From NCBI GenBank assembly GCA_033391075.1, contig JAWPMV010000001.1:7936001-8000000 (forward strand): 64,000 nt of DNA, written 5' to 3'. The notes below the pieces were generated by a model. The model was not told the DNA's origin. It worked only from the letters and a program-made list of their open reading frames with translations, and ran no database searches. The DNA is from Bacteroidia bacterium. Lineage in GTDB: Bacteria; Bacteroidota; Bacteroidia; J057. Of the stretch, positions 1-64,000 are shown one piece after another; the first letter of the stretch is position 1; every line of letters starts with the position of its first letter. The translations under genes were made by a program, and so were the position numbers.

Positions 1-189
1 GACTCCACCAATGTTGAATTCTATCGTATCCAAAGCGGCGGGCGTAATGGTGTTTGCATCCAGTATTGCCTGGCGCAATGTTCCGGCACCCGCATCACCT
101 ACATTGGTAACGGTATAAATTGTTGAGTAGAGAGTACTTGAAGTTAGGGTAGTAAAGATGAGAAAAGCAATAATCTTTCTGAAGCTCAT
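1..189 (-). CDS. Secreted protein, N-terminal fragment (cut by window edge)
   Basis: Only the first 63 codons lie in the window; the frame is open through base 1. The start MSFRKIIAFLIFTTL is a typical Sec signal peptide. It is followed by YTVTNVGDAGAGTLRQAI then LDAN, the sequence that commonly opens secreted parallel beta-helix or CSLREA-type repeat proteins. The mature protein is therefore probably an exported surface or extracellular protein, and in this lineage such proteins often carry a T9SS tail that would lie outside the window. A clear Bacteroidota promoter precedes it. The start ATG (187-189) is the first in frame after the promoter. Confidence 0.75.
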   Translation of the reverse strand, partial: MSFRKIIAFLIFTTLTSSTLYSTIYTVTNVGDAGAGTLRQAILDANTITPAALDTIEFNIGGV

Positions 190-262
190 ACGTCAAATTA
201 AATAAAGCGTTCGCATGTCCTGAATTGAGCAAAGAAGATAGGGGGATGTAATATTCTACACG

Positions 263-298
263 CAAAGATACGAAAAAATGCGGATACTGCCTAAGCAA
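263..298 (-). promoter_or_regulatory. Bacteroidota sigma-A promoter (TATCTTTG) of the secreted protein
   Basis: On the minus strand TATCTTTG (270-263) matches the TAnnTTTG -7 element. A TTG (298-296) sits 25 bases upstream as a possible -33 element, slightly farther than the usual 17-23. The -7 element lies about 75 bases before the start codon at 189. Confidence 0.7.
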
Positions 299-305
299 TA
301 TCCGC
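280..305. repeat. 26-bp imperfect palindrome over the promoter
   Basis: GCGGATA (280-286) and TATCCGC (299-305) are inverted, and the centre is nearly symmetric too, so 22 of 26 positions match the reverse complement. It covers the -33 region of the promoter at 263-298, so an operator is plausible. A plain hairpin is the alternative. Confidence 0.45.
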
Positions 306-412
306 ACACCACACAACCATGAAACACATTTAACTCAAATCTACTTCGCTAATCCCTCGTCCGCTTTATTATACTTATTTTATATGTTTGTACTTGTTTG
401 TTTATCAGTATG

Positions 413-853
413 TTAGCTGATTTCTATCTGCCTTGCAGGCTTGGGAAGAGCCTCTTCTCTTTTGGGGAGCTGAAGGTACAATACCCCATTCTCAAACTTC
501 GCTCCGATTTTGTCAGTATCGACGGTTTCGGGCAAGGTGAAAGAACGCTTGAAGGCACGAAAGGAAAACTCTCTTCTTGTATACTTTCCGCTCTCCTCTT
601 TCTTCTCCTCTTTTTGCTCTATTTCTGAAGAGATGGTCAGTAAATCTTTGTCAATAGAGATCTTGATGTCATCTTTTCCAAGGCCGGGGATAGCAAGCTC
701 CAGAGAAAAATCGGTTTCGCTTTGCTTGATATTCACGGCAGGCAAATTGCTTGCAATGGGCCTGGCGTTGAAAAAGTCATCATTCAGGATTTCATTGAAT
801 ATACTGTTGAAAGTAGGGAATCCGTTGCTTCTGTTTCTTACTGCCAATTTCAT
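413..853 (-). CDS. Small heat-shock protein, Hsp20/alpha-crystallin family
   Basis: A 146-residue cytoplasmic ATP-independent holdase chaperone. The alpha-crystallin domain runs roughly from residue 38 to 138: it opens with PAVNIKQSETDFSLELAIPG and ends near the family signature seen here as AKFENGVLYLQLPK (normally A.L.NGVL.I..PK). The C-terminal tail carries a short I-x-I-like anchor (QIEIS). Length is normal for the family. No TAnnTTTG element lies upstream; instead there is a weak sigma-54-like match and several TGCCA/TGGCA inverted repeats, in keeping with stress-specific control. It is divergent from the saccharopine-reductase-like gene. Confidence 0.93.
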   Translation of the reverse strand: MKLAVRNRSNGFPTFNSIFNEILNDDFFNARPIASNLPAVNIKQSETDFSLELAIPGLGKDDIKISIDKDLLTISSEIEQKEEKKEESGKYTRREFSFRAFKRSFTLPETVDTDKIGAKFENGVLYLQLPKREEALPKPARQIEIS

Positions 854-902
854 ATCTATCTGTTTTTTTAAGTTTTACGTTTTTGATTACACCAGACAGA
901 GA

Positions 903-918
903 ATCAATTCCGGTGCCA
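903..918 (-). promoter_or_regulatory. Possible sigma-54-like promoter of hsp20
   Basis: The minus strand reads TGGCAC, five bases, TTGAT, ending 50 bases before the hsp20 start. The -24 part is perfect and the spacing correct for sigma-54, but the -12 part has GA in place of the usual GC. Weakly supported; the TGGCAC could also be one half of the palindrome cluster next to it. Confidence 0.3.
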
Positions 919-1005
919 TGGGCCAAAAACTGCTAAGCTGGCACTTTTTGGGAAAATTTCATGCCTTTTTGGCAGCATTGCGTAAAATGTAATGCCAAAA
1001 TGGCA
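914..1005. repeat. Cluster of TGCCA...TGGCA inverted repeats
   Basis: TGCC-N5-GGCA at 962-974 and TGCCA-AAA-TGGCA at 993-1005 have centres 31 bp apart, about three helical turns. Farther left, TGCCA (914-918) and TGGCA (939-943) form a wider pair. The cluster lies between divergent hsp20 and the saccharopine-reductase-like gene, so it is a candidate operator array. Confidence 0.45.
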
Positions 1006-1060
1006 CCCATTGTGTCCTCCTCTACTTATTTCAAGCAGATTGTGGAAAAAGCAGAGCATC

Positions 1061-1096
1061 TTGTCCTCACTTTTTTCGTTCTAAATACTAGCTTTG
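1061..1096 (+). promoter_or_regulatory. Promoter (TAGCTTTG) of the saccharopine-reductase-like gene
   Basis: TAGCTTTG (1089-1096) fits TAnnTTTG, with TTG (1061-1063) 25 bases upstream. It lies 29 bases before the ATG at 1126, which argues against the longer open frame starting at 961, since that would begin upstream of the promoter. Confidence 0.65.
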
Positions 1097-1125
1097 CATT
1101 TGGTATTTATCACACTCTCATCTCA

Positions 1126-2469
1126 ATGAAGCAAATCCTAATCATTGGCGCCGGACGTTCGGCCAGTACACTTATCGACTATTTGCTCAAAGTTTGTCAG
1201 GAACACGATTGGCGCATTCTATTAGGAGATTTGAATGTCGAATTGGCAAAAGAAAAAATCGGAGGCTCTGCTTTCGGTACAGCTTTTACGTTTGATGCCC
1301 ACAATGAAGCTGCAGCCGATGAAATGGTGAGTAAAGTGGATTTGGTGATCTCCATGTTGCCGGCCCGTTTTCATGGATTGCTGGCCAGGCCCTGTCTCAA
1401 GTACAAAAAGCATTTTATTACAGCTTCTTATGTAAGTGAGGAAATACGGGAGATGGATAAAGAGGCCAGAGAAAAAGGCCTGCTCTTTCTCATGGAGTGT
1501 GGGCTTGATCCGGGCATAGACCATATGTCAGCCATGCGTGTGATGGATCAGATTCGTGCCAAAAATTTGGAACTCAAAGGCTTTGAAACCTTTACCGGAG
1601 GACTGATTGCGCCGGAAAGCACCCTCGACAATCCCTGGGAATATAAATTTACCTGGAATCCCCGCAATGTCGTTCTGGCCGGTCAGGGTATCGTGAAATT
1701 TATCCAGGAAGGACGCTATAAATATTTCCCCTACCACAGACTCTTCCGCCGAATAGAAATGTTGCATGTGCCTGAATACGGCTATTTCGAAGGCTATGCC
1801 AATCGCGACTCTCTCAAATATCTGGATGTCTACAAACTGAGAGGCATCAATACCTTATATAGAGGAACCCTCAGACGTCCGGGCTTCTGCAAGGCCTGGG
1901 ACATCTTTGTGCAATTGGGGGCCACTGATGATAAGTATGAAATGGAAGGGGTAGATAAAATGACCCATCGACAATTCATCAATTCTTTTCTCTCCTATGA
2001 TCCCCACAATTCCGTAGAGTTGAAACTGGCGCATTATATGGGCCTTGATTTGGATGGGGAAGAGATGTTTAAATTGAAATGGCTGGGACTTTTCAAAGAG
2101 GAATTGATTGGTTTGGAGAAAGGAACGCCTGCACAAATTTTGGAACATATCCTCAAAAAATCCTGGACCCTCAAGGAAGAGGATAAGGATATGATCGTTA
2201 TGTTGCACTTGTTTGACTTCATAGATCAGGGGAAAAAACGCAGGGTTCAATCTCATATGGTGGTCAAGGGAGATGATTCGCTCAATACCGCCATGGCTAA
2301 AACCGTAGGCCTTCCCATGGCCATAGCCGCCAAGCAACTTTTGCTCGGAAATATAAAAGCCGAAGGCGTCCAGATTCCCGTCGTTCCGGAAATCTACAAT
2401 CCCATCCTGGATGAGCTCAGCTTATTGGGGATAGATTTTGTAGAACGTGAAGTGGAATTGGTAAATTGA
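1126..2469 (+). CDS. Saccharopine dehydrogenase family protein (Lys9-like reductase)
   Basis: A 447-residue oxidoreductase, close to the 446 residues of yeast saccharopine reductase. The N-terminal Rossmann fold starts with KQILIIGAGRSASTLIDYLL, including the GAGxxxxxL dinucleotide-binding turn. CGLDPGIDHMSAMRV is the conserved core seen in saccharopine dehydrogenases where the C-terminal domain begins. The expected reaction interconverts saccharopine and 2-aminoadipate semialdehyde plus glutamate with NADP(H), as part of lysine breakdown or a related pathway. The open frame extends to 961, but the ATG at 1126 is preferred: it lies just after the promoter and directly starts the Rossmann strand. 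No partner lysine-forming dehydrogenase is adjacent, and dapD in the same window implies lysine is made by the diaminopimelate route, so a catabolic role is inferred. Confidence 0.88.
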   Translation: MKQILIIGAGRSASTLIDYLLKVCQEHDWRILLGDLNVELAKEKIGGSAFGTAFTFDAHNEAAADEMVSKVDLVISMLPARFHGLLARPCLKYKKHFITASYVSEEIREMDKEAREKGLLFLMECGLDPGIDHMSAMRVMDQIRAKNLELKGFETFTGGLIAPESTLDNPWEYKFTWNPRNVVLAGQGIVKFIQEGRYKYFPYHRLFRRIEMLHVPEYGYFEGYANRDSLKYLDVYKLRGINTLYRGTLRRPGFCKAWDIFVQLGATDDKYEMEGVDKMTHRQFINSFLSYDPHNSVELKLAHYMGLDLDGEEMFKLKWLGLFKEELIGLEKGTPAQILEHILKKSWTLKEEDKDMIVMLHLFDFIDQGKKRRVQSHMVVKGDDSLNTAMAKTVGLPMAIAAKQLLLGNIKAEGVQIPVVPEIYNPILDELSLLGIDFVEREVELVN

Positions 2470-2492
2470 GACTTCAAAGTAATACTAAGGCG

Positions 2493-2590
2493 GCGAGGGC
2501 CATCAAAATTCGGTGTTCGGGGCCGGGCAGTGGGGAGGCTTTAGAATTTTGACGGTTTTTGCGCCACTTTTTTCCGTAAAAAAGTGGCAG
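2493..2590. repeat. Intergenic repeat, short copy with terminal hairpin
   Basis: A GC-rich stretch ends in a hairpin, CCACTTTTTT / AAAAAAGTGG with loop CCGT, which has the same layout as the hairpin end of the 0.3-kb repeats at 3673, 5188 and 11695. It abuts the hydrolase gene and probably also ends transcription from the gene upstream. Confidence 0.5.
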
Positions 2591-2619
2591 AAAGCCCAAA
2601 AAACAATCCTAACAAACTT

Positions 2620-3630
2620 ATGCGCTACTTCAAATGGTTTCTCGGAATACTAGCCCTCATGCTACTCATCTTTGCCCTGGGACCCAGACCTGATACCCCC
2701 AAATTTGAAGAAGAAATTCCGGCTGTTGATGTTCCTATGGACAACCTCAACTTATTCCTCAATGCTGTTGAGCGATTCCACAAAAACCTCAAGCCCGACA
2801 ATCAGGCACGTATCATTTGGGCAGATACCAATTATGAGCAAACGGAATACAGCCTCTTGTACTTGCATGGCTTTAGCGCCAGTCAGGAAGAAGGAGCCGC
2901 CATGGCCAAAAGTGTGGCGCGTAGATACGGCATGAATCTCTATCTGGCACGTTTGCAAGCACATGGTTTGGCCGGAGAAGATGCCTTGCTGGAATACAGA
3001 GCTGATAGTGTATATTTTACCTCCATTGCTGCTTTGGGCATGGCGAAAAAAATAGGCAGGAAGGTCATCATCATGAGTACCTCTACGGGAGGAACCCTGG
3101 CCTTGAAACTGGCTGCCGATCATCCCGAAGCTGTAGATGGCCTCATCTGTTATTCCCCCAACATCCAACTTTTTGATACCAGTGGAGAAGTACTGGTATG
3201 GCCCTGGGGATTGTCTCTGGCGAAAACTGTTTCCGGTAGCGATCACCGGGAATTTCCAGCCGATGAATACACCCAGAAATACTGGACCCACAGATACCGC
3301 ATGGAAGCCGTTGAGCAATTGGTGGTGCTGATGGATCATACCATGACCCCCGAAACCTTCCAGGCAGTAAAAGCACCTTTGTTTTTAGGCTACTACTTTA
3401 AGGATGAAGAAAATCAGGACAAAGTAGTTTCCGTCCCTGCCATGCTCGACATGTATGAGCAATTGGGTACGAATGAGGCCAAAAAGAGAAAGATTGCCTT
3501 TCCAGAGGCTGGCGATCATGTTTTGGCCAATCCGAGGAAGTCAAAGTCTTATGGTGAAGTGAAGGAGGAGACTTTTCGTTTTGTTGAGGATATTTTGGAA
3601 ATCTCTCCATTGGATATAAATTCTAATTAA
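2620..3630 (+). CDS. Membrane-anchored alpha/beta hydrolase
   Basis: A 336-residue protein. Residues about 5-22 (FKWFLGILALMLLIFALG) form an N-terminal membrane anchor or signal segment. The alpha/beta hydrolase domain follows: LYLHGFSAS is the oxyanion-side HG motif, MSTSTGG is the nucleophile elbow (Ser-x-Ser-x-Gly in place of the usual Gly-x-Ser-x-Gly), and GDHVLANP carries the likely catalytic histidine near the C-terminus. Substrate unknown; carboxylesterase or lysophospholipase-like activity outside the cytoplasmic membrane is possible. The open frame begins at a GTG at 2584 inside the repeat hairpin; the ATG at 2620 is preferred because it starts right at the membrane segment. Confidence 0.82.
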   Translation: MRYFKWFLGILALMLLIFALGPRPDTPKFEEEIPAVDVPMDNLNLFLNAVERFHKNLKPDNQARIIWADTNYEQTEYSLLYLHGFSASQEEGAAMAKSVARRYGMNLYLARLQAHGLAGEDALLEYRADSVYFTSIAALGMAKKIGRKVIIMSTSTGGTLALKLAADHPEAVDGLICYSPNIQLFDTSGEVLVWPWGLSLAKTVSGSDHREFPADEYTQKYWTHRYRMEAVEQLVVLMDHTMTPETFQAVKAPLFLGYYFKDEENQDKVVSVPAMLDMYEQLGTNEAKKRKIAFPEAGDHVLANPRKSKSYGEVKEETFRFVEDILEISPLDINSN

Positions 3631-3672
3631 TTCCTTTTATAGTACTTTTCTTTATGTTTTGTTAGGCTTTTT

Positions 3673-3976
3673 CTTCTTTTCATCTAAGGAAAAGAAGAAA
3701 AAATCAAGCTGCTGCAAAGCCGCGCGCATATCCGACCCCCGCACCCGATGCAGCAGCCTGGCCCCGGCGCGCAAGGGAAACGTGTTGAGGTGTTAGGGTG
3801 TTAGTGTATTGGCGTTGAGGTGAATCCAAATAAGCATACTAACACACTAATACCCTAACACCTTCCCCTTCTCCAGGCGCGCAGGATCGGCAGCGCCAAT
3901 CGGGAAAAGGGGCGGCTCAGTGCGGCTGGCTTTGGGCGCTGCGATTTTTGACTCCATCTTTTTCTAAAAAAGATGG
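3673..3976. repeat. 0.3-kb composite intergenic repeat, copy 1
   Basis: Bounded by two hairpins: CTTCTTTTC/GAAAAGAAG (3673-3697) and CCATCTTTTT/AAAAAGATGG (3954-3976). Inside are a GC-rich block (CAAGCTGCTGCAAAGCCGCG onward) and a long internal inverted repeat whose arms GGTGTTAGGGTGTTAGTGT and its near-exact complement face each other between about 3789 and 3862. A copy in the opposite orientation lies at 5188-5469, so the lipoprotein gene between them is bracketed. Open frames inside it are artefacts. The remaining bases of this 600-bp gap (3977-4229) hold nothing recognisable except the lipoprotein leader. Confidence 0.8.
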
Positions 3977-4229
3977 AAAACACCCTCAAAAAGAAATCTC
4001 AAAAAATAAAAAGGCTTAGTTGATAAAGAAAAGAAGACATTGAATAAATCAATATCTTTTCGCTTCTTTGCCACCAGAATTCATTCCCCCCTCGTTTTAC
4101 ACACACACCTTTATAAAAGAATGCTGCACTTGCGGAAAATGTACCTTCCGTGAGGGTGACTTATCGTTCTTTTCTAAGTCTCTATTATCGAGTAATTGTT
4201 CAATCAAACACAAATAAAAATCATTTAAC

Positions 4230-5099
4230 ATGAAAAAACTATCGAGTCTATTGATCGCTTTTGCCTTAATCGGGGCAATTGTTACAGGATGTGAAGAAGA
4301 GCCGCCCGCACCCGCGAACGGACCAACTCTCGCAAATAATACCGGTGCAGGTAATGTGGTAGATGCTGCTGATGTTCCCATCAATACTGAATTTATTGTT
4401 TCCATTATCACTACTGCAGGGGATGCGGATATCACGGAGATCGTAGTAGAAGAAAATGGAAGCGCTATCGATGCAGGAAGAGTTACTCTGGACGGAACAG
4501 CTGCTGGAGGAAACCCTAGTCCTATCGGGCCAAACTTCGCTAGCGGATTTAACTGGGACATTGGGATTACTACTTCTGATGTAGTAGACGCTACCAATTC
4601 CTACACCATCCGAGTAACTGATGCCAATGGTCTTTCTGATGAGCTTACCGTAAGCATCACGCAGATCAATGCTTTGACTGAAACTACCATGGTTCTCTTG
4701 CAGAATCAGGGAGGACCTGCCGGACAAGGAGGACTTGACCTTAATACCGGTACACAAACAGGTACGCAGGCTACAGATACAGATGCTGATATCCGCGATA
4801 TGGGTATCGATATCAACCTGCCAAATGATCAAAACTGGATCCAGAAAATCGGTGTGATCAACAATTCAGAAATTGCTGTTCCAGATGCAAGCTTTGACTA
4901 TGATGCTGTAGCGAGTACGGCTCAGCTTCAGGCAGCTTTCGAATTGGGAACTGCCATTACCGAAACAGCTGAGAAGGTACAAGTTGACGATGTATTGCTG
5001 GTAAAAAGCGAAGGTGTTTATTTCGCGATCAAAGTTACCGCAGTAAACCCTACTCCTGCTGACAATAACGACGGATACGAATTATCTGTGAAGCAATAA
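4230..5099 (+). CDS. Lipoprotein, function unknown
   Basis: A 289-residue protein with a type II signal peptide: MKKLSSLLIAFALIGAIVTGC, lipobox with Cys21. The mature protein is acidic and rich in Asp, Ala and Thr, with beta-sandwich-like stretches such as NSYTIRVTDANGLSDELTVS, typical of Ig- or cadherin-like extracellular folds. No catalytic motif was recognised. It stands alone, with its own terminator just downstream, between two inverted copies of the 0.3-kb repeat. Likely an outer-membrane or surface lipoprotein; no function is proposed. Confidence 0.8.
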   Translation: MKKLSSLLIAFALIGAIVTGCEEEPPAPANGPTLANNTGAGNVVDAADVPINTEFIVSIITTAGDADITEIVVEENGSAIDAGRVTLDGTAAGGNPSPIGPNFASGFNWDIGITTSDVVDATNSYTIRVTDANGLSDELTVSITQINALTETTMVLLQNQGGPAGQGGLDLNTGTQTGTQATDTDADIRDMGIDINLPNDQNWIQKIGVINNSEIAVPDASFDYDAVASTAQLQAAFELGTAITETAEKVQVDDVLLVKSEGVYFAIKVTAVNPTPADNNDGYELSVKQ

Positions 5100-5126
5100 G
5101 CTTCCCGGATCTAAACCCAGTATAAT

Positions 5127-5166
5127 TGGCTCGCTACTTTTGTAGTGGGCCATTTTTGTTTTTTGT
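5127..5166 (+). terminator. Rho-independent terminator of the lipoprotein gene
   Basis: TGGCTCGCTAC (5127-5137), loop TTTT, GTAGTGGGCCA (5142-5152) form an 11-bp stem with a G-T pair, followed by TTTTTGTTTTTTG. It lies 28 bases past the stop codon. Confidence 0.8.
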
Positions 5167-5187
5167 GTTGGTTTTTATGGCTTTTTT

Positions 5188-5469
5188 CCACCTTTTTAGA
5201 AAAGGTGGAGCCAAAATCGCAGAGCCCAAAGCCAGCCTCACATGCCGCCCCGTCTCCCGATGGGCTCTGCAGGGCCATCGCTCTGGGTGGTGGGTTCGGG
5301 GTGTTTGGATTCCTGTATTTCAAAAACGCCAACACCCTAACACACAAATACGCTAACACGTCCCCCCTTGCGCGACGGGGCCTCGCTGCTGCATCGGGTG
5401 CGGGGGTCGGATATGCGCGCGGCTTTGCAGCAGCTTGATTTTTGCTTCTTTTCATCTAAGGAAAAGAAG
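5188..5469. repeat. 0.3-kb composite intergenic repeat, copy 2 (inverted)
   Basis: Reverse orientation of the copy at 3673-3976: it starts with the CCACCTTTTT/AAAAGGTGG hairpin (5188-5208) and ends with CTTCTTTTC/GAAAAGAAG (5445-5469). The reverse complement of about 5385-5440 matches the first copy almost base for base over some 60 bp. Only one arm of the internal TAACACCCTAAC inverted repeat is present. The rightmost part of copy 1 (GGGCTCTGCGATTTTTG-like segment) is also shared. Confidence 0.8.
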
Positions 5470-5827
5470 AGGAAAACCCAAAAAAGAAAATCAGAATCCT
5501 CCCCCAAAAAGAAGGATAAAAAATAAGCCTATGGCAATAACACTCCCCAAACCCCAATAAGTGTTAAAATTCGTATATTTCAACTATTATTACTTTTTAA
5601 AAGTAGATAATAAACCCTTAGGTGAACAAAACGATCGGAGAAAAATGTGCAATAAGCTCAAGGAACACCCCTTTATTACTTCCAAATTATAAGGATCAGA
5701 GAAAGCAGGTAGATCAACCCCTTTATACAGGTATTTCTACCTGATTTGGGCGTGGATAATTTTATCTAAGGATCATGGGCTTTAGATTAAGCCCTAAGGC
5801 GGATTTTTAAACTAAACTATTTATACT
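5470..5827. other. Gene-free AT-rich stretch upstream of the sensor operon
   Basis: Nothing coding was seen. Two small inverted repeats are present: CAGGTA (5705-5710) with TACCTG (5736-5741), and GGGCTT (5777-5782) with AAGCCC (5789-5794), the latter 33 bases before the next start. They could be operator or leader structures for the lipoprotein - membrane protein - kinase operon. No TAnnTTTG promoter was recognised. Confidence 0.4.
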
Positions 5828-6469
5828 ATGAACTGGAAAAACCTATTTTTTATTAGCACCGTCTTTTGGGTAGCGGTATTTTTTGTATCAAATTGTACCC
5901 AACAAAGCGTCCCTAAGGGTGAAGACGAAGTGTTTGGAGAAAAGATTGCTATTTGCCCACCTCCCGAAGGAGCTACTAAAAAAGATTCCATGAGGTGTGA
6001 GAATATCCAAGCGCATATAAACGGATATAAAAATTTTATGGAAGAGACTAATGTTGAAGTCTCCTCTACACTTCCTGATCCTATACAACAACCTTCTTCT
6101 ACCCATGTTCACGATACAGTAGTTATGTGGAGTACACTGCAAACTGAAATGGGTTTGCTTAGGGGGTTTCAGGTGGATATTAGCGACTTTACGAACATCG
6201 TAAGATATGCGAGGCAAATCAAACGCAAAAGTGGAGGTAAAAAATCCATAGATTCAGTATATGTTATGCTTGCTATAAATCCCAGCGAAACAGGAAGGCA
6301 AGGTTATCGGATCAAGTATCTGGATTTTTACTTCCAGGCTGTTGAAACAGATAATGAAAGTGGGAAAAGTTCCCTTATAACCTTTTATCGACCTGAGAGT
6401 TATATGGACACTTCTGGCTTTGAAGACTTTCCCAAACCCTGTCCTTTTTCTTGCCCTCCTGGTGAATAA
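5828..6469 (+). CDS. Lipoprotein with C-terminal FPKPCPFSCPPG motif
   Basis: A 213-residue protein. Residues 1-23 (MNWKNLFFISTVFWVAVFFVSNC) form a lipoprotein signal with Cys23. The mature part is a probable periplasmic or surface domain with no recognised family. It ends with the Cys-Pro motif FPKPCPFSCPPG, nearly the same as FPRPCPTSCPGPG in the protein encoded at 9277-10227 on the other side of the two-component genes. It is the first gene of an operon: the next start is two bases after its stop. Base composition is AT-rich compared with the kinase gene. A ligand-sensing or accessory role for the kinase is inferred from position only. Confidence 0.75.
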   Translation: MNWKNLFFISTVFWVAVFFVSNCTQQSVPKGEDEVFGEKIAICPPPEGATKKDSMRCENIQAHINGYKNFMEETNVEVSSTLPDPIQQPSSTHVHDTVVMWSTLQTEMGLLRGFQVDISDFTNIVRYARQIKRKSGGKKSIDSVYVMLAINPSETGRQGYRIKYLDFYFQAVETDNESGKSSLITFYRPESYMDTSGFEDFPKPCPFSCPPGE

Positions 6470-6471
6470 TT

Positions 6472-7146
6472 ATGGATAATCTATACACACAAATTCTAGA
6501 TGGGTTAGAAAGAGCAGGCTTGATTCTTTTAATCTTGTCAGTAATTGTTTGGGCTGTTAGATATGTAGTTTTACCCAAGTCAATTAAAATATTGGGAATC
6601 TACTTGCTGTTAAATTTGGTTGTTCAAATAGTTGCCGATCAGCTCTGGCAAAGAAGCATGAATAATTTGTATTTATTGCATCTGATAACCCTTCTGGATT
6701 TTGTGTGTTTATCTTTCTTCTTTAAAGAGATTTATCTTAACTACGAAAAGTTCAAAGAGTATTTTTACTATATAATTGGAACAATAACTACCCTCCTGAT
6801 TTTAAATTCTATATTTTTAGAACCACTTGACTTTTTTAACAGCAATGCAAGAATCCTCGTTCAGAGTATCTTAATTACATATGTGATTATGTATTTATTC
6901 GATGCTTTTGGAAAAGTAGATTTTTCGAAGCGTGAAGAACAGGTAATCAGTTTAATTTGCTTTGCTATTTTGATCTATTATGCGGGAAGTTTATCTACCT
7001 ATTTATTTAGTCAATTTTATTCTGAAGAAATTAAAGAAGGTCTAAGGCCAATATGGGTGATTAATGGCTTCTTGACAGCTCTTTTCCAATTTATATTATT
7101 GATGGGAATAATTAGATTAGGATTCAGACCAAAAATACAAGCATAA
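6472..7146 (+). CDS. Polytopic membrane protein next to histidine kinase
   Basis: A 224-residue protein with about six or seven hydrophobic segments, for example AGLILLILSVIVWAVRYVV, IKILGIYLLLNLVVQIVA, YYIIGTITTLLILNSIFL and FLTALFQFILLMGIIRLG. No enzymatic motif was seen. Start is two bases after the lipoprotein stop and its stop is 38 bases before the kinase start, so the three genes are probably one transcript. Proteins of this shape often act as the membrane sensor for a kinase that itself has only one membrane helix; that is inference. The gene is strongly AT-rich compared with its downstream neighbours. Confidence 0.75.
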   Translation: MDNLYTQILDGLERAGLILLILSVIVWAVRYVVLPKSIKILGIYLLLNLVVQIVADQLWQRSMNNLYLLHLITLLDFVCLSFFFKEIYLNYEKFKEYFYYIIGTITTLLILNSIFLEPLDFFNSNARILVQSILITYVIMYLFDAFGKVDFSKREEQVISLICFAILIYYAGSLSTYLFSQFYSEEIKEGLRPIWVINGFLTALFQFILLMGIIRLGFRPKIQA

Positions 7147-7184
7147 GGATTTTTGCCAGACCAAAAGGGGATGGCGTATAATTT

Positions 7185-8009
7185 ATGGAATCTACCAATG
7201 ACTTAATTCTTCTTGTAGCAATTGGCAGTGGCATTATGCTCCTGCTGGCTTTAGCTTTTGTCCTCTTCTTCAGCTTTTCCCAAAATAAACTGCGCAAAGA
7301 ACAATTCAAGGCCCAGGAAGCCAAGCTGCAGCATCAGGAACAGTTGCTGCATAGTAATATCAAGACCCAGGAAGAGGAGCGGGAACGCATTGCCAAGGAC
7401 CTGCACGATGAAGTGGGCTCAAAACTCAATGTGATCCACCTCTATTTGCACCAACTTCTCAAGAAACAACCGGAAGCCAAAGAAAGTGTCAGCGAGATGA
7501 TTACGGTACTCAAAGACACCATACAAACCTCTCGCCGCATTTCGCATGATTTGTTGCCGCCTACCCTGGATAAATTTGGCCTGGCGGTAGCCATAGAGGA
7601 ATTGTCAGAAGTGGTGGAACAGGCAAATGATCTGCAGCTTCAGTTGGAGTTGGAGGGAGAACGGCCGCAAGGGATCGATAAAATTGTGGAGATTAATCTC
7701 TTCCGTGTATTGCAGGAATTGATCAGCAATACCCTCAAATACGCAAAGGCCAGTGAAGTTCGGATTAAGCTCTGGCAAAATGAGGAAAAAGTCATCCTCA
7801 ACTATGCCGATAATGGATTGGGATTTGATCCGGACAAAAAAGAACACCAAAAAGGCCTGGGCATGAAAAATATAGAAAGTCGCCTGCAAATGATCGGCGC
7901 TGAGCTGGACCTCAAAAGTTCGCCCGGAAAAGGCGTACAAGTGCAGATAGAAAGTAAGTTGAATCCAGCTGAAGTAGAAGAGCAGGCAAAAGTAGCAGCA
8001 AGCACTTAA
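7185..8009 (+). CDS. Sensor histidine kinase, HisKA_3 / NarL-type
   Basis: A 274-residue protein with one N-terminal membrane helix (about 8-30), then a coiled-coil linker (about 35-65). The dimerisation and phospho-acceptor box is ERERIAKDLHDEVGSKL with the likely phosphorylated His74. The HATPase_c domain shows the N box ELISNTLKYA, the G1 box DNGLGFD and the G2 box GLGMKNI. No extracellular sensing domain is present, so input probably comes from the lipoprotein and membrane protein encoded just upstream. The cognate regulator is very likely the NarL/LuxR-type protein at 8359, although repeat sequence separates the two genes. Confidence 0.93.
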   Translation: MESTNDLILLVAIGSGIMLLLALAFVLFFSFSQNKLRKEQFKAQEAKLQHQEQLLHSNIKTQEEERERIAKDLHDEVGSKLNVIHLYLHQLLKKQPEAKESVSEMITVLKDTIQTSRRISHDLLPPTLDKFGLAVAIEELSEVVEQANDLQLQLELEGERPQGIDKIVEINLFRVLQELISNTLKYAKASEVRIKLWQNEEKVILNYADNGLGFDPDKKEHQKGLGMKNIESRLQMIGAELDLKSSPGKGVQVQIESKLNPAEVEEQAKVAAST

Positions 8010-8018
8010 AACGGACCT

Positions 8019-8121
8019 GTCATTGCGAGCCTGTAATACAGGCGAAGCAATCTCCTTAGCTCTAAATAATTTTTCGGAATCAAGGGGATTGCTTCGCCGA
8101 AGATTTCGACTCGCAATGACA
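8019..8121. repeat. GTCATTGCGAG / GAAGCAATC palindromic repeat, copy 1
   Basis: About 103 bp with inverted ends GTCATTGCGAG (8019-8029) and CTCGCAATGAC (8110-8120), and inner inverted arms GGCGAAGCAATC and GATTGCTTCGCC. The GCGAAGCAATC core is a repeat type seen in many bacterial genomes. A second, eroded copy lies at 9121-9215, so copies sit on both sides of the response-regulator gene. Confidence 0.75.
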
Positions 8122-8174
8122 GCTTGAGCTGAGGTCTGTTTTCCTACTTTTCAATAAAAGGGAGTCATAAATAA

Positions 8175-8270
8175 GGCGCGCTGGGGATGCAACGAAAACT
8201 CAGCGGACGGAAATGCGGGTAGGCTCGGTTTTTTCGTTGCGATTTTGGGCAGCTTTTCTAAAAAGCTGCG
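8175..8270. repeat. Intergenic repeat with two hairpins, short copy
   Basis: Contains GCAACGAAAA (8189-8198) with TTTTCGTTGC (8231-8240) and a terminal hairpin GCAGCTTTT/AAAAGCTGC (8249-8269). The terminal X-CTTTTTCTAAAAAG-X' layout is the same as in the 0.3-kb repeats. It lies in the 349-bp gap between the kinase and regulator genes. Confidence 0.55.
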
Positions 8271-8358
8271 AATAGAACCCTCATAAATAGGCCTAAAATG
8301 AAGAAAAGAGACCTAAAAGCTGCGAAAAGAACCAATAACAATCCAAAACACAAAAAAT

Positions 8359-9027
8359 ATGATACACGTAGCCATAGCCGATGACGAAGTCCTATTCCTA
8401 AAAGGGCTCAAAATCCTTATATCAGACTTTGAGGAAATGGAAGTCATCCTCGAGGCCCACAACGGCAAAGACCTCCTGGAAAAACTGGAAGCAGAGGAAA
8501 AGCTTCCGGATATCCTTTTACTCGACCTCAATATGCCGGAAATGAATGGGGTAGAGACAGCCAAACAATTGCAGGAGAAGTATCCCTCCATTCGTTTTAT
8601 CGTGCTTTCCACTTATTTCAGCAAATCCTTCATCATCAACATGATCGAATTGGGAGCTGCTGCTTACCTCCCCAAAAACAGCCTGCCCGAAGAAGTAGAG
8701 GCCAGCATTCGGGAGGTCTATGAAAAAGGATTCTCCTACAATGATAAGGTGATGGAAGTGATCCGGGAAAATCTCGTCAAAAAAACCCGTCCCAAAATCG
8801 CTTTTACGCCCGAGCTCACCGAAAGAGAGAAAGAAGTACTCCAACTCATTTGTGAGCAATACACAGCCGGAGAGATTGCCGAAAAACTATTCATCAGCCC
8901 GCGTACGGTAGAAGGCCATCGCAACAACCTCTTACAAAAATTCAATTGCCGCAATACGGCAGGATTGGTCGTCTATGCCGTGCAAAATAAACTGGTTCAT
9001 ATATCTCCGGATGCGTTCTGGGGATGA
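8359..9027 (+). CDS. Response regulator, NarL/LuxR family
   Basis: A 222-residue cytoplasmic transcription regulator. The receiver domain covers about residues 1-120: acidic pocket Asp8/Asp9 (IADDE), phospho-acceptor Asp56 in LLLDLNMPEMNG, switch Thr/Ser near VLSTY and Lys in LPKNS. The C-terminal LuxR-type helix-turn-helix covers about 153-215 (LTEREKEVLQLICEQYTAGEIA then FISPRTVEGHRNNLLQKF). It probably pairs with the kinase at 7185. Length and domain order are standard. Confidence 0.94.
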   Translation: MIHVAIADDEVLFLKGLKILISDFEEMEVILEAHNGKDLLEKLEAEEKLPDILLLDLNMPEMNGVETAKQLQEKYPSIRFIVLSTYFSKSFIINMIELGAAAYLPKNSLPEEVEASIREVYEKGFSYNDKVMEVIRENLVKKTRPKIAFTPELTEREKEVLQLICEQYTAGEIAEKLFISPRTVEGHRNNLLQKFNCRNTAGLVVYAVQNKLVHISPDAFWG

Positions 9028-9120
9028 TGGACATCAATTTATCTGGCCCGATGATAGTAATCCAATGTCATTAAGTTTAGTCTATATAAAGCAAAGAAGT
9101 TCGCAAAAAACAGCATAGGC

Positions 9121-9215
9121 TGTCATTGCGAGCCTGTTCAACAGGCGAAGCAATCTCCTTGACTTCAAAAGATTATTTGCATTCAAGGGGATTGCTCTCG
9201 TCGCCAGTTCGCATC
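9121..9215. repeat. GTCATTGCGAG / GAAGCAATC palindromic repeat, copy 2 (eroded)
   Basis: The left arm TGTCATTGCGAGCCTGTT through GGCGAAGCAATCTCCTTG closely matches the copy at 8019. The right arm (GGGGATTGCTCTCGTCGCC...) has drifted, so the outer palindrome is no longer perfect. It lies between the regulator gene and the convergent gene at 9277. Confidence 0.65.
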
Positions 9216-9217
9216 AA

Positions 9218-9255
9218 AAAACATATGCCTGTACTTCCGCAAAAGTACAGGCATA
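9218..9255 (-). terminator. Terminator of the CFI-box-like gene
   Basis: TATGCCTGTACTT (9224-9236) pairs with AAGTACAGGCATA (9243-9255), a perfect 13-bp stem with a 6-base loop. On the minus strand it is followed by GTTTTTTG. It lies 21 bases past the stop of the minus-strand gene. Confidence 0.85.
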
Positions 9256-9276
9256 CTCATAAGATAATTTTTGCTT

Positions 9277-10227
9277 CTAGTACAGCTTTTCAGCCGCATA
9301 TTCCCTGGCCATTTCATCCAGGGAATCCTCCAGCAGATAAACCGCCTTTTGGTACTGCTTAGTCAGCAGCAATTGCTTAAAAGGCACCATTTTATCCAGA
9401 TAAATTTTCGTCAGAATAGTCTGTGAATTAGCCTTGCCTTTAATCAGCGAAGCAATCAAGGGAGAAATGAAATAATACATCTCATAGAGCATAGCGCCTT
9501 TTTCGTATTTCAATAATTCTTTATCCCGGAAAGATCGATAGAAATCCAGTTCTGTTTCCTGACTTTGGGCTTGGGCCGAAAGGGTAGTGAAGCAGTCTTC
9601 GCCACCTGTTCCTGGGCCTGGGCCAGGACAGGAAGTTGGGCAAGGTCGAGGGAAATTCAGAAACACCTGATCATAGGCTTCATGTTGGACATTAAGCTTA
9701 TTCATAAGCCCTTTCACCAAACCCACCTTCATTCCCATATAATATTGGATAAAGGCACAGTCTGTATCATCCAGTAAATTCTCCAGTTTTTCTTTCCCAA
9801 AGAAATTTCCGCGAATCACTTTTTTATAAACGGCCTGGGAATCTCTTTCAACTATATGCTGCACATAATTGCTCATCAGTTGGGCGATCTCTTTGAGTGA
9901 GTGAATCTTTCCATTGCTATCATAATATCCGCCTTCCTGTAGCAAAGCTTTGGAAGCCATGTCGTATTCAGAAGTGTTGGTGCAGGGGATGAGAAAGAGC
10001 AGCATACTAGCGGGATTTTTGCTGTCTTTGAGACCATGCATAAAGCGGATGCCCTTGATCGCCGGAGCGCTAAAAAGCACCTCTTCAAATAGCTCCCGGG
10101 AAATCTGAAAGGAGTCTGGGAATTCGGGATAGGCAGCCTGATAGGCTTCGGTTTGTGCCTGGAAGTTTTTTTCCGTGATGAATCTCCCTACCTCAATGGC
10201 TTTTTGTGGGTTTTGCGATTTTTTCAT
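9277..10227 (-). CDS. Unknown protein with FPRPCPTSCPGPG motif and CFI-box-like C-terminus
   Basis: A 316-residue protein from the ATG at 10227; the longer open frame to 10359 has no better start. There is no signal peptide. A central Cys-Pro-Gly segment FPRPCPTSCPGPGPGTGG resembles the tail of the lipoprotein encoded at 5828. After it comes EDCFTTLSAQAQ, then LDFYRSFRDKELLKYEKGAM and YYFISPLIASLIKGKA, which follow the pattern of CFI-box C-terminal domains (CFIATAxYGS, LRxFRDxxL, YYxxSPxIAxxI). The box itself is degenerate: CFTTLSAQ where CFIATAAY is usual. Function unknown. It has a strong terminator of its own. Confidence 0.72.
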   Translation of the reverse strand: MKKSQNPQKAIEVGRFITEKNFQAQTEAYQAAYPEFPDSFQISRELFEEVLFSAPAIKGIRFMHGLKDSKNPASMLLFLIPCTNTSEYDMASKALLQEGGYYDSNGKIHSLKEIAQLMSNYVQHIVERDSQAVYKKVIRGNFFGKEKLENLLDDTDCAFIQYYMGMKVGLVKGLMNKLNVQHEAYDQVFLNFPRPCPTSCPGPGPGTGGEDCFTTLSAQAQSQETELDFYRSFRDKELLKYEKGAMLYEMYYFISPLIASLIKGKANSQTILTKIYLDKMVPFKQLLLTKQYQKAVYLLEDSLDEMAREYAAEKLY

Positions 10228-10390
10228 GTTGTTTAAAATGTTACATAAAGATTGCTCAAAATAAATTAGGGAATAATTCAGGGGGATGAAATAGCTGTTG
10301 AAATCTTTTCGTGTGTGGTATGTCGCAAGACCGTAGGTGGGGATTGCTATCGTCGCCATTTCGATCCCGATCCTTTCTGTCTCAATATTT

Positions 10391-10430
10391 TCCCCAAAAA
10401 AGAAAAGGCCAGTCCCGAAGAACTGACCTT
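10391..10430 (-). terminator. Terminator of dapD
   Basis: AAGGCCAGT (10405-10413) and ACTGACCTT (10422-10430) form a 9-bp stem with one mismatch. On the minus strand it is followed by TTCTTTTTTGGGG. It starts 22 bases past the dapD stop. Confidence 0.8.
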
Positions 10431-10452
10431 ATATATCATTAACCCATGAGGC

Positions 10453-11268
10453 TTACACACTCACGCCAAAATCTCTCAAGGCATCATTGAGCGAAACTTT
10501 CTTATCTGTCGAAGGCTTTCTTTTCCCAATGATCAACGCACAAGTTACCTGATAGGTGCCTGCTGGAAATTCTTTGGAAATGCTACCGGGAATCACTACG
10601 CTTCTTTCGGGTACATAGCCGCGGTATTCAATAGGTTCATGCCCAGAAACATCGATGATTTTGGAAGAAGCTGTCAGCACTACATTGGCCCCCAAAACTG
10701 CTTCCTTGCCCACACGTACCCCTTCAACCACAATCGAACGGCTTCCAATAAAGGCATCGTCTTCGATAATCACGGGAGCTGCTTGTACGGGCTCCAATAC
10801 ACCTCCGATTCCAACTCCACCACTCAAGTGTACATTCTTGCCGATCTGTGCACAGGAACCCACTGTGGCCCAGGTATCGACCATGCTTCCTTTTTCTACA
10901 TGTGCACCGATGTTCACATAACTCGGCATCATTACTACACCCGGAGAAATATAAGCGCCATAGCGAGCCGTTGCTGGAGGAACTACCCGTATGCCTTGTG
11001 CTTCATAATCTCTCTTAAGCTCCATTTTGTCATGATACTCAAAAGGAGGGAGCTCGATGGTTTTCATTTTCTGGATGGGGAAATAAAGGATCACGGCCTT
11101 TTTTACCCAATCGTTTACCTGCCAACCTTCAGCAGTTGGTTCGGCGCAACGCAAACGACCTTTATCCAATTCTTCGATGATATGCCTGATGGCTTCCTGG
11201 GTCTTGGTTTCTTTGAGTAAAGCTCTGTTTTCCCAGGCGGCTTCTATTTGATTTTTTAACTCTTGCAT
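10453..11268 (-). CDS. dapD: 2,3,4,5-tetrahydropyridine-2,6-dicarboxylate N-succinyltransferase
   Basis: A 271-residue cytoplasmic enzyme (E. coli DapD has 274 residues) that succinylates tetrahydrodipicolinate with succinyl-CoA in the diaminopimelate and lysine pathway. An N-terminal helical domain (KNQIEAAWENRALL) is followed by a left-handed beta-helix of hexapeptide repeats, visible from PPATARYGAYISPGVVMMPS through VNIGAHVEKGSMVDTWATVG to VGIGGVLEP. DAFIGSRSIVVEGV is the conserved succinyl-CoA side. It is a single-gene unit with a terminator. TATTTTG on the minus strand (11329-11323), 55 bases upstream of the start, is a possible promoter variant. Confidence 0.97.
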   Translation of the reverse strand: MQELKNQIEAAWENRALLKETKTQEAIRHIIEELDKGRLRCAEPTAEGWQVNDWVKKAVILYFPIQKMKTIELPPFEYHDKMELKRDYEAQGIRVVPPATARYGAYISPGVVMMPSYVNIGAHVEKGSMVDTWATVGSCAQIGKNVHLSGGVGIGGVLEPVQAAPVIIEDDAFIGSRSIVVEGVRVGKEAVLGANVVLTASSKIIDVSGHEPIEYRGYVPERSVVIPGSISKEFPAGTYQVTCALIIGKRKPSTDKKVSLNDALRDFGVSV

Positions 11269-11341
11269 GGCTCGTTTGATTTTATCTGATCAATTAGCTG
11301 AATTTTCCTGATTTTCGCGGCGCAAAATACAAGATTCAGGC

Positions 11342-11480
11342 GAAAAAAAAAGCAGTCCCTCTTTTGGGGACTGCATCAAACAAGCATGATACAATGCAAA
11401 CACACAATCTAGTTCTTTATATAAGGCCTGCCTAAAAGCATAAGCCTGCTTCCCGAAGGAAGTATTTTTCTAATATGTAG
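11342..11480 (-). ncRNA. Candidate small RNA ending in a strong terminator
   Basis: On the minus strand GCAGTCCC (11374-11367) and GGGACTGC (11359-11352) make an 8-bp stem followed by ten T residues (11351-11342), a textbook terminator. No gene lies immediately upstream in that orientation, so something short must be transcribed. About 90 bases upstream is CTTCC-TTCG-GGAAG (11462-11449), a UUCG-capped hairpin. There is no convincing reading frame. The 5' end and promoter were not found, and no known RNA family was recognised. Confidence 0.3.
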
Positions 11481-11694
11481 GCCCTTGATTCTGGGCCGGG
11501 GAAAATTGCCGAGGAATTGGAAATCTATGCGATTGAGAGCCTGTTGGCACATTTCGCAGCTTTTCGGCTTTGAATTATTTAGAGAATAAGAACGCGCTTA
11601 TTTGTTATTTAGATAGGGAGAGTAGGGGGAAGTCACCTCTTAGAATTAAAAATTTATTCATCTTTTTTTGAGCATGAGTTAGCTTGTTTTTCTT

Positions 11695-11920
11695 CTTCTT
11701 TTCCCTTGATGGAAAAGAAGCAAAAGATCAAGCTGCTGCAAAGGGGAGGTGTTGGAGTATTAGCGTGTTAGTGTGGTAGCGTTTGCGGAATACAGGAACC
11801 CAAAAACCACCCAACCCAATACCTAAGCGCGATGGCCCTGCAGAGCCCATCGGGAGCTGGGGCGGCATGTGCAGCTGACTTTGGGCTCTGCGATTTTTCC
11901 CCCTTTTTCTAAAAAAGGGG
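11695..11920. repeat. 0.3-kb composite intergenic repeat, copy 3
   Basis: Begins with the CTTCTTTTC/GAAAAGAAG hairpin (11695-11720) and ends with a CCCCTTTTT/AAAAAGGGG hairpin (11900-11920). It shares ATCAAGCTGCTGCAAA, the GTGTTAGTGT stretch and the segment TTTGGGCTCTGCGATTTTT with the copies at 3673 and 5188. It lies in the 925-bp gene-poor stretch between dapD and the gene at 12194. Confidence 0.75.
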
Positions 11921-12055
11921 AAAGACTTCTTAGAAACATCATCCATTATAGAAAAACCTACAAATAAGAAAAAAGAAAGAGACAGTTCGGCTTCTCTCAC
12001 TGTGACACAATGTGTTTTAGCTGTTACAAATAAATGTACGAAACTGATCCCAAAG

Positions 12056-12126
12056 CAAGGCGCGCTAGCCCTGTAGAGCCCATCGGGCGCTGCGATTTTT
12101 CCCCCTTTTTCTAAAAAAGGGGGAAA
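12056..12126. repeat. 0.3-kb repeat, terminal fragment
   Basis: Only the right end of the composite repeat: GGCGCGCTAGCCCTGTAGAG, then GCGCTGCGATTTTT and a CCCCCTTTTT/AAAAAGGGGG hairpin. It lies 130 bp beyond the third copy in the same orientation. Confidence 0.6.
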
Positions 12127-12193
12127 GAAACCCTAAACCATACTTAAAAAAATATGTCTCAGAGAAAATCTGGCAAAAAGAAGCAACGCTTCA

Positions 12194-12877
12194 CTAGTCC
12201 TGCCAATAATTCAGGTCCTTATTCTTCTTCTTTCGCGTTCGATTGACGATATGCTGCAACAATCGCGTCGCGGCTATGGGGTCAAATCCAATGGTAGGTA
12301 CGAGATTCTGGGTACGATAATAATCGTAATACATTTGGCGAGCCACCATGAGGCGTTCATTTCCGTCCACGGGCAGGGTCGCCATAAGGGTATGCAGCTT
12401 TTCCGGATCGAGATTATCCCGGGCAGCTTTTTCTTCCGGACTTTCCAGTACATCCATATTAATCACGGCTGTACGCAATTCTTCCGGCGTATCATAAGGA
12501 AAGATATAAACCGTATCTATGGTAAGGCTATCTTCGAGGAGATAATTTACAACATACAGATATCCACTGCTGAGGTCGCCTTGATATTCTTCCAGATAGT
12601 CTCTGACGATCAATTTACTGTCATGATACCCAATGTGGCTGAAGTAGAGCGTATCTGCAGATCCTACCGGAATGCTGTAAAATCCTTCGGAATTACTGAT
12701 GGCGCCCCGACGGGTATGATTGACTTGCACCCGCACGAAGGGAACGACTTCGCTAGAGGTTTTACTGATCACCATACCGGATATCTGATAGATCCCATTA
12801 TCCTGTGCTTGCAGCAATTGAGGCATAGCTGCAGCGATAATGAATAGGATCGGGAGGAAAAGGGACGAAAATCTCAT
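12194..12877 (-). CDS. Secreted protein with carboxypeptidase-regulatory-like domain
   Basis: A 227-residue protein starting at the ATG at 12877, with signal peptide MRFSSLFLPILFIIAAAMPQ and cleavage near LLQAQ. Residues about 28-105 form a CarboxypepD_reg-like beta sandwich: YQISGMVISKTSSEVVPFVR, NSEGFYSIPV and DTLYFSHIGY are the usual landmarks (G.V....T..P...V.V, G.F.I.V, D.L.FS.IGY). This domain usually occurs at the start of TonB-dependent receptors; here it stands alone with a charged C-terminus (NRTRKKKNKD), so it is an exported stand-alone form. A TATCTTTA element lies just upstream. Divergent from the GSCFA gene. Confidence 0.8.
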   Translation of the reverse strand: MRFSSLFLPILFIIAAAMPQLLQAQDNGIYQISGMVISKTSSEVVPFVRVQVNHTRRGAISNSEGFYSIPVGSADTLYFSHIGYHDSKLIVRDYLEEYQGDLSSGYLYVVNYLLEDSLTIDTVYIFPYDTPEELRTAVINMDVLESPEEKAARDNLDPEKLHTLMATLPVDGNERLMVARQMYYDYYRTQNLVPTIGFDPIAATRLLQHIVNRTRKKKNKDLNYWQD

Positions 12878-13021
12878 ATTGTAAAGATAGTGGAAAATGC
12901 CGCTATTTGGAAGAGTTCGGTGTACAATTACAACGAATGCATTTGGCAGATGGTTTATCAATAGATAAATTACTTTCCATTTTTCCTTAATAGTTGTACA
13001 AAAGGCGACAAAGGTTGCATC

Positions 13022-13978
13022 ATGAAGTTCCGTACCGAACTCCCCCATAAGGCCTCTTCCTTACAGATTGATCATCAAACAAAAATCCTCTCTCTGGGCT
13101 CTTGTTTTGCTGATCGGATCGGCCAACGCATGCGGAAAAATAAGTTTCAAATCCACATAAATCCCCTCGGTATTTCCTACAATCCCATTTCGCTTGGGAG
13201 GATGTTGAGCTGGATGATGGGGAAAGAAGAATTGGATGAAATTCGCTACCATGAGCAAAGAGGGCAATACTTTTCCTTTGACCTGCATTCCTCCTGGGCA
13301 AGAGAAGATAAAGCTGATCTGGAGAAAGACTTGGCCGAAAAGCGTCAGTTTTTGGAGAATTACCTGAAAACAGCGGATGCAATTATCCTGACTTTTGGCA
13401 CCGCTCGTGTGTATCGCTCACTCGAAAGTCAAAAAATCGTTGCCAACAATTATGCCTTTCCGGCCGATATGTTTCAGAAGGAATTGCTGAGTCTGGAGGA
13501 AACGAAAGCCAGCTATGAGAACTTGATTCAGGAATTGAAGGTCTACAATCCAGATATACAGATTTTGCTTACGGTCAGTCCGGTTCGGCATGTGCGGGAT
13601 GGTTTAGAGGAAAATGCGGTAAGCAAATCCCTCCTTCGCATCCTCTGCCATCAATTGGAAGAATCTCAGGCTTTCATCCATTATTTTCCGGCCTACGAAA
13701 TCATGTTGGATGATCTCAGGGACTACCGCTTCTACGAAGCCGACCTCATTCACCCCAATGAACAAGCGGAATCCTACATTTGGGAAGTATTTTCCAAACG
13801 CTACTTGAATGCCTACAGTCTGGACCTACTCGAAAAGATTGCAGCCATTCAGCGCGACCTTGCCCACAAGGCCTTTCGCCCGGATTCCGAAGCTCATCAG
13901 AAATTTCTCCAAAAGCTTGAGCAAAAGATCGCGGCTATGCCGGATTATTTGGACTTTGAGGAGGAGCGTAGGAGCTAA
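13022..13978 (+). CDS. GSCFA domain protein
   Basis: A 318-residue protein with the family signature LSLGSCFADRIGQRMRKNKF at residues about 22-41 and the usual start MKFRTELP. Later landmarks are ILTFGTARVYRS, NPDIQILLTVSPVRHVRDG and DLIHPNEQAESYIWE; the GSCFA Ser/Cys region, the Thr-rich strand and the terminal Asp-x-x-His (DLIH) fit an SGNH-hydrolase-like fold. The family is common in Bacteroidota; its substrate is not established. No signal peptide. It is preceded by a 144-bp divergent promoter region. Confidence 0.93.
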   Translation: MKFRTELPHKASSLQIDHQTKILSLGSCFADRIGQRMRKNKFQIHINPLGISYNPISLGRMLSWMMGKEELDEIRYHEQRGQYFSFDLHSSWAREDKADLEKDLAEKRQFLENYLKTADAIILTFGTARVYRSLESQKIVANNYAFPADMFQKELLSLEETKASYENLIQELKVYNPDIQILLTVSPVRHVRDGLEENAVSKSLLRILCHQLEESQAFIHYFPAYEIMLDDLRDYRFYEADLIHPNEQAESYIWEVFSKRYLNAYSLDLLEKIAAIQRDLAHKAFRPDSEAHQKFLQKLEQKIAAMPDYLDFEEERRS

Positions 13979-13985
13979 ACAAGCG

Positions 13986-14167
13986 TGTCATCCCAGACTC
14001 TGTCTAGGGAGCTTGTATTCTCATTACACCAAATAATACATGATCTCTCAGCCCTCATGCCCTCTCGCATCCCAACTTCGAGATGACCTGTGGTTAGGCC
14101 TGCGGGACATTTCGTCCCGTAGCGGATGGGTAAAGGGAGATCCTCCCACTCCGGTCAGGGTGACAGC
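13986..14167. repeat. TGTCATCCC...GGGTGACAG repeat, copy 1
   Basis: Starts TGTCATCCCAG and ends AGGGTGACAG, so the ends are inverted with one mismatch. It shares with the next copy CTTGTATTCTCATTACACCA, ATCCCAACTTCGAGATGA and GGATGGGTAAAGGGAGATCC. Non-coding; it follows the GSCFA gene directly. Confidence 0.7.
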
Positions 14168-14185
14168 TGCGCTTGATACAAATCT

Positions 14186-14405
14186 TGTCATCCCGAGGCT
14201 TGGATACGCCTTGGCTCCAGTGCGCCGAGGGACCTTGTATTCTCATTACACCAAATAATACATGATCTCTCAGTCCTCATGCCCTCTCGCATCCCAACTT
14301 CGAGATGATCTGCGGTTAGGCCTGCGGGACATTTCCATTTGAAGGGAAACGTCCCGTAGCGGATGGGTAAAGGGAGATCCTCCCACTCCGGTCAGGGTGA
14401 CAGCT
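14186..14405. repeat. TGTCATCCC...GGGTGACAG repeat, copy 2
   Basis: A direct repeat of the unit at 13986, offset by 200 bp, with small insertions (for example CATTTGAAGGGAAACGT near 14335). The shared segments are nearly identical. The rest of the 626-bp gap, to the rmuC start, shows no gene; a TATTTTG at 14568-14574 may be the rmuC promoter. Confidence 0.7.
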
Positions 14406-14604
14406 TTGCTTATTAGGAGATGACAATCCCTCCCGGCTCCTGCGCGCACTCCTTTGTTTGTTCAAACAAGGGAGTGTGGGCTTGAGGCGGTGGGTCCAGT
14501 AAGGTAATCCTAAAATATTTAGATAATCGCTCATTTTTTTAGAAAAAATACTAATTTAATGGGCGAATATTTTGTCCCACAAAATTAATACCTACCCAAA
14601 TCCT

Positions 14605-15771
14605 ATGATAGATTGGCTTTCTTTCGCTTTGGGAATCTCTCTTGGACTGCTGCTGGCTGGCATAGCCTTGATATGGATGCTTTATCCTCGCTATAGAAAA
14701 GAGCGAGAAAAGGCCATTCAACTGGAACAGGAAAAGGATCGGCTTTCTACCCTTGTGGATCAGGTGACCGAACAAAGTATGCAGTTTGAAAATGTCGCCA
14801 ATCGCGTATTGGAGCACAACAGTCAGAAACTCAAAGAGCAAAACCAAGAAAACCTCCAGCACATCCTCAATCCCCTCAAGGAGAAAATTCAGGCCTTTGA
14901 GAAAAAAGTGGAGGATACCTACCAAAAAGAAGCGAGAGAAAGGCACTCATTAAAAGACCAGGTCAAAGAACTGCATAGCCTCAATCTGCAGATGACAGAA
15001 GAAGCCCGCAACCTCACGCGAGCCCTTAAGGGAGATAGCAAAGCGCAGGGAAATTGGGGTGAAATGATTTTGGCGAAAGTACTCGAAGGTAGTGGACTAA
15101 GAGAAGGAAAAGAATTTGTGGTGCAGGGCAAAGACATGCAATTGCAATCCATCAATGGGAAACGTCTGCAACCGGATGTGATCATCAATTTGCCGGATCA
15201 GAAACATCTGATTATCGATGCCAAGGTTTCCCTTACTGCCTACGAAAGATTTGTAGATGCAGAAGATGAGATTCGGCCTATTCATATCAAACAACATCTG
15301 GATTCGGTTTCCAAGCATATAAAAGAGTTGAGCGATAAGCACTACCATGGACTGGATACCCTCAATAGTCCGGACTTTGTTTTGATGTTTATGCCGGTAG
15401 AACCTGCTTTTAGTATAGCTATTCAGGAAAAACCAGAACTCTTTGCTTTTGCATGGGAAAGAAAAATCGTCCTGGTCAGTCCGACTACTTTGCTGGCTAC
15501 CTTAAAAACAGTTGCTTCTATTTGGCAAATAGATCAGCAAAACCAGAATGCACGGGAGATCGCTCGTCAGGGAGGAGCTATGTATGATAAGTTTGTGCTT
15601 TTTGTAGAGGAATTGGAAAAATTGGGGAAGCATATAGACCGTACCGCCGAATCCTATCACCAGGCGAAACAGAAACTCAGCCTCGGTAGAGGGAATCTCA
15701 TTTCGCGAGCAGAAAAACTTCGGGATTTGGGCGCGAAAACCAATAAAAAACTGGAATCTCCACCTTCTTAA
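14605..15771 (+). CDS. rmuC: DNA recombination protein RmuC
   Basis: A 388-residue protein. An N-terminal membrane helix (MIDWLSFALGISLGLLLAG onward) is followed by a long coiled coil (about residues 30-140) and the RmuC nuclease-like domain: GNWGEMILAKVLEGSGLREG, LPDQKHLIIDAKVSLTAYER and FMPVEPAF are its landmarks. The family limits recombination between short inverted repeats and belongs to the PD-(D/E)xK fold group; DAKVS carries the expected Asp and Lys. The open frame begins at a TTG at 14572, but the ATG at 14605 starts exactly at the membrane helix and is preferred. Confidence 0.93.
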   Translation: MIDWLSFALGISLGLLLAGIALIWMLYPRYRKEREKAIQLEQEKDRLSTLVDQVTEQSMQFENVANRVLEHNSQKLKEQNQENLQHILNPLKEKIQAFEKKVEDTYQKEARERHSLKDQVKELHSLNLQMTEEARNLTRALKGDSKAQGNWGEMILAKVLEGSGLREGKEFVVQGKDMQLQSINGKRLQPDVIINLPDQKHLIIDAKVSLTAYERFVDAEDEIRPIHIKQHLDSVSKHIKELSDKHYHGLDTLNSPDFVLMFMPVEPAFSIAIQEKPELFAFAWERKIVLVSPTTLLATLKTVASIWQIDQQNQNAREIARQGGAMYDKFVLFVEELEKLGKHIDRTAESYHQAKQKLSLGRGNLISRAEKLRDLGAKTNKKLESPPS

Positions 15772-15818
15772 GCAGGAATCCCTAGTCCGATAAATCGTCC
15801 TTTATTACCTCCTGTGAA

Positions 15819-15846
15819 GCCTTTAGGCCTAAAGGCCAATTTTTTC
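15819..15846 (+). terminator. Probable terminator of rmuC
   Basis: GCCTTTA (15819-15825) and TAAAGGC (15830-15836) pair around GGCC, together an 18-bp perfect palindrome, followed by CAATTTTTTC. It lies 48 bases past the stop. Confidence 0.55.
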
Positions 15847-15936
15847 TTGCTATTGTAGGCTTTTCTTTTCAACTTGAGCCACTTCCTCGCCTAAGGATCG
15901 TATTGAGTGTGTGGGCGGAAGCAAAAAAGAATTAGA

Positions 15937-16920
15937 ATGAAAACTCTGGCAGCTATAACAGCAGTGGGCGGATATGTCCCGGATCGTGTGCTCACTAATA
16001 AGGAATTGGAGACCATGGTTGAAACCAACGACCAATGGATTCGGGAAAGAACAGGGATAGCAGAGAGAAGGATTTTGGAGAAAGATCGTGCTACCTCTGA
16101 CATGGCAGTAGAAGCCATCAAAAATCTGCTTGCAAAAACCTCCTACGGTCCCGAAGATTTGGACCTCATCATTTGCTCTACCGTTTCTCCTGACCATGTG
16201 CATCCGGCAACTGCCAATATTATCGCAGATAAAGTAGGCGCTACCAATGCTTGGGGCTTTGACATGAACGCCGCTTGTTCAGGTTTCTTATATGCAATCA
16301 GAACCGGTTCACAGTTTGTGGAGAGTGGGATGCATAAAAGAGTATTGGTAGTAGGTGCAGATACCATGAGTATTCGCATCGATTACGAAGACCGAAATAC
16401 CTGTATCCTTTTTGGTGATGGAGCAGGGGCGGTTTTGCTTGAGCCAAATACCGAGGGCTATGGCATCGTTGACTCTGAATTTGAAATTGATGGTAGTGGC
16501 GCCAAATACCTCAACCAAAAAGCGGGAGGAAGTGCGCATCCGACTTCTCTGGAAACCTTGCAAAACAAGGAGCATTTTGTGCACCAGGAAGGAAAGACCG
16601 TTTTCAAATATGCGGTAAAAGGAATGGCGGATATTACTGCAGCCGTAATGGAAAGAAACAATCTCGAAGGAGATGATATTGCCTGGCTGGTTCCTCATCA
16701 GGCAAATAAAAGGATCATAGATGCGACGGCAAATAGAGCCGGAGTACCTGCCGAAAAGGTGATGGTCAACATCCACAAATTTGGGAATACCACCAATGGT
16801 ACCATTCCTCTCTGCTTATGGGAGTGGGAAAATCAACTAAATAAAGGAGACAATCTGATGTTGGCTGCTTTTGGAGGAGGATTTTCCTGGGGAAGTATTT
16901 ACCTCAAATGGGCCTACTAA
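15937..16920 (+). CDS. fabH: 3-oxoacyl-ACP synthase III (beta-ketoacyl-ACP synthase III)
   Basis: A 327-residue cytoplasmic condensing enzyme that starts fatty-acid synthesis by joining acetyl-CoA (or a branched acyl-CoA) to malonyl-ACP. Catalytic triad: Cys114 in NAACSGF, His254 in VPHQANKRII and Asn284 in GNTTNGTIP. NDQWIRERTGIAERRI is the family N-terminal signature and GFDMNAACSGF the active-site region. The last motif usually reads GNTSAAS; GNTTNGT is a variant. The ATG at 15937 was chosen over a GTG at 15907. Terminator follows; efp, accB and accC lie downstream, as often in Bacteroidota. Confidence 0.97.
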   Translation: MKTLAAITAVGGYVPDRVLTNKELETMVETNDQWIRERTGIAERRILEKDRATSDMAVEAIKNLLAKTSYGPEDLDLIICSTVSPDHVHPATANIIADKVGATNAWGFDMNAACSGFLYAIRTGSQFVESGMHKRVLVVGADTMSIRIDYEDRNTCILFGDGAGAVLLEPNTEGYGIVDSEFEIDGSGAKYLNQKAGGSAHPTSLETLQNKEHFVHQEGKTVFKYAVKGMADITAAVMERNNLEGDDIAWLVPHQANKRIIDATANRAGVPAEKVMVNIHKFGNTTNGTIPLCLWEWENQLNKGDNLMLAAFGGGFSWGSIYLKWAY

Positions 16921-16946
16921 AAAGATAAATAATAGAGTAAAGAAAG

Positions 16947-16974
16947 AGGGATCGCTTGCGGTCCCTTTTCTTTT
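16947..16974 (+). terminator. Terminator of fabH
   Basis: AGGGATCGC / GCGGTCCCT (16947-16966) form a stem with one T-G pair, followed by TTTCTTTT. It lies 27 bases past the fabH stop and immediately before the next gene. Confidence 0.8.
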
Positions 16975-17022
16975 GGCTTGAAATTTCTCCTCCTTTCAAG
17001 GATATTAGCAAAAAATCCCTGT

Positions 17023-17964
17023 GTGAGAATCCTTACTTTCTTTCTTATCTCCTGCTTCTTCTTTTCCTGTCGTTATGATCAGGACTTCAATTTTGTGCCC
17101 AAGACCCAGCAGGCCTTTTTTCTCATGGATGATAATGGGCAAAGGGAATTGCGACTTTATGAACCGGAGGGAAATATCTTTCTCAATGACTGGGGCTCCA
17201 GCAAAGGTTGGAATAATCCCGCCGATATAGCAGGATCAGGGGGAAAGTTATGGATCAGTCTTCCCGATCAAAACAGCCTGCTGCGATACGACATCGAAAA
17301 GGATGAAAGTGATAACTTTTCTCTGGGCAATTTTACTGCACATCATCTGTCTATAGGGGAAAGATATCTGCTGATGTCTGATACCCTTGCCAATCAATTG
17401 GGATTCTTTCACCTCAAACGAGAGGAACTTACTACCATTGATTTAGATCAGCAGCCTGGCAAGGCTGTTTACAGAAGTACCAAGTTTTACCTTATACTAG
17501 GGGAGAAAGAGTTAGGCATTTACAATGAACTGGCCCTGGCCCCTTTAGAACTTATCAGTTTTGAACGGGAGATATTTGATGTCCTCATTGACAACCGTTT
17601 CAGCACTTGGGTCTACACGAGGGATACGGCCAACTATCGCACAACAGTGAGTTGGAATAGCAATGCCATCGACCTCACGGCACAAGAAGTGCCACAATCC
17701 AAAGTGCAGCACAGTCCCTATCTGCAAGCCACTTTTGAAAAAGAATTTACAGGCCTGGTTGGGATGGCTGAGGGGAGATTGCTCAATTTCCCCGCTCCTG
17801 ATGCAGATGACTTTGAAGCTGATTTCTTTGAAGGGAATGCTTATTATGTAGCAAATGACAGCCTTCGGCAACTAAATTTGTCAGAATCTCAAATCCGTGT
17901 GCTGGGACCCTATTCAGGCACTTTCCGCAATAGCTTCTTTTACCTGGCAGCAGATGAGAACTAA
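17023..17964 (+). CDS. Lipoprotein with probable beta-propeller fold, unknown function
   Basis: About 313 residues from the GTG at 17023, which gives MRILTFFLISCFFFSC, a lipoprotein signal with the lipobox Cys at 16. A TTG at 16978 in the same frame would add 15 residues; the choice is uncertain and no ATG is available near the start. The mature part has recurring short beta segments (KLWISLPDQNSLLRYD, YLLMSDTLANQLGFFHL, RSTKFYLILGEKELGIYN), like a divergent surface-exposed propeller or a TolB-like fold. No catalytic motif was recognised. It sits between fabH and efp. Confidence 0.72.
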   Translation: MRILTFFLISCFFFSCRYDQDFNFVPKTQQAFFLMDDNGQRELRLYEPEGNIFLNDWGSSKGWNNPADIAGSGGKLWISLPDQNSLLRYDIEKDESDNFSLGNFTAHHLSIGERYLLMSDTLANQLGFFHLKREELTTIDLDQQPGKAVYRSTKFYLILGEKELGIYNELALAPLELISFEREIFDVLIDNRFSTWVYTRDTANYRTTVSWNSNAIDLTAQEVPQSKVQHSPYLQATFEKEFTGLVGMAEGRLLNFPAPDADDFEADFFEGNAYYVANDSLRQLNLSESQIRVLGPYSGTFRNSFFYLAADEN

Positions 17965-18111
17965 TTGCTCTCAGGCTTTTTCCTCGGCTCTAGATTCTCG
18001 GACTGTAAAATAAAGTCCCATATTTGGGCTCTACATTCGCATATTTTATTAATTTGCGAGCGTTTTGCCAAAAAGGCATGCTATTTAAACAGAAAGATAC
18101 GCTTATTATAT

Positions 18112-18678
18112 ATGGCTAATATCTCAGATATAAGAAACGGGCTCACCTTTAAGTACAATGGAGATATATATTCAGTTGTAAGTTTCCAGCACGTAAAGCA
18201 GGGACGAGGTGCTGCCTTTGTTCGTGTAAAAATGAAAAGCTTGAATACCGGTAAAGTCATTGAAAATACTTTTAACAGTAGTGCAAAGATTGATGACATT
18301 CGAGTAGAAAGAAGAAAGTATCAATTTCTTTATGAAGATGGAGAAGCACTGGTATTCATGAATACTGAAACTTACGAGCAAATCAATATCCAAAAAGTCC
18401 AGATTGAAAATGTGGATTTGCTGGAAGAAGGAGAGATGGTTGAAGTCTTGTTTAATACCGAGGATGACTTGCCTTTGACTATTGATCTTGCCAAGCATGT
18501 AGTACGTGAAATCACTTATACAGAACCCGGATTAAAAGGTGATACTGCTACAAATACTCTTAAACCTGCGCGGATTGCATCCGGAGCAGAAATTAGAGTA
18601 CCTTTGTTTATTAACATTGGCGATAAGGTAAAGATCGATACCGAAAGCCGTAGCTATGTAGAACGCGTTAAAGAATAA
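18112..18678 (+). CDS. efp: Elongation factor P (Arg at the loop tip)
   Basis: A 188-residue translation factor that relieves ribosome stalling at polyproline. Standard three-domain length: KOW-like domain I ([20 protein letters not shown]), OB domain II and C-terminal OB domain III ([20 protein letters not shown] and [20 protein letters not shown]). The domain I loop that reaches the peptidyl-transferase centre reads [10 protein letters not shown], so Arg32 occupies the place of the beta-lysylated Lys34 of E. coli (VKPGKG). The ATG at 18112 was chosen because the canonical [10 protein letters not shown] starts there; the longer frame from 17965 is an artefact. Confidence 0.96.
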
Positions 18679-18704
18679 TTTTTTCCCCGAATACTTTTAT
18701 TACT

Positions 18705-19214
18705 ATGGATTTCAAAGAAATTCAGGACCTGCTTAAGCTGGTTAACAAGACTACCCTAACGGAAGTAGAGATTGAACAAAAGGATTTCCGACTGAAAATC
18801 CGGAGAAAAGCCCCGGATAATAAAGTGGTTTACCAAACAAGTCAGGAACCCGCAACTATCGTTCAGCCTATGATTACTGCTGCACCTACTCCTGTGGCCC
18901 AGCCAGAGGCGAAACCTGCACCAGAAAAACCCGCAGCGCCTGAAGCCCAAAAAGAAGAAGCATCCAGCGATCTGATTGAATTCCGTTCGCCTATGATCGG
19001 AACCTTCTATCGCTCCAGCTCTCCGGATACAGATGCATTTGTCAAAGTTGGGGATTCCGTTGAGAAAGGTCAGGTACTCTGTATCGTTGAGGCAATGAAA
19101 CTCTTCAATGAAATTGAATCTGAGTTCTCTGGAAAAATAGTTAAGATCATGCTGGAAGATGCCCAGCCGGTTGAGTATGATCAGGTACTCTTCCTTATAG
19201 ACCCTAATGGCTAA
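18705..19214 (+). CDS. accB: Acetyl-CoA carboxylase biotin carboxyl carrier protein
   Basis: A 169-residue protein. The N-terminal part ([20 protein letters not shown]) is typical of BCCP, followed by a Pro/Ala-rich linker (about 50-88) and the biotinyl domain (about 90-169). The biotinylated residue is Lys132 in [11 protein letters not shown] (the usual form is EAMKM). [12 protein letters not shown] is the conserved thumb-side segment. It carries carboxybiotin between biotin carboxylase and carboxyltransferase. It starts 26 bases after efp and 50 bases before accC, so one transcript is likely. Confidence 0.97.
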
Positions 19215-19264
19215 TTTCGTTTCTAATCCGATTGGGTAAGCCCTAAAGAAATCGAAACTACTTT

Positions 19265-20620
19265 ATGTTCAAGAAAATTCTCATTGCAAATAGAGGAGAA
19301 ATAGCCCTGCGTGTTATCAGAACCTGCAGGGAAATGGGCATTAGCTCAGTTGCTGTTTACTCTAAAGCAGATAAAAATAGTCTGCACGTTCGTTTCGCAG
19401 ACGAAGCCGTTTGTATTGGACCCGCTTCCAGTACAGATTCCTATCTCAATATGGCAAATATTATTTCTGCCGCTGAGATTACTGGTGTAGATGCGATCCA
19501 TCCCGGTTATGGATTCCTGGCAGAAAATGCTGAGTTCTCTCAGCTTTGTGAGGATCATGGAATTAAATTTATCGGACCTAGCGCGGAAGTTATCAACTCC
19601 ATGGGAGATAAGGCAACCGCTAAAGATTCGATGAAAAAGGCCGGTGTTCCTGTAGTACCAGGTTCCGATGGCCTCCTTGATTCGATAGAACAAGCCAAGG
19701 AGATAGCTGAAGAAGCCGGATATCCGGTTCTCCTAAAAGCTACTGCCGGAGGAGGAGGAAAAGGGATGCGTAAAGTTTTTGCACCTGAAGAAATGGAAGA
19801 TGCCTGGAATTCAGCTTCTTCTGAGGCGGGTGCAGCCTTTGGTAATGCAGGCCTCTATCTCGAAAAATTTGTTGAAGAACCTCGCCACGTTGAGATCCAG
19901 GTAATGGCTGATCAGCATGGCAATGTATATCACCTCGCGGAAAGGGATTGTACCATTCAAAGAAGACACCAGAAACTGGTGGAAGAATCTCCCTGTCCGG
20001 TACTTTCTGAAGAAACCCGTCAAAAAATGGGACAGGCAGCTGTTCGTGCGGCTGAGTCTGTGAGATATGAAGGTGCGGGTACCGTCGAGTTTCTCTACGA
20101 CAAACACGGAGATTTTTACTTCATGGAGATGAATACCCGTATTCAGGTAGAGCATCCTGTGACTGAAGAAATTTTCGATGTGGACCTTATTCGTGAGCAA
20201 ATCCGGGTAGCCGCAGGAGAAGTGCTGGACAAGCCTTACAAAATGCTTGAAGGCAGATGCTCTATGGAAGTTCGGATCAATGCTGAGGACGTATTTAATG
20301 ATTTTCGCCCTTCACCTGGCATGATCGAATATTTCCATAAGCCCGGTGGGCACAAGGTTCGTGTGGATACGCATGCATTCTCTGGTTATATGATCCCTCC
20401 CTATTATGACTCTATGATTGGGAAATTGATCGTTTCCGGTCCTACCCGCGAAGCCGTTATCGCAAAAATGGCCCGCGCACTGGACGAATTTATCGTGGAA
20501 GGAGTAAAAACAACCATTCCTTTCCATAAGCAATTGATGCAGGATGATAAATTCAAGACGGGAGTTTATGCAACGAGTTTCCTGGAAAATTTCGAATTGG
20601 ATCCAGATGTAGATGAATAG
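19265..20620 (+). CDS. accC: Acetyl-CoA carboxylase, biotin carboxylase subunit
   Basis: A 451-residue ATP-grasp enzyme that carboxylates biotin on AccB. Seen in order: [20 protein letters not shown] start, [16 protein letters not shown]-binding glycine loop [38 protein letters not shown] and the catalytic stretch [16 protein letters not shown]. Length is normal (E. coli 449). It follows accB. A short inverted repeat (20667-20685) lies between this gene and the next and may be a weak terminator. Confidence 0.98.
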
Positions 20621-20699
20621 GCAAACTGCTGTTCGTCTATTCTCGTAAGCTATGTATAAAGATTCTGGGCATCTTGGAGATGCCCACTAATATCCTTCT

Positions 20700-22535
20700 A
20701 TGACGACGGACAGAATACGGGTATACCAGGAAGGAATAAAACGACTGGAAGAAAAGCTTGAAGGGGAAAACAGGAAATATAACCTCTTTGCTTATGGTCG
20801 TGCAGTAATATTTATCCTGGGTATCACAGCTTGCTATTTCCTATTCAAATACGATTACGCACTCGGGATTTTCGGAGGATTCGCTGTCCTGGCGGGCTTC
20901 CTCTACCTGATCAAAATACATGCAGAGCTGGCAGAGGAAAGAGAGCATCTCAATCGCCTGATCAGCATTCGCCAAACGGAAATCGAGGCCCTGAAAGGAA
21001 ATCGGGAGGAGTTGGATGAAGGAGAGGAGTATATCAACTCTGAACATGCTTATTCCTATGACCTCGATATCTTTGGCAGAGGGTCTATCTTTCAGGCGAT
21101 CAATCGTACCGGAACCATCATAGGTCGTGGACAATTGGTGCAGGAACTGGAACAGCCTTCTCAGGATCGGGAATTGATCCGACAAAGACAGCAAGCCATC
21201 GCAGAGCTGGCAGAGAAAAGTGAGTGGGGCCTAAATTTCCAGGCCCTGGGTGTCGGTAAACTGGAATCCAAAGACGAGACACAGTCCATTTTACGCTGGT
21301 TAAATGAGGAAGCCTATTTTAGCAAGCATTCGGTGTATCCCGCTTTGATGTGGATTTTACCCGGCCTCTTTTTACTGGCTTTCCTTTTATGGTTAATACC
21401 TGATATCTCTTTTCTTTCGCCGATTTTCGGAGACTTTCGTTTACCTGGCTTGATTCCGCTTCTTTTGTTTTTTGCTCAATTGGGAGTAATAGGACAAAAC
21501 CTCAAGCGAACAGGAAAAGAACAGGTCCTGGTGGGCAAGAAGTCTCATATTCTCAATAAATATGCTGCTCTCCTAAAAGAAATTGAGGGACAGGAATTTA
21601 CTTCTCCTTTACTCAAATCAGAACAAGAAGGACTGGTAGCAAGTGGAAAGCTGGCCTCTGAGGCAATTGCGGATCTGGGAAATCTAACCTATATGCTGGA
21701 CCAGCGCCTCAATGCATTTGCGGGAATCTTGCTGAACGGAACAGTGCTTTGGGACATCAAATACATGATGCGCCTCGAGAAGTGGAGAGAAAGACATAAA
21801 GAAGAACTTCCTCGCTGGTTTGAAGTGATTGGAAAATGGGATGCTCTTTTGAGTTGGGCACGGTTTCAATACAACCATCCCGACTTTGTAGTGCCTGAAA
21901 TCTCTGAAGGCGACTTCATGATGGATGCCAAAGAGCTGGGACATCCTCTGCTTGATCCGATAAGTCGTGTGGACAATGATATGAACCTGGCCAAGCCCGG
22001 TGAGTTTCTCATCATTACCGGAGCGAATATGGCTGGGAAGAGTACTTTTCTGCGGACGGTAGGAGTGAACCTCATCCTGGCTATGAATGGAGCCGTGACT
22101 TGTGCCCAGAGTTTCAAGTTTGCTCCGGTAGAAATGCTGACAAGTGTCCGGGCTACGGATTCATTACAAGATCATGAGTCTTATTTCTATGCAGAATTGA
22201 AGCGACTGAAAATGCTCATCGATAAACTAAGAGAGGGCAAGCCGATTTTCATTATTGTAGACGAAATGTTGCGCGGGACCAATTCACGCGACAAACAAGA
22301 GGGCTCCCGGCAGTTTATCATGCAACTGATGGAGCTCAAAGGCGTGGGGATGATCGCGACCCATGACCTCTCCCTGGGAACCCTGCAAGATGAGTTTCCT
22401 GACTATGCAAGAAATAAACGCTTTGAAGTCGATATTACTGACGGCCACTTGAGCTTTGATTATAAATTGAGGGATGGAATTTCTCAGAACCTCAATGCGA
22501 CCTTCCTGATGAAGAAAATGGGGATCATGCCTTAA
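20700..22535 (+). CDS. Membrane-anchored MutS-family ATPase
   Basis: A 611-residue protein. The C-terminal part is a MutS domain V ATPase: Walker A GANMAGKST (441-449), a dimer-interface stretch SLQDHESYFYAELKRLK (about 488-504), Walker B IFIIVDEMLRGTNSRDK (516-532) and the switch His555 in ATHD. The N-terminal mismatch-recognition and connector domains are absent. Instead there are hydrophobic segments at about 33-71 and 214-265, so the protein looks membrane-bound with an internal lever-like region between. The role is unknown and cannot be ordinary mismatch recognition. A hairpin TGCCTTAA/TTAAGGCA (22528-22547) overlaps the stop codon. Confidence 0.85.
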   Translation: MTTDRIRVYQEGIKRLEEKLEGENRKYNLFAYGRAVIFILGITACYFLFKYDYALGIFGGFAVLAGFLYLIKIHAELAEEREHLNRLISIRQTEIEALKGNREELDEGEEYINSEHAYSYDLDIFGRGSIFQAINRTGTIIGRGQLVQELEQPSQDRELIRQRQQAIAELAEKSEWGLNFQALGVGKLESKDETQSILRWLNEEAYFSKHSVYPALMWILPGLFLLAFLLWLIPDISFLSPIFGDFRLPGLIPLLLFFAQLGVIGQNLKRTGKEQVLVGKKSHILNKYAALLKEIEGQEFTSPLLKSEQEGLVASGKLASEAIADLGNLTYMLDQRLNAFAGILLNGTVLWDIKYMMRLEKWRERHKEELPRWFEVIGKWDALLSWARFQYNHPDFVVPEISEGDFMMDAKELGHPLLDPISRVDNDMNLAKPGEFLIITGANMAGKSTFLRTVGVNLILAMNGAVTCAQSFKFAPVEMLTSVRATDSLQDHESYFYAELKRLKMLIDKLREGKPIFIIVDEMLRGTNSRDKQEGSRQFIMQLMELKGVGMIATHDLSLGTLQDEFPDYARNKRFEVDITDGHLSFDYKLRDGISQNLNATFLMKKMGIMP

Positions 22536-22574
22536 ACCCTTAAGGCATAAATTTGCGGCCAGGAAGAGGAGAAA

Positions 22575-22610
22575 TTGTCCTCAAATCTGCCGGACAATCG
22601 ACTATATTTG
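22575..22610 (+). promoter_or_regulatory. Promoter (TATATTTG) of the tryptophan dioxygenase gene
   Basis: TATATTTG (22603-22610) fits TAnnTTTG, with TTG (22575-22577) exactly 25 bases upstream. It lies 20 bases before the start codon at 22631. Confidence 0.7.
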
Positions 22611-22630
22611 GGTACTGATAAAAGAAACGC

Positions 22631-23632
22631 ATGTCAAATAAAGACTGGAAACACCAACTCACCGATATATTGGGGCGCCTGAGTTTATTGGAAGAAAAGT
22701 ACTCAGGTCTGGGACAGGATTTGCTTGCCTACCTCGATGGACTTTATTACTCCAATGGCCTGAATTACTGGGAATATATTCACCTGGAAAGTTTGCTCGG
22801 CTTACAAACCCCTCGGACCCCTTTTCCGGATGAGGTCATCTTTATTACCTATCACCAGATGACGGAGCTGATGTTCAAGTTGGTAAAACTGGAAATAAAA
22901 GCTCTCACAGATGAAAGAGGGGAAGAGAGTGAGCATTTGAAACTTCAGAACTGGCACAAAAGGATCGGACGGGTAGTTAACTATTTCAAACATCTTTGCA
23001 ATAGCTTCGACATCATGCTCACGGGTATGGATCGGGAAGAGATGAGAAAATTTCGCATGGCCCTTCTCCCGGCCAGTGGTTTCCAATCTGTGCAGTTTCG
23101 GGAGATAGAAATCATGAGTACAGGATTGGAAAACCTCATTCCCACAGAAAAAGATACAGGAGAAAAAAGTATAGAAGACCGCTATCCCAATATCTACTGG
23201 AAAGCCGGAGGAATCGACTCAGATACAGGCAAGAAAACCATCACCCTCAGAACCTTTGAGGCCAAATACGATGAAGATCTTATTCAATTAATTGAGACTT
23301 ATGAAGGGAGTAATGTGGAGGCCTTGTATAAAAATTCTTCCCGGGAAATTCTTGAAGATGAGGAACTCAAAGAACTCCTACGAAACTATGATGTCCATAT
23401 GAACGTATTCTGGAAACTCAGTCACTTGTCTGCGGCTTCCAGGCATTTGGTACAGGAAAATACGGCGGTAGAAGCCACAGGAGGAACTAACTGGAAAAGT
23501 TTTCTGCCTCCTAAATTTCAAAAGATAATTTTTTACAAAGATCTATGGAAGGAGGAAGAGTTGGACGATTGGGGAAAGGCAGCCATAGTGAAACATTTCC
23601 AGAAAAGTATTTCGAGTAAATGGATGAAATGA
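22631..23632 (+). CDS. Tryptophan 2,3-dioxygenase family protein
   Basis: A 333-residue haem enzyme family that opens the indole ring of tryptophan to N-formylkynurenine. Landmarks: LNYWEYIHLESLLGLQ, FITYHQMTELMFKLVKLEIK (the conserved distal histidine and Glu-Leu-x-Phe segment), SGFQSVQFREIEI, the proximal His in FWKLSHLSAASRHL, and TGGTNWKSFLPP (the GTGG motif near the C-terminus). It is longer than the typical bacterial enzyme (about 280) and the proximal segment differs from the usual RWRxxH, so a divergent branch is likely. It has its own promoter; no kynurenine-pathway gene is adjacent. Confidence 0.88.
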   Translation: MSNKDWKHQLTDILGRLSLLEEKYSGLGQDLLAYLDGLYYSNGLNYWEYIHLESLLGLQTPRTPFPDEVIFITYHQMTELMFKLVKLEIKALTDERGEESEHLKLQNWHKRIGRVVNYFKHLCNSFDIMLTGMDREEMRKFRMALLPASGFQSVQFREIEIMSTGLENLIPTEKDTGEKSIEDRYPNIYWKAGGIDSDTGKKTITLRTFEAKYDEDLIQLIETYEGSNVEALYKNSSREILEDEELKELLRNYDVHMNVFWKLSHLSAASRHLVQENTAVEATGGTNWKSFLPPKFQKIIFYKDLWKEEELDDWGKAAIVKHFQKSISSKWMK

Positions 23633-23774
23633 GCCCGCGGCCATTTTAGTGACATGAATTTATCCCCAAAAGCTTAATTTGGCGTATATATTGCTTCAAA
23701 AGATTAGGGAAAGTAGTCTGTTAGATACGTAAAAATCAGAAGTTAAACAAGTGGTCTCTTATCTATATCTCTGC

Positions 23775-23782
23775 TATATTTG
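23775..23782 (+). promoter_or_regulatory. Promoter -7 element (TATATTTG) of the TPR gene
   Basis: TATATTTG matches TAnnTTTG and lies 55 bases upstream of the start at 23838. No TTG was found at a suitable distance upstream. Confidence 0.55.
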
Positions 23783-23837
23783 TTACAGTTCATAGATGTA
23801 GAATGGTCGAGGTCTTTCTCAGGTATTCTAGTATATA

Positions 23838-25247
23838 ATGGAAGAATTTTTCAGGAATAGTGATTTCGAGGAACAACAAACCCGGGCAAGTGTCAGGGAG
23901 TTTGAAAATATGCTCTTGGAAGACTCTTTCTTCTTTATTGACCTGGGAAAAGTAGAGGTTATCTATAACTATTATTTTCAGACCAATGAGCTTCACAAAG
24001 CTCGCAAACTGGTCGATTTCGCTTTACAAAGTCATCCTTCTTCTGGTGCCCTGTATTATAAGCTGGCCAAGCTCGAATTTGAGTACGGTCACTATGGTAA
24101 TTCACTCGCACATATCGATACGGCCTTGAGCTATTCTCCCCTTCAAATTGATTATTCAATTTTCAAGGCTGAGATTCTCGTTAGGTTGGACAGGAATAAA
24201 GACAGTCTCGATCTGATGGAAGAGGTCTTGGGTATCTCCACCAAACCGGAAGAGATCTACATGACCATGGGTAATTTAGCCCAAATCTCAGGAGATCCTG
24301 TAAAGAGCGAAGAGTATTATAAGAAATCCCTGTCCATCAAGCCGGATTTTGAAGAAGCCGTTTACGAACTTGCTTTTCTTCTGGAGTCTGAAGATCGACT
24401 GACGGATTCTATTGCCTTATATGAATCTTATCTCAATGATTATCCCTATTCCGAAATGGTTTGGTATAATCTGGGTGTCCAATATAGAAAGACCGGCAAT
24501 TATGAAAGAGCCATAGAGTGCTTTGATTATTGTCTCGCTATAAACGATGAACTTTCGGCTGCTTACTTCCAAAAAGGACAGCTACAAATGGACCTGGGAC
24601 GTTATCAGGATGCCCTGCAATCTTTCCTGGAAGCAAATTCCCTAAGTCCTTATGACGTACATACGCTTTTCCATGTAGCAGATTGTTATGAAAATCTGGA
24701 TATGTATCGGGATGCAATCCGATATTATACCAAAACCTCTCAGGTAGATCCGGATTTTCTGGATGCCTTTATCGGGATTGGATATTGTTTGGAAAAGCAG
24801 GAGAAATTCCTGGAAGCAATCCATTATTATGAGAAAGCATTCAAGCTGGATGATGAAAATCCGGATGTATGTATGTCCATAGCCAGCTGTGAATTTAAAC
24901 TAGGCAATAAGCATAGTTCCTATATGTACCTGGAACGTGCCATTCAGTTGAATCCTCAGGATATCTCTATCTGGCAGGATTGGTCCAGCCTTTTGCATGA
25001 GCATACGCAATATGAAGGGGCGATCTCCTTTCTGGAAGAAGGGCTTAAATACAATCCCTCAGAGGCAGAACTCTATTTTCAGTTGGCAGCTTACTGTCTG
25101 GAATCCGGACACCGTAGCAAAGGCCTCAACTACCTGGAGCATGGCTTATTGCTAGACTATCAGGCCCATTACTACCTTTTCCACGTGGATGCCAGCCTCA
25201 AGCATGAGCCTGAGGTGATGGAACTGATTCGAATTTATAAGAATTAG
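23838..25247 (+). CDS. Tetratricopeptide repeat protein
   Basis: A 469-residue protein without signal peptide or membrane helix, built almost wholly of TPR units (at least ten): for example PEEIYMTMGNLAQISGDPVK, YNLGVQYRKTGNYERAIECF, AYFQKGQLQMDLGRYQDALQ, HVADCYENLDMYRDAIRYY and FIGIGYCLEKQEKFLEAIHYY. It is probably a cytoplasmic scaffold; the partner is unknown. It is a common conserved Bacteroidota protein. Its stop codon overlaps, tail to tail, the stop of the convergent gene ending at 25244. Confidence 0.9.
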   Translation: MEEFFRNSDFEEQQTRASVREFENMLLEDSFFFIDLGKVEVIYNYYFQTNELHKARKLVDFALQSHPSSGALYYKLAKLEFEYGHYGNSLAHIDTALSYSPLQIDYSIFKAEILVRLDRNKDSLDLMEEVLGISTKPEEIYMTMGNLAQISGDPVKSEEYYKKSLSIKPDFEEAVYELAFLLESEDRLTDSIALYESYLNDYPYSEMVWYNLGVQYRKTGNYERAIECFDYCLAINDELSAAYFQKGQLQMDLGRYQDALQSFLEANSLSPYDVHTLFHVADCYENLDMYRDAIRYYTKTSQVDPDFLDAFIGIGYCLEKQEKFLEAIHYYEKAFKLDDENPDVCMSIASCEFKLGNKHSSYMYLERAIQLNPQDISIWQDWSSLLHEHTQYEGAISFLEEGLKYNPSEAELYFQLAAYCLESGHRSKGLNYLEHGLLLDYQAHYYLFHVDASLKHEPEVMELIRIYKN

Positions 25248-26179
25248 AGTTTTTTGTTCCTCAATTCGCGGGCTCTTTCCGCGTAAACATATCCCATTAC
25301 ATTTTTGAGTTGCACCAGGATATTGGTGATCTGATTGGGCTCAATCCTTTCGCCCGCATATACAGACTTATCGGCCAACTGAGCCGCTTCTACGAGTACT
25401 TGTTGTTGCTCCAAGCTGAAATCCGCTCGCCCTTGAAGAGCTTCTTTAAACTCGGTAGTTGTCATGGATCGATAGCCGGATAAATCTTCAGGATCTAAAA
25501 AGCCTTTCCACAACTGCGTCAAGCGATCAAAAAGCTTGGGTTGATCATGCAGATTTTCCAGTTCACGGAGTTGGCGTTTGAAGGATTGCCAGTCAAGTCG
25601 GTTTCTGCGGATTATGAGGTATTTCCTGATAGGTTTCCGGAGGAGGAGCAAAAATCCCAGCATAAGGCTGATGATTCCACTAATCAGCAAAAACATCCGA
25701 AAATAATTGGGCGGATCTTCCATGCTCACCAGGCCGTCCTGTATCGAAAATTTACTTCTGTCTTCGCCTCCGGTTACGCGTCGATTGAGCCTGATGGAAT
25801 CTGTTTTAACAAATCTCCGAACCGTATCATCACCCATATAATAGGCATAGGGCAAACGCAAAGCCTGACGATCCTGCAATTGGAAGCTGCGGACTTTATA
25901 TTCCACTACATCCCAGGAATAGCCGTCCAGGGTTTGGGTTGGTTCGGGTTCAAAGGAAACCAGTTCAAAAGGAGCGAAGGCTCTGGGCTCCGGGAAAATC
26001 ACAACCACATCAGAGGGATGTTTTATCGCCATTCTTACACTCACGGGTTTGCCTACAGCCATAGTATCTTGCTGAAATTCGAGGCGTGCCTGAATTTCCT
26101 GAGCATGTAGTTCTAAGGGCTGTCCCGGGAATATCCAGAAACTGAGCAGCAAGGATATGTAGATCGCTTCTCTCCTCAT
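25244..26179 (-). CDS. BatD-like exported membrane protein following DUF58 gene
   Basis: A 311-residue protein. Signal peptide MRREAIYISLLLSFWIFPGQ, then an Ig-like periplasmic domain (about 28-150; IQARLEFQQDTMAVGKPVSV), one membrane helix (about 162-181, FLLISGIISLMLGFLLLL) and a helical cytoplasmic tail (RLDWQSFKRQLRELE onward). The layout fits the proteins encoded next to DUF58 genes in bat-type (aerotolerance) clusters, which work with MoxR ATPases and VWA proteins. It starts three bases after the DUF58 stop, so the two are cotranscribed. The batA and batB VWA genes are not here. Confidence 0.75.
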   Translation of the reverse strand: MRREAIYISLLLSFWIFPGQPLELHAQEIQARLEFQQDTMAVGKPVSVRMAIKHPSDVVVIFPEPRAFAPFELVSFEPEPTQTLDGYSWDVVEYKVRSFQLQDRQALRLPYAYYMGDDTVRRFVKTDSIRLNRRVTGGEDRSKFSIQDGLVSMEDPPNYFRMFLLISGIISLMLGFLLLLRKPIRKYLIIRRNRLDWQSFKRQLRELENLHDQPKLFDRLTQLWKGFLDPEDLSGYRSMTTTEFKEALQGRADFSLEQQQVLVEAAQLADKSVYAGERIEPNQITNILVQLKNVMGYVYAERARELRNKKL

Positions 26180-26182
26180 GAA

Positions 26183-27055
26183 TTATGCCTTCAAGCGATT
26201 TCTCTTTTTAAAATAGCTTTCGAGAACGGGGATATAATCTTCCTGGGTATTGACCGAAAGCATATCCATCTTGTTCTTTTTGCAAAGGGTTTCCAGATTT
26301 TTTTCCACCTGCATGAAGCTTTCGTTCAATTGCTGACGATAAGCTGCATTTCCTGCATTTAGCCAGGTTTGTCTTCCGCTTTCTATCTCAAGGACCGGGA
26401 TCGTACCTGTTCCCATCTGAAAGACTTCATTCGGGTGAAAAAGACGAATCAGAATTACTTCATGCTTTCTACCCAAGTGTACCAGTGCGCGTTCATAATT
26501 GTCATCCAGAAAATCTGAAATGATGATCAGAATACTTCGTCTTTTGAGGGTATGTTTGATAAACTCCAGGGCGAAGTTGATATCTGTTTTTTCGCTTTTA
26601 TTGGTATTGGTAAGGACGCCTCTTACGATTTTGAGGATATGTTTTCTCCCTTTATTGGGTTTGTAAAACTTCTCCATGCGATCAGAAAAGGTCGCCAGTC
26701 CAAATTTATCGTTATTCTTTAGGGCAGAGAAAGCCATGATAGAAGCGATCTCCATGCCGATCAGTCGCTTGTTTTCATCCTGGGGTCCGAAGTCCCCCGA
26801 GCCACTTACATCAAATAGTACGAAAAGGGTTTGTTCACGCTCTTCGCGAAACTTTTTGATATATACCTGTCCGGTTTTGGCAGTTACGTTCCAGTCGATG
26901 GTTCTGATATCATCGCCATACTGGTAGAGTCGAACCTCATCAAATTCCAGTCCCTGACCTTTGAAAGCAGTATGATACTCACCAGCAAAGGTACTTTCCA
27001 CCATCTTACGGATCTTGATTTCGAGCTTGCGTACCTTCCTGAGGATATCTTTCAT
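26183..27055 (-). CDS. DUF58 domain protein (VWA-like)
   Basis: A 290-residue cytoplasmic protein. The DUF58 signature is complete: LEFDEVRLYQYGDDIRTIDW, then NVTAKTGQVYIKKFREEREQ and the MIDAS-like LFDVSGSGDFG. These proteins accompany MoxR AAA+ ATPases and are thought to help metal-dependent folding or assembly. A MoxR gene lies at 30552 but not in this operon. The reading direction and 34-bp spacing from thyA, and 3-bp spacing to the next gene, suggest one transcript. Confidence 0.92.
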   Translation of the reverse strand: MKDILRKVRKLEIKIRKMVESTFAGEYHTAFKGQGLEFDEVRLYQYGDDIRTIDWNVTAKTGQVYIKKFREEREQTLFVLFDVSGSGDFGPQDENKRLIGMEIASIMAFSALKNNDKFGLATFSDRMEKFYKPNKGRKHILKIVRGVLTNTNKSEKTDINFALEFIKHTLKRRSILIIISDFLDDNYERALVHLGRKHEVILIRLFHPNEVFQMGTGTIPVLEIESGRQTWLNAGNAAYRQQLNESFMQVEKNLETLCKKNKMDMLSVNTQEDYIPVLESYFKKRNRLKA

Positions 27056-27089
27056 ATAGGCTGTCTAAGGTCTGTCTGTGTTTTTTGGA

Positions 27090-27884
27090 TTAAACGGCTA
27101 TAGGAGCTTTGATAAGTGGATGTGGATCGTAATTCTTTAAGGTAAAGTCTTCGTATTGAAATTCAAAGATAGATTTGACTTCGGGATTAATATGCATTTG
27201 GGGTAAAGCCCGTGTATCTCGGCTGAGTTGCAGCTTTACCTGATCAAAATGATTGTGATAAATATGTGTATCCCCAAAAGTGTGCACAAAATCTCCCGGC
27301 TCAAGATCGCATACCTGTGCCATCATCATCGTCAACAAGGCATAGGAAGCAATATTGAAAGGAACCCCTAAAAAGAGGTCAGCACTTCTTTGGTAGAGCT
27401 GACAGGAAAGTTTGCCATTTGCCACATAAAACTGAAACATGGTATGGCAGGGAGGGAGCGCCATGTTTTCTACATCGGAAACATTCCAGGCACTGACGAT
27501 ATGTCGGCGGGATTGAGGTTTGTTTTTGATCGAATCTACAACTTGAGAAATTTGGTCAATAGTTGCTCCATTTGCTCCTTGCCAACTTCTCCATTGTACA
27601 CCATAAACCGGTCCCAGATTTCCCTCTTCATCTGCCCATTCATTCCAGATTCTCACACCATTATCCTGAAGGTATTTTACATTATTGTCTCCTTTCAAAA
27701 ACCAAAGCAATTCATAAATGATCGACTTCAGATGCACCTTTTTTGTGGTAACAAGAGGAAATCCTTCCTGTAGGTCGAACCTCATCTGATGTCCAAAAAT
27801 ACTTCGGGTTCCCGTTCCGGTCCGGTCTCCACGATCCGTCCCTTCATCCAATACTTTCTGTAATAAGTTCAGGTAATTTTGCAT
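27090..27884 (-). CDS. thyA: Thymidylate synthase
   Basis: A 264-residue enzyme, exactly the E. coli ThyA length, converting dUMP to dTMP with methylene-tetrahydrofolate. Landmarks: start [35 protein letters not shown], catalytic cysteine in [33 protein letters not shown] and the dUMP-binding [12 protein letters not shown]. It is the first gene of the thyA - DUF58 - BatD-like run on the minus strand. Confidence 0.98.
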
Positions 27885-27890
27885 GATGTC

Positions 27891-28008
27891 TTTTAAGGTG
27901 TTGGAGTTTTGAAGTGCGGACGTGTTGTAGGGTGATTTTTAATCAAAATTTTACTATTTAACTATAACACTACAACACATGCCTACTACAACACTCAATC
28001 CCTTAAAA
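27891..28008. repeat. Inverted-repeat element upstream of thyA
   Basis: Outer arms TTTTAAGG (27891-27898) and CCTTAAAA (28001-28008), inner arms GTGTTGTAG (27922-27930) and CTACAACAC (27970-27978). Several ACTACAACAC units recur on the right side. The style (GTGTTxxxG / CxxxAACAC arms) resembles the elements at 32951 and 61698. It fills most of the gap between the divergent thyA and thioesterase genes. Confidence 0.6.
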
Positions 28009-28066
28009 TTAACAAATATTTTGTCGTCTTTTGTGCTATAGTAGATTGACCTGACAAAGAACGAAC

Positions 28067-28582
28067 ATGAAGAGCAAAAAAGTATCAGAATCCTACACGC
28101 AAAGTTCCGAATTAGTTCTTCCCAATGACACCAACAACCTGGGAAAACTCATGGGGGGGAAGCTTTTGCACTGGATGGATATCATTGCAGCTATCTCTGC
28201 CCAGCGAGCAACTAATCGTACGGTAGTAACAGTTGCTGTAGATTTTGTAGAGTTTAAAGCGAGTATTCCTTTGGGTGCTGTAGTGGTCCTGGAGGCAAAA
28301 GTCACGCGAACTTTTAATACTTCTCTGGAGGTACGGATAGATGTAGCCTATGAAAACCTTCAAAAAGGTGAGCGGATGCATAGCAATAGTGCGTACTATA
28401 GCTTTGTGGCGGTGGATCAGTCGGGTCAGCCCATTCCTGTCAATCCCATTGAACCTGAGACTGAGGCAGAAAAAGAGCTATATGAAGGAGCTTTGAGAAG
28501 ACGGGAAATGCGCTTGATGTTGGCGGGACGGATCAAGCCTGAGGATGCCACGGGCTTGCAGGAGATTTTTAAAAGTCTATAA
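28067..28582 (+). CDS. Acyl-CoA thioesterase, hotdog fold
   Basis: A 171-residue cytoplasmic enzyme of the YciA/BFIT type that hydrolyses acyl-CoA. Seen: LVLPNDTNNLGKLMGGKLLH then WMDIIAAISAQR, the hotdog helix with the catalytic Asp and the conserved N-x-x-G-x-x-x-GG run; VTVAVDFVEFKASIPLGAVV and SLEVRIDVAYENLQKGER are the core strands. The C-terminal helix (EALYEGALRRREMRL-like) is usual. TATTTTG at 28017-28023 is a possible promoter. Confidence 0.92.
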   Translation: MKSKKVSESYTQSSELVLPNDTNNLGKLMGGKLLHWMDIIAAISAQRATNRTVVTVAVDFVEFKASIPLGAVVVLEAKVTRTFNTSLEVRIDVAYENLQKGERMHSNSAYYSFVAVDQSGQPIPVNPIEPETEAEKELYEGALRRREMRLMLAGRIKPEDATGLQEIFKSL

Positions 28583-28669
28583 TTACGAAAATCGAATAAG
28601 GTGACCTCCTCTTTCATATAGGGTCGAAACTATATATAAGTTACTATTACTCACTAACTATCATTTAAA

Positions 28670-29299
28670 ATGAGAAAGTATTTAACCGAGTTTCTGGGTA
28701 CATTTTTCCTGGTCCTCACCATTGGATTGGCAGTCGGGGCTGGCACTCCTTTCGCTCCTATAGCAATTGGATCTGCTCTGATGATCATGGTCTATATGGG
28801 AGGACACATTTCAGGTGCACATTACAATCCTGCCGTTACCCTGGCTGTACTTATTCGGGGGAAGATTGACATCAAGGATGCCGGTATCTATTGGGTATCT
28901 CAAATCCTCGGAGGAGTAGCTGCTGCCGCAGTAGCTGGCATGTTGGTACAGGATGCTGATTTTACCTTTCTGGTAGCAAAAGCCGGATCAGCAACACCGG
29001 TTCAAGCATTAGCCGTTGAAATCCTCTTTACCTTTGCCCTGGCACTGGTGGTATTGAATGTCGCTACCGCTAAAGGAACAGAAGGGAATTCCTTCTATGG
29101 ACTTGCGATCGGTTTTACGGTTTTGGTTGGAGCTTTTGCCGGTGGTCCTATATCGGGAGGTGCCTTCAATCCAGCTGTAGGAATCGGACCCAACGTAATC
29201 AATGGCGGATTTGCTGACCTTTGGATCTACATTGTTGGCCCCTTAGTGGGCGGAGCCCTTGCAGGCTTTACCTTCAATTTTCAGAATGAAGAGAAATAA
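28670..29299 (+). CDS. Aquaporin family (MIP) channel with altered filter
   Basis: A 209-residue membrane channel with six predicted helices. Both half-helix motifs are present: NPA at 53-55 (SGAHYNPAVTLAV) and NPA at 167-169 (SGGAFNPAVGIGP). In water channels the second NPA is followed by the selectivity-filter arginine (NPAR); here it is Val170. Transport of water, glycerol or another small neutral solute is expected but the pore should be wider and uncharged. Single gene with its own terminator. Confidence 0.92.
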   Translation: MRKYLTEFLGTFFLVLTIGLAVGAGTPFAPIAIGSALMIMVYMGGHISGAHYNPAVTLAVLIRGKIDIKDAGIYWVSQILGGVAAAAVAGMLVQDADFTFLVAKAGSATPVQALAVEILFTFALALVVLNVATAKGTEGNSFYGLAIGFTVLVGAFAGGPISGGAFNPAVGIGPNVINGGFADLWIYIVGPLVGGALAGFTFNFQNEEK

Positions 29300-29322
29300 G
29301 AAAAAAACTTAAAAGCTGATTG

Positions 29323-29355
29323 TGGGAGGGAGCTATGCTTCCTCCCATTTTTTTT
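29323..29355 (+). terminator. Terminator of the aquaporin gene
   Basis: TGGGAGG (29323-29329) pairs with CCTCCCA (29341-29347), followed by TTTTTTTT. It lies 24 bases past the stop. Confidence 0.88.
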
Positions 29356-29522
29356 GTCTCAGCTGAAGTTTTCGCAAATAGTATTGGTCTTGACAAAGCA
29401 AGCCAGAGGAGGATTTTGTATCTTTAGTAGCATAATAGTTCATAACAGATTTCTCAAAACTAAGGGATGTAGTAGCGGATTTTTGCTACTGCATAGACAC
29501 TGAATCTATACCTTAATCTGTT

Positions 29523-29609
29523 ATGAAAAACTTCCTTTCTACTTTCCATAACTCACATTTTATTCCCCTTTATATGGCTATCATAGCCATCCTGACTCCT
29601 TTTACCTGA
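29523..29609 (+). CDS. 28-residue signal-peptide-like small ORF
   Basis: ATG at 29523 to TGA at 29607-29609 encodes 28 residues, MKNFLSTFHN to AILTPFT, with a hydrophobic stretch that looks like a signal or membrane segment. A TATCTTTA element (29419-29426), with TTG 26 bases upstream, is a possible promoter about 100 bases before it. It ends 28 bases before the orphan T9SS tail gene and in a different frame, so it may be the remnant of that protein's signal peptide or a leader peptide. Coding is uncertain. Confidence 0.35.
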   Translation: MKNFLSTFHNSHFIPLYMAIIAILTPFT

Positions 29610-29637
29610 TTTAAAATCATCATTCTATTACGATAAC

Positions 29638-29934
29638 ATGGATAGCTCAATCTCTTACTCAAAAAGCCTTGCTATTGAACTTTCACAGTCCAAAGACCTG
29701 CTACTTTTTCCTACTCGAAATTATGAACGGATTACCCTTCAACAAGACTATACGAAAGAAGGTTTTTGGGAAATTCGGAACTCTCGCGGCAAGCGAGTAA
29801 AGTTCGGGATAGTGGAAGCAAATCGACAGGATATTTCTATAGAAAGCCTGGAAAATGGAGTGTACTTTTTAAGTCTGTACAAGCTGGAAGGAGATGATGT
29901 GAATCGAACCAGTTTTATCAAATTTGCCCAATAA
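29638..29934 (+). CDS. Orphan T9SS type A sorting-domain protein
   Basis: A 98-residue protein without a signal peptide of its own. Residues about 20-98 look like a Por secretion system C-terminal domain: LLLFPTRNYERITLQQ (compare YPNPxxDxxTI), GFWEIRNSRGKRV, ISIESLENGVYFLSLYKL and a final FIKFAQ. In normal proteins this domain is the last 80 residues of a large exported protein. Here nothing precedes it except the small signal-like ORF in another frame. It could be a decayed gene or a genuine small protein. Confidence 0.6.
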   Translation: MDSSISYSKSLAIELSQSKDLLLFPTRNYERITLQQDYTKEGFWEIRNSRGKRVKFGIVEANRQDISIESLENGVYFLSLYKLEGDDVNRTSFIKFAQ

Positions 29935-29938
29935 AAAA

Positions 29939-29967
29939 ACAGGTGCAGAAACAAAATCTACACCTGT
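29939..29967 (+). terminator. Probable terminator after the orphan T9SS tail
   Basis: ACAGGTG (29939-29945) and CACCTGT (29961-29967) pair around a 15-base loop, next to the stop codon. An A-run precedes it, so the T-run is on the minus strand; it may work in either direction. Confidence 0.45.
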
Positions 29968-30551
29968 GCTTTCTAGCGATAACAAGGTTACAAGAACCTT
30001 AGGGCTACTAAGGTTACATTAGCAAAATTGTCTAATGTTTGTGTTGAGGTAAATTTTTCGGATCAGACTGATTCTTTAAATCACCAGAGGAAAAATACAT
30101 CATCAATACCATTAAAGGAACTTCGGGCAATAAGGAAAAAAGCCTGTTCTTGAAAAACGCACCCCAAAACGCTAGTAAAAAGTGTTAGTACGTCTATGTA
30201 AGAAATTTTTACCCAACAGCAAATCTAGGCTAAATTTTGATTTATGCCTTACTCAGGTAATATCTTGACAAGAATTGTTGATTTTTTAGGAAATATAAAC
30301 GGTAAGAATTTCTTTAATCACGAGAAGATATAATTATGATTTATCATAAATAATTGATTTTCAGAAGATTATATATTTTTGTGTTTTCTTTCTTGGCGGC
30401 AAAAAAGTTTATCAGGGCTAAAAAATGCATGTTAGATGTGCGAAATAGCCTGCGAAAATTTGAGATAAAACGCAGAATTCCTTCAGAAGCCTCTCTTCCT
30501 TTTCGTCTTTCGTCAGCTAATGGCTATTTTTACTCCCAAGAAAGCTATTCT
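29968..30551. other. Gene-free region before moxR with inverted repeats
   Basis: No convincing gene. Near the left end three mutually complementary arms occur: AAGGTT (29984-29989), AACCTTAG (29995-30002) and CTAAGGTT (30008-30015), so the middle arm can pair with either side. Farther right TTATGAT-TT-ATCATAA (30334-30349) is a perfect 16-bp palindrome, a possible operator for the gene at 30552. The open frame running from 30354 starts with ATT and is the upstream extension of that gene's frame, not a separate gene. Confidence 0.4.
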
Positions 30552-31385
30552 ATGAAATTTGAAGGAAGTTCTACCTACGTCGCCACCCGTGAATTGCAAG
30601 TTGCTGTAAATGCTTCTATCCATCTTCAAAAACCTCTGATTGTCAAAGGGGAGCCCGGAACCGGAAAAACCCTGCTTGCAGAGGAAATTGCCCAGGCTTT
30701 GGGAAAGCGGATGATCAGCTGGCACATCAAATCGACTACCACCGCCCAACAAGGCCTTTATGAATATGATGCTGTATCCCGTTTGAGAGATTCTCAACTG
30801 GGCTCGGACAAGGTTGAAGATATTGGCAACTACATCAAAAAAGGTAAGTTATGGGAAGCCTTTGAAGCAGAGGAGCAGGTAGTATTGTTGATCGATGAGA
30901 TTGACAAGGCCGATATAGAATTTCCCAATGACCTTTTACTGGAGTTGGATAAAATGGAGTTTTACTGCTACGAGCTTCAGAAGAGTATTGGTGCGAAGCA
31001 TCGTCCAATTGTTATTATTACTTCAAATAATGAAAAGGAACTTCCCGATGCCTTCCTTAGAAGATGCTTTTTTCACTATATCCAGTTTCCGGACGAAGCA
31101 ACTATGAAGAGAATCGTAGATGTTCATTATCCCCAATTGGACCAAAAACTACTCAATCGCGCCATGAAGGTCTTCTATGAGGTCCGCGATATCAAAGGAA
31201 TGAAGAAAAGACCTTCTACCAGTGAGCTGATTGACTGGATCAAACTATTGATCCTCGAACGCATTTCCCTTAAAGACCTGGAAGCCGTTAACCTCAAAGA
31301 AAACCTCCCGCCTTTCGAAGGAGCCCTGATCAAAAATGAACAGGATTATGATTTGATCGAGCAACTTCGCAAATGGGGCCGCTAA
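30552..31385 (+). CDS. MoxR-family AAA+ ATPase
   Basis: A 277-residue AAA+ ATPase. Walker A GEPGTGKT (33-40), Walker B VVLLIDEIDKAD, sensor 1 PIVIITSNNEKELPD and arginine finger in DAFLRRCFFHYI; FPNDLLLELDKMEFYCYE is typical of the MoxR/CoxD type. These ATPases act with VWA proteins in assembly or maturation of complexes; the matching VWA protein is encoded at 33114 after three small secreted proteins. The ATG at 30552 was chosen because MKFEGSSTYVAT is the normal family start. Confidence 0.93.
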   Translation: MKFEGSSTYVATRELQVAVNASIHLQKPLIVKGEPGTGKTLLAEEIAQALGKRMISWHIKSTTTAQQGLYEYDAVSRLRDSQLGSDKVEDIGNYIKKGKLWEAFEAEEQVVLLIDEIDKADIEFPNDLLLELDKMEFYCYELQKSIGAKHRPIVIITSNNEKELPDAFLRRCFFHYIQFPDEATMKRIVDVHYPQLDQKLLNRAMKVFYEVRDIKGMKKRPSTSELIDWIKLLILERISLKDLEAVNLKENLPPFEGALIKNEQDYDLIEQLRKWGR

Positions 31386-31483
31386 CATAATTTTTCAGAG
31401 ATATTTAGAATCAGGTTACGATTTTTCCCTTCAGGATACTAAAGGGAAAGAATTCATCTTGCCTTCGATTTAGGTCTCTGGAA

Positions 31484-31900
31484 ATGAAGAAAACGGCTTT
31501 ACTATTAATCTGTTCCCTGCTACTGCATGTGCCACTGCTTGCCTGCCCACAGGACGAACTCAAAGAAATGAAAACCAAGATGGGTATCCTGCAAAACAAC
31601 AAAGGAGTTCCCACGGCTTTCAAGCAGCTAGGAAAAACAGCTTTTTATGCAGCAGTCTGTCAGTACTTTCATCCAAAGACTGGTATGTGTTTAAAAGATG
31701 CCAGGTCCTTTTCACTCGAACAGATACAGTCAGCACGAACAAAAGCCCTCATTCGTTTTGAAGACGCGCTACGATCAGGAAAAGGCGTTAACCTTATGCC
31801 CTCAGACCTTTATCAACAGGCAATGGATCGTTACCCGGGTTCACGATTAGAAGCTTTGATCAAACGCTTCAAATTCTATTTGGGAAGTCTTTCCCTATAG
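31484..31900 (+). CDS. Small exported protein, paralogue 1
   Basis: A 138-residue protein with signal MKKTALLLICSLLLHVPLLAC; LLAC may be a lipobox, making it a lipoprotein. The last 55 residues (ARTKALIRFEDALRSGKGVN, DLYQQAMDRYPGSRLEALIK) match those of the next protein in the pattern KAxxRFExxLxxGxG, then YxxAxxRxPGxxLxAxxxR. The N-terminal half has four cysteines including the possible lipid anchor. No known family recognised. It starts 98 bases after the MoxR gene. Confidence 0.72.
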   Translation: MKKTALLLICSLLLHVPLLACPQDELKEMKTKMGILQNNKGVPTAFKQLGKTAFYAAVCQYFHPKTGMCLKDARSFSLEQIQSARTKALIRFEDALRSGKGVNLMPSDLYQQAMDRYPGSRLEALIKRFKFYLGSLSL

Positions 31901-31930
31901 GAAACCCCTTAACCAATAATCTATTAAGAA

Positions 31931-32374
31931 ATGAAAAAGATTCTGATCCTCTCCCTCCTGATGTGTGTTGCTTTTGCTTTGCAAGCACAAAAATCGGTTA
32001 AGATCTCTTCTAAGGTAAAATACCTGAAAAGAAATCTGAGTAAAGATGCCAAAGTCAGTTCTAAATTTAAGGCTGTATTAGGACCTATTATACTAGCCAA
32101 TGATGATGACGATTGTACACCTCCTCCCTGTACAGGAATCATTGATCCCTGGACCTGCGAATGCTATTCTGATATCGTTGATCCCTGGGAAGAAGATAAA
32201 ATCGTTGCCAAAATGAAGGCCATTCAGAGGTTTGAGCAAGGATTGAAAATGGGTGAGGGAGGTTCTATCATCATGATTGGAGAATATAAAGCTGCCCAAA
32301 AACGTTTTCCAGGTAAGTCCTTAAAGGCAATGGTCAATCGCCTGAACTACTATGCAGACGTAGCAAGTAAATAA
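31931..32374 (+). CDS. Small exported protein, paralogue 2
   Basis: A 147-residue protein with Sec signal MKKILILSLLMCVAFALQAQ. A central acidic and Cys-rich insert (NDDDDCTPPPCTGIIDPWTC, ECYSDIVDPWEED) could bind metal. The C-terminal 55 residues (AKMKAIQRFEQGLKMGEGGS, EYKAAQKRFPGKSLKAMVNR) are homologous to those of the gene before. Starts 30 bases after its neighbour's stop and ends 30 bases before the next start, so it is in one operon. Confidence 0.75.
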   Translation: MKKILILSLLMCVAFALQAQKSVKISSKVKYLKRNLSKDAKVSSKFKAVLGPIILANDDDDCTPPPCTGIIDPWTCECYSDIVDPWEEDKIVAKMKAIQRFEQGLKMGEGGSIIMIGEYKAAQKRFPGKSLKAMVNRLNYYADVASK

Positions 32375-32404
32375 TCCTATTTATTCCTAAAAACACACGA
32401 AATC

Positions 32405-32941
32405 ATGAACAAAATAATCAGCATCCTCAGTATTCTCTTTATTCCATTAATGATGAATGCTCAAACTGTATATGAGGTCGAAATGGTGGCTAATAATACC
32501 GTAGAAGTTTCCGGAAATCTTTCTGATGGTGTCCAAATCTCTGACCTCTCCTGGGCCTGGAACAGCTCCGTAGCCTGTTTTCCTGCTACCCAGTCACAAA
32601 AATTCACGGGAAATCACGTACTCTATAAATCTGTGATTCCTAAATATTCCGAATTGGAGATCACGGTCATCCCCAAAGACAAAAAGGCCAATTTTAGCAT
32701 TTATGCCTATGAAATTGGAGTAGGGGGCGATCGTATTGTACCCAATTTGCCTTCCTGTATCCGCTGCGAAGCTGACCACAAATGGGATCGTCCCTGGAAA
32801 GGCAAGGTGCAGAACCATACGCGTACCGTCAAGAATCTTGTAGCCATCAATCGGCCCTACCAGGTAGTAGTAGGGGTAGTTGGAGCGAATGGACTGAGTG
32901 AAGGTGAGTATACTTTGCAGTTTAAGTTGAAGAGCCGATAG
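32405..32941 (+). CDS. Small exported protein, unknown
   Basis: A 178-residue protein with signal peptide MNKIISILSILFIPLMMNAQ. The mature part is predicted beta-rich (VEMVANNTVEVSGNLSDGVQ, ELEITVIPKDKKANFSIYAY, GEYTLQFKLKSR), similar in feel to a pre-peptidase C-terminal beta-sandwich, with a Cys pair in LPSCIRCEADHKWDRPW. Last of three small exported proteins between the MoxR and VWA genes. Function unknown. Confidence 0.72.
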   Translation: MNKIISILSILFIPLMMNAQTVYEVEMVANNTVEVSGNLSDGVQISDLSWAWNSSVACFPATQSQKFTGNHVLYKSVIPKYSELEITVIPKDKKANFSIYAYEIGVGGDRIVPNLPSCIRCEADHKWDRPWKGKVQNHTRTVKNLVAINRPYQVVVGVVGANGLSEGEYTLQFKLKSR

Positions 32942-32950
32942 GAAAATCGT

Positions 32951-33043
32951 CTTAGTGTTTTAGGGTGTTAGCGTGTTTGAGTTCGTAAAGAATACGGATA
33001 TTAAAATAACGCTAACACCCTAATCCTCTAATACACTAACACA
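32951..33043. repeat. TAACACCCTA inverted-repeat element
   Basis: TAGGGTGTTAGCG (32961-32973) and CGCTAACACCCTA (33010-33022) are perfect 13-bp inverted arms; outer arms TTAGTGT and ACACTAA flank them. The same arms form the internal inverted repeat of the 0.3-kb element at 3673, so this is a free-standing version. It separates the small exported genes from the VWA gene. Confidence 0.7.
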
Positions 33044-33113
33044 TCAAAAGCCTTCAGCTTTGTTTTCCACCCACCTTCTCACTAATTTTAATGATCCAGA
33101 AATTCGGATCATT

Positions 33114-34337
33114 ATGTTCCTAAAATTCTTCTTTTTATTGCGCCAATATGGGATCAGAACTTCTCTAAAGGAGTATCTGCATCTGATGGAAGCCCTTAAG
33201 CAGGATTTGGTTGAGCCCGACCTGGAGCAATTTTATTACCTGGCACGTACGATCTTGATCAAGCATGAAGGCCAATTGGATGCCTTTGATGTTCTTTTTG
33301 GTCAGTACTTTCAGGGTAAAGAGGGTATGGCCGATGATTTTTGGGAAGAAGTGCCGGAAGAATGGCTAAAAGCGGAGTTGGAAAAGCATATCAGTCCGGA
33401 AGATTTGGAGGCCATTGAAAAAATGGGAGGTTTGGATGCGCTTATTCAGCGCTTCAAAGATCTGATGGCTGAACAGGATGAAGCCCACCAGGGAGGAAAT
33501 AAGTGGATTGGTAAAGGAGGAACTTCTCCTTTCGGAGCGGATGGCTATAATCCTGAGGGCTTTAGTATCGGACAGAAAAAAGGCAAGCACGGCAATGCCA
33601 TCAAAGTATGGGACAAGCGGCGTTATGCCAACCTCAATGATAAAGCAGAACTCAATACCCGGAACATCAAACTGCTACTGAAAAGATTGCGGGTGCTGAC
33701 GCGTGAAGGAACCCCCAATGAACTGGACCTGAAAGATACCATTCGCCGTACCTCTGAAAATGCAGGTATGCTGGACATCAAAATGAGGCCCAGTAGAAAA
33801 AATCGGGTGAAAGTTTTGATGCTGCTGGATGTGGGAGGCTCAATGGACCACTATGTCGAGCTATGTTCTCAATTATTTACCGCCGCCCGTCATGAGTTTA
33901 AACAACTGGAATTTTACTATTTCCACAATAGCGTGTATGAATATGTCTGGAAAGACAATACACGCAGGCATAGTGAAAAGACTTCCGTTTGGGAACTCAT
34001 CAACAGATACAATCGCGATTATAAAGTGATCTTTGTAGGAGATGCTGCGATGTCTCCGATCGAACTTATGTACAAAGGAGGTAGCGTAGAGCACTGGAAC
34101 GAAGAGCCCAGCTTACTCTGGTTGCAGCGCATGAAAGATCATTTTGAATTCATGGCCTGGATCAATCCCACGGCTGAATATGAGTGGAGGTATTACGAAT
34201 CGACCTTCATACTGCGAAAATTCTTTGCCTATCGCATGTTCCCCATGACCCTCGAAGGCATCCAATCCACCATGAAGGCCCTCAATGATCAGCGGATCAG
34301 GCATGGGAATGAAGAGGATACTCGGCCATATCAGTAG
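33114..34337 (+). CDS. VWA domain protein, CoxE/YehP-like
   Basis: A 407-residue cytoplasmic protein starting at the ATG at 33114 (MFLKFFFLLRQYGIRTSLKE). The N-terminal half is helical; the C-terminal VWA domain begins at VLMLLDVGGSMDHYVEL with Asp239. The MIDAS reads DVGGS in place of DxSxS, a form also known in this subfamily. Further landmarks are EFKQLEFYYFHNSVYEYVW and VIFVGDAAMSPIELMY. It is the expected partner of the MoxR ATPase at 30552. The upstream TTG at 33060 is not preferred. Confidence 0.9.
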   Translation: MFLKFFFLLRQYGIRTSLKEYLHLMEALKQDLVEPDLEQFYYLARTILIKHEGQLDAFDVLFGQYFQGKEGMADDFWEEVPEEWLKAELEKHISPEDLEAIEKMGGLDALIQRFKDLMAEQDEAHQGGNKWIGKGGTSPFGADGYNPEGFSIGQKKGKHGNAIKVWDKRRYANLNDKAELNTRNIKLLLKRLRVLTREGTPNELDLKDTIRRTSENAGMLDIKMRPSRKNRVKVLMLLDVGGSMDHYVELCSQLFTAARHEFKQLEFYYFHNSVYEYVWKDNTRRHSEKTSVWELINRYNRDYKVIFVGDAAMSPIELMYKGGSVEHWNEEPSLLWLQRMKDHFEFMAWINPTAEYEWRYYESTFILRKFFAYRMFPMTLEGIQSTMKALNDQRIRHGNEEDTRPYQ

Positions 34338-34399
34338 GCTCTGCCAGGAAAATTCTATCCTTGATTTAGCTTTTACTTTGAGGAGATAATATTATAGAA

Positions 34400-35839
34400 A
34401 TGCAGGAACACCCCCTTCTCAAAAGAAAGATTTATCTATTCTCTCGAATGCAGTTTGTAAAATTTTTGATACTCCTTCTACTAATAGGAGCATTTCATTT
34501 TGAAGTTTTTCCGCAAAACAGCCAGCCTGATACAGTGGGGGATTTTGAACTGGTGAAATGCGACCTAAACGAAAAGAATCTAAGAGGCCAAAATCATAAA
34601 GGCTGTTTTACAAAAGCTAATTTTAGACGAACCCATTTTCAAAAGAAGCAGTCATTTGCTAATAGAAATTTTCTCTCTGACGTAGATTTTTCTATTGCTA
34701 AATTTTATGGTGAAGCTAATTTCATGGGGGCAACTTTTGATCAAGGAGTTAAGTTCTCAGGTACTAGATTTGAAGATGTCTCCAAATTTTATGAAGTCCG
34801 ATTTAAAGGCAAATCACATTTTGGATCTACAGACTTCCAAGGTAATTCTGATTTTTTGCGATCAGAATTCGAAGGACCTGTTTCTTTTGTAAATACAAAA
34901 TTTAAGGAAGCTCCAGATTTCATAGAGGTAAAATTCAAAGATGATGTCTCTTTTGAAAGGACACTTTTATCAGATGGTACAGATTTTAGAGATGCTGAGT
35001 TTTTTGGTGAGGTAAATTTTTCGTACGCGAATATTGGCAAGTGCAGTTTTCAGAATATTTTGTTACCAAAGAGACTAATTTTTCATGAAACGACATTAAG
35101 CAGGCTGTTGGATTTGTCATTTGTCCGAAATAATGAAAATGCAAGAGCTCCTATAGTTTTATCTAAAACTCCAATAGATAGCTTGAAATTTGATTACTCT
35201 CAGTTTTTTTTAATTAATGGGACGATTAGAATTCCTTATCCCTTCTTGAAGAAAGGTTCGGAAAGGGAGATGAAGATTGTTTCAAAAGAGGAAATTGAAA
35301 AAATGTACTTTGATATAATGAGAATGCAAAAGAGGTATAATTATGTCGAAGGATACCAATATGCAGATTTAGATTATCAAAAATGGAAACTAAGTACAGG
35401 CTTTTTCTATGAAAAATTTATTATTCTTCCAATAAAGAAGAGATGGGATAATTTTGGCTATAATAAAGACTTAATCTTTACAAATACATTTATCCTTTTT
35501 TCCATATTTTTCCTAATAACGATTTCACTCTTTCCGTATTTGGTTACTAAAGTATATAATCCTGCAAGCTTAAAGGGTTTAAAGGATAGTCTCAATAAAA
35601 ACAGACATGATTACAAAAAGTTGATTCAATATCTTAGATTAATTCCATATGCATTCTACTACACCTTAATTATATTTTTCGGGTTAAGAATGGAATTGAA
35701 CAATTTTATGATTGACGGAAATCCCAACCATCACAGCTACAATTTAAAGAAGAAACTTTTAGGGGGGTATATTTTAGTGATGTATGCTGTGGGTCTAATT
35801 TGTACTGCATACTTAGCTCGCTATGTAATTTCTTCCTAA
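34400..35839 (+). CDS. Pentapeptide-repeat protein with C-terminal membrane domain
   Basis: A 479-residue protein. A hydrophobic N-terminus (FVKFLILLLLIGAFHF) suggests export; a second ATG at 34448 sits right at it and may be the true start. Residues about 70-260 contain pentapeptide-type repeats with Phe every fifth position (VDFSIAKFYGEANFMGATF, VSFVNTKFKEAPDFIEVKF). The C-terminal 130 residues have three membrane helices (IFFLITISLFPYLV, FYYTLIIFFGLRM, GGYILVMYAVGLICTAYLA). Strikingly AT-rich against its neighbours, which suggests acquisition. Function unknown; it might be a channel or surface sensor. Confidence 0.78.
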   Translation: MQEHPLLKRKIYLFSRMQFVKFLILLLLIGAFHFEVFPQNSQPDTVGDFELVKCDLNEKNLRGQNHKGCFTKANFRRTHFQKKQSFANRNFLSDVDFSIAKFYGEANFMGATFDQGVKFSGTRFEDVSKFYEVRFKGKSHFGSTDFQGNSDFLRSEFEGPVSFVNTKFKEAPDFIEVKFKDDVSFERTLLSDGTDFRDAEFFGEVNFSYANIGKCSFQNILLPKRLIFHETTLSRLLDLSFVRNNENARAPIVLSKTPIDSLKFDYSQFFLINGTIRIPYPFLKKGSEREMKIVSKEEIEKMYFDIMRMQKRYNYVEGYQYADLDYQKWKLSTGFFYEKFIILPIKKRWDNFGYNKDLIFTNTFILFSIFFLITISLFPYLVTKVYNPASLKGLKDSLNKNRHDYKKLIQYLRLIPYAFYYTLIIFFGLRMELNNFMIDGNPNHHSYNLKKKLLGGYILVMYAVGLICTAYLARYVISS

Positions 35840-35845
35840 AAAAAT

Positions 35846-35872
35846 TCCCGACCTGTTTTTCACAGGCCGGGA
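35846..35872 (-). terminator. Terminator between convergent genes
   Basis: TCCCGACCTG (35846-35855) and CAGGCCGGGA (35863-35872) pair with one mismatch. On the minus strand it is followed by ATTTTTTTAGG, so it ends the CHAT gene at 35905; it may also serve the plus-strand gene. Confidence 0.8.
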
Positions 35873-35904
35873 CGTGTATGAAGAAACAATTTACCCCAAT
35901 GTTT

Positions 35905-36780
35905 TTAAAAGGCTAATAATGCTTTCAGGCCCTCCATAGGAATGGACTCCACGTACATACTCAGACCGATTCCCATTAGCACGGCAATTGCGGCTGCTGT
36001 GGCTGTATAAAAATTAGATCTGGAAGGCTCTCTTTGCTTTCTTTTTAGCATACCTTCATATACGCTCAGCCTATTCTTCTCCTCTCTACTCATAGAAAGA
36101 GGTTTGTAGAGGCTACTTTCATGGTCTTCGAGGAAATACAATCCCCAGGGCAACTTCCCACTTTCGATATCCTGAATGTCGAATGGCCATTTGAAATGAT
36201 CCTGCTCTATATCGTATTTCAATCTGTAGGCACCGAAACGCGGAAAACGTTTTTGGACACGTACCAGGGCTTGTTGAATACTGGCTCCTTTTGCAAGTGC
36301 TTTATAGAAGGTATTGGCCAATCTGTGAGAACGTCTGTCTCGTTTTTGTGTTTCCGAAATCATGACTGCAGGGATATCTCTCCGCGCCAGCATATCCAGC
36401 AAACGAGGAGTTGCACATCCATTTAGGTAGACCAGCTCCAGATTTGGGAGCAAATCAATTACCCGTGATAATTCATCGATATGAATATGCCATTCGGATT
36501 TTCCTGCTTCGATTCTTAGATGTTCACTTTCTGCATGACCACTAAAGTGCAGAACTTTTACCCGTTCCTGGTAATACTTTCTCCCAATAAAATCTGGAAA
36601 GAAGTAGGTGTTTACTACAGGATCTTTGTGAACAACTTCAAACAAAGGTTTTTTAGATCCGAAAGAGAGAATCTTTGATATACGCTGTCTTTCATTAAAA
36701 AGGTAATTCAGTCTTTTGCCTTTGCGAGAGCTATTTACGCAAGCTAGATAGACGATCGGTTTTTTGGTTGTCATTTCCAT
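35905..36780 (-). CDS. Tail-anchored CHAT-domain (caspase-like) protein, catalytic dyad intact
   Basis: A 291-residue protein with no signal peptide. The N-terminal two thirds is a CHAT peptidase-like domain: strand VKVLHFSGHAESEHLRI holds the expected catalytic His82, and LELVYLNGCATPRLLDML holds Cys122. Further CHAT landmarks are IPAVMISETQKRD, FYKALAKGASIQQAL and LPWGLYFL. A C-terminal membrane helix (about 256-276) follows, and the last residues LKALLAF are shared with the next paralogue. This fits a cytoplasm-facing protease tethered to the membrane. Substrate unknown. It has its own terminator. Confidence 0.8.
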   Translation of the reverse strand: MEMTTKKPIVYLACVNSSRKGKRLNYLFNERQRISKILSFGSKKPLFEVVHKDPVVNTYFFPDFIGRKYYQERVKVLHFSGHAESEHLRIEAGKSEWHIHIDELSRVIDLLPNLELVYLNGCATPRLLDMLARRDIPAVMISETQKRDRRSHRLANTFYKALAKGASIQQALVRVQKRFPRFGAYRLKYDIEQDHFKWPFDIQDIESGKLPWGLYFLEDHESSLYKPLSMSREEKNRLSVYEGMLKRKQREPSRSNFYTATAAAIAVLMGIGLSMYVESIPMEGLKALLAF

Positions 36781-36946
36781 GGATACAAGAGCTTTTTGTG
36801 TAAGATGAATGTTAAAGGTGATCCATCATTGAGAAGTATGGAAATCCGCAAAAATCTAAATGATCCCTGTAGAATCTTTTGCTTTCCGCTTCATCAGTCA
36901 AACGACTAGTCAAAAAGATTTACACCAAAAAGGACCGAAAAAAAGA

Positions 36947-36975
36947 AATCCCGGCATTTCAAGCTTGCCGGGATT
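36947..36975 (-). terminator. Terminator of the second CHAT gene
   Basis: AATCCCGGCA (36947-36956) and TGCCGGGATT (36966-36975) form a perfect 10-bp stem; the minus strand then reads TCTTTTTTTCGG. The two tandem CHAT genes are thus separately terminated. Confidence 0.88.
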
Positions 36976-37004
36976 AGTCAAATAAGGATGTTTAAAAACG
37001 ATAT

Positions 37005-37856
37005 TTAAAAGGCAAGGAGATTGCTTAGACCTCCCGCTTCATCTTGTCCGAAATAGATCAGAGCAAGAATGAAGGTAATAGCTGCAGCAATGGCAGCAAA
37101 TCGATACGTGGAAGAATAATCTTCTTCTCCCTGTTTTACATAATTCGAAATGGGAAGAGAAATTCCTTCATGATCCCGGTGTGAAATGGGTTCATACAGC
37201 TGGCCTTCATGTTCGGCCAGATAATAGAGCCCCCAGGGAATCTTTCCGATTTCCAGTTCTACGGGCCAGTCAATTACATCTGACTCAATTTCGTAGTCTA
37301 ATTTAAAGGAACCGAATTGAGGGAAAACTTCCTGAACGCTGAGTAAAGCCTTTTGTACAGATGCGCCTCTGCTAATCTCTTCATAGAAGGTGCTGGCAAT
37401 GTCCATACTTCTTTTGTCTTTACTCTGTGTCTCGCAGACCATGATCGCCGGTACATCACGCCTTACCAGCATGTCCAATAATTTCGGGGTGGCGCATCCA
37501 TGAAGGAAGACCAACTCGAGATTTGGCAGTAAGGCAATGAATTTCGACAGCTCATTTACATGAAGGCTGGTTTCTGCTTTTCCGGATTCAACACGCAGAT
37601 GCTCGCTCTCGGCTTCGCCCATAAAATGCAGGACTCTGATCCGATCGAGATCGTAGTTTTTGTTGAGATAGTCGAAAAAGTAAGAATTGGCGGACGGGTC
37701 TTTGATGACGGGTTCAAACAACGGTTTCTGGCGACTAAAAGAGAGGATATTCTGAATAGCCTTTCTTTGTTTTACCAAATACCGAATACGCTTGCCGCTG
37801 CGAAAACTATTAACGCAGGCAAGATACACGATGGGTGTTTGGGCCGTGTAAGCCAT
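37005..37856 (-). CDS. Tail-anchored CHAT-like protein lacking catalytic His (pseudo-protease)
   Basis: A 283-residue paralogue of the protein at 35905; the two align end to end (PIVYLACVNS start, LLAF end). The strand that should carry the catalytic His reads VLHFMGEAESEHLRV, so Glu81 replaces His; the DNA codon is GAA. The Cys is kept (Cys121 in LELVFLHGCATPKLLDML). A C-terminal membrane helix lies at about 252-269. It is probably not a peptidase by itself, but could partner with, regulate or decoy for the active paralogue. Divergent from the giant ThuA-SprB gene at 38147. Confidence 0.78.
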   Translation of the reverse strand: MAYTAQTPIVYLACVNSFRSGKRIRYLVKQRKAIQNILSFSRQKPLFEPVIKDPSANSYFFDYLNKNYDLDRIRVLHFMGEAESEHLRVESGKAETSLHVNELSKFIALLPNLELVFLHGCATPKLLDMLVRRDVPAIMVCETQSKDKRSMDIASTFYEEISRGASVQKALLSVQEVFPQFGSFKLDYEIESDVIDWPVELEIGKIPWGLYYLAEHEGQLYEPISHRDHEGISLPISNYVKQGEEDYSSTYRFAAIAAAITFILALIYFGQDEAGGLSNLLAF

Positions 37857-38018
37857 GGTGCTAGGGCTTAAATTTGGATTACAATTAAGAACAATTACGA
37901 TGCATAAATTATCAAAGCTGTGAATGAAAAGAGGGTGAGAATGCGCGAGCTGTAATTTATCCTGTATGAACGGTAAGATAAATCAGCAATTTTTAGGAAA
38001 ATATAAGTCGATCAGCCG

Positions 38019-38092
38019 TATCTTTGTACCATAGGGGACAATCTTTTTAGGGAAACTATTACAGGGATACTTTTACACATTTACGGTGTAAA
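38019..38092 (+). promoter_or_regulatory. Promoter and leader hairpin of the first giant gene
   Basis: TATCTTTG (38019-38026) matches TAnnTTTG, 121 bases before the start codon. In the leader TTTACAC (38072-38078) and GTGTAAA (38086-38092) form a hairpin. The rest of the 290-bp divergent gap shows nothing else. Confidence 0.6.
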
Positions 38093-38146
38093 GAGCCTTT
38101 GCCTATATGGGGTATTTTATTGGCAGAGGGCAAATGAACACGAAGA

Positions 38147-41100
38147 ATGAAAAAACTTTACCAGCTAATCCTTTGTCTGGGTTATGTTTGCTGGATTTGC
38201 TTGCCTGAATACTCCTTTGCACAATGTGGCAATGGAAATTTCAAAGTCTTGCACTACACGGAGACTTCCGGTTATAATCACAACACCCGGAGTCAATCCT
38301 TGTCCATGTTTCAAGCTATCGGGAGTGCCAATGGATTTACCGTTACCAATGACCAAAGTGGAGCGGAATTCAATTCTCTGGCAAATCTACAGCAATATGC
38401 AGTAGTCATTTTCTCCAATACTTCCGGCAATAATATTCTCAACGCTACCCAAAGAGCCAATTTCGAATCCTATATTCAGGCTGGAGGCAGCTATATGGGT
38501 ATACATGCGGCCTCAGATACCTATCGCCATAGTTCGGCAAATGGAGGGTCCCGAGGTACCTGGGACTGGTATGCGGAAAATGTCGCAGGCTGTAGTGTCC
38601 AGGAAAGCCCCAACCATACCAGCCAAAATCACAACAATAATATGACCCAGCAGTCTCCTGGACATCCTACTTTAGTAGGTTTGCCCAGTCCCTGGAATAA
38701 AACAGAGGAATATTATTATTGGGAAAATGGATACCTCAATTCTTCTTTTACTGAAGTTCTGAGAGTGAATCGCACGGGAGGGGCGAGCTATGATGCAGAA
38801 CGAATGACCACTCATATAAAGGAATTGCAATGGGGAGGGAGAGCATTTTATACTTCCTTAGGTCATGCGCAAAGCAATTTTACTTCTGACCAGAATTTCA
38901 GAACCCTCCTGACCAATGCTGTCAGTTGGACTGCTGCGCCGAATACAGGAGGTGGAGGCTCCGGACTTAACCTTTCTGCCAGTATCAGCAATGCTAGCTG
39001 TGAGTTGAGCAATGGAGCCATAGATCTGAGCGTAAGCGGAGGCTCAGCTAGCTATTCCTATACGTGGTCCAATGGATCGAATAATCAGGACATCAGCAAC
39101 CTGGCACAAGGTAGTTACAATGTCCTGGTAGATGATGGAAATGGCTGTACAGAACGCGATACATTTGTCGTGGGGAATTCTGCTTCCAAGCCCTTACTTA
39201 ACCTCAATATTGGCCAGAAGATCTCCTGTTTTGCTGCAAATGATGGCGAGATAAATAGTACCGTTTTAGGCAATGGAGCTCCTTATTCTTACATCTGGAA
39301 TACAGGCGCTACCAATCCTGATCTTACAGGCATTGGTGCCGGTACCTATCAATTGATTATCACTTCAGTTGCAAATTGTAAAGATACTGCAGATATCATC
39401 TTGAGCGAGCCTGCTGCATTGCAGTTAACTCTGCAAATACAAAGTAATCCGAGTTGCGGAAATCCGACAGGAGGAGAGATACTGGGACAGGCTAGCGGAG
39501 GAAGCGGGACCTTGTCCTACCTTTGGAACACCGGAGCCAATACCAGCTTGATAAGCGGATTGGATTCGGGAAGATATATACTCACAGTAACAGATTCAGC
39601 CCTCTGTAGCATACAAGATTCTGTCCAGTTGAGTTATTCCAGTTTTGGATTGACCCTGACGGAAACTCAGTCTATCGATTGTTTTGGAGGAAATGAAGGA
39701 GCAATAACGCCTAGCCTTTCTGGAGGCAATCCTCCCTTCAGCTATTCCTGGAACAATGGCCAAACGACAGCTGTTGCCAGCAATCTTTCAGCAGGATGGC
39801 AGGTATTGACAGTGATCGATAATGATGGCTGTACAGAAAGAGATTCTTTGCTCCTCAATCAGCCGGACTCACTCCAAACGGGACTACTAATTGATCAGAA
39901 TATCGAGTGTTATGGTGAAGCAAATGGAATATTAACTTCAACTCCTATCGGCGGTACAGCTCCATATAGCTATATCTGGAATAATATTGCGGGAGTTGAT
40001 AGTCTGAAAAATCTGGATACGGGTCTTTATAGACTGGAAGTTTTGGATGCAAATGGATGTAGTGCGATAGATAGCATCAGACTGGATCAGGCGGATTCCC
40101 TAAGCTTACAATTTCAGATTGCCCAGGAAGTTTCCTGTAATGGCGGATCTGATGGTCAAATTCTGAGTATAGCTGGTGGAGGGGCCTTACCCTATAGCTA
40201 TAGCTGGAATTCTGGTCAAACTACAGCAGATTTAAATGCGATCCCTGCCGGGAACTATACCTTATCCCTGACAGATGCTAATAGTTGCCTGCTTCAAAAA
40301 TCTATTAATCTCAGCGAACCCACTGCCATCAATGCAAGTCTGAATCTTGTCCAGGAACTTAGCTGTTTCGGAGGAATGGATGGCCAAATGTCCGTTAGCA
40401 TCAGCGGAGGAAATCCTCCCTATACGTATAGCTGGTCTTCAGGTGCTACGGATAGCATTGCAAATAATCTGAGTGCGGGTATGCAAATTCTGGAAATCAG
40501 AGATAGTAATAATTGTCTGTGGACAGATTCTCTCCTGATGCCTGAACCAGCAGCTTTGCAATTAAGCCCTCAGATCCTTCAGGCAGCCAGTTGTAATGGT
40601 GCGGCCAATGGGGAAGCCAAAGTAAGTGTAAGCGGTGGAACAATGCCGTATTCCTACCTCTGGTCTTCCGGCCAAACGGATTCTGTAGCTACTGGACTTA
40701 TAGCCGGGATTTATCAGCTCATTGTTACAGATGCAAGTGGATGTCAGGATTCCGTAGATGTGACTGTCAATAACAATATCCCCTGGTCTCTGAATATATT
40801 ACAGACAGCACAGATCAATTGTTTTGGAGATAGCACGGGAGGATTGAGTGTGGAGGTGCAAAATGGAAATGGCTTTGAACCCTTTAGTTTTTTATGGTCG
40901 AATGCGGCTACAGATAGTAGTTTGACAGGCCTTCCGGATGGATCATATAGTGTTACGGTTACAGATAAAGATGCTTGCCAGCAAAGCAGTAGTTTTCAGC
41001 TACAGGCACCAGATTCGCTGGTAATACAATTATCCCTGCAGACCCCTATCTCATGTTTTGGAGCCACTGATGGGGTTCTACTTGCTACCCCCAGCGGAGG

Positions 41101-44100
41101 AACGGCTCCTTATAGTTATAGTTGGAGCAATGGGCAAAGCGGGGCTTCAAACAATGGAGTAGGAGCTGGTATGATGCTGTTGACAGTTACCGATGCGAAA
41201 GGCTGTGTTCGAACAGACTCTATACAGGTCAATGAACCCGCAAGCATTTCCATCAATTTCCAACTTCAAACAGCAATTTCCTGTAATGGCTTATCAGATG
41301 GTGCACTCCTCGCAACTCCCAGTGGAGGAAACTCTCCTTATACCTACACCTGGGCTGATGGACAAAGCACTCCTATTGCTAGCGGTTTGGCTTTCGGATG
41401 GCAAGCTATTCTTGTACAGGACGCCAATGGATGCCAGGTTCAGGATTCAATTCTCCTACTCGAACCTTCAGCCATAATTGCAAACCTTAATTTGGTTCAG
41501 GAAGTTAGCTGCTTTGGGGAAATGGATGGGCAGATGTCCGTGACTGTTAGTGGAGGAAATCCCGCTTATACCTACAATTGGTCTTCTGCGGCGACTGATA
41601 GTATCGCAAATAATCTGAGTTCAGGTATGCAAATCCTTGAGATCAGAGATAGTAATAATTGTCTTTGGACAGATTCCCTACTCATGCCGGAACCCGCAGC
41701 CCTGCAATTGACTCCCCAGCTCCTTCAAGCTGCCAGTTGTAATGGGGTGGCTAATGGAGAGGCCAAAGTTAGTGTCAGTGGGGGGAGCAGACCTTATAGC
41801 TTCTTATGGTCCTCCGGTCAAACTGATTCTCTTGCGAGCGGACTCATGGCAGGAATTTATTCGGTTATCGTGACGGATGCCAATGGATGTCAGGATTCGG
41901 TTGATGTAACGGTCAACAATAATATCCCCTGGTCGCTGAACCTTCTCCAAACAGCGGGAATTGATTGCTTTGGAGAAAGTACAGGAGGACTGAGTGTAGA
42001 AATCCAAAATGGAATTGGAGCTGAACCTTATTCTTTCCTGTGGTCAAATGGCGCCACTGATAGTAGCCTTGTAAACCTTCCTCCAGCTTCCTATACGGTC
42101 ACCGTGACAGATAAAGATGCTTGTCAGGCCTCTGCCAATATCAGTCTACAAGAACCGGATTCTTTAGATCTTCAACTGAATCTGCAATCCGCCATCAGCT
42201 GTTTCGGGGCCGATGATGGAATTGTGAATGCAGTACTAAGTGGAGGTACAGCTCCCTATACCTATGCATGGAGCAATGGGCAAAATGGAGTGCTAAACAA
42301 TCCGGCAGGAGCAGGAATGCTGGTCTTAATAGTTACGGATGCTAATGCTTGTACAAAATCGGATTCGATTCTTTTGAGTCAACCGACAGCTTTAACCATC
42401 AATTTCCAAATACAAAATCAAATCTCCTGCAATGGATTGTCCGATGGAATCGTGGAGGCGCTTCCCACTGGAGGAACTTTACCCTATAGCTATAACTGGT
42501 CAAATGGGCAGAATACAGCAGTCGCTAGCGGCCTGGGAGTAGGTTGGCAGCTCCTACAAATTCAAGATGCAGCGGGATGTACGTTTACTGATAGCATCTT
42601 CCTGGCTCAACCTTCCGCGCTGAATGTCATACTAAGTGAAACTTCTTCTATCAGTTGCAATGGCGCCCTGGATGGGGAACTTCTGGCAACTGCTTCCGGT
42701 TCACAAGCTCCCTATACCTATCAATGGAGCAATAATGTATCTACTCCTTTGAATAGCAATTTGGGAGCGGGTCTGTATTCGGTCATCGTACAGGATGCAA
42801 ACTTGTGTTTAGATACTTTGACCTATAGCCTCAATCAGCCAGATTCGATTCGGATTGATCTTCAGCTAACACAATCTATTCTTTGCGCCGGAGATGAAGA
42901 TGCCGTGCTTAATGCTTCAGTTAACGGAGGTAGCGGGCCATATACTTACAATTGGTCCAATGGAGCTATAACTTCCTTTTTAACCAATCTCGGACCCGAT
43001 ACCTATTCGGTGACCGTAGATGATGCGAATGGCTGTCGGGATTCTGCAAGCTTTATACTAAGCCAACCAGATAGTCTGGATTTAAGCATTACGGGATTGC
43101 AAAATGTGAGTTGTGCAGGAGGTATGGATGGGAGTGCAACTTTGATTGTAAATGGAGGGAATCCTGCTTATTCTTATTTGTGGGGGAATGGAGCGAATAC
43201 CCCTTCGGTCAGTAATTTGGCAGCAGGTCTTCAAACAGTCCGGGTTTTTGATACCAATGGATGTACCGATAGCCTGCAGTTTTTGCTGGATGAAAATCCG
43301 GCTATACAAGCCAGCATAAATGTAGATCAGGAAATTTCTTGTTTTGGTGGGAATGATGCCATCCTTTCTCTAACAGCTAGTGGAGGAGTAGGAACCCTGA
43401 CCTACCAATGGAGCAATGGCAGTAACAACCAAACGGCCAGTGGCTTTACCGCCGGGATTGCAAGTGTGTTAATCTCGGATAGTTTGGGTTGTAGTATCAA
43501 CCTGAATCAAAATTTAGTCAATCCCCCGGCCCTCCAGTCTCAGCTGATTTTACAACAGCCTCTATCTTGCCCGGGGGTATCGGATGCATCCTTACTCATT
43601 AGGCCCTCAGGTGGGACAGCTCCCTACAGCATTTTGTGGAACAATGGATCTACAGACAGCCTAATCAGTAATTTGTCAGCCGGACTGTATAGCCTTGTCG
43701 TAACAGATAGCAAAGGCTGTACAGAAAACCTGGATACGCTTTTACAGGCTCCCACAGTAATCAGTAGTACACTTAACCTAAGTCAGGCAATTTCCTGCAA
43801 TGGAGCCATGGATGCCAATATTGATCTGAGTATCAGTGGCGGCTCTCCTGCCTTTAATTTTTTATGGCAAGACGGAAATACGGATCAAAACCGCATAGGA
43901 GTCGGAGCGGGGACCTATACCGTCGAAATACAAGATGCCAATAGTTGTTTACAAAGAGATACGATTATTGTAAATGAACCGGCTTCATTGACAGCACAAT
44001 TGAACCTCATTGATAGTGTGTCATGTGAAGGTATGCAGGATGCAATTGTAGAAGCTATAGTGAGTGGAGGTACAGGCAACTATACCTTCCTCTGGTCCAA

Positions 44101-45685
44101 TGGAGAGACGGGATTTCGTGCAGAAAGTCTGGCTGCCTCTTTTCAGTCTGTAGAAATCAGAGATGCCAATAACTGTATTTTTATCGATAGCCTGCTTGTA
44201 CCGGAACCGCTAGTTTTGACAAACACCTTCAGCAATCTTGATCCGATTAGTTGTAATGGAGCTGCTGATGGGGCTATTCTGGCAAATGTAAGTGGAGGAA
44301 CACTTCCCTATCAGTATAGCTGGAACGGACAAATCGGGGATTCCGTGGCGACTAACCTATCGGCGCAGCAGCACCTATTGGAAATAGTAGATGCCCGGGG
44401 ATGTAGGTTGAGAGATAGTATTCTTCTTAATCAGCCTGAGGTAATGGCCTTGAATCTGGTTCTGATTCAGGATGCCAGTTGTGAAACAGCAAGCGATGGA
44501 AGCGCCCTGGCTGAGGTCAGTGGGGGACTCGCTCCATATCAGTTTAGCTGGAGCAATGGATCGAGTTTGGATTCCTTATCAGGCGTGGGTTCTGGGACCT
44601 ATACGGTTCTGGTTCAGGATTCATTAGGGTGCGCGATTCAGGACTCAATACAGATCGGAGAGAACCTTAGTTGGACTGCGGAAATATTCTTATTGGATTC
44701 TATCAGTTGCTATGGTGGGACGGATGGAGAAGCTAGTGTGAGTTTGGATGTATCCAGTACAGGTTTCACTTTTCTTTGGGATAATGGGGAAATGAATGAT
44801 ACGGCTATATCTCTTCCCGCAGGAATTCAGCATGTAGTAGTGCTAGATAGCTTTTCCTGCGAAAGGACCTTGAGTATTGAACTTCCTCAACCGGATTCTT
44901 TGGATATTTTCGTAAGCATAGTATTTACAGAGCCTGGCCAAAGTAATGGTGCTATTAGTATTGACTCTATCGCTAATGGGAATTCTCCTTTCAGTTTCCA
45001 ATGGTCTACAGGAGCTACCACAAATCAGATCAGCAATTTGGCTGCAGGTCAATATGATGTTCAGATTATAGATAATAAAGGCTGTGAATCCTATCGCAGC
45101 TACAGCATAGATACCACTGCCTTTGAATGGGAAAATTTTGAGGCCATCCCTGATTTCGCCCGAAATCGAGTTCAACTTATCTGGTCAGCAAGAAGGGAAA
45201 TCAATAACAAAGAATTTACCATAGAAAGATCTCTGGACAATATCCTTTTTGAACAACATATGGAGATACCATCGGCTGGAGATTTTATTGGATTGAGGTC
45301 TTATGAAGCCTTTGATCTTACACCCCTGCCCAATAAGAGCTACTACCGGATCAAGCAAAGCTTTTTCAATGGTCGCTTTAGCTACTTCTCCCAAACCAGA
45401 GAGGTTCTTTTCTGGGACTTTAGCCCTGGGTTTTTGGTCGCTTATCCCGTTCCGATGAATCAAGGGGAGGACTTGAATGTAGAGCTTGAAATGAAGGACG
45501 ATTCTGAAACTACTCTCTTCATTATCAATACGCTGAACCAGGAGGTTCATCAACAAAGAATAGAGAATCCTGCTGAGAGGCAAATCCTTGCTTTGCCAAC
45601 TTCAGGATTCAGTCCGGGACTCTACTATATTCTGGTAAATAATGCTACGGAGAGATATTCTTTCTCATTTCAGATAGAAGGCTAG
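38147..45685 (+). CDS. Giant secreted ThuA-SprB-repeat protein with T9SS tail, copy 1
   Basis: A 2512-residue exported protein. Residues 1-25 form a signal peptide (ends YSFAQ). Residues about 28-263 form a ThuA-like class I glutamine-amidotransferase-fold domain: FKVLHYTETSGYNHNTRSQS, QYAVVIFSNTSG, GGSYMGIHAASDTYRH and GGRAFYTSLGHAQ are its landmarks. About 27 SprB-type repeats of some 70-75 residues follow (each ISCFGGxDGxxxxxxSGGxxP, YxYxWSNGQ, GxYxVxVTDANGC, a Pro-x-Ser/Leu link). From about 2322 there is a beta-sandwich segment and finally a T9SS sorting domain (AYPVPMNQGEDLNVELEM to GLYYILVNN). SprB is the gliding adhesin of Flavobacterium; here the repeats probably form a long surface stalk. 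The role of the ThuA head is unknown. Confidence 0.88.
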   Translation: MKKLYQLILCLGYVCWICLPEYSFAQCGNGNFKVLHYTETSGYNHNTRSQSLSMFQAIGSANGFTVTNDQSGAEFNSLANLQQYAVVIFSNTSGNNILNATQRANFESYIQAGGSYMGIHAASDTYRHSSANGGSRGTWDWYAENVAGCSVQESPNHTSQNHNNNMTQQSPGHPTLVGLPSPWNKTEEYYYWENGYLNSSFTEVLRVNRTGGASYDAERMTTHIKELQWGGRAFYTSLGHAQSNFTSDQNFRTLLTNAVSWTAAPNTGGGGSGLNLSASISNASCELSNGAIDLSVSGGSASYSYTWSNGSNNQDISNLAQGSYNVLVDDGNGCTERDTFVVGNSASKPLLNLNIGQKISCFAANDGEINSTVLGNGAPYSYIWNTGATNPDLTGIGAGTYQLIITSVANCKDTADIILSEPAALQLTLQIQSNPSCGNPTGGEILGQASGGSGTLSYLWNTGANTSLISGLDSGRYILTVTDSALCSIQDSVQLSYSSFGLTLTETQSIDCFGGNEGAITPSLSGGNPPFSYSWNNGQTTAVASNLSAGWQVLTVIDNDGCTERDSLLLNQPDSLQTGLLIDQNIECYGEANGILTSTPIGGTAPYSYIWNNIAGVDSLKNLDTGLYRLEVLDANGCSAIDSIRLDQADSLSLQFQIAQEVSCNGGSDGQILSIAGGGALPYSYSWNSGQTTADLNAIPAGNYTLSLTDANSCLLQKSINLSEPTAINASLNLVQELSCFGGMDGQMSVSISGGNPPYTYSWSSGATDSIANNLSAGMQILEIRDSNNCLWTDSLLMPEPAALQLSPQILQAASCNGAANGEAKVSVSGGTMPYSYLWSSGQTDSVATGLIAGIYQLIVTDASGCQDSVDVTVNNNIPWSLNILQTAQINCFGDSTGGLSVEVQNGNGFEPFSFLWSNAATDSSLTGLPDGSYSVTVTDKDACQQSSSFQLQAPDSLVIQLSLQTPISCFGATDGVLLATPSGGTAPYSYSWSNGQSGASNNGVGAGMMLLTVTDAKGCVRTDSIQVNEPASISINFQLQTAISCNGLSDGALLATPSGGNSPYTYTWADGQSTPIASGLAFGWQAILVQDANGCQVQDSILLLEPSAIIANLNLVQEVSCFGEMDGQMSVTVSGGNPAYTYNWSSAATDSIANNLSSGMQILEIRDSNNCLWTDSLLMPEPAALQLTPQLLQAASCNGVANGEAKVSVSGGSRPYSFLWSSGQTDSLASGLMAGIYSVIVTDANGCQDSVDVTVNNNIPWSLNLLQTAGIDCFGESTGGLSVEIQNGIGAEPYSFLWSNGATDSSLVNLPPASYTVTVTDKDACQASANISLQEPDSLDLQLNLQSAISCFGADDGIVNAVLSGGTAPYTYAWSNGQNGVLNNPAGAGMLVLIVTDANACTKSDSILLSQPTALTINFQIQNQISCNGLSDGIVEALPTGGTLPYSYNWSNGQNTAVASGLGVGWQLLQIQDAAGCTFTDSIFLAQPSALNVILSETSSISCNGALDGELLATASGSQAPYTYQWSNNVSTPLNSNLGAGLYSVIVQDANLCLDTLTYSLNQPDSIRIDLQLTQSILCAGDEDAVLNASVNGGSGPYTYNWSNGAITSFLTNLGPDTYSVTVDDANGCRDSASFILSQPDSLDLSITGLQNVSCAGGMDGSATLIVNGGNPAYSYLWGNGANTPSVSNLAAGLQTVRVFDTNGCTDSLQFLLDENPAIQASINVDQEISCFGGNDAILSLTASGGVGTLTYQWSNGSNNQTASGFTAGIASVLISDSLGCSINLNQNLVNPPALQSQLILQQPLSCPGVSDASLLIRPSGGTAPYSILWNNGSTDSLISNLSAGLYSLVVTDSKGCTENLDTLLQAPTVISSTLNLSQAISCNGAMDANIDLSISGGSPAFNFLWQDGNTDQNRIGVGAGTYTVEIQDANSCLQRDTIIVNEPASLTAQLNLIDSVSCEGMQDAIVEAIVSGGTGNYTFLWSNGETGFRAESLAASFQSVEIRDANNCIFIDSLLVPEPLVLTNTFSNLDPISCNGAADGAILANVSGGTLPYQYSWNGQIGDSVATNLSAQQHLLEIVDARGCRLRDSILLNQPEVMALNLVLIQDASCETASDGSALAEVSGGLAPYQFSWSNGSSLDSLSGVGSGTYTVLVQDSLGCAIQDSIQIGENLSWTAEIFLLDSISCYGGTDGEASVSLDVSSTGFTFLWDNGEMNDTAISLPAGIQHVVVLDSFSCERTLSIELPQPDSLDIFVSIVFTEPGQSNGAISIDSIANGNSPFSFQWSTGATTNQISNLAAGQYDVQIIDNKGCESYRSYSIDTTAFEWENFEAIPDFARNRVQLIWSARREINNKEFTIERSLDNILFEQHMEIPSAGDFIGLRSYEAFDLTPLPNKSYYRIKQSFFNGRFSYFSQTREVLFWDFSPGFLVAYPVPMNQGEDLNVELEMKDDSETTLFIINTLNQEVHQQRIENPAERQILALPTSGFSPGLYYILVNNATERYSFSFQIEG
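40342..42633 (+). repeat. Higher-order duplication of five SprB repeats (1146-bp period)
   Basis: Within the first giant gene a block of five repeats occurs twice in tandem, boundaries approximate (40342-41487 and 41488-42633). Marker pairs: MDGQMSV plus NNLSAGMQILEIRDSNNC versus MDGQMSV plus NNLSSGMQILEIRDSNNC, and VTVNNNIPWSLNILQ versus VTVNNNIPWSLNLLQ. The spacing AGCTG at 40361 to AGCTG at 41507 is 1146 bp (382 codons). DNA has diverged, so the event is old. Confidence 0.7.
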
Positions 45686-45775
45686 AAAGAGGCCTCAATT
45701 CCTTAGTTGTTAATTCTTATGCATAAACGGTTAAATTATGGGTGAATTCTAACAGGCTCCCACTGAAATAAGCCT

Positions 45776-45783
45776 TAACTTTG
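45776..45783 (+). promoter_or_regulatory. Promoter -7 element (TAACTTTG) of the second giant gene
   Basis: TAACTTTG matches TAnnTTTG, 137 bases before the start at 45920. No TTG was found at a fitting distance. It shows that the second giant gene need not depend on the promoter of the first. Confidence 0.5.
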
Positions 45784-45919
45784 TAGAAAGAAGATTTGAG
45801 GTATGTTAATAGGATTACTACGGTAAATTATCTTTCCTTCAATCTATTTTAGACAAGAGTCTTTGTTTTTAAGAACCCATAAGAAGCGCCATCAGAAAAA
45901 AGCCTGAAGGCCACCTAAT

Positions 45920-48900
45920 ATGCATTACAATTTGCGCAAGTATATTCACCTTGCCTTACTACTCAATCTTGCCCTCATCGGGACCTACCTGAATGCCGGA
46001 GCTCAGTGTGTAGGCGCATTTAAAGTTTTGCACTATACTGAAACTTCTGGAGTAAATCACAATACGAAGGTCCAATCTCTCGCACTTTTCCAAAGTATCG
46101 GATCAACGTACAACTTCATTGTTGTAGAAGACAGTACAGGAGTAGAATTCAATACGCTGGCAAATCTCGAAACCTATGCAGTAGTCATTTTCTCAAATAC
46201 ATCGGGAGATGCTATTTTGACTCCTGCCCAACGAGCCAATTTCGAAGCTTATATCAATGGAGGAGGAAGCTATATGGGAATCCATGCAGCTGCCGAAACC
46301 TATCGGCACACCTCTGCACTAAGTAGCGGGGTAGGAGTTTGGGACTGGTTTGCTGAAACCGTCAATGGAGTCAGTGCACAGGAAACTCCCAAGGCTACCA
46401 GTCCTGCCAAGACAGATGTACTGACCCAGGAACCCATAGCTCAGGCTTATTTTATAGGGATACCAAATCCCTGGACGAAAACAGATGAGTTTTACTATTG
46501 GGAAAATGGATACCAGAATACAGCCTTTCTGGAAGTACTGACGGTCGATTCTACAGGAAGCCAGACTTATGATGTTTCCAGAATGGCGGCACATGTTTCT
46601 GACCTGGCAACAGGCGGGCGTGCATTTTATACGACCCTGGGGCACTCTCCCGCTGATTTTAGCAGTGATGCCGACTTTCAGAATTTTATGCGGAATGCAG
46701 TCCTTTGGACTTCAGCTCCCAATATTGACATTACGATTGGTACGGGCCTGACCGTGACAGGTGTAGTAACGGATGCCAGTTGCGATACCGATGATGGAGC
46801 CATTGATATTACCACTACAGGTGGTTCTGGAACCTATACCTATAATTGGTCTAATGGAATAAATACAGAAGATGTTTCAGGCCTGGCTCCCGGAGAATAT
46901 GGAGTGTTGGCAAATGATGGACAAGGCTGTTACGGATTGTTGGTTTTTGATGTCGAAACCGGACCTTTCCCGATAGTAGATATTGATACCCTGCAGGAAA
47001 TTGATTGTAATGGTGTTGCAGATGGATCTCTGATCGCCAATGTAAGTGGGGGAGGAGCTCCTTTTACCTATGCATGGGATTCTGGCCAGACTACAGCTAC
47101 CATTAGTGGGCTGGGACCTGCAACTTATGAAGTAATCGTTACGAATGATGCAGGATGTAAGGATACAGCTCAGGCGACACTTTCTGAGCCACCAGCCTTA
47201 ACCCTGGGAATTACACAAACGCAATTTATCCAGTGTTTTGGTGATGTAACAGGTGGCTTACTTGGAACAGCAGGAGGAGGAGTAGCACCTTATTCCTATT
47301 CCTGGAGCAGTGGCCAATCAACTGCTGCAGTGAATGGCCTGGCAGCAGGCAAATACGTGCTTACGGTTACAGATGCCAATCTTTGTACGATCAAAGATAG
47401 CCTGACAATTACCCAACCCACAGAATTAAATATCAGCCTTTCTGAGACCCAATCAATTTCTTGTTTTGGATTGGCTGATGGAGAAATAACTTCTACAATA
47501 AGTGGAGGAACCGGACCGTATACTTATGCCTGGTCCAATGGCGGAACAACGGCTATCATCAATGGTCTGGATACCGGAAAATATGTCTTGACGCTTACGG
47601 ATGCTAATGGATGTGTTGCAAAAGATTCCCTGACTTTGACTCAGCCGGATAGCCTGATCGCTACCGCCTCTATTACAAATCAAATTAGTTGTTTCGGAGC
47701 TAATGATGGTGCCGGACAAGTTGTGCTTACAGGAGGGACAGCTCCTTTTACCTATGTTTGGAGTTCTGGCTCAACTGCAGCCACCACCAATAATTTAGGT
47801 CCTGGTACCTATATCATTGACATCACCGATGCCAATGGTTGTACGGCAAAAGATAGCATCACCTTAGTTGAGCCGACTTTATTGACACTCAGTCTAAGCG
47901 AAACCAATAGCATTGACTGTTTCGGAGATGCAGATGCTGAAATTACAGCAACCGCAGGTGGAGGAACTCTGCCTTATACCTATAGTTGGGACAATGGAGC
48001 AAATACCTCTGTGATTTCGCCCCTCGATACCGGGAAATATGTACTCACCCTGACCGATGCAAACAATTGCATTGTTAAAGATTCACTAACCATTACCCAG
48101 CCGGATACCTTAACAGTAACTGCATCCATCCAAAGCATCATCAGTTGTTTTGGAGCCAATGATGGAGCTGTAACATCCGTAGTAAGTGGGGGCACAGCGC
48201 CTTATATCTATAGTTGGACAGGAGGGGCAGCTACTGCCTCAAGTACGAATCTTGGACCTGCGACCTATGTCATCAATATTACAGATGCAAATGGATGTAC
48301 CGCTATAGATAGTGTAGTGCTTACTGAACCCGCAGCCTTGACAACTACCTTAACAGAGAGTCAGGCAATTGATTGTTTTGGAGCCGCTACAGGAGAAATT
48401 ACAGCAGTCGTAGGAGGAGGAACAGCTCCTTTTACCTATGCCTGGGATAATGGACAGACTACAGCAATTGCTTCGAACCTGAGTGCGGGCAAGCATGTTC
48501 TCACAGTTACCGATGCCAATGGATGTATAAAGAAAGATAGCCTTACGTTGACTGAGCCGACTTTATTGACACTCAGTCTAAGTGAAACCAATAGCATTGA
48601 CTGTTTCGGAGATGCAGATGCTGAAATTACAGCAACCGCAGGTGGAGGAACTCTGCCTTATACCTATAATTGGGACAATGGAGCAAATACCTCTGTGATT
48701 TCGCCCCTCGATACCGGGAAATATGTACTCACCCTGACCGATGCAAACAATTGCATTGTTAAAGATTCACTAACCATTACCCAGCCGGATACCTTAACAG
48801 TAACTGCATCCATCCAAAGCATCATCAGTTGTTTTGGAGCCAATGATGGAGCTGTAACATCCGTAGTAAGTGGGGGCACAGCGCCTTATATCTATAGTTG

Positions 48901-51900
48901 GACAGGTGGGGCAGCTACTGCCTCAAGTACGAATCTTGGACCTGCGACCTATGTCATCAATATTACAGATGCAAATGGATGTACCGCTGTAGATAGTGTA
49001 GTGCTTACTGAACCCGCAGCCTTGACAACTACCTTAACAGAGAGTCAGGCAATTGATTGTTTTGGAGCCGCTACAGGAGAAATTACAGCAATCGTAGGAG
49101 GAGGAACAGCTCCTTTTACCTATGCCTGGGATAATGGACAGACTACGGCCATTGCCACCAATCTGAGTGTGGGCAAGCATGTTCTCACAGTTACTGATGC
49201 CAATGGATGTATAAAGAAAGATTCTCTTACGCTTACTCAGCCAACAGAGCTGATTGTGAGTCTGAGTATAACGAATAACATTTCCTGTTTCGGAGGAAAT
49301 GATGGAGAAATAACGGCTAGTGTTTCAGGTGGAACCTTAGCCTATACCTACTCCTGGGACAATGGCCAAACTACGGCTGTTGCCTCAAATCTGAGTGTAG
49401 GAAAGCATGTGTTGACGGTAACGGATGCCAATGGATGTGTGAAGAAAGATTCCGTCATTTTGGGAGAACCTACCCAATTGATTCCTCAAGTTAGTATCAG
49501 CAATCAGATTAGCTGCTTTGGTGCAAATGATGGAAGTGCATTGGCGGGCGCTACAGGAGGAACAGCACCTTATTCCTATTCCTGGAATACAGGAGCGACC
49601 ACAGCCGCAATTACAAATCTGGGACCCGGCACTTATATCGCTACGATTACCGATGCGAATGGATGTACTGAAATAGACAGTGTTAGCCTGGTCGAACCTC
49701 CGCAATTATTAGTAGGTCTAACCCTAAGTGAGGAAATCAGTTGCTTTGGGGAAATGGATGGTGAAATCGTGGCAAATGCCAGCGGTGGAACCTTACCCTA
49801 TACCTATTCCTGGGATAATGGCCAAACAACTTCGATCAATGGAGGTTTGGGCATAGGGAAATACGTTTTGACCTTAACTGATGCCAATGGTTGTGTAGTT
49901 AAAGATTCTTTGACCCTTACACAGCCTGACACCCTGATTGCTACGGCTTCTGTTGCTACGATCATCTCCTGCTTTGGAGCCAATGATGGAGCTGTACAGG
50001 CGGCTGTTGTAGGAGGGACAGGCCCTTATACCTATTTGTGGAACAATGGACCTACAACGGCATTGAATCCCAATTTGGGACCAGGCAGCTATATCGTAAC
50101 GGTAAATGATGATCGGGGCTGTGTGGATATCGATACCGTTGACCTGAGCGAACCGCCAGCCTTGACACTAAGTTTGGCAGAAACCCAATCCATTGATTGT
50201 TTTGGATTGACTACAGGAGCCATTAGCTCAACAGTAGGTGGAGGAACCGCTCCTTATACCTATGCCTGGGACAATGGATCTACGATGTCAGACCTCCTGG
50301 GACTAGCTGCCGGGAAATATATATTGACTGTAACGGATGCGAATGGCTGTACGATTACAGATTCTTTGGAGCTTGTGCAGCCCGATAGTCTTATCGCAAC
50401 GGCAAGCGTAGTAAATCAGATAAGTTGTTTTGGTGCAGCAGATGGAAGCGCCAGTGTAGCCCAAAGTGGAGGCACGGCTCCTTATACCTATGTTTGGTCC
50501 AATGGACAGAGTACAGCAACAGCTACTGCTCTTAGTCCTGGAACTTATACAGTAACGGTAACAGATGTGAATGGATGTACAGACACCAGCAGTGTACTCA
50601 TCACCCAACCGCCGATCCTTCAACTAAATATGGTGGAAGCCCTTGAGATCAGTTGTTTTGGCGAAACGGATGGAGCCATTAGTGCGTTTGTTTCTGGTGG
50701 GACACCATTTTATACCTATGCCTGGGATGATGGCCAAATCAATCAAACGGCTATAAATCTTGGGAGTGGTTGGCATTATGTAACAGCTACCGATCAGAAT
50801 GGTTGTACGATCAGAGATAGTTTATATCTGGATGAACCTGCCCCTCTTGTAGGTAATATTGCAGAGTTGAACTCCATTTTGTGTTATGGAAATAATAGCG
50901 GAGTTCTACAGGCAAGTGCTGGTGGAGGTAATCCTCCCTATGACTATCTCTGGAATACAGGATCTCCCAATGCGATCATCAATAACCTGCCCGCAGGACA
51001 GTATTCGGTGATTATTACAGATGTAAAGTCTTGTGTTGATACCGTAACCTTTGATCTTCAACAACCAGATAGCATAATAGTAAGTACTACGATCACACAG
51101 ACCATCTCCTGTAATGGAGCAAGCGATGGAGCTGTCGGTTCTCTGGTAACTGGAGGAGCAGCGCCCTATACCTATTTGTGGTCAAATGGAGTTACCACTT
51201 CTGATTTGATCAATGTACCCGCAGGTTCCTATGGCTTACTGGTTACAGATGCAAATGGATGTACAGGGGTAGCACTGGTGAATATCAGTGAACCTGCACC
51301 TTTAACCATAAATTTCAACAATACTCAGAATGTGAGCTGCTTTGGTGGTGCTGATGGGGAAGCTACAGCAGTAGTGAGTGGAGGAACGGCTCCTTATACC
51401 TATGTATGGAGTAATGGTCAAACGACTATGACTGCCATGAACCTGGCGGTGGGAACTTATACAGTAGTTGTTACGGATGATCGCTCTTGTGTAGATAGTG
51501 CGACAGTTGTCATTACTGAGCCTACTGCCTTGACGGCAACTTTAGGTGTCAGTCAGATTATCAATTGTAATGGAGGTAATGGTGGTAGTATCACAGCTAC
51601 GCCTATGGGAGGAACCGCTCCTTATACTTACCTCTGGAGCAATGGACAAAGTACGCAAACAGCTATAAACCTGATAGCCGGTACCTATACCGTTACTATT
51701 ACGGATTCTTTAAACTGTAGCTATGTAGACAGCCTGAATATTTCAGAACCCACAGTATTAAGGTCGACGCTCATGGAGGTCGCACCGATAAGCTGCCAGG
51801 GACAAACGGATGGTAGCTTGCAGATAGTTGCAGATGGAGGAACAGCTCCTTACAGTTACCTCTGGAGTACTGGATGGACCGGCGATATAATCACCGGATT

Positions 51901-53914
51901 GGGAGAAGGCTTTTATTCTGTAACAGTTACAGATTCTTTGGGTTGCACCAGCACATCGGATACGATGTTTGTCGCTCCTCAAAGTTTGCAGATAGAGATT
52001 GTTGTTTTAGATAGTATTGACTGCTTTCAAGCGAAAACAGCTTCCCTTACAGTAAATGTTCAGGGAGGAACCCCAAATTATATCTTTGATTGGTTTGATG
52101 GTTCTACAACCCAGGATAGAAGTGGATTGGGAGCCGGAACCTATAAATTGACAGTTATTGATGCCCGGGGTTGTTCTCAGGCTGATAGTGTTGTAATAGT
52201 CAGTCCTCCAGAATTGACCTCAACGATGAATCTTTTGTCGGATGCTTTATGCTTCGGATCTGCTGATGGACAGGCTGAAATTCTTCCAGCTGGGGGATCA
52301 CCTCCTTATAGCTACCTCTGGTCAAATGGAGATACCTCTGCCATAGCAGATAGCCTTCCCGCAGGGAGACATTATGTTACCCTCACGGATGACAGGAATT
52401 GTGTACTCATGGATAGCGTGGATGTGGGTGAGCCTACAGCATTGAGTGCTGTGATGGCAGTTGTCAATCCCATTACCTGCGCATTAGGAGCTGACGGACA
52501 ATTATCTGTAACTCCATCCGGAGGAACAGCCCCTTATACCTATCTCTGGAGCGATGGGCAAACAGATTCTCTGGCTATAAATTTGGCAGCCGATACCTTT
52601 AGTGTGGTGATTACGGATGCTAATGGATGTACACTGGCAGATACCCTGATCCTCACCGATCCTGCTCCGCTAAGTTTACAGATCGCTCAAACCCAATCCG
52701 CCAATTGCGGACTTGCGAATAATGGGGAAGCCCAGGCTACGATAGCTGGAGGAATTGCGCCTTATACCTATCAATGGGATAATGGACAAACAACGTCAAT
52801 TCTTCAGAATGTGGTTCCTGGTCAATACCTGCTTACCGTAACTGATTCTTTGGGATGTACGATCACGGACTCTGTAACTATTACAGAAGAAGTACCCTGG
52901 ACAGCAAGTATAAGCATAGTTGATTCCGTTACCTGTAGCGATACAAATGATGGAAGTGCCAGGGTGGATCTGGATGTCCCGAGTACCGGATTTAGCTTCA
53001 ACTGGAGCAATGGGCAAAACACCCAAATAGCTACAGACCTGGGGCCAGAAATGTACATCGTGAAAGTACAGGATCAGTTTGGATGTGATACAACTTTAGG
53101 CATTCAAATGAATCAACCGGACTCCATAGAGATATTTGCCTCTATCATTCTGGCAACTCCCGGGGAGTCTAATGGCTCAATCAAAGTAGATAGCCTACGG
53201 AATGGCACAGCTCCTTTTGACTTCTTCTGGTCCAGTGGAGATACAGATTCTTTGGCGAGCATGCTTGCTCAGGGAACCTATTTCCTCAATCTAGTAGATG
53301 CTAAAGGCTGTGAGGTACGACAGGAATTTCAGGTGGACACCACCACTTTTGCCTGGGAAAACTTCGAAGCCAGACCTGATTTCAACCTCTACCAGATACA
53401 ACTGATTTGGTCCAGTTTGAGAGAGGTCGGAAATGAGAAATATACGGTTGAAAGATCTATCGATAGATTGGCCTTTACGCCTATTTTGGAACAGCCTTCC
53501 GGAGGAGATAGCTTTAGCACCCAATCCTATGAAGACTGGGATGAGACTCCGATTGAAGGTAGAAGTTTCTATCGCATCAAGCAGACCAGCTATAATGGCT
53601 ATTTTACCTACTATTCACAGATACGGGAAGTATTCTTTGGAAATGAAGAACCCGGATATGTACTGGTATTCCCGGTGCCTGTGGTTCGTGGGGAAGATCT
53701 ACGAGTTGAATTTGAAATGAAGAATGTGAAGAGTACAGAGATTCTCCTACGTAACTCTGCACATCAGGAAGTATATAAACTGACTGTTCCTCTTCCTGAG
53801 GGTCGTCAATCCTTTGAGATACCAACGGAAGGCCTGAGTCCCGGACATTACTACATACTGGTAGGAAATGGTGACGAAGCCTATAGTGCTCAGTTGATTA
53901 TAGAGGATAATTAA
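45920..53914 (+). CDS. Giant secreted ThuA-SprB-repeat protein with T9SS tail, copy 2
   Basis: A 2664-residue paralogue of the protein at 38147 with the same architecture: signal peptide (to about residue 29), ThuA-like domain (FKVLHYTETSGVNHNTKVQS, YAVVIFSNTSGDAIL, GGSYMGIHAAAETYRHTS, GGRAFYTTLGHSP), about 29 SprB-type repeats, a beta-sandwich segment and a T9SS type A tail (VFPVPVVRGEDLRVEFEM, ending GHYYILVGNG). The ThuA head and tail are conserved between copies while the repeat number differs. Three repeats are duplicated almost exactly (47872-49239). Likely surface-displayed by the type IX system; adhesion or gliding is inferred from the SprB repeats. Confidence 0.88.
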   Translation: MHYNLRKYIHLALLLNLALIGTYLNAGAQCVGAFKVLHYTETSGVNHNTKVQSLALFQSIGSTYNFIVVEDSTGVEFNTLANLETYAVVIFSNTSGDAILTPAQRANFEAYINGGGSYMGIHAAAETYRHTSALSSGVGVWDWFAETVNGVSAQETPKATSPAKTDVLTQEPIAQAYFIGIPNPWTKTDEFYYWENGYQNTAFLEVLTVDSTGSQTYDVSRMAAHVSDLATGGRAFYTTLGHSPADFSSDADFQNFMRNAVLWTSAPNIDITIGTGLTVTGVVTDASCDTDDGAIDITTTGGSGTYTYNWSNGINTEDVSGLAPGEYGVLANDGQGCYGLLVFDVETGPFPIVDIDTLQEIDCNGVADGSLIANVSGGGAPFTYAWDSGQTTATISGLGPATYEVIVTNDAGCKDTAQATLSEPPALTLGITQTQFIQCFGDVTGGLLGTAGGGVAPYSYSWSSGQSTAAVNGLAAGKYVLTVTDANLCTIKDSLTITQPTELNISLSETQSISCFGLADGEITSTISGGTGPYTYAWSNGGTTAIINGLDTGKYVLTLTDANGCVAKDSLTLTQPDSLIATASITNQISCFGANDGAGQVVLTGGTAPFTYVWSSGSTAATTNNLGPGTYIIDITDANGCTAKDSITLVEPTLLTLSLSETNSIDCFGDADAEITATAGGGTLPYTYSWDNGANTSVISPLDTGKYVLTLTDANNCIVKDSLTITQPDTLTVTASIQSIISCFGANDGAVTSVVSGGTAPYIYSWTGGAATASSTNLGPATYVINITDANGCTAIDSVVLTEPAALTTTLTESQAIDCFGAATGEITAVVGGGTAPFTYAWDNGQTTAIASNLSAGKHVLTVTDANGCIKKDSLTLTEPTLLTLSLSETNSIDCFGDADAEITATAGGGTLPYTYNWDNGANTSVISPLDTGKYVLTLTDANNCIVKDSLTITQPDTLTVTASIQSIISCFGANDGAVTSVVSGGTAPYIYSWTGGAATASSTNLGPATYVINITDANGCTAVDSVVLTEPAALTTTLTESQAIDCFGAATGEITAIVGGGTAPFTYAWDNGQTTAIATNLSVGKHVLTVTDANGCIKKDSLTLTQPTELIVSLSITNNISCFGGNDGEITASVSGGTLAYTYSWDNGQTTAVASNLSVGKHVLTVTDANGCVKKDSVILGEPTQLIPQVSISNQISCFGANDGSALAGATGGTAPYSYSWNTGATTAAITNLGPGTYIATITDANGCTEIDSVSLVEPPQLLVGLTLSEEISCFGEMDGEIVANASGGTLPYTYSWDNGQTTSINGGLGIGKYVLTLTDANGCVVKDSLTLTQPDTLIATASVATIISCFGANDGAVQAAVVGGTGPYTYLWNNGPTTALNPNLGPGSYIVTVNDDRGCVDIDTVDLSEPPALTLSLAETQSIDCFGLTTGAISSTVGGGTAPYTYAWDNGSTMSDLLGLAAGKYILTVTDANGCTITDSLELVQPDSLIATASVVNQISCFGAADGSASVAQSGGTAPYTYVWSNGQSTATATALSPGTYTVTVTDVNGCTDTSSVLITQPPILQLNMVEALEISCFGETDGAISAFVSGGTPFYTYAWDDGQINQTAINLGSGWHYVTATDQNGCTIRDSLYLDEPAPLVGNIAELNSILCYGNNSGVLQASAGGGNPPYDYLWNTGSPNAIINNLPAGQYSVIITDVKSCVDTVTFDLQQPDSIIVSTTITQTISCNGASDGAVGSLVTGGAAPYTYLWSNGVTTSDLINVPAGSYGLLVTDANGCTGVALVNISEPAPLTINFNNTQNVSCFGGADGEATAVVSGGTAPYTYVWSNGQTTMTAMNLAVGTYTVVVTDDRSCVDSATVVITEPTALTATLGVSQIINCNGGNGGSITATPMGGTAPYTYLWSNGQSTQTAINLIAGTYTVTITDSLNCSYVDSLNISEPTVLRSTLMEVAPISCQGQTDGSLQIVADGGTAPYSYLWSTGWTGDIITGLGEGFYSVTVTDSLGCTSTSDTMFVAPQSLQIEIVVLDSIDCFQAKTASLTVNVQGGTPNYIFDWFDGSTTQDRSGLGAGTYKLTVIDARGCSQADSVVIVSPPELTSTMNLLSDALCFGSADGQAEILPAGGSPPYSYLWSNGDTSAIADSLPAGRHYVTLTDDRNCVLMDSVDVGEPTALSAVMAVVNPITCALGADGQLSVTPSGGTAPYTYLWSDGQTDSLAINLAADTFSVVITDANGCTLADTLILTDPAPLSLQIAQTQSANCGLANNGEAQATIAGGIAPYTYQWDNGQTTSILQNVVPGQYLLTVTDSLGCTITDSVTITEEVPWTASISIVDSVTCSDTNDGSARVDLDVPSTGFSFNWSNGQNTQIATDLGPEMYIVKVQDQFGCDTTLGIQMNQPDSIEIFASIILATPGESNGSIKVDSLRNGTAPFDFFWSSGDTDSLASMLAQGTYFLNLVDAKGCEVRQEFQVDTTTFAWENFEARPDFNLYQIQLIWSSLREVGNEKYTVERSIDRLAFTPILEQPSGGDSFSTQSYEDWDETPIEGRSFYRIKQTSYNGYFTYYSQIREVFFGNEEPGYVLVFPVPVVRGEDLRVEFEMKNVKSTEILLRNSAHQEVYKLTVPLPEGRQSFEIPTEGLSPGHYYILVGNGDEAYSAQLIIEDN
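47872..49239 (+). repeat. Recent 684-bp tandem duplication inside giant gene 2
   Basis: Two nearly identical 684-bp units (about 47872-48555 and 48556-49239), each three SprB repeats (228 codons). Example: GAGCCGACTTTATTGACACT occurs at the start of both, and the stretches after it differ at only a few bases (AGCGAAACC versus AGTGAAACC; TATAGTTGG versus TATAATTGG). Antisense translations of 47980-48195 and 48664-48879 are identical, which confirms the period. Confidence 0.88.
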
Positions 53915-53920
53915 AAAATA

Positions 53921-53948
53921 AGGCCCCACATTTTTGTTTGTGGGGCCT
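53921..53948 (+). terminator. Terminator after the second giant gene
   Basis: AGGCCCCACA (53921-53930) and TGTGGGGCCT (53939-53948) form a perfect 10-bp stem with an 8-base loop, seven bases past the stop codon. The T-run is on the minus strand, so it can act in both directions. Confidence 0.8.
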
Positions 53949-54117
53949 ACCTCCAGGTTATAGGTCAAGTAATCTGTCTATGAAAGGTGATAAGGTTTGT
54001 TCTGGATTAAGAACAAGAGCTTCCTGTGTTTGATCTGTGTGTGTAGGGATATATTGTTGAAAGGACAGATTCTCAATCCTCTATCTTTTGTGTTTCAGAT
54101 TATGCTGGATAAAAGGG

Positions 54118-54303
54118 GGAATGTCAGTACAATCGGTTCTGACATTCCCTTTCCCTAACAATTAGCTTTTCCCTTAAAAAAGAACGATGATCTCGAAAGA
54201 GGCAATCTTCTTTGCTGGACACATCAAGTTTGGGTTTCTGAGTCAGCTTGAAGCTTTGGGTACCTGATTCGATTGCAGAAATAAACTCTGCAGATTCATC
54301 TAC
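54118..54303 (-). ncRNA. Candidate short transcript under the ECF-type promoter
   Basis: Delimited upstream by the ECF-like motif at 54304-54333 and downstream by a terminator-like hairpin GGGAATGTCAG / CTGACATTCCC (54118-54150) followed on the minus strand by CCTTTTATCC. It is about 170-185 bases long. An 18-codon ORF begins with an ATG at 54299-54297, right where transcription would start, and a 57-codon open frame without a start codon overlaps it. It may be a small RNA or encode a small peptide. The rest of the 486-bp gap shows no gene. Confidence 0.35.
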
Positions 54304-54333
54304 CTAACGGGGCGTAGAGATTTTTTACATCAG
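54304..54333 (-). promoter_or_regulatory. ECF-sigma-like promoter motif, copy B
   Basis: The minus strand reads CTGATGTAAAAAA (54333-54321), nine bases, CCCGTTAG (54311-54304). The same two blocks with the same spacing occur upstream of the sigma-factor gene at 61642-61671. It is read away from the TPR-CHAT gene, into the gap before the giant gene's end. Confidence 0.6.
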
Positions 54334-54358
54334 ATAGATTAAAAAAAGACAAAAAAAA

Positions 54359-54384
54359 AGCCCGAAACCTTCAGGTTTCGGGCT
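54359..54384 (-). terminator. Terminator of the TPR-CHAT gene
   Basis: AGCCCGAAACC (54359-54369), loop TTCA, GGTTTCGGGCT (54374-54384): a perfect 11-bp stem. On the minus strand it is followed by TTTTTTTTTG and more T residues. It lies 17 bases past the stop. Confidence 0.92.
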
Positions 54385-54400
54385 TGCAATATCAAAATAC

Positions 54401-57376
54401 TTATCCGTTAAACTTTTTATTTCGATTGATGAGGACAAGACCAATGCTACAAGCCATGAGTAAAGAGATGCTCAGAAGCAGGTAGCGAAGGATGGGGGAA
54501 GGGGGATTGATCGGTGCGGTGGAACCAATTACGGTGGGAGCTGCCCAGTAAAAAGGAGGTCCATAGCTACTTCCTTCCCGATTCATACTGATCTTGGCTT
54601 TTTGCAAGGCCAGGGCTTTGTTATCTCCTTCGATAAGGTTTTGGTAAAAACGCTTCATCAGCTCGGCATTAGATGCATTTTGCACACTCCATAAGGTTGC
54701 AACAATACTCTTCGCACCCGCATAGGTAAAACCTTGGGCCAAACTCGCAATTCCCTCTCCCGGCAGTAATTCTCCTGCCTGGGTTTCACATGCACTCAAT
54801 ACCACCAGTTCTGCATCCAGATTCAAATTGTAGAGATCGCTGAGATACAATCGCTCATTGTCGATATTATCCTCGACAGGCTGGAATGCGAGATAGCTGT
54901 ATTTGCTATTGTATTTATTGAATATACCGTGGGTACCTAAGTGAATAAAGCGATAGCCTGGAGCTTCTTTAATGAATCTTCCCAGTAGGCCTTTCTTTCC
55001 CCCAGTAGGAAAAATCTCTCCACCCAATAATTCCTGAATCCGCTGAATTTCATCTTTACTCGCTAGCAAAGGGATCAAATCAGCACTTGAATCCGGCTCG
55101 CTTCTCCCTTTGAAGAAATCCAGACTCATCAGCTTCTGTTCTTCTGCACTCAAGTCCTGTTTGGCTAAAGGCGTAAAGTCCGGGGCAAAAGCCAGGAATC
55201 CTTTTTGGAACCATCCCGCTGAGCTTTTGCGATTCACTCCTTTCAACCAAAGTTTTGCTGAGAAGTCATAGCTCGCAGCCATTTCCTTTAGTAAAAATGG
55301 ATACAAACTTACTGGAAGGTTTTCCTTTGGCTTCTGTGTAAGCAAAGCATCTATAGGCAAATAATAGATTTCTCTATCCGGAATGATAATCGAATATTTC
55401 CATTTATCCTTATCCCAAAGTTCTCCTATCAATTCCTCAAACAACTGATTCCCGAGACAATCAAATAGCTTCTTCTGCTCTGCGGGAACTTCATTGATCC
55501 AGTATTCTGTATGAGGGAGTAAGGCTGCATATTCCTGTATCTCATCTTTCATGGGACTTATTTCCCTCAACTCGATGTGATTTTTACTCAATGCAAAGGC
55601 AAACCATTTATTATCTCCAGCGAAATACTCAATCATCAAGGTCGAATCTCCCAATTGAGCCTGGATTTCCGCTACATTCACCAGTTCCGTATCGTATTTG
55701 ATGCGGTAATAATCCGGATACTTTCTCCCAAATTCTTCAATAAGAGCAGCCAGTTCTCTTTTCTTCTCCAGAATCTCTTCCAGGACTTCTTTATAGCTCT
55801 CATCTGCTTCCTCCATCTGGTCTCTCTGCTGCTCAAAAATCGCAATCTCTCTTTTTAACTGGTTTTCATGATCGAGTGCTTCCTGGGGAATGTCCGCAAA
55901 AGATTTCGCCTCTTTATCGATCATAGAAGCATATAGCAGGGTGGCTTTCGCTTTTTCAGACAATTGAAAGGCATAAGCATTATTTCCCTGATAAAATGCT
56001 ACTTCAATGGCTCCTTCATAGGTAGGATAAACCTCATTCATGAGAAACAATTTGGACTCCTGCTCCTGAAAATTGGTGCGAAGTTCATCAATGAGTTTTA
56101 TCGCCAGGAAGTAGTGATCATTTGCTGCTTGTAAAGCTTTGGGATTCTGATCTGCCAGATATTGCTGGAAAAAGGTTTGAGCCTTGGCTCCCAGGGTCTC
56201 TATCAAAAAGCGATTGGAAGCATCTCCTTCTAATTTATCAAATGCAGGTAATTGAGTAAGGTCGGTACTATCATGTGCTTTTACCATAAGGGAAAGCGCT
56301 TGCTGATAATAGGTAAAGGCTTCCTCAAATTTCCCTTCTTTTCTATATACATCACCAATACCGGTCAGGCTATTTCCGAGGAAAATTCTCCCTTTAGCCG
56401 AATTCGCAATGGTTCTGTAAATTTTTTCTGCTTGCTGATAATTGTCTATGGCTGTTTCATATTGATCTTTTTCAAAATAAATCAAGGCTAGATTTGAATA
56501 CGCGCCAGCGCGTATAAATTTGTCCCTGGCAGATGCCGCGATTGTTTTTTCGTAATAATTGATGGCTTCAGGAAGATTCTTACCGAGGTAATACATATTG
56601 CCAAGGTTCATATAGATTTTCTGGATCCAGATTCCTTTGGCTTTGTCTATACTCAGTTTCTCTACTTCCTTCAGGTGAGCAATTCCCTGCTCATGTTCTT
56701 TTAGCTTTTCGAAGATGACTCCTCTTTGATTTCCGCTTTTTACCTGCCAACTATATTTTTCAATTTCGCCATAGAGATTCCAGGCTACCGTATTGAAGCC
56801 AAGTGCGCCATATGGATCACCTTTATCAATATGTAGCTGTGCGGCTTCATGGTATAAATAGGCTTTAAAGAATGTGTCATCTTTATCGAGTACACCGATT
56901 TTAGAATTGACTTCAATGAAGCCCTGATCTAATAGCTTTTTTGACTCTTCCAGGCGAAGCAATTGTCGATTTGCCATAGAAAGATTCGCATAACATTTTA
57001 CAATATTATGATTTCCCGGAGGCAGGCTATCTTTTCGGATTCGAAGGGCAATTTGGTACAATTGAATGGCATTTTCCTGATACTTCAGGTTTAATGCACG
57101 TGTAGCAAGTTTGTACGCAAAATCTGCATGTTCAAGGGTGTAAATTTGCTCGGAGCATGACGAAGAAGCAAGCAAGTCAAAAGCAGCTTCATAGTCTGCG
57201 AGGGCTTTCTTTTCAAGAAGAATTTGTTCTGCTGGATCCTGGCTGTTTCGAATAGAAGTAACGTATTGTCCAGCTTGTCGGTACAGGGAATCTACGCTTT
57301 GTGTACAATCATTGGCATACATTCCCAGATGGCTTTGGATTATTATCCAAAGCAGAAAGGGCATTCTGTGTTTCAT
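54401..57376 (-). CDS. Exported TPR-CHAT protein with C-terminal membrane anchor
   Basis: A 991-residue protein. A signal peptide (MKHRMPFLLWIIIQSHLGMY, cleavage near Ala/Asn 21-22) is followed by a TPR superhelix (about 60-400; GNMYYLGKNLPEAINYYEKT, AYSNLALIYFEKDQYETAID, GIGDVYRKEGKFEEAFTYYQ), a coiled coil (about 490-550) and a CHAT domain (about 620-950) with catalytic His816 in FIHLGTHGIFN and Cys863 in VVLSACETQAGELLPGEG. One membrane helix (962-983) with a short basic tail (NRNKKFNG) ends it. The caspase-like domain is thus predicted outside the cytoplasm, unlike the CHAT pair at 35.9-37.9 kb. It is the last gene of the sigma-TPR-subtilase run, but a terminator separates it from the subtilase gene, so it may have its own promoter. 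Confidence 0.88.
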   Translation of the reverse strand: MKHRMPFLLWIIIQSHLGMYANDCTQSVDSLYRQAGQYVTSIRNSQDPAEQILLEKKALADYEAAFDLLASSSCSEQIYTLEHADFAYKLATRALNLKYQENAIQLYQIALRIRKDSLPPGNHNIVKCYANLSMANRQLLRLEESKKLLDQGFIEVNSKIGVLDKDDTFFKAYLYHEAAQLHIDKGDPYGALGFNTVAWNLYGEIEKYSWQVKSGNQRGVIFEKLKEHEQGIAHLKEVEKLSIDKAKGIWIQKIYMNLGNMYYLGKNLPEAINYYEKTIAASARDKFIRAGAYSNLALIYFEKDQYETAIDNYQQAEKIYRTIANSAKGRIFLGNSLTGIGDVYRKEGKFEEAFTYYQQALSLMVKAHDSTDLTQLPAFDKLEGDASNRFLIETLGAKAQTFFQQYLADQNPKALQAANDHYFLAIKLIDELRTNFQEQESKLFLMNEVYPTYEGAIEVAFYQGNNAYAFQLSEKAKATLLYASMIDKEAKSFADIPQEALDHENQLKREIAIFEQQRDQMEEADESYKEVLEEILEKKRELAALIEEFGRKYPDYYRIKYDTELVNVAEIQAQLGDSTLMIEYFAGDNKWFAFALSKNHIELREISPMKDEIQEYAALLPHTEYWINEVPAEQKKLFDCLGNQLFEELIGELWDKDKWKYSIIIPDREIYYLPIDALLTQKPKENLPVSLYPFLLKEMAASYDFSAKLWLKGVNRKSSAGWFQKGFLAFAPDFTPLAKQDLSAEEQKLMSLDFFKGRSEPDSSADLIPLLASKDEIQRIQELLGGEIFPTGGKKGLLGRFIKEAPGYRFIHLGTHGIFNKYNSKYSYLAFQPVEDNIDNERLYLSDLYNLNLDAELVVLSACETQAGELLPGEGIASLAQGFTYAGAKSIVATLWSVQNASNAELMKRFYQNLIEGDNKALALQKAKISMNREGSSYGPPFYWAAPTVIGSTAPINPPSPILRYLLLSISLLMACSIGLVLINRNKKFNG

Positions 57377-57438
57377 TTGCTTGGGTATTTACAAGGTCTT
57401 CTAAATAACTCCTAAAAGCTGTAAATATTGCCAAGACA

Positions 57439-57475
57439 AAAAGGTCGAATCATCTTTTAGACAATTCGACCTTTT
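57439..57475 (-). terminator. Terminator between subtilase and TPR-CHAT genes
   Basis: AAAAGGTCGAAT (57439-57450) and ATTCGACCTTTT (57464-57475) form a perfect 12-bp stem with T-rich sequence on both sides, so it can act in both directions. It lies 26 bases past the subtilase stop. Confidence 0.85.
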
Positions 57476-57500
57476 CTTTTTTCCCAAATACGGAAGAAAA

Positions 57501-59837
57501 TTATGGGCTTCTTCTCAGGACAAAATAGGCCAGAATGAACATGATAATGAGGATCAAAATTATCCACCACCAGTAGTTGGCTGTGGGGGTATCAGTTCCA
57601 ATTTTTATCTTGACAACAGCTTCGGAACATACAGAAGAAGCTGAACAAATCTGGTAGGTAAAGCTTACTTCTTTATCAGAGGCCTGAGGACTAAAACTGA
57701 TGGTCCCGTCAGCATTCACGATTGCTTCTCCATCAGCCGGATCTAATGCCTGTGTGATTGTAGGCAGGAGTCCAGTCGAGGGACAATCGTTGAGCCTGAC
57801 ATCAAAACTCAGGCTTTGTCCATTTGCTACCAGATACGCATCTTCTCGAGCGAGAGGGACATTATTACAATCGTCAATGAGGACCTTTAATTTCCGGTTA
57901 TCATCAATCTTATTTGCAATCCCGGCCTCTACGATAGAGTAATCAGGATTTTTGGAAGAAGCATCAAGGTTTACAGCAGCGGGTGCACCTGGACTTTGGG
58001 CTTTTGCTACTGAAATAGGATGTGATAATACCGCTGTAACAAAAGGGGCAGCCATAGAGGTTCCAGACATGATTCCATAAGAACCACCATTTACTGTGCT
58101 TCGAATATTTGTACCAGGGGCTGCTATTTTTGCAATGAAATCCGAAAAATTGGATGTTGCTGCAAGGCTGGTATAATTTTCATCCATAGCTCCTACAGCC
58201 AAAATAAGTTGAGGATAGCTTTCTGCGAATGCTGCTGGCCAAAAAGGATCGGTTTTTAAGTCATCTCCATTGTTTCCTGTGGAAGCGATAATTTGTGTTT
58301 TGGCTACACTCGTTTGCAGGCTGGCAATAACCATCCCAAGGAGTTCAGATTTAGGACCTTTGTAGCCCATACTGATATTGATGAGATCAGCTTCTTCCAG
58401 CGCTGCATAGCGAATTCCACAAGCCAAATCGAAAATCCGGGTATCATTTCCGTTTTTCCCTACCTGAATACTAATAAGCTCGATAGGTAATTCGGGGATG
58501 AAACCTGTGATGATCCCTGCAACATGAGTACCATGAGAAGAGGAGCCTTGTATGTCATAAGGATTATCATCGTCAGCATAAAAATTATATCCTTGTGCTT
58601 GATTGTCGCTCATGCAAGCGATTTTACTGGGATCAGTACTAAAGTGCCCCTTTAGATCCGGATGATCCTTATCTATCCCCAGGTCAATAACTGCTACTTT
58701 TACAGGAGCAAGATTACTCATGTCCAGACTCGTTTCCAGACGGATATTCAAGTCAGGTCCCGCTCCAATACCTGGACTTGGATCGACCAGATAGTCATAC
58801 CCCAGCTGGACATTATCACTTCCTCCTCCTACAGCTTCAACCTCTCCACATGCACTGGTAAGTAAGGAGACAGGGCCTACTACTTGATCTCCAAGTGAGT
58901 CCTGAAAACTTTCGGGGAAATGATAAAGACTGAACTCATCACATAAGCAGCCTTCTCCAGTTATAGGAGTTATGCCCAATTCCTCCATTCGTCTACGGAC
59001 TCTTTCTCTTCTCAATGTGGTCATATTCGGGTCTAGTCGAAGTATTGCCCTAAGCTTGCCTGTATTGTCCCTGGCAGATTCATGACTTTCATTGCCCGGA
59101 CTTACTATCAGCCTGATATTTACAGCTCTTGTATAGCCAAAGTTTGGACTCTGTCCATGCTCAAGTTGAACCGTATACTGTCCTGAATCGGTATAGGCTA
59201 CAGCTGGAATGCTCAAAATATTTGAAGGTCCTCTTTGGATAATTGTAGCTCCACCATTGGCATCAATTTTAGACCAGAGATAATTATTCCCAGCTGCTCC
59301 GGGGCCGGCTGGAGTAGTGTCTTCCTCAACTACCAATTCTACCGAGTCTCCCAGAATAGCACTTGCTTTCACATCTGGACCAAAGGATTTCTGTGGTGTG
59401 AGGGTAAAGTTGGGATTAGGAGGCGTTTGGATAAAAACGGAAACATCTGACAGGCTAAGTCGATTTAAGCTTACTGCCAGAAAAGATACAGATGGCGGCA
59501 AGCTGATAGCGGTTAGAAAGTTATCAGTTAATTCAACCGTGCTTAGCGCTGTCAGTTGAGTGCGGGGATCATATCCATCAAAAGTCCCTCGCAAATTATT
59601 TTCTGCTAAACTCAAGGCAATGACCTGGCCATTCCCATTTATATCAACTCCTGACCAGGTAGATGCTGGTGATCCCAGATCCCAGCCACGAACCCAGCGT
59701 GAGCCGTTTGTATTGTTATAAATAGTTACCAGAGCGAGTGAGTCCTGGGGATTGACTGGAGTTACTTGTTGAGCATATAACTGTGAGCTCAGTCCTACAA
59801 GTATGACTGACAATAGAAGTGCGCGTAGTTTCTTCAT
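57501..59837 (-). CDS. Membrane-anchored subtilisin-like serine protease (S8)
   Basis: A 778-residue exported protease. Signal peptide 1-22 (MKKLRALLLSVILVGLSSQL, then YAQ); leucine-rich-repeat-like cap (about 30-140; DSLALVTIYNNTNGSRW, VIALSLAENNLRGTF); Ig-like domain (about 150-245); a propeptide-like stretch (about 260-310, RAILRLDPNMTTLRRERVRR); then the S8 domain with Asp385 (VAVIDLGIDKDHPDL), His435 (SSSHGTHVAGI), oxyanion Asn522 (STGNNGD) and Ser594 (MSGTSMAAPFV). A C-terminal beta-sandwich (about 660-748) leads to a membrane helix (755-774) ending RRSP. All catalytic residues are present. It lies between the TPR/sigma genes and the TPR-CHAT gene, on the same strand; its substrate may be a locus product. 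Confidence 0.93.
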   Translation of the reverse strand: MKKLRALLLSVILVGLSSQLYAQQVTPVNPQDSLALVTIYNNTNGSRWVRGWDLGSPASTWSGVDINGNGQVIALSLAENNLRGTFDGYDPRTQLTALSTVELTDNFLTAISLPPSVSFLAVSLNRLSLSDVSVFIQTPPNPNFTLTPQKSFGPDVKASAILGDSVELVVEEDTTPAGPGAAGNNYLWSKIDANGGATIIQRGPSNILSIPAVAYTDSGQYTVQLEHGQSPNFGYTRAVNIRLIVSPGNESHESARDNTGKLRAILRLDPNMTTLRRERVRRRMEELGITPITGEGCLCDEFSLYHFPESFQDSLGDQVVGPVSLLTSACGEVEAVGGGSDNVQLGYDYLVDPSPGIGAGPDLNIRLETSLDMSNLAPVKVAVIDLGIDKDHPDLKGHFSTDPSKIACMSDNQAQGYNFYADDDNPYDIQGSSSHGTHVAGIITGFIPELPIELISIQVGKNGNDTRIFDLACGIRYAALEEADLINISMGYKGPKSELLGMVIASLQTSVAKTQIIASTGNNGDDLKTDPFWPAAFAESYPQLILAVGAMDENYTSLAATSNFSDFIAKIAAPGTNIRSTVNGGSYGIMSGTSMAAPFVTAVLSHPISVAKAQSPGAPAAVNLDASSKNPDYSIVEAGIANKIDDNRKLKVLIDDCNNVPLAREDAYLVANGQSLSFDVRLNDCPSTGLLPTITQALDPADGEAIVNADGTISFSPQASDKEVSFTYQICSASSVCSEAVVKIKIGTDTPTANYWWWIILILIIMFILAYFVLRRSP

Positions 59838-59963
59838 CAGATTGGTTCTGTTTATGTTTCTTATCCGGCCGGGAAATTGCGTTCTGTCCGGCCTATTCAG
59901 TACTTAGTATTCCCGTTGTAATGCTTTGTAAGCAAGAGGATTATAGCTAAAAGGAAAGAACTT

Positions 59964-60818
59964 TCAAAGTTCCTTCCCTAAAGGTTCCAGGCTCTTGAGG
60001 AGGCTGTTGTCCAGTTCTGCACAACTATATCCTGCCTCATTCTTAGTTTTTATTTTCTGCAAGCTTGCTTCATAGCCTGCTTTATTTTCTTGTTTTATCT
60101 GGAGCAAAGCCAGGTTCTTGAGGACCTTGCACTGAAAGGCATCGGCCTGTTCTTGCTCTGCACTGAGTCGCATCAGAATTTTCTCTGCTGCCTGATCATC
60201 TCCTGCCTGAGAGAAGGTCAAAGCCTGTACCAAATGATAATTTGAGGCTTCCGGAGCTTCAGATAAGAGGGAATCCAGGCTAGTTAGGACCTTGTCGTAC
60301 TGTTGAGCTTGTAGGAGGGAAGAAAGATAGACATCAAATTTCTCTTTTTCAGCCCCTGAGGGCGCTCCTGCCGTATTGCTCAGCATCAGATTGAGTTCCT
60401 GGGCGAAGCTGTTTTGGACTTCTTGTGAAAAATCTGGTCCCTGAAAAAGGCTATTGATAATAGCTCCGGCTATCAGGAGAATACAAGCAGCGATTGCGAT
60501 TCGATAGAGCAAACTGCGGTTTGTACCTTGTTTTTCTTCCCTGGCAGGCCTGGGATCAAATTGCACTACTTTCGCCTCGGCTTCTACCACAGATGTATCT
60601 AATTTGGTAGTATGCCACGATTCCTGGAAAGCTTTCATTTGCTTGATCCCTGCTTCCCGACTTTCCGCTTCTTCCAGAAAAGCTTCCCACTCTTCATATT
60701 CATCTGCGAAATCCGGATTGTTTTGCCGCTGATCTTCAATCTGTTCTTTGACAGAATCCGATGCGGAGCCCTCAAGGTAAGTGATCAACTCGTTTAAGGA
60801 TATTTCTTGATATTGCAT
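59964..60818 (-). CDS. One-TM protein with TPR-like periplasmic domain, possible anti-sigma factor
   Basis: A 284-residue protein starting 13 bases after the sigma-factor stop. The N-terminal cytoplasmic region (1-100) is acidic and helical (ELITYLEGSASDSVKEQIED, DEYEEWEAFLEE), like the sigma-binding part of anti-sigma factors, without a zinc motif. A membrane helix lies at about 106-123 (YRIAIAACILLIAGAIINSL) and a helical repeat domain follows outside (QQYDKVLTSLDSLLSEAPEA, LVQALTFSQAGDDQAAEKIL). Gene order sigma - one-TM protein is the classic ECF sigma/anti-sigma arrangement, which supports but does not prove the role. Confidence 0.75.
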   Translation of the reverse strand: MQYQEISLNELITYLEGSASDSVKEQIEDQRQNNPDFADEYEEWEAFLEEAESREAGIKQMKAFQESWHTTKLDTSVVEAEAKVVQFDPRPAREEKQGTNRSLLYRIAIAACILLIAGAIINSLFQGPDFSQEVQNSFAQELNLMLSNTAGAPSGAEKEKFDVYLSSLLQAQQYDKVLTSLDSLLSEAPEASNYHLVQALTFSQAGDDQAAEKILMRLSAEQEQADAFQCKVLKNLALLQIKQENKAGYEASLQKIKTKNEAGYSCAELDNSLLKSLEPLGKEL

Positions 60819-60831
60819 AATTGGCTTTTCT

Positions 60832-61542
60832 TTATTCGTCCTTGAAGTAATTAAGCAGCTCCTTGCCCTTGTCCCCCAAAGCCTTCCGAAGTTTCGGTAG
60901 TGCTCTATCTCGTAACGACCGTGTTTTGCCAGGAGCCCAATTCATTTCTTTTGATATTTCTCGATTTTGCATGTTGCCAAAAAATCTTAGTTCTATGTAG
61001 GCCCGCTGGTCCGGAGACAGATCTTCTATGCAGTCCCGCACGTGTTGAAAATCCATGTCCAGGTCCAGTTGAGCCATCGTGTTTTCGACTACTTCAGGCA
61101 GGCTTTCGGTTGCTATCGGGTGATTGGGACGAATATATTTATCGTATATATAGTTCTTCGTGACCCTTCCCAGCCATTTTTTGAAGTAGTTGTCTGGTCG
61201 TTTTGCTTTTTCCTGATCCTTGTCCAGCTCTTTTTTTAGCTTAAAGAACATCTCCTGTTTGATATCTTTTACCTCTTCCATGTTTTTGACCATGGAAATG
61301 GCAATAGAAGCCAGGTACCTGTCATACTTATTGAGCAGGTATTCGAGTATCCTTAAGTCTTTGGTTTTGCGATAGTAAGCAATGAGCTCCGGATCAGACT
61401 TGTGAGCGAAGTCCTTCGGAGAAAGTGGGTAGTTTTGCACAGGTAAATGGTTCTGGGTATCCTTATCATTTAAAGATAAGAACTTTGGTCTATCTGGCAA
61501 AGACTTGACTTTCTGGTGTTTTGGAGCTGTAAATTTCCCCAT
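60832..61542 (-). CDS. ECF-type RNA polymerase sigma factor
   Basis: A 236-residue sigma factor. After a 50-residue N-terminal extension rich in Lys and Pro, region 2 runs from SDPELIAYYRKTKDLRILEY through EVKDIKQEMFFKLKKEL to NYFKKWLGRVTKNYIYDKYI, and region 4 from IEDLSPDQRAYIELRFFGNM to SKEMNWAPGKTRSLRDRALP. The region 4 helix-turn-helix is complete. It is the first gene of the run sigma, one-TM TPR protein, S8 protease, TPR-CHAT. A bipartite promoter-like motif 100 bases upstream recurs at 54304, which suggests autoregulation and a small regulon. Confidence 0.92.
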   Translation of the reverse strand: MGKFTAPKHQKVKSLPDRPKFLSLNDKDTQNHLPVQNYPLSPKDFAHKSDPELIAYYRKTKDLRILEYLLNKYDRYLASIAISMVKNMEEVKDIKQEMFFKLKKELDKDQEKAKRPDNYFKKWLGRVTKNYIYDKYIRPNHPIATESLPEVVENTMAQLDLDMDFQHVRDCIEDLSPDQRAYIELRFFGNMQNREISKEMNWAPGKTRSLRDRALPKLRKALGDKGKELLNYFKDE

Positions 61543-61641
61543 AAGGCTAATTGTTCTGTTCAGGTTATGTGAGCGTTTACTTGGTCCGTAATGCTATTTC
61601 CTATATGGCTATGATCATCATAGAATCATCCGTTCAATTAG

Positions 61642-61671
61642 CTAACGGGCAGGGGGAGTTTTTTACATCAG
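61642..61671 (-). promoter_or_regulatory. ECF-sigma-like promoter motif, copy A (sigma gene)
   Basis: The minus strand reads CTGATGTAAAAAA (61671-61659), nine bases, CCCGTTAG (61649-61642). It lies 100 bases upstream of the sigma-factor start and is repeated, block for block and with equal spacing, at 54304-54333. The spacing suits a -35/-10 pair of an ECF promoter. Confidence 0.65.
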
Positions 61672-61697
61672 GGGAGGAATAAAAAATGTGCGCATGC

Positions 61698-61787
61698 GTT
61701 CTGGTGTTCTTGTATTATAGTGGGTAATTTCTCTATCAACTACCGCACTACAACACTAAAACACCAATCGCTCAAGAACACCAGAAC
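61698..61787. repeat. Inverted-repeat element between sigma and arginine deiminase genes
   Basis: GTTCTGGTGTTCTTG (61698-61712) and CAAGAACACCAGAAC (61773-61787) are perfect 15-bp inverted arms. ACTACAACACTAAAACACCA on the inner right side resembles the element at 27891-28008. It may serve as terminator of the gene ending at 61803. Confidence 0.65.
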
Positions 61788-61802
61788 ACCAGAAAACGTA
61801 TT

Positions 61803-63257
61803 TTATTCTCTCACAAGCGGCATCGTCAAACAATGCGGCCCACCATTATCGGTGCGAATCTCATTAGAGGACATGAGTTGGAGGTGTGAATGCTCGCTGT
61901 AGGAGGCGAGGTTTTCTTTTAAGGCATTTGTGGTGATCTCATTTCTGTGGTAAGCGACCGTACGGAAAGGGCTAACAGTAAAGACGTTGCCAGCCATATT
62001 GTGCTGTTCGAAGAGGGCAACCCGCAAATGCTCGAAAGGGGTGACATAATTGTCAGGAGAGCCACCGATCCAGGTGATCATATTAGGATCGATAAGATCA
62101 TCTTCGATCAATTGATTCAGGAAGTATTTCGCAGGACGTGGATTCCTTTCCACCTGCCCCGTCTTATTATAATGATCGCGTTCATATACTTCTGTTCTGC
62201 CTGCAAATTCAAAGTGTTCCTGAGAAGGAATCCGGCTTAAGTCCGTTTGAATTACTCCCATGGTATCTCTGAGCCAGCGTACAAATTTCTGCAGTACTTC
62301 TTTGGGAGTACCAATTTCGCCGGGATCAGGATGCCCAAAAATATAAGGCATAGCAATGGCTGCCTTTGGGCCGACCATATTGAAGACAGTATCCAGGTGA
62401 ATGAAGCCTCGTAAATCAGGTACATTCACCAAATAGACCTTTTGGATCTTTTTGCTTTTATCTTTTTCGAAAATCTCTTTTACCAGAAGTTCAAATGCCT
62501 GACGGGTGGTACGATTGGAATAGAGGTATTCATATCTCCCGACACCTATTGCGATTACTTCTTCACTCAAAACGAGAATATTTCCTCCTTCCAGCAGCAA
62601 ATGCTCATGCAGACCGCTGGCTGTATAGTCGGATTCTATATCCCTGACCAGCTGAACCATATCCAAAAAGATGGATTCCGGTCCAAACTCCGGATGGTAT
62701 TTGAAGAGTGAGCGAACCAATGAAGGCTCAGGTCTCCTTCTTGCGGATGCCATGGAGGTGATGATCACTCCGCTTGCAATGGTGGCAGAAGAGTCCCGCA
62801 TCCACATCAATTCTCTTTTGGGAGGAATGATGATGTGGGGAAGTTTGCCATTGTTAAGGGTGAGCTTGCGGGGATATCCTTCTATGAGGTCGCGAACGAT
62901 CTTTGCCGGTTCATAATTCTCCAATTTGATCCCTCTTGCCTGCAAATGATCCACATACATATCTGCCGTCTTGTATAAGGTATCCTGAAGGATCTTATAA
63001 CGTTGGCGATAATCTGCTCCATCAAAAATATCTATGAGGAGGTCTCGCAATTCGAGTACATTCTCTGCTCCGATTTCTGCCTCGATAAAACTCTTGAGTG
63101 CGTGATGGTCTTTTTTTAGTTCTGAATAAACCCGGGGATTGGGGCCCATCAAATGATGATCTCCGGTCCAGGGAATGATGTGTCTATGCTCTGCTCCGGG
63201 GGTATGAACGAGAACTTTCTTTAGTTTACTGTATTCAGAAGTAATCGAGGGCTTCAT
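61803..63257 (-). CDS. Arginine deiminase family protein
   Basis: A 484-residue guanidino-group-modifying enzyme, longer than typical arginine deiminases (about 405-420). All catalytic positions are present: Asp155 (MWMRDSS), Glu223 (LLEGGN), His287 and Asp289 (FIHLDTVFNMV) and nucleophile Cys476 (NGGPHCLTMPLVRE). The start KLKKVLVHTPGAEHRHIIPW follows the family pattern LKKVLVHxPGxE. Conversion of arginine to citrulline and ammonia is the likely reaction; LEGGN in place of LEGGD and the extra length leave room for another substrate. No arc operon partners (arcB, arcC, antiporter) are adjacent. Confidence 0.86.
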   Translation of the reverse strand: MKPSITSEYSKLKKVLVHTPGAEHRHIIPWTGDHHLMGPNPRVYSELKKDHHALKSFIEAEIGAENVLELRDLLIDIFDGADYRQRYKILQDTLYKTADMYVDHLQARGIKLENYEPAKIVRDLIEGYPRKLTLNNGKLPHIIIPPKRELMWMRDSSATIASGVIITSMASARRRPEPSLVRSLFKYHPEFGPESIFLDMVQLVRDIESDYTASGLHEHLLLEGGNILVLSEEVIAIGVGRYEYLYSNRTTRQAFELLVKEIFEKDKSKKIQKVYLVNVPDLRGFIHLDTVFNMVGPKAAIAMPYIFGHPDPGEIGTPKEVLQKFVRWLRDTMGVIQTDLSRIPSQEHFEFAGRTEVYERDHYNKTGQVERNPRPAKYFLNQLIEDDLIDPNMITWIGGSPDNYVTPFEHLRVALFEQHNMAGNVFTVSPFRTVAYHRNEITTNALKENLASYSEHSHLQLMSSNEIRTDNGGPHCLTMPLVRE

Positions 63258-63369
63258 AAAGGAATCGGTTTTAGAGAATAAACTCCAATATAAAGCAAAA
63301 TGTATGGGAAAATCAGGAAATTCCGGAATCTTTTTTACCTGAAAAAAACAGATAGGGGAGGGGAGCCCC

Positions 63370-64000
63370 TTATTTATATTTCTGGATCAGACTTTTGAAT
63401 TCCGGTTCATTGCGGTAGGTGCGGAAAGCGGAGTAGAAATACACATAGCGATCCATCTTCAATCCATTTTTCAAAGCGATCTCCAGATTTTCATAGAAAA
63501 GGTTTCGCTCCTTCTGATCTGCATATATCGCTGCAAGCACTCCATAAGCTCTCGCCAAATCGTACTGCTTTTCGCTCAACTCCAATACGATCTCCATATC
63601 ACTGATGGCTTCACTGAAGCGCTTCATATTGTAATAAAGGAGTCCTCTATTGTAATAGGCCTCGGCATAATCCGGCTTAATACGTATGGCATCATTGAAG
63701 TCATTCTCTGCTGCTTCCTGCTGACGAATCCGCGGCTGGGCATGGATATATCCACGCTCATTATAAGCTTTGTAGTTTTGCGGATCTATACGCAGAATGT
63801 GATCGTAATGGTCTCGGGCCTTCTCATAATCTTTGAGAAAGATGAAACACTTGGCAAGTCGACTATCTACTTTGATATAGCTTTCATCTTCTTTCACCTG
63901 AATCAGGGAGAAGTATTTAACGGCTTCTTCAAATTCTCTTCTTTCGAAATGTCCCATACCTCTCGCCCAGTAAACTACATCTTCAATGGCCGAACTGATG
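63370..64000 (-). CDS. Tetratricopeptide repeat protein, N-terminus cut by window edge
   Basis: The frame stays open to base 64000 (the residues before the first in-window ATG at 63957 read AIEDVVYWARG, part of a TPR helix), so the true start lies outside. At least 210 residues are visible, with four or five TPR units: SRLAKCFIFLKDYEKARDHY, YKAYNERGYIHAQPRIRQQE, AEAYYNRGLLYYNMKRFSEA and ARAYGVLAAIYADQKERNLF. Role unknown. Confidence 0.82.
   Translation of the reverse strand, partial: ISSAIEDVVYWARGMGHFERREFEEAVKYFSLIQVKEDESYIKVDSRLAKCFIFLKDYEKARDHYDHILRIDPQNYKAYNERGYIHAQPRIRQQEAAENDFNDAIRIKPDYAEAYYNRGLLYYNMKRFSEAISDMEIVLELSEKQYDLARAYGVLAAIYADQKERNLFYENLEIALKNGLKMDRYVYFYSAFRTYRNEPEFKSLIQKYK

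Follow-up and report, generated by a model that had tools for sequence, protein, structure and literature searches.

The question raised by this locus is whether four neighbouring genes, encoding an ECF-type sigma factor (SIG), a probable anti-sigma factor with one transmembrane (TM) helix (ANTI, or aTPR), a subtilase (SUB) and a TPR-CHAT protein (CHAT), work as one signalling unit, and how the sigma factor would then be released. The window, i.e. the whole stretch of 64,000 nucleotides analysed, comes from a Bacteroidia bacterium, referred to below as the source genome. We find that the four genes are a real conserved unit, with linkage beyond chance. Versions of it occur across many Bacteroidota in what looks like a widespread, little-described route from outside events to gene expression.

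Organization of the locus

The genes and their main features are as follows.

60832..61542, minus strand: SIG, ECF-type sigma factor, 236 aa (TIGR02937, E 3.4e-20)
59964..60818, minus strand: ANTI (aTPR), probable anti-sigma factor, 284 aa, one TM helix; gene 13 bases past SIG
60519..60818, minus strand: ANTI residues 1-100, putative cytoplasmic sigma-binding domain (N-terminal-only profile matches, sub-threshold zf-HC2)
60444..60500, minus strand: ANTI TM helix, residues 107-125 (hydropathy, flanking charge)
59970..60353, minus strand: ANTI TPR domain, residues 156-283, periplasmic by charge bias (helix pairs in AlphaFold model)
57501..59837, minus strand: SUB, exported subtilase, 778 aa, C-terminal TM anchor (Peptidase_S8, Big_9, triad, hydropathy)
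58011..58703, minus strand: SUB S8 catalytic domain, residues 379-609, with Asp385/His435/Ser594 (PF00082, E 6e-29)
57516..57572, minus strand: SUB C-terminal TM anchor, residues 756-774 (hydropathy)
54401..57376, minus strand: CHAT, exported TPR-CHAT protein, 991 aa (PF12770, E 3.5e-49; TPR_12, E 1.7e-27)
54521..55453, minus strand: CHAT caspase-like domain, residues 642-952, with His816 and Cys863 (PF12770)
54428..54484, minus strand: CHAT C-terminal TM anchor, residues 965-983, basic tail (hydropathy)
54358..54385, minus strand: terminator-like hairpin past CHAT (12-pair stem, 7 G-C, T run next)

The first-pass annotation had described an ECF sigma factor, a one-TM TPR protein, an anchored subtilase and an anchored TPR-CHAT protein on one strand; we confirmed their order, coordinates and minus-strand location, and found the catalytic residues assigned to SUB and CHAT within the expected motifs. 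Its description of both proteases as exported with C-terminal membrane helices also held, by signal-like N-termini (judged by eye) and the two hydropathic segments above. The intergenic gaps are 13 (SIG/ANTI), 126 (ANTI/SUB) and 124 bases (SUB/CHAT). The strong terminator-like hairpin past CHAT has the longest stem of six such sites in the region, where 7.7 would be expected by chance, and the frequency of promoter-like sites was close to that in shuffled sequence (19 vs 15.6, sd 4.5). PADLOC returned general TPR, BovA and subtilase matches only.

Predicted functions and topology

SIG is an ECF sigma factor by TIGR02937, which it matches above cut-off, and by Sigma70_r4_2 (E 1.1e-7, above the Pfam cut-off); its region 2 match, Sigma70_r2 at E 1.3e-4, falls slightly below. 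The single Pfam match of ANTI, TPR_19 at E 0.0041, is below cut-off, and an aTPR profile made without the source genome matched ANTI at E 1.1e-18. When the AlphaFold model of ANTI (mean pLDDT 82) was used in a fold search, TPR or TPR-like proteins made up the best 50 matches throughout (Z 11.7-13.0), covering residues of about 151-284; DdvA of Myxococcus xanthus was absent from these 50. The outside TPR domain proposed in the first-pass annotation is therefore upheld by a TPR-like repeat in the model, though it lies below the Pfam threshold.

In position and topology ANTI fits a membrane-bound anti-sigma factor, with a gene directly after the sigma gene, one TM helix and an N-terminus placed inside by charge. 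Of 75 cassettes, 71 had more basic charge on the N side of the aTPR helix than on the C side, and the other four were ties. In the source genome the aTPR profile had nine N-terminal-only matches, all nine directly downstream of sigma genes, which together with the fitting topology supports the earlier suggestion that the one-TM protein is a probable sigma partner. Matches of the N-terminal domain to zf-HC2 were sub-threshold (11 of 32 relatives), and a PDB search with its profile gave no significant match, solved anti-sigma structures included. We infer that ANTI is an anti-sigma factor, which would bind SIG via the N-terminal domain.

CHAT belongs by sequence to the CHAT-protease family, having both the CHAT fold and the His-Cys dyad, and the fold matches of its AlphaFold model (mean pLDDT 84) include Csx29 and separase. 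Counted by alignment, the dyad is invariant in all 75 CHATs paired with a sigma/aTPR pair; an overly strict regular-expression motif count gives 55 of 75. The C-terminal tail beyond the anchor is more basic in 57, and less basic in 5, of 67 anchored relatives. Going by hydropathy and charge bias, the TPR domain of aTPR and CHAT would thus share the periplasm. In SUB, Pfam places a Big_9 domain at residues 658-744.

Conservation of the cassette

Relatives of ANTI at E 1e-4 were present in 3 of 395 genomes of the class, the source genome included; because the exact cassette is this rare, we tested the broader cassette of sigma factor, aTPR and anchored CHAT. The full order SIG-aTPR-SUB-CHAT recurs in G011 (L034) and G255 (L171), which represent two further genera, one of them from a different family, and the core is found in many Bacteroidota, so the search for conserved gene order elsewhere, the check proposed in the first-pass annotation, did not refute the linkage. 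In G010 (L033) SIG runs off the contig, ANTI ends just past the TM helix and neither SUB nor CHAT is nearby; we read this as a decayed cassette, a single case from which nothing is concluded. At another locus, L050 of G020, a different one-TM gene stands beside an unanchored CHAT, and its upstream neighbour is not sigma-like by eye.

In the source genome, 9 of the 12 anchored TPR-CHAT genes have a sigma/aTPR pair no more than 6 kb away (P ~6e-7 from sigma-gene density alone). None of the 24 other CHAT matches has a pair in the examined neighbourhood; two of these 24 carry a weakly hydrophobic stretch close to the C-terminus. The top eight matches of the aTPR profile that leaves this genome out all sit at its anchored-CHAT cassettes. 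Across the sampled genomes, for CHATs flanked on each side by 6 kb or more of sequence, 43 of 71 anchored CHATs had a pair within 6 kb vs 3 of 15 unanchored ones (Fisher P 0.009), and one more anchored CHAT had a pair at 6-9 kb. The reverse test used 20 genomes picked for aTPR from up to six scored candidates each: a CHAT lay within 8 kb of 32 of the 46 aTPR matches listed, some of them partial, where 0.72 would be expected. Since 28 of the 71 anchored CHATs lacked a pair within 6 kb, and 8 of 20 aTPR loci lacked a CHAT (9 of 20 when CHATs are taken from the whole-genome list with an 8-kb limit), neither component always needs the other locally. One of the searches behind the counts contributes its best 80 matches.

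In the set of 75 paired CHATs, the sigma/aTPR pair was upstream on the CHAT strand in 20 cassettes, divergent in 27 and convergent in 25. This set omits L032, which is a truncated copy of L034, and some stretches shorter than 5 kb, includes several genes that share one pair (L095, L104, L105, L133, L142 and L143), and is unanchored in 8 of the 75. Distances between CHATs correlated with those between aTPRs among the paralogues of the source genome (r 0.43, nominal P 0.047) and of G013 (r 0.46, nominal P 0.005), which we read as co-inheritance among paralogues of one genome. CHAT and sigma distances showed no correlation in G013 (r 0.20, nominal P 0.18). Nor was there any co-variation of aTPR with the TPR arm of CHAT (r 0.00 and nominal P 0.49 for all; source genome, r -0.05; G013, r 0.17, nominal P 0.18); these P values are uncorrected for multiple testing.

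Partner genes upstream of CHAT

Type IX secretion tails were found in 18 of 65 ORFs in the co-directional runs upstream of CHAT vs 86 of 1818 other ORFs (P 3e-9), and subtilases in 6 of 65 vs 14 of 1818 (P 4e-5). As five cassette proteins went into the seed of the tail profile, and SUB into that of the subtilase profile, we also give P values without these proteins, i.e. 7e-6 and 3e-4 respectively. Only 5 of 67 anchored cassettes had a subtilase gene in the co-directional run that immediately precedes CHAT, with a few more having one across a larger gap, and the view of two different proteases as the hallmark of the cassette is therefore too narrow. The subtilase is one variant among secreted partners, other cassettes carrying other ones, and SUB may act as an input or activator of the cassette. 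No co-directional gene was present within 350 bases upstream of 25 of the 67 anchored CHATs.

Proposed mechanism and alternatives

We propose a membrane-spanning ECF unit in which periplasmic CHAT cuts or inactivates ANTI and so frees SIG, a model that we judge to have an even chance of being correct as a whole. SIG would be tethered at the inner membrane by the cytoplasmic N-terminal domain of ANTI, whose TPR domain would project into the periplasm; exported CHAT, held in the inner membrane by its C-terminal helix, would face that domain. The TPR arm of CHAT would sense a secreted or surface partner encoded alongside (here SUB or a product of SUB), and this would turn on the caspase-like domain. 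Active CHAT would then cut, or otherwise inactivate, ANTI on the periplasmic side, and further proteolysis would set SIG free. Cleavage of the one-TM protein by a protease, as proposed in the first-pass annotation, is a putative step of this scheme.

The order of events could also be the reverse, with another signal opening the ECF pair, the exported partner and CHAT being expressed as a result, and CHAT maturing, cutting or controlling the partner (or serving in defence) and leaving ANTI alone. The enrichment of type IX tails and subtilases upstream of CHAT favours this reading, and the 20 upstream and 27 divergent pairs would suit common control. The 25 convergent cassettes and the 25 anchored CHATs with no co-directional upstream gene argue against it, as does DdvA, where anti-sigma factor and CHAT are one chain, which favours direct action. 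On balance we think it somewhat unlikely.

A receptor role for CHAT seems improbable to us: its TPR-CHAT arm would bind both a ligand and the aTPR domain, and ANTI would be opened either by the usual pair of site-1 and site-2 proteases or, in the window variant, by SUB. Such a role would agree with the placement of both TPR domains in one compartment and with SUB being likewise membrane-anchored with a full triad, but a His/Cys pair invariant in all 75 paired CHATs exceeds the needs of a pure receptor. That the four genes are neighbours without shared function we regard as very improbable; the subtilase is missing from most cassettes and close relatives of ANTI are rare, but the conserved order, both linkage tests and the count of 9 of 12 in the source genome stand against mere adjacency.

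Extended beyond this locus, the model of ANTI inactivation by CHAT leads to a tentative generalization, in which we place rather less confidence than in the model itself: Bacteroidota may hold a large, undescribed class of periplasmic, membrane-anchored caspase-like proteases, each of which responds to a secreted or surface partner of its own and serves specifically as the site-1 protease of an ECF anti-sigma factor. The paralogous cassettes of one genome would then form an outward-facing sensor panel, a split relative of DdvS/DdvA and a mirror image of Craspase, possibly concerned with self/non-self or phage recognition. If this is true, many Bacteroidota ECF sigma factors would gain a candidate activating protease, and the cassettes would offer tractable two-chain models for studying what triggers switches of the DdvA type. 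A tie between CHAT proteases and sigma factors is already known, from Craspase and, as a single chain, from DdvA. No paper found in our search links the sigma/aTPR pairs of Bacteroidota to anchored CHAT proteins, and as most subscription papers lay outside it, priority is uncertain.

Comparison with known systems

The protease linked to the cassette is caspase-like, unlike DegS of the RseA/DegS system, which is a serine protease. In systems of the RseA/DegS and RsiW type, the anti-sigma factor is opened by proteolysis and the ECF sigma factor is thereby freed (available text of PMC10028731). In Porphyromonas gingivalis, a type IX tail protein feeds an ECF sigma pathway, PorA/PorXY-SigP (available text of PMC7712824), with a two-component system where the cassette has an anti-sigma factor and CHAT. 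Genes for a caspase-type protease, an ECF sigma factor and a TPR (DUF1822) protein adjoin in EACC2-caspase neighbourhoods, which are set within EACC2/TRADD-N conflict systems; the available text of that paper (PMC8195603) does not mention an outward-facing anchored CHAT.

DdvS/DdvA of M. xanthus (PDB 8rot, 8rw5) likewise combines an ECF sigma factor with a transmembrane anti-sigma factor, TPR repeats and a related CHAT domain. A PDB search with the cassette CHAT profile ranked DdvA (8rot) first, at E 4.2e-7 and with the His and Cys residues in register, and the fold alignment of DdvA with CHAT spans TPR and CHAT (Z 23.5, rmsd 12.0, 592 residues). DdvA is thus the closest solved relative by CHAT sequence, and the cassette looks like a split DdvS/DdvA: DdvA carries anti-sigma domain, TM helix, TPR and CHAT in one chain, whereas the window has two membrane proteins and an exported partner gene. 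Judging by the structure title and the aligned range, the anti-sigma domain and TM helix of DdvA would lie before residue 290 of 8rot. Among 163 CHAT ORFs of at least 500 aa (duplicates included), three had a first TM helix at 45-350, none of them after a sigma gene; by eye, we judged these three fusion candidates to be start-codon or contig-end artefacts. The available texts describe DdvS as active once DdvA is inactivated, the outside signal being unknown (PMC4374960), and place an antiphage island under DdvS control (PMC12288465).

By fold, the best matches of the CHAT model were to Csx29 (Z 33.3, rmsd 8.9, 549 aligned residues). In Craspase, a type III-E CRISPR system, a TPR-CHAT protease acts on an ECF sigma factor by removing its inhibitor, the components being Csx29, Csx30 and CASP-sigma (available text of PMC10028731). 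CRISPR families, including Cas7-11, were absent from the six proteins scanned at the window locus. Craspase is RNA-guided, its substrate is Csx30 and Csx29 is unanchored, whereas CHAT of the window is exported and membrane-anchored, and the cassette may therefore be likened to an outward-facing counterpart of the Csx29/Csx30/CASP-sigma switch.

The cassette and its surroundings

The first-pass annotation proposed that four minus-strand ORFs of the window form one signalling unit, and their positions were confirmed as follows:

60832-61542, minus strand: SIG, an ECF sigma factor (TIGR02937 match)
59964-60818, minus strand: ANTI, a one-TM TPR protein and putative anti-sigma factor
57501-59837, minus strand: SUB, a subtilase with a Big_9 domain (Pfam)
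54401-57376, minus strand: CHAT, a TPR-CHAT protein

The catalytic residues that it had assigned in SUB and CHAT were correct, its observation stands and the four-gene unit is real. The intergenic spacings in the order SIG-ANTI-SUB-CHAT are 13, 126 and 124 bases, and a strong terminator-like hairpin lies 3' of the four ORFs. Judged by eye, the N-termini of SUB and CHAT are signal-like; each protein ends in one hydrophobic helix, and the sole hydrophobic helix of ANTI is at residues 107-125.

The gene directly upstream of the cassette, also on the minus strand and 260 bases from SIG, encodes an arginine-deiminase-like protein (PF02274; 61803-63257). Two adjacent giant repeat proteins (38147-45685 and 45920-53914, both plus strand) converge on the cassette; the former combines 25 stretches of SprB repeats with a ThuA domain and a type IX secretion tail, and the latter resembles it by eye. 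The window also encodes a short CHAT-like protein (35905-36780, minus strand; 291 aa, 29.9 bits) that lacks TPRs, has only a weak hydrophobic segment close to its end, and has no sigma/aTPR pair nearby.

Linkage between CHAT genes and sigma/aTPR pairs

We use aTPR for a one-TM TPR protein encoded directly after a sigma gene, pair for the two genes together, and anchored for TPR-CHAT proteins with a C-terminal hydrophobic helix. The window's own genome (9.49 Mb) gave 36 CHAT matches and 74 ECF sigma matches above the cut-off. All 36 CHAT matches were inspected; 12 were TPR-CHAT-sized (956-1096 aa) with a hydrophobic helix at the end, and 9 of these 12 had a pair within 6 kb, a result expected from sigma-gene density alone with P of about 6e-7. 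The partners at those nine are 210-284 aa long, with one TM from about residue 75-107, directly after the sigma gene. No pair was found in the fetched neighbourhoods of the remaining 24 hits. Most of these (L019-L028, L174-L186) are proteins without an N-terminal signal that share an initial stretch like FLxFAND; they resemble a distinct class of intracellular CHAT proteins, which may belong to conflict systems.

Named genomes were scanned with an alignment of five CHAT sequences. The best 80 matches, which were retained, represented many Saprospiraceae MAGs as well as Aquimarina, Kordia, Fulvivirga, Runella, Agaribacillus, Bacteroidales MAGs and further taxa; going by their titles, a few lay outside Bacteroidota. 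Pooling the own genome, four sampled genomes (G011, G013, G014, G020) and the named loci, and counting CHATs flanked on each side by 6 kb or more, a pair lay within 6 kb of 43/71 anchored versus 3/15 unanchored CHATs (Fisher P 0.009), and at 6-9 kb from one additional anchored CHAT. At some loci (L095, L104, L105, L133, L142, L143) a single pair is common to two or three CHAT genes, examples being Flavilitoribacter nigricans (L104) and Splendidivirga corallicola (L143). In G020, a member of another family within the same order, all 6 CHATs fetched lacked both anchor and pair. One locus of this genome (L050, 9323-13715) encodes an exported CHAT without C-terminal anchor adjoining a one-TM protein of a different kind, together with a 193 aa protein unlike a sigma factor, and may represent an alternative arrangement of the same principle.

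The linkage was also examined from the aTPR side, using a profile (A4) of 15 aTPR partners from other genomes. In the own genome the top eight matches (E 4.6e-48 to 1.1e-18), ANTI included, were all at anchored-CHAT cassettes; the ninth cassette (L013) gave a weak match in two pieces, and the best CHAT-distant match was a 483 aa protein adjoining another sigma gene. All nine N-terminal-only matches (start at profile position 13 or lower, end at 143 or lower), L013 among them, were directly downstream of an ECF sigma gene on the same strand. TPR-bearing partners also stand beside sigma genes at C1:6746225-6747589 and C4:15394-16657 with no CHAT hit nearby, and these are possible CHAT-free versions.

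Scoring at most six candidates per genome, A4 matched at E 1e-18 in at least 82 of 395 class genomes. For a sample selected independently of CHAT we took the best full-length match from each of the first 20 genera not belonging to the family of the own genome; a CHAT gene was present at 12 of these 20 aTPR loci, two of the 12 being cut by contig ends (L154, L165). When the CHAT genes of the 20 genomes were located at E 1e-10, a CHAT lay within 8 kb of 32/46 aTPR among the matches listed (0.72 expected), an aTPR among the matches listed lay within 8 kb of 33/62 CHATs, and with one aTPR match per genome a CHAT was within 8 kb in 11/20. The pair is therefore strongly tied to CHAT, yet it also occurs in its absence.

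Conservation of the four-gene order and upstream partners

The exact order is kept in G011, with 28% (ANTI) and 33% (CHAT) identity to the window; over 19,901 bases (L043), this genome matches a contig (L117) of the MAG Bacteroidia bacterium CC_bin17 exactly. It is also kept in G255, of another family in the same class (L171), with a shorter subtilase and a CHAT whose terminal helix was detected at the looser threshold of the anatomy survey below. A subtilase upstream of CHAT with a pair nearby also occurs at L040, L074, L112 (where the contig ends within the aTPR), L120, L125 and L138. At E 1e-4, ANTI had relatives in 3/395 class genomes, counting its own. The cassette at L033 (18430-19217; G010:C856) is related to that of the window but decayed: its ANTI stops directly after the TM helix, and SUB and CHAT are missing downstream.

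ORFs of the co-directional run upstream of CHAT were enriched in type IX secretion tails (18/65 vs 86/1818, P 3e-9; P 7e-6 minus five profile seeds) and in subtilases (6/65 vs 14/1818, P 4e-5; P 3e-4 minus the window protein). Pfam identified a type IX tail in 5/10 partner proteins scanned. No co-directional upstream gene was present for 25/67 anchored CHATs.

Anatomy, topology and co-inheritance

The survey covered 75 paired CHAT genes, of which 67 were anchored; the pair was divergent from CHAT in 27, convergent in 25 and on the same strand in 23. Aligned aTPR partners have an N-terminal stretch of type IExYLxGxL, then the TM, then the TPR region. Residues preceding the TM were more basic than those following it in 71/75 and less basic in none, the tail beyond the anchored CHAT helix was more basic in 57/67 and less basic in 5/67, and by a crude test 72/75 paired CHATs had a hydrophobic N-terminus. 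From this charge bias, together with the CHAT N-termini, the aTPR N-terminus is assigned to the cytoplasm, and the TPR domain and CHAT alike to the periplasm. His816 and Cys863 were invariant (75/75). The commonest weak Pfam match of aTPR was zf-HC2 (11/32; best E 0.0013, below the cut-off by E-value standards), and PDB anti-sigma structures gave no significant match.

Because paralogues within one genome were compared, species history cannot account for correlated distances. CHAT and aTPR distances were correlated in the own genome (9 cassettes; r 0.43, P 0.047) and in G013 (10 cassettes; r 0.46, P 0.005). CHAT and sigma distances were correlated in the own genome (r 0.74, P 0.001) and uncorrelated in G013 (r 0.20, P 0.18), and those of the TPR arm of CHAT and aTPR were uncorrelated.

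Proposed mechanism and relation to known systems

The predicted model of ANTI (pLDDT 82) has a helical N-terminus, a TM helix and a TPR-like repeat, which matched many TPR structures at Z 11.7-13.0, although for helical repeats this may reflect common arrangement only. The CHAT model (pLDDT 84) matched Csx29, the TPR-CHAT protease of Craspase (Z 33.3, rmsd 8.9, 549 residues), separase (Z 28.0, rmsd 14.6, 673 residues) and, over residues 93-951, Myxococcus xanthus DdvA (PDB 8rot, chain 290-991; Z 23.5, rmsd 12.0, 592 residues), whose PDB title is transmembrane anti-sigma factor. With a sequence profile of the CHAT domain only, DdvA was the top match (E 4.2e-7), followed by Csx29 (E 0.009), and His and Cys align in both. 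DdvA is described as being inactivated by an unknown signal, leaving the sigma factor DdvS active (PMC4374960), and an antiphage island as being under DdvS control (PMC12288465); Csx29 is described as cleaving a protein that inhibits an ECF sigma factor (PMC10028731).

The DdvA fusion, the Csx29 precedent, the placement of both proteins in one compartment and the invariant dyad make it the best reading that CHAT would act directly on aTPR, and the mechanism proposed for the cassette, i.e. proteolytic release of the sigma factor, is plausible. Alternatively, the sigma factor could drive production of the secreted partner and CHAT, those two then acting on each other, which is compatible with the identical linkage data. 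In the window's variant, the subtilase may serve as the sensed partner, activate CHAT, or act as a second protease.

ECF/anti-sigma switches and CHAT-sigma links are already known. We found no account, in the literature searched, of an exported, anchored, two-chain CHAT-sigma form across many Bacteroidota. DdvA combines in one chain the counterparts of two linked genes of the cassette, a classical sign of shared function.
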